From Glandiceps talaboti (Eukaryota; Hemichordata; Enteropneusta; Spengelidae), in assembly GCF_964340395.1 (NCBI RefSeq), contig NC_135550.1, forward strand, positions 22,624,676 to 22,688,675: a stretch of 64,000 bases of DNA, written 5' to 3'. This document shows positions 1 through 64,000 of the stretch, piece after piece. Numbering within the stretch: position 1 is the first letter of the stretch; each line of letters opens with the position of its first letter. The notes beneath the pieces were generated by a model that worked only from the letters and a program-made list of their open reading frames with translations, made no database searches and was not told where the DNA came from. The translations under genes were made by a program, and so were the position numbers.

Positions 1-188
1 ATACTGCACTGAACAGTATTACATTCAAACTGATGCACCTAAAATGTGCTGGAATAGAACAAATTAAAACTGAAATATTTTCTACTTTTAATGCTTGAAA
101 AAATGAATTTTTGTTTAGAATATGTACTTCCTTTCTGCACTGAATAAAAACTGAAAGTTCATAGTTCAATGTAATGTAATAATTTTAC

Positions 189-3100
189 CTAAAATAATCA
201 GATTTGCATTCATGTGGACATCATTATCAAAAGTCTTCTTGGCACTGATATCTTCCATGCCTGCAAAAAAAAAAATCAAATAGGGACAAGATTGTCACAA
301 AATATGAAACAATGTAGTACAAATATTTCCTATTATGTAAATGTACAGGTTATGGCAATCAAACTCACCATCTAGTGTGGACACAGGTTATGGCAATCAA
401 ACTCACCATCTAGTGTGGACACAGGTTGTGATAATCAAACTCACCATCTAGTGTGGACACAGGTTGTGATAATCAAACTCACCATCTAGTGTGGACACAG
501 GTTATGGCAATCAAACTCACAATCTAGTGTGAACACAGGTTATGGCAATCAAACTCACAATCTAGTGTGAACACAGGTTATGGCAATCAAACTCACCATC
601 TAGTGTGGACACAGGTTGTGATAATCAAACTCACCATCTAGTGTGGACACAGGTTGTGATAATCAAACTCACCATCTAGTGTGGACACAGGTTGTGATAA
701 TCAAACTCACCATCTAGTGTGAACACAGATTGTGGCAATCAAACTCACCATCTAGTGTGTACACAGGATGTGATAATCAAACTCACCATCTAGTGTGGAC
801 ACAGGTTGTGATAATCAAACTCACCATCTAGTGTGTACACAGATTGTGGCAATCAAACTCACCATCTAGTGTGTACACAGGTTGTGATAATCAAACTCAC
901 CATCTAGTGTGGACACAGGTTGTGATAATCAAACTCACCATCTAGTGTGGACACAGGTTATGACAATCAAACTCACCATCTAGTGTGGACACAGGTTGTG
1001 ATAATCAAACTCACCATCTAGTGTGAACACAGGTTGTGATAATCAAACTCACCATCTAGTGTGAACACAGGTTGTGATAATCAAACTCACCATCCAGTGT
1101 GAACACAGGTTGTGATAATCAAACTCACCATCTAGTGTGGACACAGGGTGTGATAATCAAACTCACCATCTAGTGTGGACACAGGGTGTGATAATCAAAC
1201 TCACCATCTAGTGTGAACACAGGTTGTGATAATCAAACTCACCATCTAGTGTGAACACAGGTTGTGATAATCAAACTCACCATCTAGTGTGAACACAGGT
1301 TGTGATAATCAAACTCACCATCTAGTGTGGACACAGGGTGTGATAATCAAACTCACCATCTAGTGTGAACACAGGGTGTGATAATCAAACTCACCATCTA
1401 GTGTGGACACAGGTTGTGATAATCAAAGTCACCATCTAGTGTGGACACAGGTTGTGATAATCAAACTCACCATCTAGTGTGAACACAGGTTGTGATAATC
1501 AAACTCACCATCTAGTGTGGACACAGGGTGTGATAATCAAAGTCACCATCTAGTGTTGACACAGGGTGTGATAATCAAACTCACCATCTAGTGTGGACAC
1601 AGGGTGTGATAATCAAACTCACCATCTAGTGTGGACACAGGGTGTGATAATCAAACTCACCATCTAGTGTGGACACAGGGTGTGATAATCAAACTCACCA
1701 TCTAGTGTGAACACAGGTTGTGATAATCAAACTCACCATCTAGTGTGAACACAGGTTGTGGCAATCAAACTCACCATCTAGTGTGAACACAGGTTGTGAT
1801 AATCAAACTCACCATCTAGTGTGAACACAGGGCGTGGTAATCAAACTCATCATCTAGTGTGAACACAGGGCGTGGTAATCAAACTCACCATCTAGTGTGA
1901 ACACAGGGCGTGGTAATCAAACTCACCATCTAGTGTGAACACAGATTGTGGCAATCAAACTCACCATCTAGTGTGAACACAGGTTGTGATAATCAAACTC
2001 ACCATCTAGTGTGAACACAGGTTGTGATAATCAAACTCACCATCTAGTGTAACTACTTGTTCATCTACTCTGACTCCATCAATCATACCACTGCTTACAA
2101 TATTACCAGTTATGTTCATGCTGCTGAAAGTATTTTCACCTAGATAGAGAAAAAGTGTGTCAAATTAGATGTTATTTCTTTCAAGATGATTTAATTACAC
2201 TGACTATCAATACACTAGTGGACGAAGTCGTAGAAAGTATCAAACTTGTAAGTTTACAAAGTATCATCAATGTGTTATTTATTTGTAAACAACTTGTTGC
2301 TCTTTATCATGACCAAGCTCTGAGGCTGAACTCAAGAATTGTGATAAACTCTTGTCGGACGCCATGTAGAACACTTTTGGCTGTTCTGAATCAACTCCTC
2401 AACTGATATGCAAATCACTGTTAGTAGTACACAATCATACAATCAGACAAGATAAAGATAGCCGTTTTTACTAGTCAGGTTAAATGTACAACATATAATT
2501 ATTGTATAAAAAAAAACCCTGTAGGAGCTTCATGACTATACATTCAAGTTATCATTAACTATAGGTTTATAATGTTACCTGTAAAAGTATTTGGTTCATG
2601 GGAATCCAAGTATATTGCATCTTTTACAATTTGATTGAAATCTACACCATCCACCACACCAAGAACAGTTAGGTTTTTGAAATGTACATCATTTGTTACT
2701 ATGATGTTGTCTTCAAATGTCTTATCTCCTGTTATATCCTGTAAAAGGCGTAGACACCACAATATAGTATACTGTTAGTAATTACTTGTCAATGTACTGT
2801 TCAATTTATGTAATCTACTTGGGCATCGTTTTCATCATTTTATTTTGAAATCGAACAAAATCAAAGCATTTCAAAAAAGATTTTAAAAATACTAATCTAT
2901 ATTCAGAACCACAAGTGCCATAATACTTCTTGTCAACATTGCCCTCCTGATCAATCATGGTCACCACACATACAGCTATTGTGTGGATGACCCCATGAAT
3001 AATTAATTAGCAAAATATTAGCAGATATGATTTGAGTTTGATAAAAGTTCTCAATTGAAGCTGCGTGGTGACTTATCACATCTCTTTGAGGTTCACTAAA

Positions 3101-3344
3101 TCATACATTTCCCAAGGCAAGCCACAGCCTCTATAAGGAAAGTTGTTTATTGTGTGTAGAGAGCAAGTATACAGATCTCTATCCATGAAAACGATATGAT
3201 GATTGGTGGAAGTCTATTGTTGTTGCATTTCACATTTTGGAAAAGTTGGTGTTCCAGTGAAACTTAAATCTCTAACACATTTTACTCAATAGTACAGAGA
3301 TTTATTGTAATGTGGTAACCATGGTGATCATTAAAATTCAATTT

Positions 3345-3430
<86 letters not shown>

Positions 3431-6400
3431 CCAACTGTTCATTGGAAAATTATTAAAATCTTTTGTCAGGGACAAAAAGAACTGCCATGGTTTTTATCAT
3501 AATTGACACTTTGGAAAATGGTTCTAAATTATTTCTAGAAATAACAAGTCATTTCCAACCCTGGTGATTTGTGTAAGTAGTACTTATGCATTCATTTACA
3601 ACTGTATGACTTATGATAGAAACAAACCCAATACAAAGCTAAATGAACACCAACCTGATCATCGTCCAAAGTCACAACAATGTCACTGAATTCAGACAGG
3701 TCTCTCTCATTCACAAGGCCATTAACGTTCAAGTCTCCTTCAATTTGAACTGGACCCTCAAATATGACATTGCTTTCTAGGTGTCCATCCATATTGACTT
3801 TTGGTGTGTTGGCATACAGCTCAGATATGTTGACACCATCTACCTTACCATGTATTGTGATATCATCAACAAACACATCTGGTGAATTACAAGGGAAAAT
3901 TTGATTCGTCAAAATACTTATATTCACACCAGGATTTTAGATTCGATTTTCTATGAATGAGAGGACCATACTTAATTTTTTGCTTATTTTTAAGGGGGAT
4001 GGGGGTGCTGGTGGGGGTGGGTGTTGAGATACATGTAGAAGTTTTCATTAGACAATATGTTACACATCAGAAATGGAAACTAATTGCATAGAACTTACCT
4101 TTCTGAAATGTAATATCACCAATAATGGTTTGTTCTACATTGATTTTGACCACTGATATGTCTAAAATAGAAATGTCCACACTATTCACATGTCCAGTTA
4201 CAGTTACATTACCATCAACAGCTACATTAGGGAAAGTGTAAGAACCTGCAAAGACATAAAACATGCAATATTACTGATACACCTTTTGTACATGCGAGAC
4301 TCGGTAACAATTATGGTTAACTCAACTGACACATTCAATCTTTTTAGTTTTGACAGAATTGTAGACAGTTTTACAAGTGAGCAAGGTTCACTAAAGTTGA
4401 CTCTAGGAACATGGCATGGTTTGAATATTAGGACAGAAACATGTCTGACATGTGCACCATTAAATTATCCAAATATATACAGCTGACAGAACTTTCACTC
4501 TTTGCAGCTGACTTGAGCCAACTCCTGAGAAGAGTCTCTGTAAAACACACTTCTGTGGTAATTGCAAGACACAAAACAGTAAAATGGAATGACATTAGGT
4601 ATCCTAGTTGATAAATTATTTACACCTGAAACCAAGTGAAATGTTCTATTTTAATACATAAATTTGTCTAAAAATGAATATCATAGAAAACAAAAATTGT
4701 TAAGAATGATATGGTGTATAATAGTATAGTGGTAAATCTGTAGGTTATAATTGCCTTACCAGTGATAGTTTGTGTTGTTGATTTCCTAAACAGCTGTTCA
4801 CTTATATCTATTGAATTCACTGTATCTATAACAGTGATGTCACCATTCACTTGGAAACCATCGTTAAATGTCTGGACAAAGAAGAGAAAGATTGCAAATC
4901 ATCACATGTCAAGACAGTGTCACTTGTAAAATACACCACTCCTATATTTCAAATATACCAGTCTCATTAATTCATAGGAACACGTACCTCTATTCTAGAT
5001 ATTTTCAAGATCAAGACTATTACAGCTAGCATGTTAAATACCCCGACTTTAATTCTCTCTCAGTTAGACAAGTTTATAAATGAGATCTCCTTTTAAGGAA
5101 AAACTGGCATTTACCAGAGATATACACATGCATAGATTTTACTTGTGTTTGTCTTTTACACAATGTGTTGAAAGTGATAACAATAATTTATTTTTTGCTA
5201 ACTTTAAAACTGTAATGAGTACACCAAACAATTTACATCGAGATCTCATAAAACATATAATCTACCTGATTAAAATAAATATTTCAAAACACGGTAGGTT
5301 AGCATTTTGGCAAAAACCACAAACCTTGTTGGCAGTGATCACTTGAGGTTGGTCATTACGTACAACATCATTAGCCAGGAATTCTAAATCGACTCCATCA
5401 ATTGAACCATCAACAATCAGCTTATTGACAATTCTCACATTGTCAGCAAATTCCTGTAAAAACAGTTGATAAATGAAAAATGTTGACATATGTGATTGTG
5501 CAATAAAAATAGTACACTCTGACACTTTTTTTTTTATTTTAGACACGACGTTTATTGCTTTTTTTTGTGCACTCTGACACTTTAACTCATATTCCATTTA
5601 AAAAACTGTCAAAACTTTCTTTTGACCACATTCAGATGTAAAAATATCTCTTGCATACAATATGGTCCTATGGTCCAATCTTCACCCCTTCAAATTATTT
5701 GCAACTTGTAGTTTGACCTTTCAACTCTGACCTTTCTTCCTGTAACAGTCTGTCTACCACCAGTGTACAAGGCATCAGTTTTTAGTTTAGCCAAGTCAAC
5801 CCCGTCAACCAATGCATTTGCCACAACATCAGAATTCATATAGACCGTACCTGAAATTAGCAAAAATATACATAAAAGAATGTTTTAAAGCACGTTCTTT
5901 TTCTTTTGATCAACATTTGGAGACAGATTAAGAAATGATAACCAATCTTAGATATGTCACAGTAGAAATACAATGAGGCAGCATATGTAATAAACAATAC
6001 TGAAAATGGCAAATCTGAGATCTGCCAATTCTGCCAAACTTTTTTTTACACAAGTTTACTTCAGACTTCAAACATTTTCTTCAAATCCAATCCAACCTTT
6101 CAAAAGTGTTAATGATAATGTATTCCTACTTGTATCATACAGGCACAGGAAGTTGATTTTTCTACTAAAAATTGGAACTCACTTCTTACTAAATCCCTGA
6201 ACACAAGTGCTAATAAAAGGACCACTGAATAAGAGTCAATCATGACGACATGAAATTTATCAATCTCATTTCAAATTAAAATGCATTGTGCTAGGGGGTC
6301 ATATGCTGCATAGCATCTTGGGTAAAATGAGAATAATTCCCTGATTCGTGACCAACATAAAGTACTGGAGTTTTTTGGGTATCTAACTTTTGCCTTTTCA

Positions 6401-9400
6401 TTTTTTGGTCAGAACGTACGGTATCTAACTTTTGCCTTTTCGTTGTTTTTTCCCTCCAAATCTTACAACTTGACAGCACAAATCTGACATATAAAATACT
6501 TGCTCAATTGCCACTTTTGTTTTATCTGCCACCTTTGGCTGTTGGCTGAAAGAGGATTGTTGCAATATCTATAACTCACCTCGGTGGTAAAGTTATATTA
6601 AAGGTACTACTGATAGACAGTAAGACATAAAAAAAAATTTAAATTAATATAATTTTAATATATTAAAAAAATAAATACGTCAACATACTAGTGAATGTCT
6701 TCTTTCCTATGATAGTTTGGTCTTTGGTCAATGAGAGTATAGTGTCAGCCAAATCTACAAGTTGGATTTCATTGACTGTTCCAGACACAGCTATATCACC
6801 ATCAACGTGTACAGTATCATGGAAATCAAAATCTCCTTCAATAGTCTAGAAATAAAATACAGAAAACATTTTAACACCTAACTTACATTTCTTGCATCAT
6901 TTGAACAGCAAACTATATAGTGTACATGCAATCTGCTCAACTTATTATTGGTATGTAGATTTTCATTTGTATCCATCATTGCTATGCTTGAAATTTTCCT
7001 TTCCACATTTTATTAACAAATGGAAATCACAAAACAAATAATCTGGTTTTACACAAAGATGAATAATTGTATTCCTTATCTACCCAGAACACACAGCTGT
7101 AATTTCTAAACACCTGATGTACCTCAAAATGATATTCATTTTTAAACTCCAAGAATAAACCAAGGAATTATTGCTGTTGATGTCAGTGAAAGTGTCAGTA
7201 TTTTGAGTTTCTTGAATTTTATTCAGAATGTGAGAATGATTGATAGGTGACATTTGACCTATTGTGTGCTTAATACTGGTTTGCTACAAGTTTTAGAAAT
7301 TATTCGATGTTTGATCTCTAAATTTTGTTTTTTAACCAACAGTATGCAAATTGAGTAGAAAATTGGCTGAAATGATGGGTTTTTTAATACCAGAATCATC
7401 CAACTTTCCTTATATTACCTGATCAGTTGATAGTGTAATCCTCTCTGCATCAAATTCTTCCAAGTCGACTCCATCTATTTTCCCAGTGATGTTAATATTA
7501 CCATCCACAGTTAAAGCTTCCTCCATTACAACACGGTCAAACATTAGATTTCCTGTTTAAATCAAATGTACACACTTAAATACTAAAAATTGTTCTCATT
7601 CACGAACTTTACAAAAATAGCAGCCATTATTGCTTATTTCCTATATATATAGACACTTCTTTTTGAGTTGATCAAAGATGACATGCAAGATATTTTTTTG
7701 AAAGAACAATAACACAGGAGAAAAATATGTTAAAAGATGATCTAAAGTTGGGTAAATATTACCTAACCTGTAAAAATTTGAAAACAGGAGAGACATATCT
7801 GAGTACATATTTTCTAACCTGTGACAATTTGTTGTGCATTTGTCATCATAACTTGTTGTGATAGATCCACCCCATCCACAGTTCCACTCACATCAACTGA
7901 ACCCTTGACTCCAACATTACCAGTGAAGGTCTTGTGACCAGCTATGCTCTGATCAGCCGATATATTTACCATTTCACTCACTAATCTATCTAAGTCAACA
8001 CCATCAACAAGTCCATTGACTTCAATATTACGTTCAGCTGTAAAACCCTCAAGGAAATTATATATGCCTGTAATGATATAATAGCAGAATATACACTTAG
8101 TGTTATAAGAGCATAATTTTTAGCAATCCAATCCTGAATGAACCTCAAATCATAAATCAAAATCTTCAAATCATAAAACAATCAATCTACTTTTATTAAT
8201 ACATTTGGTTCTATATCAGCAAAACCCACATTTTGCACATCCTAGCTGACACACAAATGAACATTCACATTCCACTAACAAATACCAAATATGATATATG
8301 AAATACCATGAAGGCACAGCAGAAGAGTAAATGTCTTTGGTCATAAAAACCATAGTTTCAACTTTTGTTATGATCTCTTCAATTATTTAAGATAATAATT
8401 CAACAAAATATATGCTGAAGACATGTAAAGTATATATGCAATCTAATACTCTACACTCACATGAGTTGTGACAATTTGAACTAGGTTTACAATATTACAA
8501 ATACAAGTTGTATTCAGAGAAGTATGATCCACATTTAATTTTAATGTATGGGTAAATATTATAAAACGATTTCTGTAGTTATGGATGATATAGTAATGCT
8601 GTCACCCCTCTCATACAACTTTATATATGCACAAATAATATCCATTCACTTACCCATGATGTTTTGGTCACCATATTTCATCAGGAATTCCGAGACATAG
8701 TCCCGACCATTCAGCAGGCCTTCTACATTAATGAAACCTTTACCATCAGCTATTGTGACATCATTTTTAAAGGTTTTCTTTCCTGTAATGGTTTGGGCTA
8801 AAAATAGAAGATGAGTCAGGTTCTTTTTCTACCTCAACAGAATTTCAAATCATGTCAAATATGTTTTACTAATAAGATAGAAAAATTGCGATGAGTACTT
8901 GCATTAAATTGAGTTCAAAGGATTAACAAGTAATGTTTGTCTGTGGTCGTCTGATTTGCTTGGGTGGATTTCAAGTTTTTTGTTTGTTGACAAATACAAT
9001 CCACATAAAGTATAAAGCTCTTATCAATCCAAAGCTCTGACCATTATGTTGAATTTGGTTTATCTGCACGACGGCAGAGTTCACTTGAGGACAAAGTTTT
9101 TTGTAAATCGTGTAAGTGTCTGCTCAGACACAAAGTTTTGTGTAGTGTCATAGTGTCAATAGTTACTAGCATGGTTTTCTTAGCATGGATCCCCAAGGCA
9201 CAAGTGTGAATTGTAAATCAGTGCCTGCTGAATTTAAAGTTTGAGAAAAATACTTGTTTAACAGGATCCATTAGATAAATCATTTCTTTGCACTGCAAGT
9301 GTGAAAGGGCATGACTGAGCAAACGTTGCCATAGTGATGGTTGCTAAACACTATAGTTACTATTTGTTTGTAGGTAAACACAGTATGTGTATATGAATTA

Positions 9401-12400
9401 AAAAGAATTTCAACAAAATCTTACTCTGATGACTATTTTGCAAGACCGCATCCTCAAATAAGTTGTCCAGTTCTAGTCCATTCACTGTCCCTTTAATTAT
9501 TATTTTGCCATCAATAACAACTGGGCTGCTAAATATTACATCATCTGAAAAGTTTCAAATATTTCAAGAACTATAAAAAACATGAAAATATTACAGCAAT
9601 GCAAATTACAACACAGTAAAAAGATATATTTTTAAGGCAAGAATACGATTTGCAGTAAAGAACAGAAAGTGGCCATTATACTGTTGGATTCTACTTTATT
9701 TCCATACAAGTAGTTTAAAATGAATCATTTCAGTTCGTGGGTAATTTACCTATACCATAAATCACTCAGAAATGGTCATGTGACTGAAATTGAACCTGCA
9801 GATGATTCTGATGAAGGCTACTTAGTAATAACAAAACTGAACTCAAAAAGTATTCATTCTCACGTACACATAATTTATGTTGTAAATGGTGTCAGCATAC
9901 AAACTGTCTTGTCATTCCCACCATGTACAAGAATCTAGATAAAATGATGTACATACTTACATGGAATAATCTGATTTGTTGAATTGGTGACAACCACTCT
10001 ATTCAAGTCAGATACCTTTACACCATCAACGGTTCCATCTACAATGATATCACCCTGTGATTGCATTCCATTCTCAAACAATATAGACCCAGTGATATTT
10101 TGTTCACCTGAAAAAGAAATAAACCCAGTTTTCAAATCTGAGGCAACCAAAATGTGGGTGTCATTGTTAGTAAACTTCTTGCTCAGAATATAAGCCTGGA
10201 TTATGGTTTCTAAAATTTGAAGAGAAACAATTGTATTGATACCATCTGTTAATCTGACAATGTTACCATGGAAACGATCCTGAATTCCCATCATCATCAT
10301 CATCTGTACATATTTACCACACTGTATTTACCAGTTAATGTGACCACTTCTGACAGTTCAACGCCATCCACTAGGCCGCCAACATCTGCATTGCCCTCTA
10401 GTGTTAACAAACTTGTAAAAGTCTTTTCTCCAGTAATTTCTTGGTCACCTGTAAGAGATATGAAACAATAAAATTCACGTTTTTTATGGGCATTAACAAG
10501 AAATGAAAAGTGTTAAACTTGAAAATTCTAACAACAATGGAAACCAGAAGACTATAAATTTTGCTCCTGGCTATCTTAATCAGTTGCTAACCCAACGTAG
10601 CTCCAGCCATGCTTTATGCAGTAACTCACGGAACAAAATTTACTTATACCAACCACTCAAAAATACTGCTAAGTTATTATGGTGATAGAGCATTCTCAAT
10701 TTGTGCCCCACGCTTGTGGAATGCTCTGCCATCATATCTGCAGAGTGTCACTACATTCCAGGCATTTAAATCAGGTGTTAAGACCTATTTCTTCAATAAG
10801 ACTTTTGCTTGAGTCTGTTTTTGTACTCGTGTTTCTGTGCTTTGTAAAACGCATTGTGATAGTGATATGGAATGTGCTATATAAGAAAATTAGATTAGAT
10901 TAGATTAGATTGTAAATCTTTTAGCTGTAGTTGTCGTAACATTTTGTTTAGTCATGATATATGCTAAAGTTCATCTACTACCGGGTAACTTTATAGGATT
11001 CTGTGATCTAATTACTTTTGGGACTAGCAATGATAAATGGAAAATTATCTTTATTTGACTGAAATGCAAGAAGAGTTCCTAAAATGGACATTAGAAGCCA
11101 ATGATCACTTTGAACCAAACAGCGCCCTCTAGCAATAAAACTTAATACTGCAATATTTCATTCAGACAGCTAGTGATTAATTGAAATATTCAAATACGTG
11201 TAATATGGTCATGTAACATCCTTCTGTATAACATACCATGATAGGGTTTTTTCTGAGTAAAGAGTGTCTGTCGTCAAATCCAAATACAGTCTCTGTTTTT
11301 GTGTGAAACATAATCATACCATTTTATAGCTATCAATATGAGATGCTCTTTATTTGGAAACAAATACTTTATTATACATTTGAGAAGTCCAACATTATGG
11401 ATACTTGACATTTGTATACAGATTAACAGTTACTATGGCAACAAAATAATAACAGGACCACTGTTTTAAACTTAAAGTACATCAAAATGTTTGTTTTACC
11501 AGAAAACCTGAGAATATCTTCTGAGACGTCAATACCATCAATAAGTCCATCAACAATGAGATTGCCATGAATTATCACTGGGTCTTCAAATACAGTGTTA
11601 CCAGTAATCTATGCAATACAGAAATTATTCAAATATAGCGTCCATTACTTTTTTTTATTCATAACAATACAATACAGTAATGGCCGAATCAATGAAATCA
11701 CTGTAGATTGACGACAAAGGCAGACAGACATATAAACATGATTATCATTGCATCACCTCCTTTGTGTTACTTATCACGGAAAGATATTTAATGTTCCAAA
11801 ATTTAACAATACAAATAATAATGATAAGAAAATCACTGTAAACCCACTTTAGCAAATACTTGACACTCAAGATTACTTAAAAAATCTAACAACTCCAGTT
11901 ATAATGACACAGGCATTACCGTAAAGTCCTCGTGCAGTTTAGCTGCTAGTTGGTCAACATCTGACAGATCGATACCATTGACAAACCCATTAACTGTAAA
12001 ACTTCCATTTACAGTTAGTGATTGGGTAAAGGTCTTTGCACCTATGACATGACAATATTGAAACATTGATGAAGTTGGAATCTTCAGTATGATTTAGGGG
12101 AAAGAAAGCAGAATGAAATGCAAGCATAGACATACAAGATATTCATATATACGTAACATTTATATATCAATTTACAGTCAGCAACTGAGTACAAGTGTTT
12201 GCACCATACAACATGACAATTAAAATAGATTCTTGAATATGGGAGTTTCAGTATTATAGTATGGGGAAAACAGAATGAAACACCACAAACATAGACATTC
12301 GTTCATAGTCAGTGGCAGGATAAAAGTATTTCACCATGTCACTTTGACACATTGGAAATAGATAATTCATGAAGGTAGCAACTTGCGGAATTGGACCGGA

Positions 12401-15400
12401 AGACTAATGGAGAAAACAGAATAAACAGTGCAGATATTATACATTTCATTGCCTATATCAATGGGCAAGTAGAGAGTTGTTTACATGTATATTTGCCTTA
12501 CCAGAGATGGTTTGATCACCACGTGTTTGTAAGGTGTCATCATACAGGTCTGATATCTCCACCAGGTCTACTCTTCCATTCACTATCAAATCACCAGCAA
12601 TCTCCACAGAGTCAAACACCTTGTGACCTGTCAGATGTCAATGTAATGGTATTAGAGTCAAACATCTTGTGACTTGTCAGATGTTAATTTTGTAATGGTA
12701 TTAGAGTCAAACACCATGTGACCTGTCAGATGTGAATGTAATGGTATTAGAGTCAAACATCATGTGACCTGTCAGATGTGAATGTAATGGTATTAGAGTC
12801 AAACATCTTGTGACCTGTCAGATGTTAATTTTGTAATGGTATTAGAGTCAAACACCATGTGACTTGTCAGATGTTAATTTTGTAATGGTATTAGAGTCAA
12901 ACACCATGTGACCTGTCAGATGTGAATGTAATGGTATTAGAGTCAAACACCATGTGACCTGTCAGATGTTAATGTAATGGTATTAGAGTCAAACACCATG
13001 TGACCTGTCAGATGTGAATGTAATGGTATTAGAGTCAAACACCATGTGACCTGTCAGATGTTAATGTAATGGTATTAGAGTCAAACACCATGTGACTTGT
13101 CAGATGTTAATTTTGTAATGGTATTAGAGTCAAACACCATGTGACCTGTCAGATGTCAATGTAATGGTATTAGAGTCAAACACCATGTGACCTGTCAGAT
13201 GTTAATGTAATGGTATTAGAGTCAAACACCATGTGACCTGTCAGATGTCAATGTAATGGTATTAGAGTCAAACACCATGTGACCTGTCAGATGTGAATGT
13301 AATGGTATTAGAGTCAAACACCATGTGACCTGTCAGATGTCAATGTAATGGTATTAGAGTCAAACACCATGTGACCTGTCAGATGTCAATGTAATGGTAT
13401 TAGAGTCAAACACCATGTGACCTGTCAGATGTGAATGTAATGATACAGAAAGTGATAAATTGAATGACATTTCCATGATTCAAATTTTTGTCCTATCATA
13501 GCTTAAGTTCCTTGTAAACTTAAAGCTTGTCTAAGGAGTTGATTTAAAAATATGGTTAACATATTAATTTTTTCTTTGGTGATGTAAATATTAATTCCCA
13601 TAATACTGGTATATCTAGTATTATATGGGAATGAATCAGATTTGAAAAACAAAACATTTGAACGTTGTAACTAGGTGCATTGCATTGTTAAATTGTGCTT
13701 CCATGTAATTGGAGAACAGTCAGTTGGTTAGAATTCCTACTTGCCTGTAATGACATTATGTGAATGCAAACTGACAACTTCTTCACTGATCTGTATACCA
13801 CTGACTGTAGCCGAGTCAAAGAAATCTGCATTGCCTTCAATCACTGTATTTGCTGACTCAGCAAACTGCTTCACTCCTGGAATTGAACATTTGCAGTATA
13901 AAACATGCATTAGGAAAATGTTGAAAGGATTTTCAAAATTTTATTTAGCAGTTAAATTGTAAATCTACCAAAGAAGGCTACATTGAGAACTCTATCCTCA
14001 AGTTTGGGTTTGCATATGAATCTTGCATTAGGCCAATATTGTACTCATTGCAGTTCATATAGTTCATTTTAAAGTTTATTTTGCAGTTTTGAAATCCACT
14101 GTTTGCTGAAATAATACTTCTTGATTTGATTTTCTTTCTAAATCTGTGGAACTTACAAAAACAAAACATCTATATTGTATTTCCATGGAAACTCAGAGCA
14201 CTATAGAATTATAAGCAATCTAAATTTGGAGGAACCAGGATGTGTATACTCCTTTATAATGTACTTGTCTCTATCTCTTAGCTACTCACTGGTAGGTGAA
14301 ATGTTCACAAGATTTTAAATTTGACAAGAATACAAATCATATTAAAATCTTGCACACACACATGTTTATGTGAAGGACAACATGCAGGTAAATTTTAACA
14401 TTTTAAAAAAATCAATGTGAAGGTTCCCCACCAAAACTATGGTGCAAACTTTGTAAATAGAATCAGTTTAGTACCCCCCCCCCCCCCCACCCACCCAACA
14501 ATTGTTACTGTATGGTCCCAAACTTTAGCAAAACCATCACCTGATATAGTTCTTTGGTCAAGGTCAGTAAATATGATGTCAGTTGAAAGGTCAACACCAT
14601 TTATCACCATTTCTGGCTGCATTTCAACATTTCCATGAACAGTGACATCTTGAGTAAACATTTGCTCTCCAAGGATTGCACGTTGGTCATTCAACCTATC
14701 AAAATTACAAATCAAATATTAATATCAAAAAGTGATATCATACTAACACAGTTGGATGAGTGGCTAATAAACTATGATTTTCTAAAAATGACTTAAACAA
14801 CACAGGCATTGATTGTCATGTAGACTCATTCGGTACATGTAAATGACCAGTAATATAGAAAAAAAAGCACCATCAATGTTTTGTTTGAAAGCTGTCAGAC
14901 ACAGCTTGAGGGCTTCAACTGCAAAGTACATCTGCAACTGATGATATCTGTAAACTTGTCAAACTTCTTTCTCATTCTTACATTGTAATATGTAAAAACC
15001 ACAACCCATAGCAGGTACATTGACACAATAATATCACTCAAGCAAGGAAGTGACAAGATCACATTTTTCAAAAGATTAACTACTGCTGTGTTTGTGTATG
15101 TGTGTGTATTAAACATATCGATTTCAATACAATATCTGTAAACTTATTTTAACCTGACAGCCTCTCCATTCAGCTTATCAAGATCAACACCATTGATATC
15201 AGACACTTTCAGATTTTGAGCAGTAACAGCGCCCTCAACAGTCAGACGAGTAATAATTTTCCTTCCTGTGATATCTTGGTTGGAGTCTAAAGTTACAGCA
15301 TCTGAGGACAAATGTCAAGTTGAAAAATAACTGTTTACACTTCATGATTTGAGAGAAAGGTTTAGACAAGGAAAGACCAGAAGGCAGGTATATATCTAAG

Positions 15401-18400
15401 GGGTAAGACATACATTTTTTCAATAATATTTGCTTACAAGATGTTCTTTTGAAAAGATTCTGATAAATTTCAGCCAACTTGCCCTCCATAAAATGATTTT
15501 CCACAAAATATTGGACTGAAGAATCTGAAATGAAATGCAACTCATCTCTTAGATCTAAATGACATTTTTCACAAAATGTTCAATTTAATAACACACAAAT
15601 ACAATCACCAAGTTGCATGATAATCAGTTTATATAAGTACCTTGTAAGACTGCCTCTATTCTTGTCATTTCAACAGACTGTGACTGTAACTCAGCAAGGA
15701 GAAATTCAGTTGAAATGTCAGATCCAATGTCAACAGTTTCAACTGCATTATCAACATTCAGATCATCTAGGTTCAAGAGGAGAAAAAAAAATTAAATTAG
15801 AACCGTGTCCTTGTTAAAAGTACAGTTAGTAGTTAGTCAATTCTAGTTGAGTGTATTCCATCAAAGCTTAGCAAAGTATCGATCATGACAGTATCTATAA
15901 CAGTATGATAAAGTATTCAGGATTCCTCAATACCACAAGAGGAACCTTGCTTGTTGAAAGATTTCGTTCACGTACTGTATGAACTGCTCAAATATTATTT
16001 TTTTGTAGTTGGTTAAACACTGCTTTCTCAAATTCTAATCACATTTGTAGGATTATACAGGGATATAGCTAATTTTAAAAGTAGAATGTAAAATTTGAAA
16101 AAGGAGGTGGTATTACCTATGAAAGGGAACTATCAATCTATGGGGGTGGGGAGAGGGGGAGGGGTGGTAGTAACAAAATATTGAGGTGCATTACCTTCTA
16201 CAAGTACAGTGTTTCCAAACAAATAATTCTCCATTGTCACATTCTTCGTGAAAATTTTGTGACCAGTAATTGTCTGTTCACCATCTAGTCTCATACCATC
16301 ATCTAATAAACCTTGTGCCCTTTCAACAGCTGATTCATAGTCATTCAACTTTCTCTGTACATTGATAAATATTAAGACACATTAGTACAGTAATCATTCA
16401 TTGACTATACACCACATCAATAAGTAGAAATGTGGGAATCTACTGAAATCACTGAATATACGTATACCATAACAACACCGCAGTTGCATCTTTCACTTAG
16501 ATAGTTCAAAATGTATTTGTCTTCTTCCTTCAATATCATGGAACAATAAATCTACCATGTCTCAGAATTTGAACATACATGTAATGTATTATGACACAAC
16601 ACCATGACATAACATAACATAACACAACACAGCACGGCATGAAACAGAATAACATGACAGGACACGACACAACACCACACCACACCACATCACACCACAC
16701 CGCACCACACACAACACCACAAGACGCGACACGACATAACACAACATGACACAATACAACACAACAACACAATACCAACACCACAAGACGCGACGTGAAA
16801 CAACACATGACACGACACAACACAACACAACATAACACAACACAACACAACACAACACAACACAACACAACACAACACAACACAACACAACACAACAACA
16901 ACACACAACAACACAACACAACACAACACAACAACACAACACAACACACAACTCACTTTGACTTGTTCAATTTCTCTGAGGAGTCTCTGATACTGTACAG
17001 CTATAGGATTGGGTAAGTCTTCTATCTTGACATCTATTCTGTCTATATAATCATTTAATCCTCCATTCTCATTGGTTTTCACCAAATACATGTTTCCTTC
17101 CAAAGTAAATGATGTAAACCCACTGCACCGGTCCCAGCCATCAACATCCACTACAATCAATCATATCAAATGCTGACAAATTTCAATTTCATGTGCAGTT
17201 ACATGACATGTGTGATGGCTATGCTTCTGAGGAAGAATTATTTAATATTTTTGACATGGACAAAATAATTTTTGGTATGTGACTAGCATGTCAAGCTCAG
17301 CATATTGATATAGAGTGCTAATGTTGATATCACTATTACAAACAAACAAAAAATCTAATTTTTAAAAAATCAATTTTTAAAAAAATTAATTTTTTAAGTC
17401 TGATTGTTTCCAAGCATACAGACAAACATGTTATATTTCCCTTGAATCAAATCAGTAAATAAAACAGATTCTAACCAGTTTCATTAATCTTGATGAATGC
17501 CTTGTCACTGCCACTAAAACTATACAAATGGACATTGTCTTCATTTGGTTCATGGGTCGCCTCAACCAGTAGCACCGCCTCCCCACAATTACCAACCGAT
17601 ATTGAATGCCATCCAGTCGGTAGTATACTGGGGATAACTTGGAATTCTACAAAATTTAGACCTACAGGAAAAAAAGAGTTTTGTTACATGAATCACTCTG
17701 GTCCAAATATGAATGTTATACTAAGAAAATCTTATATTATTAATTGTTACTACTGCACTGATACCAGTCAGCGAAAGTGGCATAACAATTTGTTGTCCCT
17801 CCGACGTGTCAAAGTTTACAACGATTTACATTAACTCCACTTTCATACTTCTGAAAATTTGTCTGGGATGGATGCTATCTAGATGAAAATATCAATATTG
17901 ATAAAATGAATTTTTGTAGCACTGAACTGGTGTTCTGTCCAGACTAGCTCATAGCTACTCCTTGATACTGCCCATTTACACTCTGCTCTATAGGTTTTTT
18001 TTCTTGGTCTGTTGTTTATTTATTTTCAAAGTCCGTAAAATAAAAAGTTAAAAGTTCTTATCTGCGGTGCCTGTGCAGATATATACTTGATGACAAAAAA
18101 ACAAATTTCAAAACTAAATTTCAAAACGTAACAAAAAGAAAACCATCTTACCATCCCATTTATAAATGACTGAATTTCCACCATGATAATTTGTTACAAT
18201 CAGGTAGTGTTCAAAACCCAAACTGAAATATTCCAAATCAATGGCTCCATTGGTAATGATCCTACAAGTAATATAATATTATTAGTAATCAAGAAAAAAA
18301 AATTACCCCAGAAATCAAACAGACCACATACAAATACAAGGGATGTTCTCATTTGAAATATTTTATCCAATCCTAGACAAGTGTGAAGGGTTTTGATAGT

Positions 18401-21400
18401 TCAGAGCAGTGGTCATGGTGCTGAAAAAATTATGTCTTGCCAAGAATGTCAAGTGTGATCATGATTTGGCCAGCCCAGTTATTCCAAACAATAGCTTCTG
18501 ACATGTATGTACTCGACTATCATCAATATCTCATTTACACCTGTGTGAATGCATGTACAGATGTTTCATGTCTGAGTTTGGCTCCCCATTTAACTCCAGT
18601 TTCTTTCATATGTAAATACTATGAATATGTACACATACTCCTGCTATAGAAATGTTGACAGCGAACAGCAGGCATTATTGTACCAAAGCAAAGTTGTCAC
18701 ATTTCTACTTTTAGATGGACAAGAAAAAGGCCTTTTTACCTTGCCTATGTATGCACTAAAGCTCAGTTTAAATTTAGTTTATAAATGCTTGTCTGGATAC
18801 TAAAACTGTGATTACATTATACTTTGAAATGCTGTCAATTCACAAGTGATAAACATTCAAACCATGGAGTGGGTTATACTTCCATGCTCAGACAGAAATT
18901 ATGAAGGATCAATGATCACATCAAAAGAGTCCTCTAATAGTTCATATACAATATGATTTCAAAATAACATTACATCTTCATTACTTCCTCTTATATATGT
19001 ATTCTAATTAGGCCAAAAAAATTGTGTGGTTCTGATTTACGCTCAATTTTAGAATAGATAGGGTAGGTAACAGTCCCTCTATTTATCTGTGGGTAGGTAG
19101 ATTTTAATTTATGTGTGAGTGTCTAGTTCAGCTAGTTATATTTTCCAGTTTTTCATATGGTCTCTGTGTTATTGGTTTCTTCTCATCAGATGTACAGCCA
19201 TTACAGATTGGAAGAACAGTTTCATAGTGTCTTTTTAAGTTGATGTCAGTTTCTCACGAGACAACACAATTTTCGTGATTTTATTTTATTTTTTTCTTGA
19301 ATAGTCTTTTGTATAAAACTAATAATGATTATTTACATTATACGTTGTTTTCAAACAGCTAAAAATATACCTTGTTGACAAATTTAATTATTAGTGTTTG
19401 ATGACAGATGGGAATTCTGCCAGTAGCCAATAGTTGTGAAGTGTGCTTTAGTGGGTGTAGAACTGAATGAAATTTTTACAAAGACTTTCACAGTGTGAAC
19501 ATTACTGTACCATGTATCTTTAAACTTAATGTTAACTGCTAGCACTTCAAATTTACTGCCATCACATACTGGGTGCGGCAAATATTTTCTTAAATATGTT
19601 TAAAACATACTAAATGCATTTATTACAAAAAATAACAAGCAACACTTTCATCTCAAATACAGAATAAACCCCATTTACATGTAAGTTGTTGACTTTTGAC
19701 AATTTATAAGTTTTGACACATTATAAATTAATCATAGTGCTTACCTTTGATAGAGTCTAAAGTTTCTTTGGTCATGATCGTATTTATAGATAACAGAGTC
19801 AATTTCAGACAAGCCACTATCGTCTATTGAATTGGCAACAGCCAGGAATCTATCTCTATTGATTTCAAATGCTTCAAAGTCCAAAGCTCCATTAGTATCT
19901 ATATCTTGTATGTGAATGAATTGTTTGCCTGAAAAAAACCCCATCACTTACATCAATAATTGTTCAAAGGTACTGTCTCATTTATACTTGTCAAATACAG
20001 TCTCTTCAAATTGGTGTCCAGACTACAGACTGGCTACAATGAATTAACTATTCCAGGAAGCGGTTGAAATATACTATTACACATCAAAGGTGTACAGAGT
20101 CTATAACCTTTGCGATTGTTCATATCTAAAATACACCTATGTTTATTAGGACTACTGAAATATGTTGAATCATAAATTTTCCAGTACCAACTAGATCTCA
20201 TTAGCAATTTTAACTTAAGGAGATATAAAAATGACATATTAAATATAATAATCTACATGCATTAAGTACGGTACTAATAAATTCAAAAAAGGCACAGTCT
20301 CATTATTCGACATTAAAATGCTTCTTTGTGTATATTTCACCATGATCACTGACTTTAGCAATAAATGGGGATCTCGCACCAGCTGCAGTAGACTGCCACA
20401 TTAAATAAGTTAAACTGCAATTATTGACAGGGAAGGAAATTTTACACTATTTGGTAAATACTCACTTCTAGCATGCCATTGGTAAATTGTTGATTGATGT
20501 CCAACGTTTCCATAGTGATCTTGATTGACAGCTAATGCTAAATAAGTATTGCTATCTATGGTGAAAGACTCGACATGTTTTGTGATGCCATCATCTATTG
20601 TTTGCACCTCATTCTGAAAAAGAACAATCCACAGGCCCAAGATGTTCAGTATTCTCCCCTTTTAAGAATTACTATAGTACATTATACCTATTTGTACAAT
20701 TCTGGAACATATCCAAATGATCTCCTAAGTACTCCAAACTGAAGTGCTGTTATGTTTGTGTTGCATTTTAATAGACTGCAAATTGTAGGCAAACTGCAGT
20801 ATCAAACAGTATCATAACAGCACCATGGTTACAATATATCTTGAAGCTCTTTTCTAGCAACAGTTTCCAGTCTTTTCTTTCTCTGAACAAAATGACTTCA
20901 TATGATTTAGGTTCAAAAAAATAAAAAATGATCAGAAATGGACAACTTTATGATTATAAGTACAAATTGGTGGGTATTGACGGTGAAAACTTACAAGTGT
21001 CAAATCATCCATAATTTGATATATTGTGACTTGACCGTTAGTGTTCACTGCTGCCATATATCTAACATCAGTTTCACTGTATTTATTTACTCCAATAGTG
21101 TAGGATTCTACATCTATCATGCCTGAAATATTGGAGCAAAAAACACACTCATTTATTTCAACATTGTGGTTATTGAATACATTGAAAACTAGTCTCTAAG
21201 AAATACAAGTAACTCGTCTACAACTGATTCAATACGGAACTTGCAAATCTGCCATATTTAATAGTGCATTGTGGGAAGTGTGGTATCATTGGAGATGAAT
21301 ATGAATTAATCAATTTGAGTCATTGAGAGTACTTCTGATCAACAGTTGCTCGTTCATAACTACCGGTACCTTGGGGGGTCCTTCTGTTGTCATGTTAGCA

Positions 21401-24019
21401 GAACACTGCCACTAATTGGCTCATTTCTAGGCACACAAATGACAAAGTTTGGAGACTTGAAATGATATATCATAAAAATTCTAATGATGCACACCATATG
21501 TATCCTACCAGTCACTTCCATAAAAACTCATACTACTTACCAGTGTCCAAACTAAATGACAAAGATTTTTCAAATTTTCCTGTTGCGTCACTGAAGACAA
21601 ACAAACTCGACTCTCCAACTGTTGTTGATGCTAACACCAAAACATGTGACCCATCTTGATAGAAATATTCCCAGTCATTAGCAGATTGTAAATCAAATGT
21701 TTGGTAAGGTGTTACTCCAATCAGTTTCAAAGCTACAAGGTAATAGAGATTTTAGTAGTCCCATTACAATATTCATTTAGATTTCCTAAAATTTGACAAA
21801 ATGAAGATTTCACAAGGAGTTATGATGTTTGACATGTACACACTTTTTGACTGATTTTGTGAACATTATATTTGGTATGTTATGACTGAGCTGACCCTAC
21901 GCAGATGGATTCTAAAGGAGAATGGTGGAGTCTAGTACTGAATACCTAGTACGGGACATGGCTTGGAGCTTTCTTGGTTTACACTCCCATAGAGTGACAA
22001 AATAATAATTTCATGAACCGAGTTTGGAAAGGGCTTAGGTTTTCAAAATCAATTGAGTCAATTTGTACGCTATACAATCATTTCATTACTTTTCAACAGA
22101 ACAACCATAATGTAGCCATGAGGTTAATACCGCTTTACAAATGCTGCATTCTAAATAACCCACATCACATTACAGTAAACACGCGACTTAAAATATGGCA
22201 TTGACCAGGTATTACTGCAAACACAGTTGGAAATCTGTGCTTTAGTTTAAATATCCTACAAATTATTTGTTAGGTTTAGGTTTCAGACTTATTCAATAAA
22301 TTTTATTCGAAAGTTATTTTGTAACGTACACAATTTATCACCTAATATTTCACGTCATAATACAACAATCATGTACATGTACAGGTACATGGTATACTAC
22401 AGACCCTGGATATCACATAGCCTCCACAGTTTACGGAAATACATTATTATGTTTACCCTTCCTTCTGTTGCAGGATGTAAATATGGTACATACTTCTGTT
22501 ACATTCAAAATGCCACAAACATATTGAGGGAGAACAATGATTTGTTGCATAATATGTTTTCACACTAAGGTTAGCTTCAAAATGTTTTATTTATAGAACT
22601 AGGTCTTAATAATAATCCATGTGTCCATTTTCATGGCATAAGCTATATGTGTTACACTCACTTTCACCCTGTGTCTACCCTGCTCTCTCTAGCCTCCATG
22701 TACATCCCCACAGTGAATAAAAGTCACTGCTGTTTGTCACCTTGATAGCAGTCAAAAATACTTTGTACATTTCTACATGTGTATAAATGGCAGCCCTAGT
22801 TGGTAGACTATGTGGCTAGACTGTCATGTCTGGATATACTTTTTGTCGCTAATTATGTGTATAATTGCTTAGATGTCGGACTAGTAAATCTGTAAAAGGT
22901 GCAATTGAATGACCTGATGTTTCTAGTATTGTATAGAAATGAACTCTTACCGACATTCACAAACAAAAGCAGTGTCAAACTCCCTATAGGACATCCGTTG
23001 CCATTGGCATCCAGGAAACATAGGACAATTTTTCTCACCTCCCAATAATTTTTTCGTTTTTTATTTTTAACAGCATAAAATTTGAACAATTACTATATAC
23101 CTTGGTAGTACTGATATTATATATATATATTTCTGTCATGTATAATTGAGATTACCTTCTCTATTTCCCACTCCTGTGTCATATGTGAAGGAGTGTGGAA
23201 AGGTTTGGTCAGTGTTGCGTCTTTTTCTTTGGTATGGTGTGTCATAAGATCTGAAATGAAATGAGAAATATTCAATCTGATAAATTAATCAGTCAATTTT
23301 CAATCATTTACTTTACAGTTTCCATGGTTAAAAGGACAGCACAGCATTAACGGCCAGTTATTCAATCCTAGGTCCCTGCATTAAATTATCTGTGGAGCCA
23401 TATTAGGTTTATTTAGGATTTAATTCTTTTGTTCTTAACTTGAAATTTTTCAAAAGCTCTGCCAGACAAGTTTTCTAAATTTGGTTATAAGTTCGAAAAT
23501 GAAGTTAAGCCATTGCCAGACCCCCTCCCCCTACATGAACACAGTTAAGCCATTGCCAGACCCCTCCCCCTAAATGAATGAAGTTAAACCATTGCCTGAC
23601 CCCCTCCCTCTAAATGAATTAATTGATCTTGTGTGACACCATACATAAACACGTCGTTGTTGCACTTGTGAACATTTTTTTACGGGGCAAGGGAGGAGTT
23701 TTTGGCCTAAGCGATTAAAGTCTGTTTATCGAGCTTGTGTGACATTGTGCGATCATCCCTAACAGATTTCTTTTCGAAGTAAGGTATGGTTATACGACTT
23801 GACAGATATTTACCTGTGGTGATTTTCCTGGACTTCTACAGCTGCTGTCTCAAGTCTCACTGTATATTCCCTTAATTCTCTTGCCAGAAACTTATCTAAT
23901 TCTGCCTGGGTTTCAATCAAATAATCATTCTTGGAGTCTATGCTAGGGAGACTGGTAATTAGTTCAAATAGGCCACATAGTACACTGCAGATCCAAATAA
24001 TGTTGTATTGTGCAGTCAT
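189..24019 (-). CDS. Secreted EAR-propeller protein with long VDGVDLS-type repeat array (32 exons seen, 3' end off window)
   Basis: Exons on the minus strand, in order: 24019-23814, 23250-23156, 21732-21541, 21122-20995, 20613-20466, 19928-19745, 18261-18152, 17661-17476, 17150-16957, 16354-16195, 15766-15641, 15301-15154, 14695-14541, 13876-13745, 12627-12502, 12041-11920, 11608-11500, 10448-10332, 10107-9961, 9544-9425, 8797-8654, 8067-7819, 7552-7419, 6845-6689, 5850-5732, 5453-5325, 4871-4760, 4245-4099, 3878-3655, 2738-2579, 2139-2041, 260-189. Every acceptor is AG, every donor GT except GC after 13745, and the frame stays open through all joins, giving 1,550 residues so far. Order: signal peptide (about 1-23), pro-region, RKRR at 77-80, seven EAR repeats (101 to about 455), helical linker (about 455-500), then VDG-type repeats to the window edge. 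The start has A at -3; an acceptor-like CCAG lies 9 bases upstream, so a 5' non-coding exon is possible. I know no named orthologue. The extracellular location follows from the signal peptide and EAR repeats; a function in adhesion or matrix is inference. Confidence 0.9.
345..2040. repeat. 38-bp minisatellite filling intron 31; each unit carries a 5' splice-donor copy
   Basis: About 45 head-to-tail copies of a 38-bp unit with low divergence. On the minus strand each unit includes CACTAGATGGTGAGTTTG, which is the last bases of exon 31 plus its donor. The array leaves only about 85 bases of unique intron before exon 32. Variants (GG versus GA before CACAG, TT versus GG after it) occur in clusters of neighbouring units, as expected from unequal exchange or replication slippage. 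Confidence 0.97.
3344..3434. repeat. (AATC)n microsatellite
   Basis: About 22 near-perfect copies of a 4-bp unit in intron 29 of the EAR gene. The asparagine/glutamine/serine-rich open frame across it is an artefact of the repeat. Confidence 0.97.
10555..10912 (+). mobile_element. 5'-truncated LINE 3' tail (CR1/L2/jockey-like group)
   Basis: The plus strand codes for the C-terminal end of a non-LTR reverse transcriptase protein: PGYLNQLL, then in another frame YGDRAFSICAPRLWNALP and a closing FKSGVKTYFF before a stop at 10810-10812. The change of frame near 10670 shows the copy is degenerate. A short 3' UTR with the TGTGCTATATAAG motif ends in about five ATTAG units, as in CR1/L2-type elements. 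It lies in intron 17 of the EAR gene, antisense to it. The precise clade is not resolvable from this piece. Confidence 0.85.
12610..13440. repeat. 46-bp minisatellite in intron 14; each unit carries a 3' splice-acceptor copy
   Basis: About 18 copies of a 46-bp unit (some 49 bp). On the minus strand each contains CATCTGACAGGTCACATGG and GTGTTTGACTC, matching the acceptor and first 17 or so bases of exon 15 (12627 downward). The copy nearest the exon is the true boundary. Units differ mainly at a few sites (CAT/CTT, GTGAAT/GTTAAT/GTCAAT). Confidence 0.97.
16604..16951. repeat. (CAACA)n-rich array at the start of intron 9
   Basis: Imperfect pentamer array, most regular from about 16810 to 16950, with CACAC variants toward the left end. 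On the minus strand it reads (TGTTG)n and begins about six bases after the donor of exon 9 (GT at 16956-16955). The long Cys/Val-rich and Thr/Gln/His-rich frames here are artefacts. Confidence 0.96.
16957..21732 (-). other. Seven EAR (EPTP) repeats, one per exon: predicted seven-bladed propeller
   Basis: Exons 3 to 9 each code for one repeat of about 40-60 residues with the EAR pattern: an aromatic/acidic lead-in such as DFEAFEI, DLEYFSL or HVESFTI, a strand such as RFLAVANS or TYLALAVN, and a closing strand such as SVIYKYD or STIYQWH. Seven repeats is the number that closes a propeller in LGI proteins and TSPEAR. The only cysteines after the signal peptide in the visible protein are C380 in repeat 6 and C425 in repeat 7. 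Exon 9 continues into a charged segment (QRLLREIEQVK) that with the start of exon 10 forms a likely helix leading to the VDG repeats. Confidence 0.82.
17662..23155 (-). other. Introns 2, 5, 6 and 7 and smaller gaps between EAR exons
   Basis: The non-coding stretches 21733-23155, 19929-20465, 18262-19744 and 17662-18151 hold no open frame or RNA gene that I can support. They are plain A+T-rich intron sequence with short homopolymer runs. Confidence 0.6.
23156..24019 (-). other. Signal peptide and pro-region exons with RKRR site
   Basis: Exon 1 codes for a hydrophobic leader (IIWICSVLCGLF, residues 7-18) with likely cleavage near residue 23, then a charged, probably helical stretch rich in Glu and Arg up to residue 69. 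Exon 2 adds a polar segment with QRKRR at residues 76-80, matching the furin-type RXK/RR motif. Cleavage there would release a pro-peptide of roughly 55 residues just before the EAR propeller. The furin assignment follows known motif rules; actual cleavage is inferred. Confidence 0.75.
23501..23619. repeat. Three tandem copies of a ~40-bp unit
   Basis: Three adjacent copies start with AAGTTAAGCCATTGCC or AAGTTAAACCATTGCC and continue through a C-rich core (ACCCCCTCCCCCT) and TAAATGAAT. Copies 1 and 2 differ slightly and copy 3 is most diverged. It lies in intron 1 of the EAR gene. Confidence 0.9.
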
Positions 24020-26179
24020 CTTGTTTACCTGGGGTACACTGTACCAAACAGAGGAGCTGTTGAAATGTGAATAAATACAAATGAAGATTAGTGTACAAGC
24101 ATCATACTTGCACCAAATCTACATTGTATGGTATAATGTGTCTTTCTTTTCCTTCATTTCATAACAGGAGAAAGTTAGCAAAATACATGAAAAATTACAT
24201 GGATAAGAAATTTAGTTTGTTTCACTCAATTGCTCTGTTGATGGCTATTAAATGCAGGACAGTTGTGCTTATAAAGTTACTGTTCTCAACCCATACACAT
24301 TCTAGTCTCGTTATTATTTTGCAATACCAAAAGTGACTGCATGTCTAATTTTTTTCTTCTACAAGTTGTTTGGTGTTTTATTATATGACAGAACTGATAT
24401 GATATGACTGGTTATAGATAATTTGATACATTTTCACTGAGAAAGTTAAGCCACCACAACAAATGATAGTTCATCCCCCAGAGTTCAACTTAGGAAGATA
24501 ATTGCTTTTAGCCAAGCTTAGAACAAGAAACTTTAGCTCAGCCCTAAAGGACAATAATGGTCTACACAAGTTGTAAACTACAATTAATGTACCAAAACCA
24601 GGTTGCTTGCTTATACTTTTTCCTCTAACATTCGAATAGCTCCATACAATTGGTTGCACAGACAGGGTGACAAAAATGGGTGGGGTGTCATTTCAAGGAA
24701 TGCCACATCTAGCAACAAGCATTTTGCTGACCTTTACATCCCTAATTTTCTGAGACTATTTCTTAAAGTTCTACTTTTAGAATGAAAAAAACCCAACTTA
24801 TGTATATATTAATAAGATTATATATTTTAAAAATTAGTAACCAAAAGTTTGCAGTTTCCACTAAGAATGTGCCAGGAAACATCTTGGTACGTCTGCAGAC
24901 TTCACTGTGAAACACCATGCTTGTACAATACAATATACCAGCTCTAGCACATAACCTGTCCATTTGTACACTTGCTACGAAACATTATACTTACTGTAAA
25001 AGTATCACTTAAATGGTCGTCTGTAACCTTCGAAAAAAGGTCTACAACTCAACATGGAATGGGTTCCCCGAAGTTCTTCACGATTATAAAACTACACCTT
25101 CCGTCTAAGTATACCTTTCTGCCTCGTTGGCACCACTTCAGCGACTTTCTGCTTACTGATTGGCTACATGAACTTAATTTGCATTTTGTTGACACTACAC
25201 CTGCCCCACGTGGCAAGTATATATATATAATGAGTCAGTGCATCACCAATATCATGACATTTTTTTTCTTCCTTTGCTTGGGCGTAACATTGGCGGCAAG
25301 AAAGTCGGTTGTTTGCCAAGGCATGGAAATATGATCATTAATGCCATGACCACAATTGCACACTCCATCCATTCTCTGATGTCCAATGAGTAAATTTCCC
25401 TCTGAATTCTTGTATTGTGTACAGCTAGCTACAAGATGCTACACGTCTTCTGATTGCTTCTAGTAACGATGCTACAATCTATCATGTTGTCGACGATCAA
25501 GGAGTAAAATGACCTTTTACTGATATCGAACCACCTTTCTGATCCAAAGTGACCTGAAATGAATCAAGAATACGGTGCCTCATTATAATATTAGGGACGG
25601 GCTATCACAATACTTAGGGGGGTCTTCCCTTTTAATTATTCGTTGTTGTTGTTGTTGTTGTTGTTTTTGTATTTTTATGTCATATTTGTATTGTCAAGTG
25701 ATGAAGTGTAAACATAAATCATAAAAGACGCATGAAACGTAATGCAACCCAAACCCGACATTGATCCCAGGCCGAACTGAGACGGCATCCAATGCAATGC
25801 CCCTCCCAGTAGTTAAAAGTTGACCCAAACGCGTGCAGACCAGGTAGGTGGCGCTCGATCGGGACACTGTGTCATTCACATGATTCAGGACGAGTGTCCG
25901 AAAGTACACGGAAGGTTGTTTGAGCTGGCCGAGTGTTAAATGTGTGAACCCCTAAAATCAATCGTTTTCGGGTCTTCTGCTTGTGTACATGGCAACCAGA
26001 ATGTGTAAATTCTCGTCAAGTGTTTTCGTCGTCCCAGTGGCAAGAATGCAGTCCCTACATTGTAATATGTACGTGTAGATGCTGACGTTCGTTTCCGCAC
26101 TAGAATTTAGAAAGCGTACTGCTACACTAGGTGTGAGTGTTGGTCTGACAAGGTGCCTGTCATATGATATAGGTATTGA
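24020..26179. promoter_or_regulatory. Divergent intergenic region between the EAR gene and the transporter
   Basis: About 2.2 kb separate the two start codons, which point away from each other, so both promoters should lie here. The part from about 25740 to 26300 is visibly richer in CG dinucleotides than the surroundings and is the likely transporter promoter and 5' UTR. I see no convincing TATA box and no coding frame. A (GTT)n run lies at 25642-25664. Confidence 0.45.
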
Positions 26180-29100
26180 ATGAATCAAGAAAAGTCCGAA
26201 ATCAGTACTTCGAGTTCATCTCAGAAGTGTTGCTCCGACAGCCCCGTTTCATACGCGGACGCCATGGGTGCAAGGATAAAAGGCGTATTTCCTACCCGAC
26301 TAAGTATCATCGTTTTCATTGCCTATATAGGCTTGTTTGTGAGCCAAGGTGAGTATAATTACATATAAAACACACCGTCCTCCCTTGAAGACAGTGAAAA
26401 ATTGGGTTTCTGTTTGATTCAAATACTTCGCCCTATCAATACCATACTCCACACCAACTCCCTCACTCAGCAATGCATGCTCTCCTTCTCTCAACACAAA
26501 TTAACAAGATTTGCAAATGTGAACATCGTAATAGATACCCTAAGTATATAATAGTCTTTTTAGTAAATAATAATGATAGTAACAAAAGACACACATTTCA
26601 TGTCCAAACAAACATCCCAGACCGAGTGACCAACGGGTAAGGGAGCCTTCAGGCATTAGTAATTACAAGGGGAGCGGATCACTTTTTTTTTTTACAAATC
26701 TTTTGGGTGGAGGCCATATTTTAAAAATGGGATAAGGGGAGGGTCCCATTTTACTTTGACTAACTGTATTGTTTAACTTAGCATTAATTTTGCGTCTATG
26801 CATAGTTGTATGCGAACGCCAAACAATGTAGTTGGGGTAGATACACACCTAGTGACCCTTCAACAATTAATATTATTTTAATTGTTGTATTGTTATTTAA
26901 TAGCTATATGAGGTGCTCAAAACATGTTTCACTTTTACTATTAGTATTAGCGCATCACTGTAACCATGCTAATGAACAGCGTTTGGTGCCATGCAAACTC
27001 CATGCCTGAAGGTGCACACTGTGTGACCCCATGAAAGTTAATATTAGCTTGGTTGTTGACACTGTACTTTGCAGTATATATGAGGTGTTCAGAACATGTT
27101 TCACTTTTACTATAGCATCCTTGAAACCATGGTAATGAACAGCCCAATGTTGCCTTAAATTATGGCATATATAGTGTTAAGGTTAGGTATAATACAATCT
27201 GGTTAAAATCTGATGTAGTGAAAGCGGCTAGATGCCTTTATTTACCTCTATTTCCATCGTTTTGTGTCGTTTGTTAGCAGGTAAATTTCAAAGTCAATGT
27301 ACATGCTGAAAAAATACATTTCAGAATGAGTTGGTAGTGGGAATATGAGTTGGCAGTTGGACGAGTATTAGTTTGGGATACGCCTTGCATACCAGTCAAT
27401 TGATGCTTGCAATATTGCTGTGGGCATTGTACTGCAAATAATATCATATACCTGTATAATTCAAAAGGGTGTCATACATAACTTGTCATATAATATGACC
27501 ACTATATCTCTATATATGCACTATAAGGACTCTGAAACACCTTCTTTGCGAAGGGGTTGGGATAACAAACATTCCAGAATCTAGTCCAGCTGCTAGTGAA
27601 CATTCAACAATTGTATATTTCAATTTAACTTTTGTTCCAAACACAACTTGAGCTGAAATTTTCAACTGCACTCTTCAGTCTTTGTCAACAGATTTGACCC
27701 ACTATTCAGTACACATGACCTTGTGGACACGTAAGCCAAATAACTGTGTTTGGAACAAAAGTTAAAATGTATACTACCAGTATGTTTTACTAGCACAGAT
27801 GAATTTCCATATGTGAAGGCTGAGCAATTCTGCTCACTTTTAGAAGAGATCATACTAGGTTCATGCCAGGACATGCTGTAAATGTTATGCTGAATGGGGA
27901 CTGTGAACAGAGGGGCAGTCAACCATTGAATTTTGTTCGGTAACCTTCCAAGAGCAAGTAGACTCAAAGTCTTAAGTTAAAAATGGATCATGTATTAGTG
28001 ATATTAGTCCCACTATGTATCCATGCTAACAAGACTAGTCAGAATCATAGCATATGCTATATCAAGAGCTGATTACCATAGAGTCTGGATCATGGACTTC
28101 ATCATTGGGTGGATGGTCTGATCAGTGGACCAGTGATTTTAAAAGCTTTATTGTTCAAAATGTTGACTCTGTAAAATGTTGACTCTGTAATATTAGGTAT
28201 GGACTCATTGGCAAAGACATCCCATTACATTACATGTACATGTATAGTGTACTGTGGATGAAGGATCTTTCATAGAGTGAGTTTTGCAATTTAATTAACA
28301 AACTAGAGAAACAAATATTCATGTTATATTAATTATTTAAAGTTTTAATTAAAACTGTCAAAATGATTTCAAGATCATATCAAGGATTACCTTAATTTAT
28401 AAATCAATCAATCAAACAAACAGAGATTACTTTTGATTGTCAGTGATAAGTTTATAATTTACACAGAGTGTATGCCATATATTTAATTTTTGGTACAAAC
28501 CTGTCAGCTGTTTTGCCGATAATGTGATTGCACTCTGTTCCAAAATCCATAATTCCAAATTCCAAAAGCTTACTCTGTCAATTCCAAGCCATTATCCCAT
28601 ATAGCATAGTTACTATCTTCGCATTTGTTGACCTGTCCTGTATAGTACCCAAAAGTCATACAGGGAGAAGGGGGGGGGGGGGGGGGGGGGAGGTATAAAA
28701 ACGTAGTAGTATGAAATGTATTAGTCTAGTGCTAATCGTACATCGAATCTCAAGCTCTTTCTTTACACATTGGCATCCAGACTAGAAGTGTATATTATGT
28801 GGGGGTAAATCATCTATGGATTGCTAACTATAGTGGTTTACATCTAGCAAGCTAATAGTCTAGACGCTATCATTGATTTCGATTTTCTTTGATTTTTCTG
28901 TCCAATTTTGATTGTGGTAATTCAAAATACCAAAAATGTTGTTCTTCATGCATCCATTTGACTAGATGGGGAGAGAGAGCGAGATCAAAGAGAATCCAAA
29001 CCATGGAAAGCTTCTAGACTAAGCAAACTTGAGTAACATTGAAAATATAATTTGATGTGTCAAGTTTGTGAGTTGAATGTGACTATTGTAGATATGACAC

Positions 29101-32100
29101 AAAGAATGGTGATAGCACCAGAACAAGATAACAAGGCCAACCGATCACAAGGTACCAATCACTACATTATATAAACTTTGAACTTTAATCATAAGACTTT
29201 CCTAACTAGGCCTCTTCATTGTTTCAGCAAAGATTTGAAATCAGTGTGTTTACTTATAAGTCAGTAGTCATCGTGATATCATGGAGCCAGGAGGTATATG
29301 GCTGCAAAGGTTGATTTGTTCCATTGAAACTCAAAACAGGGAGTGGTACTAAACAATGCAACTGCTTTTGGCGCTTTGCCTTTAGTCTTAGATTACATGT
29401 AAAAGTGATTTGGGTGTTTGAGACACACACAATCCTTATTTAAGACACACACAGCATTTGGGTGTTTAAGACATAATCCTGGTCATAAGAGCTTAGCATT
29501 CAAGGTTTTTATGCAACAATTTACTCCACATCTAAAGATGTGTCAGTCTGAGGCAACTTTTCAAAGCATTCAGTCTTGTACACTGTTACAACTTCGTGTG
29601 GTGTTCGAGATCACACAAACTAATAAATAACCCTCCCTGCTTCAGTGAAGGTCACTGCAGAGCCAATCATGAACAAGCAAATGGCACCTGCCCCACACAT
29701 ACACACTTGCTCTAAAGTACTAAATAGAAACAAAAGTAACGGCCATAAATAGTAGACTGAATGACATTGCACACAATTACTCTGAAGAATGATACATTCA
29801 TGAATTGTATACATGCCGTAATGACACCCCCAAATCAGTGTAATCGACCGAAAGTGACAGTCTGTAGTATAATACCGGTACAGTTTGGGATTGACTTGTA
29901 CAAGGAACTTACAAAATGTGGATGTATGAATTTGTCATTTTGTTAATATGTCACAAAGAATGGTTTAGATTTTAGAACTACTGATGTTCTTATATAAGAA
30001 TTGAGATAATAGGGTTATGTATCATCAAAGTCTTGCCATTGTCTGTAACTGCATTTTAAAGCCTCAATTCTGGTAATTAAGTCAGTGTCATAAATGATAC
30101 ATACATTTTACTTTATAATTAAAGCTTATTTAGGATCAAAACAATACCAACACAATGGTAGAGGTGATTTCTGTATGTAATGGAGGTGGTAACATCACAG
30201 TCCTTCTACTGTCATGGGTATACAATGACCACACAGAGGCTTAGAAACCATGTACCCCCAAAATGATGTCATAACATTGTGAGTGCTCTACTGGTTGCTA
30301 GACATTTTCACCATGTTTTAGCAGGGGCAATAATGTCATTTATTGTCAATAAAATACTTTCATCATGTTTTTGTAGGGGCAATAGTGTAAGGTAATATAT
30401 GACTTGATCATATATCCATAAATTATGGACTGAGTACCTGTTTGATGATAAAGATCTCCCCTTCTTTGCCTCAATATAAATTACAATGATTCATATCAGT
30501 TTGTTGACCAAGCCATGTATGGTGATTATATACCATTGATAATATACGACTCCTCATCTAGTAAGCCTAATGTCAGAGTTTCAAAACTTGCCTCTCCTTT
30601 CATATCTTAAATTAGGTTCTTAAAGGCCCATTATTCTATCCCAGGTTCTTACATTAGTGTAATCTTAACACTGAAACCATAAGGATTAAGTAAAGATCAT
30701 TCTTTTTGTTCTGGACCAACTTTTTCTGTAGCTCTGCCAGACACCAGTTTTAGACACCAACATTTTAACCCTAATCTAAACTGGGCCTTTAAGATACAGT
30801 TGTTTACTCTTTAAATGATTTTATTGAAAGATACATGCAAGTCTAAGATCTAATTTTTACTACAGAATAGGTTAATTGTCACATTAGCTATTTACAGATA
30901 TATATATGCACTATATTTCAATGCAATCAGTCAACATGATAATTTATTTGCTATAAATTGTACAAACAAAAATGTAGACACTGATAGTGTGCATTCACAT
31001 AAAATGTTACATTTATCTCACTACAGAAATGTTGTGTTTGCATCTTCCTTGTTTCATCTGACAGTGATGTCGATGTGTTCACAATGAAATAAAATGTATT
31101 ATTTTATGCTTGTGTACCATCAACCATCTGGTCTGTATTTTGTTTTATGTAATTCATAGGAATCATATAATCCCTTGCAGCCTCTGTAAGCAGATAGGGT
31201 TAAAGCATTCACATTGCAACCTCTATCCTACCAGGTACCCAGTAATACAGCTGGGTTAACTGGTAATATTCATTGTTCACATAAAACAAAGCATACACTG
31301 TTATTGGAATCTGCAGGCTGTAGGTTCTTGATGTTGCTATTTGTTTCTGAATTGGCTAGCATCTTTGGGCAAGATTTGAACCACAATTGTGTCCCAGTTA
31401 ACCCAGCTATATAAGTGGGTTACGGGGTACCTGGTAGGATAGAGGTTGCAATGTGAATGCTTTAATCCTATATGCTTACAGAGGCATTATATGCTCCCCA
31501 TGGAGTTAAAGCATAAAGAGATGTTGTGCTGCTGTAGGTCCTTGCCAGGAGTACTACATATAATTGTAAAATGCTTAGAGCACAGCTTAATACAAACTAA
31601 GAAAACTAACATGATTTTTTGTTTTCTATCATTCTGTCAGTGTTGTCAGACTTGTCTGACAACAATGCAATGAAATGAAAAGAAAAAATCTCAAAATTTG
31701 TGGGAACTTACATTTTTTATACTTTTAGTAAAATGTCATTGTCAAAAACTATTGATTCCATTCAGCAATTTTGGGGAATGAGACTGAAACAAATACATGT
31801 ACTGTAGTTCTTCCTGAAAGTGAAAATGGTTGACACATAGAAACCAATTACCTTGCAATTTTATGTCAACACTGGGCTGTAATAAATTTGGTGTTTACAT
31901 GCATGTACTAGGCTCCACTTCTTGTTTCACACCAGCATCCTTTGTGCAAAACTTATAAGCATTCCTTCAACTATCAATGTTACAATTTCACAATCACAAA
32001 ATGATAACCTTAAAGGCTTCTAAATTCTAATTGTAATGATGGTAATCAATAATCTGTGTTTTGTCTTGTGTGTCTGTCTTTTGTCTTGTAGGTATACTGG

Positions 32101-35100
32101 TGACTGCAACAAAAGATGAACACAACAAATATCCATATAATACAACTACAGTCGTTTTAATGACAGAATGTCTCAAATTGGTTATGGCAGTAGCTCTATA
32201 TGTCAGAGAGTAAGTTAGTATATTCTTGATTCAAAATAGTCTTATTGTCTCAGTTTTACTGCAATGTCACACTCAGTCTGACTTTGTGGAATAAGTACTA
32301 GATTGTTTAGAAACAGGTTCTAGAAAGGAATGATGTCCATGCGCACACAACCAAGTACTATGAGAACAGCTACCTGCACTTTATTGACATCTAACAAAAC
32401 TCCTTCAGATCACACAGAATTAAAGGTTTATATAGGTTTTCCTACATTCCATACATATTGGCGTGAATTTGGTATTGACCTCCATATGATTAGGAAGAGA
32501 TAGGATTGGTTAGTAAAGATTGTTTGAACTTGAGATTAACTGATTTGACATAACTTGATTGGTTATGAAGATTGCAGTCAGGATCCTAAATTTGACTCAA
32601 GCCCAGTGTCTATTTCATTCCCTGATAACTTCAATGTCTAACACAGTCATTCTTCAATACCTCACTCACTCACTCATACTTGACTCTCACTCACTCATAC
32701 TTGACTGTCTCACTCAGTCTTTCTTCAATGTCTAAAGCAGTTATACTCGCGTGCCTAAATAGTCATTCTTCAATGTCTCACTCAGTCTGACTTCAATGCC
32801 TAACTCAGTCTGACTTCAGTGTCTAACTCAGTCTGACTTCAATATCTAACTCAGTCTGACTTCAATATCTAACTCAGTCTGACTTCAATATCTAACTCAG
32901 TCTGACTTCAGTGTCTAACTCAGTCTGACTTCAATGTCTCACTCAGTCTGACTTCAATGCCTAACTCAGTCTGACTTCAATGTCTAACTCAGTCTGACTT
33001 CAATATCTAACTCAGTCTGACTTCAATGTCTAACTCAGTCTGACTTCAATGCCTAACTCAGTCTGAGTTCAATGTCTAACTCAGTCTGACTTCAATGTCT
33101 AACTCATTCTGACTTCAATGTCTAACTCAGTCTGACCTCAATGTCTAACTCAGTCTGACTTCAATGTCTCACTCAGTCTGACTTCAATGTCTAACTCAGT
33201 CTGACTTCAATATCTAACTCAGTCTGACATAAATGTCTAACTCAGTCACACTTCAGTGTCTAACTCAGTCTGACTTCAATGTCTAACTCAGTCTGACTTC
33301 AATGCCTAACTCAGTCTGACTTCAATGTCTAACTCAGTCTGATTTCAATGTCTAACTCAGTCACGCTTCAATGCCTATCTCAGTCTGACTTCAATGTCTA
33401 ACTCAGTCTGATTTCAATGTCTAACTCAGTCTGACTTCAATGTCTAACTCAGTCTGACTTCAATGTCTAACTCAGTCACGCTTCAATGCCTATCTCAGTC
33501 TGACTTCAATGTCTAACTCAGTCTGATTTCAATGTCTCACTCAGTCTGACATAAATGTCTAACTCAGTCTGACTTCAATGTCTCACTCAGTCTGACATAA
33601 ATGTCTAACTCAGTCTGACTTCAATGCCTAACTCAGTCTGACTTCAATGCCTAACTCAGTCTGACTTCAATGTCTAACTCAGTCTGACTTCAATGCCTAA
33701 CTCAGTCTGACTTCAATGTCTAACTCAGTCTGACATAAATGTCTAACTCAGTCACACTTCAGTGTCTAACTCAGTCTGACTTCAATGCCTAACTCAATCT
33801 GACTTCAATATCTAACTCAGTCTGACATAAATGTCTAACTCAGTCACACTTCAGTGTTTAACTCAGTCTGACTTCAATGCCTAACTCAGTCTGACTTCAA
33901 TGTCTAACTCAGTCTGACTTCAATGTCTAACTCAGTCTGACTTCAGTGTCTAACTCATTCTGACTTCAATATCTAACTCAGTCTGACATAAATGTCTAAC
34001 TCAGTCACACTTCAGTGTCTAACTCAGTCTGACCTCAATGTCTAACTCAGTCTGAGTTCAATGTCTAACTCAGTCTGACTTCAATGCCTAACTCAGTCTG
34101 ACTTCAATGTCTAACTCAGTCTGACTTCAATGCCTAACTCAGTCTGACTTCAATGTCTAACTCAGTCTGATTTCAATGCCTAACTCAGTCACACTTCAGT
34201 GTCTAACTCAGTCTGACATAAATGTCTAACTCAGTCAGACTTCAATGCCTAACTCAGTCATTCTTCAATGCCTAACTCAGTCTGACTTCAATGCCTAACT
34301 CAGTCTGACTTCAGTGTCTAACTCAGTCACACTTCAGTGTCTAACTCAGTCTGACATAAATGTCTAACTCAGTCTGACTTCAGTGTCTAACTCAGTCTGA
34401 CTTCAGTGTCTAACTCAGTCTGACTTCAATGCCTAAACTCAGTCTGACTTCAATGTCTCACTCATACTGAATTAAATGTCTAACTCATTCTGACTTCAAT
34501 GTCTAACTCATTCTGACTTCAATGTCTCACTCATTCTGACTTCAATGTCTAACTCATTCTGACGTCAATGTCTAACTCATTCTGACTTCAATGTCTAACT
34601 CATTCTGACTTCAGTGTCTCACTCATTCTGACTTCAATGTCTAACTCAGTCTGACTTAAGTGTCTCACGCAGTCCACAGTCCCTCTATTATAGATAGACG
34701 GACTGTGCTCAGTCGTACTTTAATGTCTAACTCGGTCTGACTTTAATACCTCACTCAGTCATTCTTCAATACCTACCTCGGTCATACTTGAGTGTCTAAG
34801 TCAGTCACACTTCAATGTTCAATGCCTAACTCAATCTGACTTCAATGTCTAACTCAATCTGACTTCAATGTCTAACTCAGTCTGACTTCAATGCCTAACT
34901 CAGTCTGACTTCAATGTCTAACTCAGTCTGACTTCAATGTCTAACTCAGTCTGACTTCAATGCCTAACTCAGTCTGACTTCAATGTCTAACTCAGTCTGA
35001 CTTCAATGCCTAACTCAGTCTGACTTCAGTGTCTAACTCAGTCACACTTCAGTGTCTAACTCAGTCTGACTTCAATGCCTAACTCAGTCTGACTTCAATG

Positions 35101-35800
35101 TCTCACTCATTCTGACTTCAATGTCTAACTCATTCTGACTTCAATGTCTAACTCAGTCTGACTTCAATGCCTAACTCAGTCTGACTTCAATGCCTAACTC
35201 AGTCTGACTTCAATGTCTAACTCAATCTGACTTCAATGCCTAATTTGGTCATACTTAAGTGTGTCACTCAGTCACACTTCAATGTCTAACTCACTCTGAC
35301 TTCAGTACCTCACGCAGTCATTCTTCAGTATCTACCTCGATCATACTTGAGTGTCTAAGTCAGTCACACTTCAAAGGTCAATGTCTAACTCAGTCTGACT
35401 TCAATGCCTCACTCAGTTACGCTTCAAAATGAGCTTATATATCTCTTTGTACAATATATTTTTAACTTATACTCAGCGTCAATACTGTACTTATAGATAG
35501 TCAGATAGTTTATCTAACTTAGTGCAACCAGTATCATGTAATGTAATCTGGTCTTACTTCTTCATCATGTCTTATCTAAACCATACCTTCTTGTGTTCTG
35601 ACCACTTTGTCAAGTAATTTTTTATGTTAGTGGTTCACCACTATCAAAATGGGAATAGGGAGGAATTTTTATATTAAAAAAGAATGGAAATAAGTGGGAG
35701 AGAAAGTCTTAGATGACATGTAAAATAATATTTTATGGGTAGGTACAAATAGTTGTATAAATTAATATGATGGAACAACTCTCAGAGGGTTTAAATCATT

Positions 35801-35855
<55 letters not shown>

Positions 35856-36926
35856 CTGTGTATGTATGTATGTATGCATGTATGTATGTATGTATGTATG
35901 TATGTATGTATGTATGTATGTATGTATGTGTATGTGTGTATGTATGCATGTATGTATGTATGTATGTATGTATGTATGTATGTATGTATGTATGTATGCA
36001 TGCATGCATGTATGTATGTATGTATGTATGTATGTATGTGTATGTATGTATGTATGTATGTATGTATGTATGTATGTATGTATGTATGTTTTACCATACC
36101 TAACATTGTCAAAATTGTTGTCGGAGATATGTTCGTAGTAGAGTGAGCAATTACCACGATTACAGAGGGAACTACGAAGTCATGTAAATTGAAATGGAGA
36201 TCCCTCCCAGCGTTTATAAAAACTATGACACAACTCTGTCAAAGGTAGATATATACATGTAATACCCTTAACCAAGGTTTGGACTGAAAGAACAATAGTG
36301 TGAGCCGTTAGTTTTTCTGTTGGGCAATGTAACGCACTTGTATGATATACCGTAGGCAATTGGCTGCAATCTAGCCAAGATAAAACTTGCAGAGGCCAGT
36401 TTACATAGGGTAGACTAACTATCTTCTGAAGTTGTCTTCCAAAGTCCAAATTCTTTTCCAATAGTTCCAACGAGTAGCCTCTAGACTAGATTTACATTTG
36501 TGACCTGTATTTGGGAACAAACGGTTGTCATAGTCTATTTTTCTATACATGTTACGATCACTATAATCATCTCCAAGTGTTACGATCATAGAAGCATTAG
36601 GTTATCATTAATTAATTGGGACTGATTTTCAGCCACGCCAACTTAGTTTTGTAAGAAATATATCAAGTTCATTTCTCCATGTCCTCAGCTCTACGTCGAT
36701 GGAATTTTTGGTTATTGTATGCCAGTGTTATGGAGAATTTTCCTGCAACTTTTATATTTGTACTTGTCACTATATCGATTGTGCTCTAGACTAATATTTG
36801 TTACCTACCCCTGATAATGTGTTATAAGCTTTCTTACTAGATGATACAAACAGCTTACAGCCCTCTTCGGAGTGACAAATGTGGGCCACGCTCTTCCTTA
36901 TTTGTCACTCAGAAGCAGGCTGTAAC

Positions 36927-36995
<69 letters not shown>

Positions 36996-39900
36996 TGTGT
37001 GTGTCTGTGTGTGTGTGTGTGTGCATGTGTGTGTGTTCGTGTGTATACATGTGTATGTGTTTTATATAACATGGTCTCTTCTAGTATGGCTATCCTTGGA
37101 GGAATTATACTGACAATTCCTCCAAGGACTATCTCACGGGTGATATACACGTACACTTCAATTCTTACAAATTCCACTGTATCCTGACCTCGTTATATTG
37201 AAAGGCTACTTTGAAATACTACAAGACAGTTGTCCTTTGTATGCTTTCATTACCTTTGTATACTATACTATTCATCTGTCAAGAACCATAGACAAACCTA
37301 CACAACAAGTATGGTCTATATGTAAGAACAGACCTATTTACCTTCCTGTTTGAACATTATATTTACTCTTTCATGTCTGGTCTCGATACTCGCCCATTGT
37401 GCTTGATGTTAATGCACACCACATTATCACAGTGTTAGATCTGTTTACGTGTACCTGAAAATGAATATATCTATGATTGTGAAAATAGCCCAATTGTTAT
37501 GACACATTCTTTACTGTTACAAGGAATATTTTGTTCAATTGAATCTTTCCTACATGCATTTCCCAAAAGTTGTATTTGAATTTTAGTATTCTCATTTAAA
37601 TATATCACATAAATTTATACTTAATCCTATCACTCCTAGTTGTTGTTGTTGTTGGTGGTGGTGTTGTTGTTGTTGTTTTGTTTATTATCATGTCCTATGT
37701 GGACTTATCCATTAGAAATACAGAGCACAATACATTGCACAAAAAGGGCCGCATCCACAATTCAACATACAATTTAAAATATAAATGCTGGTATTTTTCC
37801 TAGAAATACATTGTTGCATAACTAAAGTACAAAGTGTAAAGAGTTTATTTTACAAATTTTTTCATGGATTATTCTTTGATTTATAAAAGATTTGAAAACT
37901 ATTGTGAAACTGAGATGCAATAAAAATGATAATTTTTATTGTATAATGTGTATCAGTTAGTATTTCTATTAATAATAAAGTAACATGTAATTTATTCTGA
38001 AATTACTTCCACAATGATGGTATCCTAGACTCGTGTAGGGTTTTGTAATATACCGGTGTGTGGGGTTGTGTTGATTTAAATATTACAAACTTCCATGCAA
38101 AGAAAGTGAAGTTATACAGATCCACTAAAATACACACTTTACAATGTAATAATGATGATGGAATGGAGCTTTAGCAACTAATATCCATCAAGCGATGCTC
38201 ACTGGTACATGTGATAAGAAACTGTCCTTAAATACATGCATCAGTTGTTTTGTAATATGAAAATTCAAACATTTCATTAATCAAATTGATTTTGAACCTG
38301 CTGATTACATATCACATACATGTACATAATTTAAAAGCATGTTATTTTGACTGCACCACATGCTATTAATATGATACAGGTGGCATGTTAACAATATAGT
38401 GACCCCAAAATATCAGACAAGCATGAATAACTGGACTGCTAGTGTTCTATTTCATCCTGACACCTACAAGTATTGCCATTCAAATGAGATGGCTAGTGTT
38501 GCTAGCTTTATATTATAACTAGCTGAAAAAATATCCTTTACCCCAGCGAATTTAGTACTTGTCGCATGTTGACCTAAAGTGTTCATATATAAATACAACA
38601 CACTGCAACTTTTTAGATTAATAAACTACTAAATGTTGCTTATCACAAATATTGTGTAGTATGATATATTTTCCTAACCTTCATAGATTCCAGTTATCAT
38701 TACAGATGTACCAGATTTGACATGAACCAGTGCACATGCATAGTAATGGTATTTGCACTGCAATGCAGTAACAAAAACATTATTGAATACCTACATGCAA
38801 ATTATATGCAAATGAGGACACGATCATTCATTCTACACAAAAGTGCTTGATTGCATAGTGTCATTTTTACGGAAATTTGTTGTTTCAGATAAACATATGG
38901 AATAATAACAGAACCCCATGCCTCAGGGGTATTTGCACTCATGTACGCTCATGAAAGTACAGCCGCAGAACACTGCAAGTACTCGTGCAAATACACCGAA
39001 TATGTCACACTTGCACTCGCACGTCATGGGGTGCTGTCATATCAATTCTCACTAGAAGACATATAATTTTTGTATGATTGTGAATGTCTATTGTATGTGA
39101 CATCTACTAAAATTTGCCATTTCTTTTACCCAATAGGCATTCATTTTTAAGTATATTCAGTGAATTTAGAAAACACTTTAAAGGTAAGTACACAATGTAT
39201 ATTTCTAATTGTTTTGTTTAAAAATTCATACATATTACCTATAATTAGTGGACTGATTTCCTGTATGTCTATTAACTTGCCAGATTTAATTGGATTCAAA
39301 AGATATAGATAACCATTACAAAGCAGATATCAATACATGAAAAGGAGACTTTCAGGAGGCTACAAACTTTCAATTATACAGTGTAGGCAGCAACAAAAAT
39401 TGAGACTTGTATGTCATTTAGCTATATTAACTTTAAAAATCATACAGAGACAATCCATTCACCCATCTGTGTGTCTGTCTGTCTGGCTGTCTGTCTACCT
39501 GTCCATGCATGCATTACATTTCTCTGGCTTAATACAATGGCCGATTTCATTTAAACTTGTTACAAAGGTGAAATACTAAAGGGCTCCAGAAATCCATGCC
39601 GCTTTTAAGTAAAATAAAATTTATATAAAATATGACCAAGTGGTCGCCATATTTGCTGTTAAAAACACTAACTCAAAAGTGTAATAAACACAGTTTCCCA
39701 CCAAAGTAGTTACATATACAAGTCTGAAAAGTGAGTTTGTTGGTCTGCTTTGTATGAGTTTACTATATAAGCAGAAACAAGGCCTGGATCTTTCAGGCTA
39801 CTATCCCTCCCATATTGTAATGTGTAGCTATCATTTAAAGCACTTGGATCCTCAACTTTAACTCAATTTCAAAAATCAGCAGACACCTTGTGGTAATAAA

Positions 39901-41762
39901 AGTAAGCATGGCTTCACCAATATCATATCATATTATATTTATACCAGCAGTATTGAATATGACCTTGACCTTAGGGTCAAATGTCAAAAACAAATCATTT
40001 AATTTAATTGACAGACTATTAAGAGGGAACTTGCTCTCCATCAAAGACGCACAAAAACTTAGTATTAGAGTATTTGAGGGGAACTGTGTCTTCTATGAGG
40101 ATGTGTTGTCATGGTAACATTAGCTTCACTGGTTGTGTGCAATAACCCACAAGCTGTTATATACAGTATCAAGCAGAAGCAGAAGTTATAAAATTCTATG
40201 ACAATGCTATCATTTGCATCAGAGTTCACTTTACTTTACTAAACTGTAATGCACCATGCAGGTGCAGTTATTTTGCAGATTTTAAAATCCAGACTTGTCT
40301 GTGTTCTATATGGCATAAACAGTGACTATATCACACCAATCAATAAAAACGGTGTTCTTTTTTAAGATAAAACTGAGCATTTAGTATCTACTTCTACATG
40401 ACATTTGTAGTTATATCAAAATTTAACATGTGTTCATTTTTGATTTTCAGTGTTGTTTCTATATTTTGTACCAGCTGGTCTGTACTGTCTCTATAACAAT
40501 TTACAATTCATAAACCTAGCAGAGTATGACCCAACTACGTACTATCTACTACTTCAATTCAGAGTGGTTGTCACAGGTATCACATTCCAGGTAAGGCTCA
40601 AATTAGCAATCCATTAGGGGAGTATAATTCTAGACATGTAGCCTTCTACTAAAACTTCCACCCTCCCCAATTAATTCATACAACTGATACTCCATGGTAT
40701 ACAATGTGATGGGGGTATTCTGCATTAATTATACCGGTTACGTAGTAGTCATTTTAGGTTGTCAGTGTCCAAACTAGTGTTTAGCTCGTGACTATAAGCT
40801 TTGATTACAAATCACTGCTGTCTGGGTTCAAACCAACCGGCAATGGCTGGGTTTGATTACAAATCAACCAGTAAGAAGGGAGATGCTTACATGTAATTTG
40901 ACCTTACCGAACAATGCAGGTTTTTCCCAGTAACACAATACATAATTAACTTACAGACGAGCTGCAAACATAGACAGTGGAGGGGGGAGACTCCACTGTC
41001 TATGCTGCAAATAAGATAAACATAGAATGTGAAGTTATGTTCAGTATGTCTAATTATTAATACTATCTTGTTTTGGGATTTCAGTTTGTGTTCAAGAAAA
41101 AGCTGAGTACCAAACAGTGGTTATCTTTACTATTACTTACCATGGGTTGTGTCATCAAACACATCAAGCAAGACGTCACTATGAAAGACCTTGTAGCATT
41201 CGGTGGCCAATCTGTCAGTTTCCATGTCGACAAAAATCTTTTACTTATTATTATACAGACATTGTGTTCCTGTTTTGCTGGTGTTTACAATGAGTATCTG
41301 CTGAAAGGAGAACATGGCAAAGTACATATATGGATTCAGAATATTTTTATGTATTGTGATTCTATTCTGTGTAATACCTTGGTACTAGCTTATACCGGAG
41401 ACTTAGGTAACGCACTGACTAAAGAAAGTATGCATTCCATTCTTCAACTTTCTGTCATAGCCATCATCATTAATTATGCTACTGTAGGCATTGTAACAAG
41501 TCTTTTCCTACGCTCTCTCAACTCCATCTTGAAAATGTTTGCCAGTTCAATAGAAATCTTATTTTCAGCAGTGTTATGTTGGTTTATTTTTGGTATACCC
41601 ATTGATATATTCACCCTTTTAGCAATAGCTATTGTCTCTTTCTCACTATACCTGTACTCAAGTCACCCTGTAGTCAATCCAGCACATGAAGATGTAGAGG
41701 CCAAAAAAAATGGGAAAAGTTCAGAATTGTCAGAAAATGAACTTGTTAATTCCGTTAAATAG
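26180..41762 (+). CDS. SLC35A-family nucleotide-sugar transporter, 5 exons, 383 aa
   Basis: Exons 26180-26348, 32092-32209, 39137-39183, 40451-40590, 41085-41762; all introns are GT-AG and the frame is continuous. The start is fixed by an in-frame TGA directly before the ATG; a second Met at residue 29 is an alternative. The family is Golgi or ER antiporters with about ten membrane spans that exchange sugar nucleotides for NMPs. Seen here: a cytosolic Ser-rich N-terminus, span 1 (LSIIVFIAYIGLFVS), the NNL motif at 127-129 after VPAGLY, PTTYYLLLQFRVVVTG, KKLSTKQW at 163-170, and GVYNEYLLK at 224-232, where SLC35A1-A3 have GVYFEKILK. The C-terminus is a polar tail (HEDVEAKKNGKSSELSENEL). Length fits the family (about 320-425). 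It looks closer to the SLC35A4/A5-like invertebrate branch than to A1-A3; the substrate cannot be stated. Confidence 0.9.
26850..27142. repeat. Direct duplication of ~125 bp
   Basis: Segments about 26850-26978 and 27022-27142 share order and sequence: a GTGACCC start, TTAATATTA, ATATGAGGTG, then ACATGTTTCACTTTTACTAT and a closing TAATGAACAGC. Divergence is moderate, with small indels. Confidence 0.8.
27591..27796. mobile_element. MITE-like inverted-repeat element, ~206 bp
   Basis: Inverted arms pair TTAACTTTTGTTCCAAACAC (about 27627-27646) with its complement near 27743-27762. Weaker pairing extends out to TGCTAGTGAA on the left and TTTTACTAGCA on the right. There is no coding capacity. A target-site duplication is not clear. 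Confidence 0.6.
28670..28690. repeat. Poly-G run of 21
   Basis: Uninterrupted G tract in intron 1 of the transporter; its length in the assembly is uncertain, as for any long homopolymer. Confidence 0.95.
31180..31485. mobile_element. MITE with long terminal inverted repeats, ~306 bp
   Basis: Terminal arms of about 65 bp or more: the left arm begins GCCTCTGTAAGC and the right arm ends with its complement at 31485. Within them 31203-31241 and 31426-31465 match almost perfectly, including AAGCATTCACATTGCAACC and CTATCCTACCAGGTACCC. Weaker pairing (AGCTGGGTTAACTGG) runs further inward. The centre is non-coding. This is a non-autonomous DNA transposon structure; the superfamily is not determined because the target duplication is not clear. 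Confidence 0.85.
32745..35430. repeat. Large 23-bp minisatellite, ~115 copies
   Basis: The unit reads TCTAACTCAGTCTGACTTC followed by AATG. Common variants have GCCTAACTC, ATCTAACTC, TCACACTTC and TGACATAAATG. The left and right edges (32640-32745 and 34670-34830) are more degenerate, with CTCACTCAGTC and TCATACTTGA forms. The central part is highly homogeneous, which indicates recent expansion. A short palindromic insert sits near 34680-34712. Confidence 0.97.
35802..36088. repeat. Compound (TG)n-(TATG)n microsatellite
   Basis: (TG)n to about 35853, then (TATG)n with scattered CATG and TGTG variants to 36088. Cys/Val/Met-rich and His/Thr/Ile-rich frames here are artefacts. Confidence 0.97.
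36851..36928. mobile_element. Short foldback element, ~78 bp
   Basis: CAGCTTACAGCC and AGTGACAAAT on the left pair with ATTTGTCACT and GGCTGTAACC on the right, around a ~20-base centre. Only a few mismatches. It sits directly before the next (TG)n tract. Confidence 0.5.
36931..37060. repeat. (TG)n microsatellite
   Basis: Dinucleotide run with a few CTG, CATG and TATA interruptions toward the right end. Confidence 0.96.
37094..37126. repeat. Perfect short hairpin
   Basis: CTTGGAGGAATT and AATTCCTCCAAG flank an eight-base loop (ATACTGAC). The stem is perfect. No known RNA family is apparent. Confidence 0.7.
38908..39037. mobile_element. Foldback element with nested inverted repeats, ~130 bp
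   Basis: ACCCCATG near the left end pairs with CATGGGGT near the right end. Inside, GGTATTTGCACTCATGTAC pairs imperfectly with GTACTCGTGCAAATACACC. It is non-coding and lies about 100 bp upstream of exon 3 of the transporter. Confidence 0.5.
40969..41004. repeat. 13-bp perfect inverted repeat
   Basis: CATAGACAGTGGA and TCCACTGTCTATG surround a G-rich loop of ten bases, in intron 4 of the transporter about 80 bp before exon 5. Confidence 0.75.
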
Positions 41763-42026
41763 TAAAATTAAAGAGATTTAAATTTATTTTTTTTAAACAA
41801 TAAACATGAGTATGTAGAGGGAAATAAACAAGAAAACGTTCAGAATAGCATAAAACAAACTTGTAAACACTGGCAGTGTCATTAAAAGTAAAATTACAGA
41901 GATTTAGAAACAAATTTGTACAATAAATATGATGATTTAGAGGCAAATAAAACAAGAAAAAATGAACTTGAAAACATTGTCCTCAAATAAAATTATAGAG
42001 ATTTAAAAAACTAAATTTTTACAACG
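41685..42026. repeat. Diverged tandem triplication across the transporter stop codon
   Basis: Three units of about 100-120 bp. Unit 1 (about 41685-41804) covers the C-terminal tail, stop and first 3' UTR bases. Unit 2 (about 41805-41928) and unit 3 (about 41929-42026) repeat the order TGTAGAGG-like, TCAGAAT-like, ACTTGTAAA-like, AAAATTA-AGAGATTTA-like, then an AATAAA-bearing end. Identity is moderate. Confidence 0.75.
41799..41991 (+). terminator. Cluster of AATAAA polyadenylation signals of the transporter
   Basis: AATAAA hexamers at 41799, 41823, 41922, 41946 and 41986, supplied by the repeated 3' UTR units. Which one is used cannot be told from sequence. Confidence 0.6.
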
Positions 42027-42715
42027 ATTGCTAGGAACTCTAACTCATCTCAGATAAATATTAGTAAATGTATCTTTGCTAGATTACTTACGTTTGTTTT
42101 TTTCTAAAATGCCTTGGCTTGCACATGGTACGGTACTAGTTACTACTACTGTGGTGATTTCTGAAGTGTGGTTTGTCCATACCTAACTTTAGTGTTTACT
42201 TATACATTTCAATACAATATATGGTGTGCATGGCAAAGGCAAACGACGTGTTCTTTAAATTTCTCCATCACAAAGTGATAACATTTGGGTTGAGAGGATA
42301 CTCCACAGTATAGATTTTACTCTGTTTTCTTTAACTGTCAAGAGAGTTACACTACAGTACTATATTTGTTTTTTTGAACTATTGATCTACCTTTTTTCAT
42401 TTCTATATCCACTTGCTGCTGGGAAGGAAAAGATACAGAAGAAATAATGTGTATACTACCGATACATAATTTGTATTGAAATAATTATCATCATAGTCTA
42501 AGTACTCTACTCAGATATACCTCAAGATTTTTTGGGGATTACTGACTAAATTGATTGGTAAAAATTGCCGGTAAAACTCATATACCTGCAAACTCAAGTC
42601 CCATTTCCAAAGATTTTATGTCTCCATGGCAACAATCATGTGCATCTACATGTTATGTGTGATTTGATTACATAATTATGCTTGGTTCATGTATAGCAGC
42701 CTGTCATGTAATCTA

Positions 42716-42847
42716 GCTGCTAGGCCTCGGGCTTTCTTCTGAAAGGTGCAATCAAGCTCGAGGGTGTACACCATTCACGCTATCACCCTCACTAGCGACC
42801 TTCGGTCACCATCACAGTGGGCAGAATAGCCCAAGGGGTCTAGCAGC
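42716..42847. mobile_element. Foldback MITE, 132 bp
   Basis: GCTGCTAGGCCTCGGGCTTT on the left pairs with the complement of AGCCCAAGGGGTCTAGCAGC on the right; TTCTG and CAGAA continue the arm. It is G+C-richer than its surroundings. No tRNA-like box B (GGTTCGAATCC) is present, so I do not call a SINE. Confidence 0.7.
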
Positions 42848-43865
42848 AAGACTATCTGTCATATACCAAACTCCATTAAAAATAAAATCATAGACCCATC
42901 ATGTACATTGGCACTATATCAATATGTATGCAACACAGTTCTTCATCTGCATCCGAAAAGTGTGTTAAGATAATCACAAATAACTATAAGACTAGTTACA
43001 CAGAATCATGTGACTAAAACTGTTATCATTATTTGTATAGTGCTGGCTGTCTCTCTCTCTAAGTATCGTGTCCCCAGTGGTCATTGGTGATCATGGTCTT
43101 CCACACTTCATGGTTTACAGCAATTCTAATCATTCCTGCTGGGGACATATTCATCTCTTAATTCAGCAATTTAGGGGGTTCTCACTTAGCCAGTTAAGTC
43201 GACTTTGAGTCAACTCTCGTCTTACGTAACATAAATAAAAATAAAAATATGTAAATAAAGTAAATGTCGATTCAGAGTAGTGTTATAGGCCAGGTTCAAT
43301 AGGGGTTTGAGATTCGACTTATCATTTGTGTCTGGCACAAAGTTCCATGAAGGCTATTCTAATATCGGATGACTTTGGTATGTGATCTGTGTCAGGTACA
43401 AAAATTCAGTGTGAATGGAGTCCCAAATCCAGATTATTACATGTAGTCTTACTACTTTATATGTCGCCTCAGAGTGAAACTCACAGTTGTAGTCTGAACA
43501 TAGTAATTGTTCTTACCAGCATCTGCCACTGTCTTCTTCTTCTTTCACTACCCTGGTCTTGTCTGTCATTATTAGGTGTTCCATCTCTCAGTATCCAATA
43601 AAGCTTCTTTGTCTTTGCAGTATATTCTTCCATACTCTTCAAATACAAAAAACAATATCTGGATACCTATGTTGTTTTTTATACAAAATTTATGTCAGAT
43701 TGAGTCTTCATACAAAATATGTAAAAACTAATGTTTTCATACAAGATGTATATTTACTAATTGCAGTCATTTTTTATACAAAATCTGTATGAACTGTTGC
43801 TTGTCTGTTAGTAGTTTTAAGCTTCATTCGAGAACTTTTATATAACATAACATTTTATACAAGAC

Positions 43866-44000
43866 TTTTCTGTAATGTAACCTTCATACATGAGCTCTTT
43901 TCTGTAATGTAATGTTACTAACAGTAATGTAGTGTTCACATAAGGTACATTTTCTGTAATGTAATGTTACTAAAAGTAATATAGTGCTCATATACAACAA
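43866..44000. repeat. Two-and-a-half copies of a ~51-bp unit
   Basis: TTTCTGTAATGTAATGTTAC begins copies at about 43899 and 43951, each continuing TAA-AGTAAT-TAGTG-TCA-ATA. A partial diverged copy starts near 43866. Loose CATACAAAAT-type repeats precede it from about 43.64 kb. Confidence 0.75.
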
Positions 44001-47000
44001 TGTTTTATAGATGTCGTAAATAGCTTGTTTGAAATGATGTGCTATGCAGTAGTTACCCTCAACACAATGTTTAGTACATAAAATGTGGTGACTATCAACG
44101 TGTTATGTTATCATCACCGTGGTTACTGTGGTACACCTAAACAACAGTGGACCAAACAACATCAATGATAATGAGACACAACTTAACATCTATACCACAA
44201 TATCTGTCATGTTGATAGATTTGTCCTGTGTTGTTATGCACATTTCATAATTTCATATACATTGTACATACAAGTGTGCAGAGTTGAGCTCCTGGCAGCG
44301 AATCGGGTACACTGTTCTTCCCCCTACTTTCTTGATCCAATCACAACTCATGTCTCTGCTTTGAATATAGACAATGTCATTCTACATTGTACACCAGAGA
44401 TTGTACTCAGTAGTAAGTTACATATTGTATGTGGTCGCTGTTAAAGTACACTGTACTTCAGACAGTTCTCAGAGATTGTACTCTATATATATTGTACTAG
44501 ATTTAAGTCACTGTCAAGGGTAAAAGTACTTCAACTTTTAGAAAAAATAATTTCAATAAAAGAGTGGTTCTGCTGTAAGCAGATAATATATATGAATGTT
44601 CCATGTGAAGCAGGAACACATAGATGATATAAGAGATTAATTTTTATCACTAGTGGGATTTTTAGTATTTTAATAATATTTTTTTTAATTACTTCATAAC
44701 TAAGTGTTACCATTATTGTCATTTATGTGACATAAAATTATAGATACAATCATCTTTTGTATTACAGAAAATATTGTACTTTATATGTAACAAAGTGGCC
44801 TTGTAGTTGGTGGTCATTCATGTTTTATTTTTATGATCACGACTGAAATTACTGATATAAATTTCACTGAATTGTCGTACTAATATATGAAGGAAACCAT
44901 AAGATGGTCATCACCTAATTCAGTACAAATAAGGGATAAATATACTGTAGAGAAAAGGATGACTAACAACATTTCACATACGTGTCTTTTCTAATAAATT
45001 GTTAATAACAGACAGTTTACCATTTCTAGTCAAATAGAAAATAAAATCTAACTAAAACGAGTTAGGGATATTAAGGTGTAATGCGCCAGGGATGCGTTTA
45101 CTTCATTCATTTTTTTCAATTTTTTTTTAATTCTAAAGTTCAAAAGTCACTTTTCACTACACTATGTCAAGGCTTGGTGAAATAAGTGTGTGAAAATGTT
45201 ATTTTGAGGTTTATTTTTAGAAGGGATTTTACTTCTGGTGATGGCATTAGAAACCTGAACACTCAGTTACCGATTCACCCAGATATGTATATAGCTAGGC
45301 ATATACAGAGAATTCAGTTGGTAGTAAGCAAGACACTTTCATAGTCACTTTGAAAACAGTTTTGCTGGAGTCACCACATGAGTCAAGTGACAAGTGCAAT
45401 TCTACTGTCTGGGAGAAACCATTTCTTGTAGAGGTTGTACACAATTGAGTGTATCTTTATTACCAGCTTGGCCAACATATTTCAGTAAGCTTTGGTGACA
45501 ATTCTCATCAAATGAATAACAATTCCACCTACAATTGGGCATTTATATTTTTTTAATCAGAACCTACGCACCCCTCCAAAATAATTAAAGTTTGTATTTG
45601 AAAAAAGTTTATCTGATATTTACGCAATCATTGATATGCATATTTTTTCGAGTTTTGGCAAAAAAGTTCAAACTATAAAAGTACTTGGTAGATTTGCATA
45701 CTAGAAGGAATACCTTCTTTATAAAATAACAGCTTTAATTTCAATATCAGTTGTGCTTCAACGCCTTTGGCACTATTTTTTCTTGATTTTAACTGAGAAT
45801 GCATTGATGTTTTCTTGGAACAAAGTATCAACAAAAGTTTAAGCAGTTTATTTCTGAGGTTTATTTCACATTAAAAGGCAGATACAGCCCTAGCTGCTTT
45901 ACTTGAAGTCAAACATGACACAAAGTCACTTTCACCTCCCCAGCATCATGCAGAGGTAAAAATGATTTAAATTAACCATGAACCAACTGCAAATACAAGA
46001 ACTGAGAAATCTTGTAAACACTTTACAAAAAATTCAATGATATACCTTGATGAACAGCATATAAGGAAAATAATGTTCAAAGAATATTTGTAAAAATGTA
46101 TTAGCGTATTGAGTAAGTTGCCAAAATGCACAACCAATCATGAATACCACCCATCCATATTACAGCTGTAAATGCATTGCCATGACAAAAATGATTAGCA
46201 GTATTTGGGTTTTTTAAGCAGTAGTTGTTTTTTTTTCACCAAATATATAAAATTTCCACCAGTCAGCTTTGTAATAATCTTCCAGCAGATAAAAGCAACT
46301 CAGAACACCATGATTGATTTCTTTATGATGTGTGATATTTTGTTTTTATGTAGATTGTTGATTTCACTTCCTGAGTATGAAATGTACAAGTTTATAAGAT
46401 ATATGATGTGCTGTGCCTCCCTATCAGCTAGCTCTTTGAGAAGCCTGATTTAGAGGTGAACAAGACAACATATCTTACAGTTTAGAAATATACAAATATA
46501 TGTGATTGAACTTGGACATGAAAGACTTTATTTTAACATGAATGTTTGATGGAATTTTTGAAAACTGTATTTTTTGTTTTTTGATTGTGTTCAGTATTTG
46601 TATGTATAAATGGACTTACAAAGTTTGTAGGGTCAAATGGATCTACTACTTGTTCAGTACTTGAGTTTATTTGGATTTGTCATTTTTGTAACAGAATTGC
46701 TGTTTGTATCAAAGCCCATTTACATATTTATACACCTGATTTTTGTTTCTTAGTTGTCATTGAATGTCTTGATACTATGAATATAAAAAGGTGTGTAATT
46801 ATACCAAATTCTGGGACAAATCTTTGCAAAAGTCATTGTTTTAATATGCAGAATATGTATAATTTGGTAAATGTTATCCAACAAAAAAGGTTGTATCTCG
46901 TCAGTAAAACAATTTTATGTTCATAAATAGAAAAAAAAGTATTTGTAACAATCAAAGAATACAATAAAATGTCTAATAGTATTAACTCATATTCACTTTT

Positions 47001-47295
47001 ACATGATATACATATATGTGATGTGATGTTGTTTGTTTTAATGTTTATATTAATGATAAAGATTTATTGGTCTAAATCCAGTACAGTTCATTTCAGATGT
47101 CAACAGAAAAGTCTTGCGTTGCCATGAGAGTTGAGAAATCATTATATTAGTTGACTTTTAATTCTCATTGTCTGAAATAGAACTTTTACCACCAAGGTGT
47201 TATAAAATATCAAAATAACCATCATTCAATTTCTTTGTCAACACCATATGACTTTTGCACACTACACACATACATTACCATGGGCATAGGAGAAT

Positions 47296-47408
47296 AATTT
47301 TGACCCTCTAGCATGACATCGAATACTAAGTAAAATTTTGACCCTCTAGCTTGACATCAAATACTAAGTAAAATTTTGACCCCCTAGCTTGACATCAAAT
47401 ACTAAGTA
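47296..47408. repeat. Three tandem 38-bp units
   Basis: Each copy contains AATTTTGACCCTCTAGC (or CCCCTAGC), TGACATCAAATACTAAGTA and little else. The first copy is partial and has CATGACATCG. Confidence 0.9.
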
Positions 47409-47619
47409 CAGATACCAAGAATTGTACCTAGTAGAACATCAAAACCCTACAAGATATTTAACTAATGCAAATTGTAACATGTTACCGTATAAGTGATGGA
47501 GAAAAATAATGCAAAAACTGCATCTTTATGGTAGTTTAATATTGTTCTGATGAACAGAATCAAACTGTCCAAGTAAATTTCAAACAAACATACTGGCCAT
47601 CTTGAGAGCTATTCAATAC

Positions 47620-48330
47620 AAGTTGCACCTGAGCTGGGGAGATCACCAGCAGGTGCGAGGAATATAGGTTACCTGTGGAGGTCACAGGCAGGTACAGTAG
47701 GACCTATGTTTAGAATTGCAGTAATAGGAAAGGACTAAGAAGATAGTCATGTTGTTCAGCCCTATCAGGCTTCTTAAGCATGAGTGGTGCTGGCTGATAG
47801 CATGACAAGAATGTATATCATTACAGACTATAATTGGAAAAGATCACCTGGAGAGGTCACCAGGTGTCTGGACTCTAGTCTACCTAGGGAGGTCACCAGC
47901 AGGTAGTTCCATTGTGTATTTAAAATTGTAGTAATAGGAAAAGAGCATCAAGGGATGTCACCTTGCCTGGCAGGTGTCTGGCTACTCCCCTTTTTTGAGT
48001 ATATCTATATGTGACGCCCTTTGGGGTGCATTTTCTAGCCCTTTGGTCTAAAATGGGGTATGGTGGGGTGTTTTTTGAGTTGGAGTCTAAAATGGGGTCC
48101 ACTTTGAATTTTTTTTTTTTTTGCTTGGTCTTAAATGTGGTATTGATTTTTGGTCAAAGTGGGTCTAAAATGGGGTCTGGAGTTTCCAGCACTGGTGACA
48201 CACCTCTACCAGAGCTGGCCACTGGTACTGCCCCTGGGGTCACAAGCAGGCAATGTGGGTCATGACATTTTTGAGAGAATTTTAAATCTATGAAAAGACC
48301 ACCTGGGGAAGTAATCAGCAGGTATCTGGA
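47620..48330. repeat. Interspersed short repeats: GGTCACCAGCAGGT and CTAAAATGGGGT families
   Basis: Variants of GGAGGTCACCAGCAGGT occur near 47637, 47676, 47851, 47891, 47953 and 48304 at irregular spacing. Between them CTAAAATGGGGT recurs near 48048, 48087 and 48164 with a diverged copy near 48130. This looks like a decayed tandem or composite repeat rather than coding sequence. Confidence 0.6.
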
Positions 48331-48392
48331 GTCTAATATGTACCAAAGGACATAATATTATTAAGTATAATAATCGTAGAACCACTGGTATC

Positions 48393-48621
48393 ATGAACCA
48401 ATATGTAGGATAGCTGGGATGATTCCTCATATGAATAAATTCAAACTTTAACCTTTCTGCCTCATATCTGTGTCGTGCATGAAGTCGCACACTGTAAATT
48501 TGATCACTAGAGGGCAGTGTACAGTTATCTCCAATGTGTGTTTACAAACCTGCAAATGAATGGGATCATTTGAATTTATTCATATGAGAAATCATCCCAG
48601 CTATCCTACATATTGGTTCAT
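48393..48621. mobile_element. MITE with 53-bp inverted arms, ~229 bp
   Basis: The left arm (48393-48445) includes ATGAACCAATATGTAGGAT and AGCTGGGATGATT; the right arm (48569-48621) is its complement with one or two mismatches. The ~120-bp centre is non-coding. Confidence 0.85.
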
Positions 48622-49186
48622 TTTTTACCACCATGTCAATGCTTGGACCCATATTTCATTTTGACAAGCGACATCACCGTATTGACTAGCTAAAAACACA
48701 AATGTCACCTTTGAAACCATGTGTAAAGGTTGTGTGAACTCACACATCACAGCACAGGTCTCCTATTTACATGTAATTCTGTTGTGAAAATACTTTGGGT
48801 TGACAGAACTAAGCCAGTGTATTGCAAGGTGTTCAGTTTGACTGTGTTCGAATCTACAGTTTTCTCAAAAAAGGGCCACCTACCAAAATTAGGTGCAAAT
48901 TTCAGCTGTCTTTAATTACTACACATTAAGTCAAGACTGAAATGAGCAGCTCTTCAAATCACTTTTATTGGTGAGTAAACAAATCATTATTATCACTAAA
49001 CTTTGTAAGTCTGATATTTGTGAAATGGGACTTGGTCAGCCACATTGTAACCATGGCAATAATAGGCTAGTGCCTTATTTCTGTCATCTGTCAGTACACA
49101 TTGTGACTGATATGGCACAAAGCTGTGATGTGTACATCACATTGTGTAAATATCTCCTGCCCTAATAATGACTGTTTACATTCACA

Positions 49187-49251
49187 TTTATTTAACAGAA
49201 GAGAGAAACAAATCACTTAATGAAATGCATTTATTTACTTCTTCATTTATT
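49187..49251 (-). terminator. AK7 polyadenylation signals
   Basis: On the minus strand AATAAA occurs at plus positions 49251-49246, 49235-49230 and 49192-49187, about 480-540 bp after the AK7 stop codon. A (GAT)n run lies inside the 3' UTR near 49363-49383. Confidence 0.55.
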
Positions 49252-49727
49252 TATACAACAACTGTATTAACTCAATAACATGGAATGTACAACTCTTCGT
49301 AAGTAATTGTGTGGGAATGGCATATAATAATTCTGGACATCTGTTGCAACAATATATACAAGATGATGATGATGATGATGATGATTCAAATAAACAGATC
49401 CAAACACCATTCCATAAATGACTTCTATAGATACAATCTTCTAATCAAAATACTTCTTTCCACACAATATTCAGAATAATTCTAGAGTTCAATGTTTTCA
49501 TTTTATCTGGGATGATGGTTGTTTGTTGATACCTCTTTCCTCTTTTATAAATATGATACACGTAATCTGTGTTTGATGTTAGGGCCTTGAAGAATGTTCC
49601 AAATGCTGTGGTAAATACACAAAGTATAGTTCAAAGTTTATCAGAGTCACCAAATGGAAAAGCATGCAGTGGAAAGGCTTCAGGGTTTTAGTAATGAGTG
49701 GGCACCAAATGTTGAAGTTTTCACCTT

Positions 49728-52700
49728 TCAATCAATTTGTGGATTGTTCTTGAAAAGATACTCGGCCTGTGAAAATAAAGAATAACTTAATCAATCTATT
49801 GTCTTTCTGAAAAAAGAAATCATCAAAATCAAATGAAATTTCAGATTAAACAAATGGCAAAATAAAATTCTTTTATAATGATAAAAAGGAAAAAATATAC
49901 ACATAAAACTGAAATATGTATATTGTAGATGTCTCTCATTCATTTGTAATACTACAGTTCAGATTATATAATTATTAACCTCATTCAAACATATATAAAA
50001 GTATCTCAACAAATTTGTTATACCATGAACAAACAGGCTTTGATCTAAATATGGTTCTCCAACTAACTCAAGCCAATAAGATGATTTCATCCTAGTTGCT
50101 GAGAGAAGAAACACTATGTGGTGGTGAGATTGATTACTAGACAACTGTGAACTGAGTTACAACAAAACAGAATCCAATGAAGGCTTACCATGTAATCAAT
50201 AGCATCATCAGGTCTAACTTTACAACACTCAATCAAACCCTGGGTTAGAGTGGGCATGACATGTTTCATTAAGTAATTCCTCAGTGGAATAGACTGGTTC
50301 TCCAACACTTCTTGTTCTTGTCGTTTCACTTCTTCAAGACGCTGTGACTGTTATGAAATTAAAAGATTTGAATCAATGATGAGTCAAAGGTTGGTATCTG
50401 GTGTATGGTGTTGTATATGGTGTTCTACAATAAGCTCTATTGTACCTGAAAGTTGCTGATGTTGTTGTAATTGAGCATAGACTTAAATATTGAGTTTCAT
50501 ATACACAGGAGACATTCACTGTTATGCATGATTGAATTCCCAACCCTAAGATATTTACCAGCACACTTTTTGTGTGAAATATACCAATTGACTAAAAATG
50601 TTCTCACTGATGAGAATCTGAATGTGACAAGTCAGGGTATACTGAAAATTGGAGTACAAGGAATAGATATTCAATACTGATTGATCAATCAGAGTAATGA
50701 TACTGACAATGTGCTATGTAAGACTATTTCAACACACAGCTTCTTACCCATTCTTGTTGTCTCTGTTGTCTTTCAGCAGCTTCTTCTGCCTCCTGCCTTT
50801 CTCTCTCCTCCTTTTCTTCCTTTTCTCTTTTAAGTCTCTTTTCGGTTTCAATTCTCTCCATTTCTTCAAGTTCTTCTGGTGTTGGTCCATAGTTGCGAGG
50901 TTCTCCCATAATTTTGATAACCTGTTCCACAATATTCTTGTTTTCTGAATCTGTTTCTTTTGTAACATCTGTAACATTCAAGATTTAAGCAAAGTTATAC
51001 CACCGTCATTGTTTGGTAATGGTAGTATTTATGTAATAAAATCTACCATAGTTCCCCCCCCCCCCCCCCCCCCCCCCGATGTTTCTATTGGGTAAAACAT
51101 AAATGTAAAAGTACACAAGTTTTAACAGATACAAAGGAAGTCTAGCCTACTTACCAATGTGGTCAGGGTGGATTTCAAGTTCATCAAAGTAGTTAAGTAC
51201 AGAGTTATCTTCTTCATTTACTGCCCGGAATTCAGCCAGACGTCTCACTAGCCCTTCTTCTGTGTTATGAGTGCCAGCTACTACACTCTCTGGTAGATTC
51301 ATCACTCTTATTTTCAAGAAATCATCTGGAGCTTCAAGTGATATGACCACTTCTGGCATGATGTTCTTGTCATATGCAGGCACTTTACTTCCTTCTGGTT
51401 CTTCTTCTTCCTCATCAGCTGAAACAAGAGACAAACAGCCAAACACGTAGATGTTAATATATTACTGTCCAGTATTTAATTTCCTTGGAATGAATGCTAT
51501 AGTTGAAAAAAAAGACATTAACCATTCTGTCAGTATTTTCTTCTTATTGGTTAGAAAAGAGATGCACACAAATCTAGAAGGTCAAGAAGTGTTTCAACTG
51601 ACATTCTACTTGAACTGGAAAGCGGAGCTACGATTTCAAGGTAGAATAAGTGTACTATTTATACTATACTATACTATACTATAGTCAAGTATATTGATAC
51701 ATACCTGCAAAAAGTTCCTTTGCTTGTTCATACGTCTTGGGATATCCATCCAGAATAAAGCCTTGATTTTGACATGGCATGGAATGAAGTTTCTCACGGA
51801 AAAACTGGATAATATACTGATCCTCAATTCGTCCTGAAACGACAAAGCAGACATTGTTAGAGATGAGATGGACTGTTTAAACAGAGAGAACAGCACAAAA
51901 CTGAAATATTAGCCATTTACACTGAATACTGATACAGTCATGTACACATTGGCAATAAGCCCTTCCTTGAAATGTCTGTTTGAACTATTACTTCATGAAC
52001 TTATCACTTCCGATATAATCATCTACTGCTTTGCTGTCAATACCTACCATTATTACTTTCTTTGCTCTCATTAATCTGGTCTAACAATTCCTGGTCTTCT
52101 TGAGCTTTACCATCATCATCCTCACTCTCCTCTTGTTCTGCACGAGCTGCACTTCTCTCCTGAAGGTGACAGAGACAAGACATGTTGACATAAGTAAGAT
52201 TACATACTGTTATCAATCATTGGTCTGTACAATCTCTGTCAAACAATGATTCAAGTTTCACTTTTAACATTTTTTACAAAATTGTCGGGATCTGATTAAT
52301 AAAAATGTTTTCTGTATTGTCTTAGTGCTGTGTTATGAATACAAACTGCCTGCTATTCAGAATATCTGACACCTGAATGCAATGTTACAAACTTACATTT
52401 TACTTACAGAGATGGTAAAGTGCAAAGTACCATGTCCATTACAGCTATTAAAACCCAGTGTTCTTTTGACCCCCACATACAACAACTTCAAAATATATCA
52501 GAAGTCATTAATCTACAACTTACCAACTTATCAATAGCTTCATCAATTACATCTTTGATTTTAATGTGATGTAGTTTATAGTTTTCACATAACTTCTTGA
52601 CAACTGATGTCTTACCAACAGCAGGAGGTCCAAGAATACAGGCTCTCATTGGCTGAAGGTAAAAAAAAATAAAATTAATAAAAACAATAAAATGAAATTA

Positions 52701-55700
52701 ATATATACTGCGTTATTAACACAGAGGTATTATAGCCTCTACTATTGATTCTATTCACAAGGGACCAAAGTACATGGTTCAGTAAATGATCTTGACAGCC
52801 AAATGCTACAGAATTATAAAACATGTAAAACACATTTGTATCTATTGAAATAACAACACACAGTTATGGAATGATTTAAAGCACATTTTCAACATACCCA
52901 TGAAAGGTATTTGATCCTACATGTTCTCTGTTTCAATCTAACTTCCACTTTGTATGTGTCAATATATTTGGTGTTGCAAAATAAAGACATATAAATCTTA
53001 CCAACAACCCTCTCGTTGTTTTGTATTCCTTAATGATTCCACCAATGTTATCCACCAGACCTGTTTCTGCTGCCCATCTGATGTTCATACTTTCTTTGAT
53101 ATACACAGCATCCATACGGAGGTTGACCAACAACTGATCAAAATCTGCTTGCTGTTGATCACAACAAAGGAAAAATACATTTTCCAGTCTCAAAAACAAC
53201 TTGTATGTATTCTGTTTTTATTTGTGTCTAAATAACCAAACTAGAGAAATTAATCAATTTAATATGACTTCACAGAAAAATTTGTAAATCTGGTCGGCCA
53301 CTTTAATACCAAATGTTAACAATTTGTTTATGAGTGTAATTTATTGTATTATAAAAAAATGACAGTAAAACAATAACGTTGTTTAGACAACTTTGACAGA
53401 AAATACCTGGTTTCATATACATTGTGTGTGTTGGTTAAACATCAAAATATCTATTTCTTGAGATATAACAATTTCATTCATTAATACATAAATACACAAC
53501 TACAGTAGCAATCATCTATAAATTTAAAAGCTACAAAAAGTATTAGCTTGTTTGATATATGAGTAACATACATGTACATGTTAATATGTGTTTGAATAAA
53601 TGACTGCTATTTACAGTAAGAATTTAGCATTTATAGATCATAGATCTTACCTCCAAATCTTTGCTCAACAATGCTTCTTCTTTTTTGATGTTTTTGATTT
53701 TACCAGTACCAAGACTTGTACTGACTGCCTGTAAGTGAAAGTAACAATCTACATTACAAGGTGTGTAATATCTCACATGGCTCTCAATACAAATAAATAT
53801 ATCTGATGTGGATCTTACATTTCTCCAGGCTGGAGATACAGTAGGATACATTGTTTTGAAACACAACTGAAAGGGAACTTTGTTTCTGATCAAGTGCCAC
53901 CAGAATCTGGATTTTTTCTCAACCACTGTGAAATAGTGAGGTCTATCACAAGTTGTAAAAAATAAAGGGAAGAAAATCTACATTGGACTGAATACAGTAT
54001 ATTTCACAGTAGATATGCTAACTGCCCATGACATTGCCATCATTTCATCTGATGAATACAATGATAGTGAGCATGACAGTGTTAATGTTCACGGCTAACC
54101 AGCTAAACAGAATAATATTGTGACTCTAATGTTACTGGGTGCTTGGAAAACAGAGAATACACCTTGCTTGGTTTACTATAGATGCATTTAGTTCATTTAC
54201 TATGAATAGTATTTAACCACATGATGACACTTGATGTATCATGATACTTGTTCATGCAGCATATATCAAACTAAAAAGTACTGGCATATTTGGTTTTATT
54301 GGCTACATGCTGACTAGCTTATGACAGGGTTGGTACAAGTTTGGTATTGGTATAATCACTTACCCTAACAACTTCTTCCAAGGAATTCTGTGAATCATCT
54401 ACTGCAACAAGGTACCTAGTCTTTGGACGGCTATCACCAATGTTCTGGATAACTCTGTTGGGAAATAACAATATCACACAACATCAGTACTGAAATGGGA
54501 TGCACTGGATAAACTTGTAAAGCATGATTGATTTGCCATGATATGAATTCCTAAGTCTTGATAAATTTTGTTTAGTCTACAATTCCCACAATCTCTGTAT
54601 GATATGATATTATGTTATGACATACAATTTTGTGAATACTTACGCTGCAAGATCTTTGATATGAATTGTGGGCACTACATTGTTTCCTGTACCAAAACAC
54701 TGAAGAGCATCAGCTTGACCATGCCAGGCAGTCTGTAAAACAACAAGTGTTTTGTTAAGTGTGATGATAAGGAGGTAGAATCTACCTGAGTTCCACAGGT
54801 ATTTACCAGTGTTCCCAAAATAAAATTAGGCAAGGAATGGACACTGGATGGATTTCCCCCTTGGTAACTGCAGCAACCCATCCTTTGCAAAAAAAACCCA
54901 CAGCAATGCCACATAATGTACACGACGTGAGACTACTTTGTAAGGTATACCTTGGTTACTATCAAAATTAAAATAATGTTATCATCACTGAACTTCAACC
55001 TATAGATTAAGTTTAAAACACTTGGTTTCATATTTGCTGTACTATTCTAGAGTAAACACCTTCATTCATATTTCTTTCAATTAATATCATTCTAATTTAT
55101 GATACTTATTTTAAAGAAATTCATCTGCATGGTTCTTTTTCCAGAAAAGTGGAATTTTGTGGAATGATTTCATATCTAAATAAAATCCCCAAAACACCCA
55201 ACAGAAGTTCGACTCAATGAATTGACTTACCTTGAACAGGTAGTGGAAAATACTTTCACCACATCCGTATGTAAGACCAGATGCAACAACATAGGTCACA
55301 AATTTTGCTTTGTTCTGATGAAAACAATATAAAAATCAATTTTAAACAAATGACAAAGATGATTAAAACCCTAATCATAAAATTTATAGCAATGTTCATC
55401 ATGGCATGGGATGGCTATGAAATTACATAGAGTAGAAATAATGCGATGTCACTTTATCAGTTTCAGTACCTCGTATCATATTGTTTTATTGTAATAATGT
55501 TACTTATTGTATATTTTATATCGATGGCCTTCATATACTGAATAAATAGACCATCATTAAAAATAACAATGTTCATCTTCAGTTATGTTATTATTTAAAC
55601 TAAAAGTAGATTAATTAGTTCACTTATTAAAACACCAAAATTGAAGGTTGGTACATTTATCAAAGGCATAATGCAAAATTTAGTAGTCAAAGTGAAAAGT

Positions 55701-58504
55701 AGTACAAATAGAATAGTTTCCAATAGTGAAGTTTCACAGCTTTGTATTAGTCTTGTATGCTGCCATGAATTGTGTAGCACTTGTTGAGAAGTAGACATCC
55801 AGGGAAAGTGTAGAACAGTGACCATTCATTGTTGATTATACAAATCAGCTATATACTAGTGAGCCTCACCCTATAAATCTACCACATATTCTCCAGCTTG
55901 AATGCTAATATGTTGTGTTCTTAAGCTACTGTTCTAAATGATTGTGTGTTGTCCTATAACTGCTGTACATATATGTCCTATAATTTTAACACAAAATTAA
56001 TTGATGTACACACGCTGGGATTATCATACTTACTGTCTTTCCATTTTTGATGACTAATTTCTCTGCACTAATGTGAGACTTGTAATTTGGATGTGCTTTC
56101 CTACGACGATAATCGTCTTCTGTGAAAGGAATCTCTGGATCATCCTGTACACAGTAAAACAATTGTCACTGATTAGTACGATAAAAGAAACTATGAAATT
56201 TGTCTCTCAAGTAGTGTGATAGCACCACATTTCAATGTTTATAAAAGTACTACAGTACTATTTGGATAATAGAAAGAGAGTCTTACCGGATCCAATGGTT
56301 TGCTTTTAGACCATGTCATAACTGATGATAATAGGATGAACATTTTGGGACCATCAAACCTATCAATCTCAGCATGTAGAGCTGAAGTGTAAAAAAACAA
56401 AAGTTAGATATATTACACATCATTTAATATCTTATTACAGTTCTAATTTTAATATTTGCAAAGTTATAAAGAAGTTTTCTATAGGTAATTAATGTCAAGC
56501 ATTAACTGCCTGTCTTTTGACCACTATCTCATTTTATTCTAATATTCCTTTGAAATATTCACATTATGTCATTTTTTGGATAATGGGAACAGCAGCTGTC
56601 TTGTCTTAACCCATTTAATCAATAGTTTTGACTCATGAAGTGCAAATAATTCTAATTCACACAAATCTGTGAGAATCAGGTTCAGCAGCAGCTCTCTCCC
56701 TTTCCCTCTCTCAACAACTGATGTATTATGTATTAAAAACAACAGTGTGTGTGTGTGTGTGAAACCAAATATTGCTAGTTAAAGGCCCATAATTATAGTT
56801 TATTAAACTTTCTGGTCCTTCTACTTCTTGTCAGTAGCCGTATCGTAGTCACTTCATTTCTAGCACTATAAACATAGTACAGCTGCAGTTAGATACATCT
56901 TGATAGTGTAAACTTTAAGTAATATCATATCTTGAGAATCAAGTATGGTATATTGAAACACTAGCTACAAATGAACTGAAAAAGTGAAATCCATAAAGTC
57001 AAGAGTGTGGTAAATAACTACATGTATGGTATTTCTATACAAATAATTAACAATTACCTGACACTGCCCATGTTGCTTCATCAATTTGATCTGGATCTTC
57101 AGTGATGTCATATACTATAATATCACATTCCATTAAATGTTCCAATAATTGGTCTCTTTCTGGTGTCTAAAGAAATAAAAATACCACCAGTGAATAAATG
57201 ACATATGACATATGATCTGTATATTTGTTTTGTTTCCCATTATGTACCGAACCGTAACATCCATTGTAACAATACCATCTTGTTGGGAACTTCCATAATA
57301 AACTATAGGATGAGTTAAAGAAGGCCTTTTACCAGAATAATGAATGTAAATGTAAGAGACATGGAAAGATTTTCCTTGTTATACATTCATGTTGGGGCAT
57401 ACCCAAGTAAGATCATTGCATTTGTCTGTAAGTAAACTAAAGTATGCATGAAGAACCTAGTCTTTTAACATGACCTCAGATCTGCAGTCAGACAGATGCC
57501 AAACAAAAGCTGAGCATGACAGTAACTTTGGTGCTCAGGTGTAAATGTCCCTTATGTGCACCTTAGGTGTAATGCAACCTGTAGTCTCCTCATATCAAAA
57601 GAAAGCCCAACAGTGTAGCAACTAGACTAGTAAGAACTGAGGCAACACTCAAACTGGGCCATTACATGTAAACCCTCTACGATAGCTCGACTATTCTAAA
57701 CTATTCAATTAATCTGTTGAGGATTTTAACAAAGCAGGGGATTTGACAGATATCTGACAGTTACAACTTACCGTTATTATATCTTTTGCCCATTCTGGTT
57801 TAGTAATGTTGACATCCTTGACTGTTCCTACAACTTCATAAGTACCTTCCTTTGCTGGTAGGAGGACATCACTATCTATACTCTTCTCATCTTCCTCTTC
57901 TTCAATTTCTTCCAAAGATGCTCCGACAATACATGTTGATAGATACTGAAAAAAATCAAACATGTACAAGTTAGGATTGCATTTATGTGAAAATGGCTGG
58001 GATGCTTTTTAATTTGGGAATTCCCCAACAATGAAATAAAAATCCCTTTTCTACCAGGATTACATGTAATAATACACGTGAGTATCCAATACTGGGTCTC
58101 AGTACATAGTACATGTAAATACAAGGGTACAGCATAACATGGGTCATGGAATTTAGAGTGTTTATAGGAAGTCAATCTCGGTGGAGTGGAGAACTTTAAC
58201 GCGTTTACACACATATCATTCAATGTTTATGTTCAAAAATTATAACATCACTGTCTCTATGTAATCTCAAATGTTATGTTAGAATCACATCTCGTTGACG
58301 ACAGTGACCCAAGATTGAATCCATTGGACTAATATTGCCATGCGCCTGCACTGTCGTCTCACTCCAACTTGCCAGTTACATTTTACCATTATAGCACTAT
58401 GCTGTACTAACCTTCCCGATGTTCTTTCCGCCATAGGCATCCAAGTGATTAACAAAAACCAACTTTGATTTTGGGATTTCTAGGGATTCGCTCTCTTCCG
58501 CCAT
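49728..58504 (-). CDS. AK7: Adenylate kinase 7 (ciliary), complete, 17 exons, 708 aa
   Basis: Exons: 58504-58412, 57945-57772, 57166-57058, 56381-56287, 56144-56034, 55314-55231, 54732-54644, 54454-54364, 53728-53651, 53151-53002, 52652-52524, 52159-52048, 51833-51705, 51418-51155, 50968-50748, 50347-50189, 49766-49728. All introns are GT-AG and all phases agree. The enzyme moves phosphate between ATP and AMP and in vertebrates serves motile cilia and flagella. Order: N-terminal Rossmann-type half ([18 protein letters not shown], residues 14-31, through about 330), P-loop GPPAVGKTS at 366-374, an acidic exon-12 insert, the kinase signature [10 protein letters not shown] at 463-472, [10 protein letters not shown] near the end of the kinase core, a Glu/Arg-rich helix (about 570-660), and a C-terminal DPY30 motif from about 665 ([17 protein letters not shown]). 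Length is close to human AK7 (723). The start [12 protein letters not shown] has A at -3 and G at +4. Nothing looks broken. Confidence 0.97.
51055..51077. repeat. Poly-C run of 23 in AK7 intron 14
   Basis: Uninterrupted C tract 78 bases after the donor of exon 14; on the transcribed strand it is poly-G. Confidence 0.95.
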
Positions 58505-58600
58505 CTTTCTAGAAACTGTTTTGGTGTATGCGCAAACGTAACAATGTTTGGATGCGCAGTAAATACGGTCGCTAGGACGATCACGTGATCAGTTGTCAGC
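58505..58600 (-). promoter_or_regulatory. Likely AK7 core promoter with palindromic E-box
   Basis: Immediately upstream of the AK7 start, GATCACGTGATC at 58579-58590 is a perfect 12-bp palindrome centred on CACGTG (USF/MITF-type TCACGTGA). ATGCGCA occurs twice (58528-58534 and 58552-58558), resembling NRF1 half-sites. GTCGCTAGGACG at 58569-58580 is a poor match to an RFX X-box. Motif identity is seen; activity is inferred. Confidence 0.35.
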
Positions 58601-59605
58601 GCACGCCCTCTGTTGTATTATGATAACTACTTACGTTTTCAATATGAGTGCACAACTGCAGAACACAATGTATTTGCATGTGAGTGTAACACAATACTAT
58701 ATAGGTGTTCAAATTTTTTCGAACGTTCTATAGTATTGTGACACGAAAATTAAGAATTTACACTGTAACTGTTGGTACATACTGAGAGCCACGACATACA
58801 CTTTTGTAACTTTCAAACACCTAGTTTGACTTGTTTATTCTTAAAAGTGGGACACATGTGTTGAACAAATAATATGTGTGGCTGAAATTAATGGCGCAAA
58901 TAGTATGCTAATAGGTATGATGTGCTATACTATACACCAAATACGCATACATCACATTTATGAGTTTTACTAAACGTCCAACGTCTATGGTAAAATCTTA
59001 TTTTAAAAAAATTGGTAGTTCCTAGATATGAGGTGAGATTAGTGCCAAAACACTTGTCTTAACATTATTTTTAGTTTACATTTTCATTTTATTCTCCCAT
59101 TTTGTCTCCATTTTTATCTAATTGTGTTCACATTTTTATTTCAACCTCTCATTTTGTTTGCATTTTTATCTGATCTTGTGAAATATGTTATTACACGTCA
59201 TTGCAAAATGATATCTTGAAATAAATAAGCTTCATACATTTTGTATCGGCATATTTGGTGAATGCTTTATTCAAGGATGTAGCTTTAAGGCCGGTAGTCG
59301 GGAAAAAAACAACAACTGGCTACTCTGCATTATCGTGTCGGCTACTTTAAGGAATTTGATTTCAACTTCTTTGTATTCCCTTGGCTAGGCTGAGCGCTTC
59401 TTTGTCTCTATATTATTATTCTATTGCGGCAACATTTCTAGCGTTACACACATCACACATGTTTCAAATGTTATCAATTTTTACAAGTTACAAGTCAAAT
59501 GGCTAGCTAAAGACATTTAATACGAACACTTCGACATTATATACTATGAACTCATCGTCAATGTTGTGAAACGGTTATTCTTACATTGTACCTCGTGTAG
59601 TTAGT

Positions 59606-59682
59606 CTCAGTTACCTAGACTTTTGTCGTTGAGGGCTCCAATTGGGGTAATGCCCTCAACGGCAAGAGTCTGGGTAACCGAG
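59606..59682. repeat. 77-bp imperfect hairpin
   Basis: CTCAGTTACCTAGACTTTTG and TCGTTGAGGGC on the left pair with GCCCTCAACGG and CAAGAGTCTGGGTAACCGAG on the right, with a few mismatches and a ~15-base loop. It could be a tiny foldback element or an RNA hairpin; I cannot decide. Confidence 0.65.
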
Positions 59683-60379
59683 TACGATTTTGTTAGATTT
59701 CAAACCAAAGTTACCATATATAGTACATGTAGAGCTGATAAAGGTCTAGATAATGCTGACATTCATATTACTTTCCCAATATATATGTATGCTTTTCATC
59801 ATATCTGCACGTGTCTTTGTCTTTAAATGATACTTTTTAATATTCAATTTTTAAGAGCACATCATCATTTACACAAGGCCACATCACAAAGCCACGTGCA
59901 ATGTATCATATTTGGCACATTTGTATGTCTTATTTACGAACCAACACCTCCAATGTATAGTGATACCTATTTAAAAAGTGTTATAAAGTTAGAACATACA
60001 TATTCCAATTAAATATTAATCCCTTTTCTATCAAATTTTATCGTTTATTATGTCTATATTAAAAGAAAACACATTTCTTATATTACTTTGCACAATTATG
60101 CAAATGACTGTATGCAAATTGTTTTTGGGTAGCCTTTTACTCATAACCTATAACTTGTTCACTCGTTTATAAGTGCTAGGAGGTACGACAGATACAATTA
60201 TAACGATATATTAAACTTAAAAGCGCAGGGCACAGGCTGCTAACTTTAATTCCTATATCTAACACGTATGCCCAGTCTAATCATACCAATGAGACAATTC
60301 GGAAATAACCAATTGCAATGTATAAACATCGTTAAAAGACCAACGTCAACAAACGGTCTCAAATGCACCCCAAGCTCCA

Positions 60380-60382
60380 TTT

Positions 60383-60453
<71 letters not shown>

Positions 60454-60880
60454 TTAATCTTTCATGTACATACACCATTCCAGTGCATTGGCACTGTTCT
60501 CCCAATGGAACCTGTTGCAAGATTACGTACATAGAAAAAAACAACAAAAAAACAAAAAGGGACAAACCAGGACAAAAAATTACAGATGCCATAGTGTACT
60601 TTAAAAGATATCCAATTACAATACCAGACTACATTCTTAAGATGTCTTTTATATATTGATGAGTTCGGAGCTGATCTTATGGATAGGGATAGATTGTTCC
60701 ATAGAACAGTACCACTATAGTGAAATGCCCATTTCCCATATTCTTTTAACTGTAGGGACGTATATGTTACCTTTACTGGCCTGTCTTGTATTATGAAGAT
60801 GAATTTGGTTGGAAAGACTGAACATTTCAGAGAGGTAACTAGGTGCATTACCTGTTACGGATTGGTAGACATTTACAAAC
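60380..60880 (-). mobile_element. 5'-truncated LINE 3' tail ending in (AATA)n
   Basis: Reading the minus strand: NAPSYLSEMFSLSNQIHLHN then, in another frame, YGKWAFHYSGTVLWNNL and SIRSAPNSSIYKRHLK, the usual C-terminal block of CR1/jockey-group reverse transcriptase proteins. After a ~170-base 3' UTR it ends in an 18-copy (AATA)n run at 60455-60382. The frame change shows decay. The tail differs from that of the LINE at 10555-10912, so they are different families. Confidence 0.8.
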
Positions 60881-61592
60881 TCAGTGGTATTAATAATAAT
60901 TTGATTTTTTTTTTAAATATGGTTTCTTGCTTCGGTTTGTTTGCCCTAGAAAGACATGTGTAAACTACTGCAAGGATGATCATGACGAAATACATTGGTC
61001 CATAGACCCTCCACCATTTTGTGAAGGGTCTATTTTGGCCAGTGCCACGTCATTGTCGTTTGCATGTCAAGAAACGCGTGCACGTAAACACGAAATGAGA
61101 GTTATTCTAGAGTTGATCACGACTAAATATAGATACCACTTGTTGAGCTACTTTCAGTGAACTTATATACACACTTTCAATGAATATACACAAAGAATGA
61201 TAAATCCACTCATGCAAGGTCTCACACACATTCTTGTTTATCACACTTTTTGCTCCAGCTGCTATTTATTCAACATGCCTATATTTACTTAGAGAGTCCC
61301 ATATAGTAACGAACTTCGTTTTTTCTATAACCAAGTTTTGTTGTTTACATTTGACTTTTTATGTCGAAGATAGTATGGGGGGGGGGGGTGTCAGGGTACT
61401 GACCGTGAATACTTGTCAGGGGATAGACAGGGACGAGGTGGCTGGTCGGATTACAACTAGTAATTAGCCAATATCATCATGTGATACGTCGCTGAAAAAA
61501 ATGTAAATAAATAAATAAGCAAATAAATAAATAGGACTTTGTTTCATTTTTACCTCCCGGGCGATGTCTGTCTGTGTGTCAGTCATGTCTCC

Positions 61593-61593
<1 letters not shown>

Positions 61594-61634
<41 letters not shown>
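61594..61634. repeat. (TG)n microsatellite with flanking (GTCT)n
   Basis: About 18 TG units, followed by GTCT repeats to about 61670. A poly-G run lies upstream near 61377-61388. Confidence 0.95.
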
Positions 61635-62803
61635 CTGTCTAAGTCTGTCTGTCTGTCTGTCTGCCTGTGTCATCAATTCCGTCCATACGTTAACCATAAA
61701 TCACATATGTCCTATAAAGTTTGTTGATGTACCTTACAGTGTTAATGATTAATTAGCATAATTAATGAGTTTCTGTAATTGGGCTATATCTTAAGACTGT
61801 ATACTTCAATATAATTTACTACATATGAGATTTTGACACTAATTTTGGCATGAATGCATTAACCTAACAAAGCGGATATGTCCAATAAAATTTGTTGATA
61901 TAGCTTACAGTTTTAATGAAAATTTTGCATACTTAATGATTTTAGGTAATGAACGATACTCAGTAATTAAGCAGTATCATGCACTCTTAAAATTCCGTAT
62001 AATTTGGCACATACATACACCTATGAAAGCACGCTTGTCCAAAAAAAAACTGTTACCATAGTTTTTTTTAGTTTAATTTGCATAATTAGTGATTCCCATA
62101 CCATGAATGCAGCACGATGTAGCAGGGGTCCTTCACCTGTATATGGCCATTTGAACTACTTTCTATCTATACAAGGCAGGTGTACAGAAAGACGTCTGAT
62201 ACAAATTAATATTAAACTGAATGATCAAGGTGTGAGTAACTGACGAAAATAGAATCGGTTCTATTATGTCAATGCGACACGTCATTACTGTTGTCGTGTA
62301 TGAGACTACGAGTCGCAAGACGCTGCCAAGAAAAGTAACAATAAACAGAGAACACAGAAATTTGCATTCTTATTTTGTATATACCTATATCCCAACGATA
62401 GTCAGTCGATCTCTTTAGCAATTTACTAGTATTTTACATTCCTCAACCGTGCACGAGTAATGGCACTGGAGCGCACGCGACCATGGCACAACGGGTGTTG
62501 TAATTTTATACCACCCGACAAGGGGCAAAACGCCAAGTTCGGATGGGAATTTAACCAGTAAGTAGCCTTCCTTTGGGAATATATTATGTACTAGTATTTA
62601 AAATGCATCAGTCGTTCGTTTGTTCTTGCATCTTCCTTTTTTTAGCTCTGATCTCAGTCTTCATCCCTCCATCCATCAATCCCTTCCTCCATCCATTCAT
62701 TCTTCCATCCATCCAGAATCCACCAATTATTTATCCACAATCCATCTATCCACCACCCGTCCATCTATCTATCCATCCACCCATAACCCATCTATTATCA
62801 TTT

Positions 62804-63022
62804 ATTCATTCATTCATTCATTCATTCATTCATTCATTCATTCATTCATTCATTCATTCATTCATTCATTCATTCATTCGTTCGCTCGCTCGCTCGCTCG
62901 CTCGCTCGTTCGTTCGTTCGTCCGTCCGTCCGTCCATTCATTCATTCATTCATTCATTCATTCATTCATTCATTCATTCATTCATTCATTCATTCATTCA
63001 TTCATTCATTCATTCATTCATT
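62804..63022. repeat. (CATT)n array with a CpG-rich core
   Basis: About 55 tetramers. Both flanks are CATT; the core (about 62880-62935) runs CGTT, CGCT, CGTT, CGTC in blocks. Looser CATC-type units precede it from about 62660. The Ser/Ile/His/Phe-rich open frames across it are artefacts. Confidence 0.97.
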
Positions 63023-63176
63023 TTTCTTTTTGTTCTACATGTATATGATAAAATGTCTGGGGAAGGGGAGGCTTCTAAAAGCTACCGGTTTCTCTTTGCG
63101 TTAGTGCATGTATGATGTAGATTGTTTTCCCGTTTGTTTGCTACGATGGGTACGGCATAGTGGGATATGATGTCGG

Positions 63177-63441
63177 CACAGTCACTTGAGAACTAATATT
63201 TCATTCCAGGATGGTGATATTCTAGTCTAGGATGATCATAATATACAAAATTGTGACGTTATTATAGGTATTTGCGATATTCAAAAAATACCGTTACGGG
63301 TCACTGTTTCAGATAAGAGATCCGTAACGGTATCGTATCGTAAATACCTATAATAATAACGTCATTATTCTGTATTATGATCATCCTAGACTAGAATGTA
63401 TCACCATCCTGGAATGAAATATTAGTTTACAAGTGACTGTG
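63177..63441. mobile_element. Long-arm foldback (MITE-like), ~265 bp
   Basis: Arms of about 120 bp (63177-63299 and 63322-63441) are near-complements. CACAGTCACTTGAGAACTAA pairs with the right end, and ATCATCCTAGACTAGAAT and CCGTAACGGTAT are on the right arm. The loop is about 22 bases. It is non-coding. It lies about 280 bp upstream of the Rab1A-like start codon. Confidence 0.85.
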
Positions 63442-63479
63442 GACGTCGGTTTGACATGAATGCACCGGGTCATGAATCA

Positions 63480-63717
63480 TTCATGAGCTAATGTGTGAGG
63501 TCAGATGGTGCCACGTCTGCATTACGTCATTTCCCAAGTACAGCAATAGAGATACCCCCCTATAGGCTCAAATTGGATTCGCTCAGACAGAAAGGAAGCC
63601 ATCTTGGAACTTCCTTTCGTGGCAGATCTCATCACAGAGTATCGTCAACGTAACCGAATTTCAGATCTGGTAGAAGGATAAAAGCCATTTTTTTCATTGT
63701 GTAGAAGTCCCCTGGAT
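63480..63717 (+). promoter_or_regulatory. Likely promoter and 5' UTR of the Rab1A-like gene
   Basis: Directly upstream of the first coding exon, with locally raised G+C. TTACGTCAT at 63532-63540 matches a CRE/ATF-type half-palindrome. No TATA box is obvious. The transcription start is not determinable here. Confidence 0.35.
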
Positions 63718-63740
63718 ATGTCAACAATGAATCCCGAATA
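63718..63740 (+). CDS. RAB1A: First coding exon of a Rab1A-type small GTPase (partial, continues off window)
   Basis: ATG at 63718 gives MSTMNPE plus two bases (TA) before a strong donor GTAAGTAC at 63741. Human RAB1A begins MSSMNPEY, so the split codon is expected to be Tyr and the next exon to continue into the DYLFK and P-loop region. Rab1 controls ER-to-Golgi vesicle traffic. The call rests on eight residues and the donor only; the rest of the gene is beyond the right edge. The remaining 260 bases of the window are its first intron. Confidence 0.7.
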
Positions 63741-64000
63741 GTAAGTACACGTGTCGCCTTTAGATGGGAATAATTTCCCAGCTTGAAAGGAATAAGTTGC
63801 CGTATTTAATATTATTTCTGTGGCGATGCGTCAGTTTCCGAGACCTATTGCCGGCCTCTGTGTATGATTTTGTTCGATATGCTCCGTATGTGTATTCTCT
63901 CCCGTCAATAGGTTTATTGAAATGTAGCGGGAACTCGGCCTCTTGGCCAAATGAACTACTCTGTATAAAAATGGTATGATGTTTGTCAAGAATTGGGAAG
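63741..64000 (+). other. Start of intron 1 of the Rab1A-like gene
   Basis: Intron sequence to the window edge; the open frame at 63764-63979 has no recognisable family and starts inside the intron. Confidence 0.55.

Follow-up and report, generated by a model that had tools for sequence, protein, structure and literature searches.

The minus strand of the 64,000-nucleotide stretch of Glandiceps talaboti DNA analysed here (the window) carries, from position 24019 to 189, a gene whose 32 exons, spliced together, give a single reading frame of 1550 codons uninterrupted by stops. The encoded protein consists, in this order, of a putative signal peptide, an RKRR motif, a seven-bladed EAR (EPTP) propeller, a heptad segment of 33 residues and a stalk of repeats of about 43 residues. 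These repeats belong to the family of the phage receptor-binding protein (RBP) neck (BppL_N) and carry a hexad pattern. The product is probably a secreted homotrimeric lollipop, in which EAR heads, a coiled coil and a rod of interlaced beta-prism would serve extracellular adhesion or spacing.

Gene model and EAR head

The exon chain comes from a splice search by dynamic programming whose codon table was drawn from the visible coding stretches, and the start of exon 19 was set by hand to the acceptor before 10107. All exon junctions (31/31) are phase-compatible in the joined frame; 31 of the 32 donors are GT and one is GC. Exon 32, the last one found, finishes in a donor, and the gene therefore appears to continue past the left edge of the window, with its 3' end outside. 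Control runs applied the same codon table and splice scoring in a free-start search of four control sequences. The modelled strand scored 281 (32 exons), against 10.2 for the opposite (plus) strand there and 10.5 for the reversed letters, while positions 39901-64000 gave 58.5 on the minus strand (7 exons, perhaps another gene) and 10.7 on the plus strand. Since the model itself supplied the training data for the codon table, the score of 281 is inflated, but the gap to the controls is still large, and a chance join of exons was ruled out on this basis (281 vs 10-58). The exons are listed in Table 1.

Table 1. Exons of the EAR-stalk gene, in order of transcription.
Feature	Position	Strand	Basis
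Exon 1: start codon, putative signal peptide, start of N-terminal segment	23814..24019	-	gene model; signal peptide by inspection
Exon 2: N-terminal segment, RKRR (residues 77-80)	23156..23250	-	gene model
Exon 3: EAR blade 1	21541..21732	-	gene model, Pfam, blade profile
Exon 4: EAR blade 2	20995..21122	-	gene model, blade profile
Exon 5: EAR blade 3	20466..20613	-	gene model, blade profile
Exon 6: EAR blade 4	19745..19928	-	gene model, blade profile
Exon 7: EAR blade 5	18152..18261	-	gene model, Pfam, blade profile
Exon 8: EAR blade 6	17476..17661	-	gene model, blade profile
Exon 9: EAR blade 7, first half of heptad segment	16957..17150	-	gene model, heptad scan, blade profile
Exon 10: second half of heptad segment, degenerate first repeat (from residue 506)	16195..16354	-	gene model, unit profile, heptad scan
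Exon 11: end of degenerate first unit, spacer	15641..15766	-	gene model, heptad scan
Exon 12: repeat exon	15154..15301	-	gene model, unit profile
Exon 13: repeat exon	14541..14695	-	gene model, unit profile
Exon 14: repeat exon, GC donor	13745..13876	-	gene model, unit profile
Exon 15: repeat exon, acceptor copied in minisatellite	12502..12627	-	gene model, unit profile
Exon 16: repeat exon	11920..12041	-	gene model, unit profile
Exon 17: repeat exon	11500..11608	-	gene model, unit profile
Exon 18: repeat exon	10332..10448	-	gene model, unit profile
Exon 19: repeat exon, start set by hand	9961..10107	-	gene model
Exon 20: repeat exon	9425..9544	-	gene model, unit profile
Exon 21: repeat exon	8654..8797	-	gene model, unit profile
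Exon 22: repeat exon, two units; structure-prediction query	7819..8067	-	gene model, AlphaFold
Exon 23: repeat exon	7419..7552	-	gene model, unit profile
Exon 24: repeat exon	6689..6845	-	gene model, unit profile
Exon 25: repeat exon	5732..5850	-	gene model, unit profile
Exon 26: repeat exon	5325..5453	-	gene model, unit profile
Exon 27: repeat exon	4760..4871	-	gene model, unit profile
Exon 28: repeat exon	4099..4245	-	gene model, unit profile
Exon 29: repeat exon, two unit cores	3655..3878	-	gene model
Exon 30: repeat exon	2579..2738	-	gene model, unit profile
Exon 31: repeat exon, donor copied in minisatellite	2041..2139	-	gene model, unit profile
Exon 32: beginning of another repeat; gene apparently continues past left edge of window	189..260	-	gene model, unit profile

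On inspection, residues 1-26 look like a signal peptide. The RKRR motif is presumably a furin-like site, at which the N-terminal segment may be removed. Pfam EPTP was found in the modelled protein at E 2.4e-36 (123.9 bits vs a cut-off of 21), with four stretches passing individually, and seven blade-like segments, about one per exon, were recognised in exons 3-9. Searched against 2046 six-frame ORFs of at least 20 residues, a blade profile built from the seven blades themselves returned the seven blade ORFs at E ≤ 1.6e-11 and the next match at 0.17. The solved structure closest by sequence to the EAR head is LGI1 (E 5.1e-8). The Pfam listing for the 1550 modelled residues, which extends to E 10 but in which HMMER's filters leave out most hits weaker than about 0.1, contains no LRR, laminin-G, Calx-beta or 7TM family.

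In the heptad segment (residues 466-498), every one of the 10 a/d positions is taken by a residue of the set LIVMFYA (L, I, V, A or Y), a score reached in 0 of 300 shuffles of residues 441-580. The segment crosses the exon 9/10 junction unbroken, one half following blade 7 in exon 9 and the other half preceding the first repeat, GEQTITGHKIF, in exon 10. A possible second helix in the exon 11 spacer did not rise above background in the heptad scan. The exons were joined by computation and might come from two adjacent genes, an EAR gene stopping after exon 9 and a separate repeat gene, a reading against which stand the unbroken heptad and a joined frame that is open from end to end. The best evidence that propeller and repeats form one protein is exon 10, since it holds both a heptad half and the first QTITG repeat; the split into two genes was rejected on this ground and is very improbable.

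The coordinates, strand and exon number (32) of the preliminary description were reproduced by the recomputed model. The recomputation supports its reading of the EAR propeller and the repeat array behind it, more than 1,000 residues long, as parts of a single gene. It also supports the secreted head-on-stalk shape proposed there, secretion itself being predicted.

Two minisatellite arrays lie at exon edges of the EAR gene (exons 31 and 15). One (345-2050; 38 bp, about 45 copies) sets in at the very end of exon 31 and copies the donor region of that exon, so that the intron holds dozens of donor-like sites; in the other (12608-13442; 46 bp, about 18 copies) the repeated sequence includes exon 15's acceptor region and initial coding bases. 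The exon 9 donor is immediately adjoined by a degenerate (ACACA)n array (16662-16948), and an intronic segment at 10670-10812 on the plus strand resembles, on inspection, the C-terminal end of a LINE-type retrotransposon protein. Elsewhere in the window, a nucleotide-sugar transporter exon is located at 41061-41762 on the plus strand (Pfam Nuc_sug_transp, E 3e-25). If a possible first exon of the transporter, seen by inspection near 26190-26350, belongs to it, the transporter and the EAR gene would be transcribed divergently. A long microsatellite at 35761-36238 gives CVCV/YIHT repeats when read on both strands.

Stalk repeats and their relation to the phage RBP neck

The stalk comprises 1045 residues from residue 506 onwards and contains no Cys, no Trp and 9 Pro. 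With 22 full units, a degenerate first unit and a last unit truncated by the end of the model, the unit profile gives 24 repeats, in line with the earlier count of at least 23. In an odd/even cross-validation, profiles of 11 units recovered 21 of the 22 held-out units at E ≤ 0.0047 and unit 3 at 0.33. Among the 2046 six-frame ORFs, a unit profile built from the same units that it recovers matched 22 at E ≤ 3.5e-4. These 22 all lie between 169 and 16381 on the minus strand; the ORF ranked after them (0.031) lies within the minisatellite that copies the edge of exon 15.

All 20 introns following exons 12-31 fall in one part of the 43-column unit cycle, which runs from column 41 past column 1 as far as column 14. 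Phase 1 is found in 14 of the 20, eight of them at column 7, where the codon spanning the junction is the conserved Gly in seven cases. Of the two earlier stalk introns, one is within an insertion of the degenerate first unit and the other is outside any unit. The recurrence of intron positions in the unit cycle suggests that the stalk grew through duplication of exons.

The repeats had initially been left without a family assignment, which the profile searches now supply. The stalk matches Pfam PF18338 (BppL_N) in six stretches at E 1.3e-11 (44 bits vs a curated cut-off of 25.8), and BppL_N is absent from the Pfam listing of the reversed 974-residue stalk, a control sequence that is one letter off. 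A profile of 16 of the 22 units gave 14 matches at E ≤ 1 among PDB sequences. Ranks 1-7 are chains with the TP901-1 RBP neck (E 1.2e-4 to 2.2e-4, BPP residues 40-61), and the next two (E about 1e-3) are named 'Major structural protein 1', which we take to be from phage Tuc2009. Weaker rows include a protein named orf22 and two kinds of dockerin-like chain; the dockerin-like matches, of the VDG part (E 0.016 and weaker), were rejected as weak and short. A pairwise BLASTP search of TP901-1 BPP, taken from the genome record, against the stalk aligned BPP residues 21-60, including the helix, with 19/40 identical and 6 gap positions (E 2e-6). PHROG virion structural and tail families match the stalk at E 2.1e-9 and 5.6e-7. 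The sole NCBIfam row, redox_disulf_2, was rejected (19.2 bits vs a cut-off of 62).

Hydrophobic residues occupy columns 5 (22 of the 22 units), 11 (22), 15 (21), 17 (20), 21 (21), 23 (18) and 27 (22), and Gly occupies columns 7 (19), 19 (16/21) and 25 (17). The observed period-6 power was reached by 1 of 2000 column permutations for Gly and by 22 of 2000 for hydrophobic residues. For hydrophobic residues, period 2, which is ordinary for beta strands, gives a stronger signal (0.29) than period 6 (0.18). The hexad pattern of the BPP neck is present, minus one of its three glycines: G52 falls on unit column 13, where Gly occurs in just 2 of the 22 units. A preceding helix is represented by the heptad segment and by a helix at residues 25-32 in the weak model of exon 22. 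No C-terminal receptor-binding head is listed in the modelled part, the C-terminus of the protein lying outside the window. The gene does not encode a phage virion protein, having 32 exons and standing beside the nucleotide-sugar transporter.

A scan of IMG/VR yielded 20 loci from 578 pattern matches, and most of the matches listed cover just columns 1 to about 26. Three phage loci (L012, L017 and L018, the latter two with identical scores) carry the VDGVD/VNGIN half, 12 residues and GDQTI(S/A)GxKT in the same register as the stalk. In INPHARED, an idealised unit matched 67 of 50,697 records at E ≤ 1, TP901-1 being first; an uncultured-phage locus from this search (E 0.1) was dropped, as its sequence contains no full unit. 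A tblastn search with 974 real stalk residues matched 4 of the 50,697 phage records at E ≤ 0.01 (2e-3 to 6e-3); two of the four, both GAP32 and thus one phage, were discounted because of a different low-complexity repeat in 600 fibre residues, and a matched protein of Streptomyces phage Dryad has QTIAGVKTF units. The single bacterial locus (L024, Parcubacteria), which came from a scan with exact query peptides and says little about bacteria, encodes at 2868-6410 a long protein of TTAKIADGSVT-type repeats mixed with a few GDQTINGVKTF units.

These likenesses raise the question of phage-to-animal transfer versus convergence. It is conceivable, though doubtful, that an animal lineage received the stem-neck segment of a phage or prophage RBP horizontally. 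This segment would have been joined to the rear of an EAR propeller, acquired introns and grown by exon duplication into a trimeric fibre of two dozen or more units. Such an origin would define a new class of extracellular rod in animals, made on the principle of phage tail fibres.

Proposed trimeric rod and alternative readings

Each chain would consist of the signal peptide, one seven-bladed EAR propeller, the coiled coil and at least 24 repeats of the phage-neck type. The coiled coil would zip three chains together, and the repeats would then interlace. In each unit, the six-residue strands of QTITGxKTFxxxVxVxGxIxVxGxV would assemble into a triangular beta-prism resembling the neck of the TP901-1 RBP, and VDGVDLSELxxDV would supply a turn and a short helix, re-setting the trimer ahead of the next prism. 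The outcome would be a stiff rod, cysteine-free in the part seen and tens of nanometres long. The rise per six-residue strand in such helices is about 0.48 nm; with four strands per unit and 24 units the length is estimated at about 46 nm, and more with the helical spacers. Three EAR heads at the N-terminal end could provide multivalent extracellular binding (adhesion, matrix spacing or surface recognition), and the C-terminus outside the window may hold an anchor or a second head.

An AlphaFold2 monomer model of exon 22 (two unit cores) is weak, with a mean pLDDT of 65.8 and a pTM of 0.28. It shows an extended chain with no strand of at least 3 residues; confidence is best at residues 41-70 (blocks of 75-83). 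An extended, strandless monomer is what would be expected if strands pair between chains, which is not proof. Foldseek returned nothing significant for this model. The three PDB rows in all (E 3.5 to 8.6) are two chains of TP901-1 RBP and T4 gp34, and two of the five viral rows are named tail fibre or baseplate proteins.

Several points weigh against the trimeric rod besides the weak monomer model and the lack of a significant Foldseek match. The Pfam model has only 25 residues and the motif is simple enough to converge, G52 of BPP has no counterpart, period 2 beats period 6, and the real stalk sequence matched just the four phage records mentioned. Of the 12 N-glycosylation sequons, 11 are in the stalk and would need positions on the rod surface. 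Bactofilin, a single-chain beta-helix, also appears in the Pfam listing of the stalk at E 0.0053. This match could point to a single-chain beta-solenoid, bactofilin-like or similar, in which case the rod would bear its head as a monomer or dimer and the phage likeness would be due to convergence on a Gly/Val hexad. Hexads occur in left-handed beta-helices too; the short core motif and the lack of the phage-neck glycine at column 13 would suit this fold as well. The Bactofilin match is, however, below cut-off and recurs with the reversed stalk (E 0.15), and a Bactofilin identity was rejected for these reasons. Moreover, the monomer model, weak as it is, shows no strand of at least 3 residues, and the GDQTIxGxKTF start, helix and linker common to TP901-1 are unneeded in a solenoid. 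We therefore regard the single-chain solenoid as unlikely and retain the interlaced trimer.

As to function, the trimeric fibre might instead act in defensive or food-related recognition, binding microbes via the EAR heads or a C-terminal knob outside the window. Phage RBPs of this kind bind their receptor via a C-terminal head, as stated in an excerpt of PMC3893620, and the C-terminus of the present protein lies beyond the window. The module common to phages is the neck, however, not the head, and the outer surfaces of LGI propellers are described as protein-interaction sites in an excerpt of PMC3691968. Microbe recognition is accordingly rated improbable, and adhesion or spacing is the preferred role of the trimeric rod.

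Comparison with known EAR proteins and trimeric fibres

Among proteins with EAR repeats, ADGRV1 (GPR98/VLGR1) is very large and has Calx-beta repeats and a 7TM domain. It resembles the present protein in carrying EPTP repeats within a very large chain and differs, as far as the modelled 1550 residues go, in its Calx-beta and 7TM domains, neither of which is listed there, the C-terminus being outside the window. We know of no such stalk in TSPEAR, which differs further in the laminin-G/TSP-N domain indicated by its name; none is listed here in the modelled part. LGI1-4 share the seven-bladed EPTP propeller and the secretion predicted here, and they have an LRR domain ahead of the propeller (none listed here, Pfam up to E 10) and no such stalk. 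The secreted LGI proteins with their seven-bladed EPTP propeller, the EPTP repeats of ADGRV1 and the EPTP/EAR repeats of TSPEAR are described in an excerpt of PMC3691968 (for TSPEAR, see also PMC5065119).

The RBP of TP901-1 is formed by three interlaced monomers, with a helix bundle (residues 17-30), a linker (31-39) and a beta-prism (40-63) that carries a six-residue repeating motif, according to an excerpt of PMC3893620. TP901-1 BPP (ORF49) and the stalk have in common the helix, the linker and the GD(Q/E)TIxGxKTF start, and I44, G46, F50, V54, V56, G58, L60 and L62 of BPP correspond to unit columns 5, 7, 11, 15, 17, 19, 21 and 23 with like residues. BPP has a single neck closed by a proline (63) and followed by a beta-barrel head, whereas here at least 24 units are consecutive, most have an extra Gly hexad (column 25) and the VDGVDLS turn, and the head is N-terminal. 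The same excerpt describes the neck of T4 gp12 and a streptococcal phage-encoded lyase as interlaced trimeric (triple-stranded) beta-helices and reports that the TP901-1 motif was not observed in gp12. Both are of the structural class predicted here; the searches, including that of the unit profile against the PDB, revealed no sequence likeness of the stalk to either. Phage tail fibre and baseplate proteins from IMG/VR and INPHARED have, among the matches listed, several QTISGxKTF units per chain; those examined differ by irregular spacing, other domains between units, and the lack of introns and of an EAR propeller.

The combination of EAR propeller and repeats, first put forward as a new architecture, retains that standing within the Pfam, PDB and phage data searched, since the matched phage neck proteins have no EAR propeller. 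Among the literature matches listed, no animal protein that has this architecture or carries BppL_N repeats was reported; the name BppL_N matched an unrelated abbreviation in the 8 of 24 rows listed, and excerpts of PMC2637281 and PMC11477893 were unrelated. The parts are known; their combination, and so long and regular an array in an intron-rich gene, were not found within the searched data. In animals, collagens and coiled coils account for most long trimeric rods outside the cell. A phage-type interlaced beta-prism rod, if real, would add another solution, one that has 9 prolines and not a single cysteine in the 1045 stalk residues seen, and the EAR family would gain a new architecture with, as predicted, three propellers side by side.
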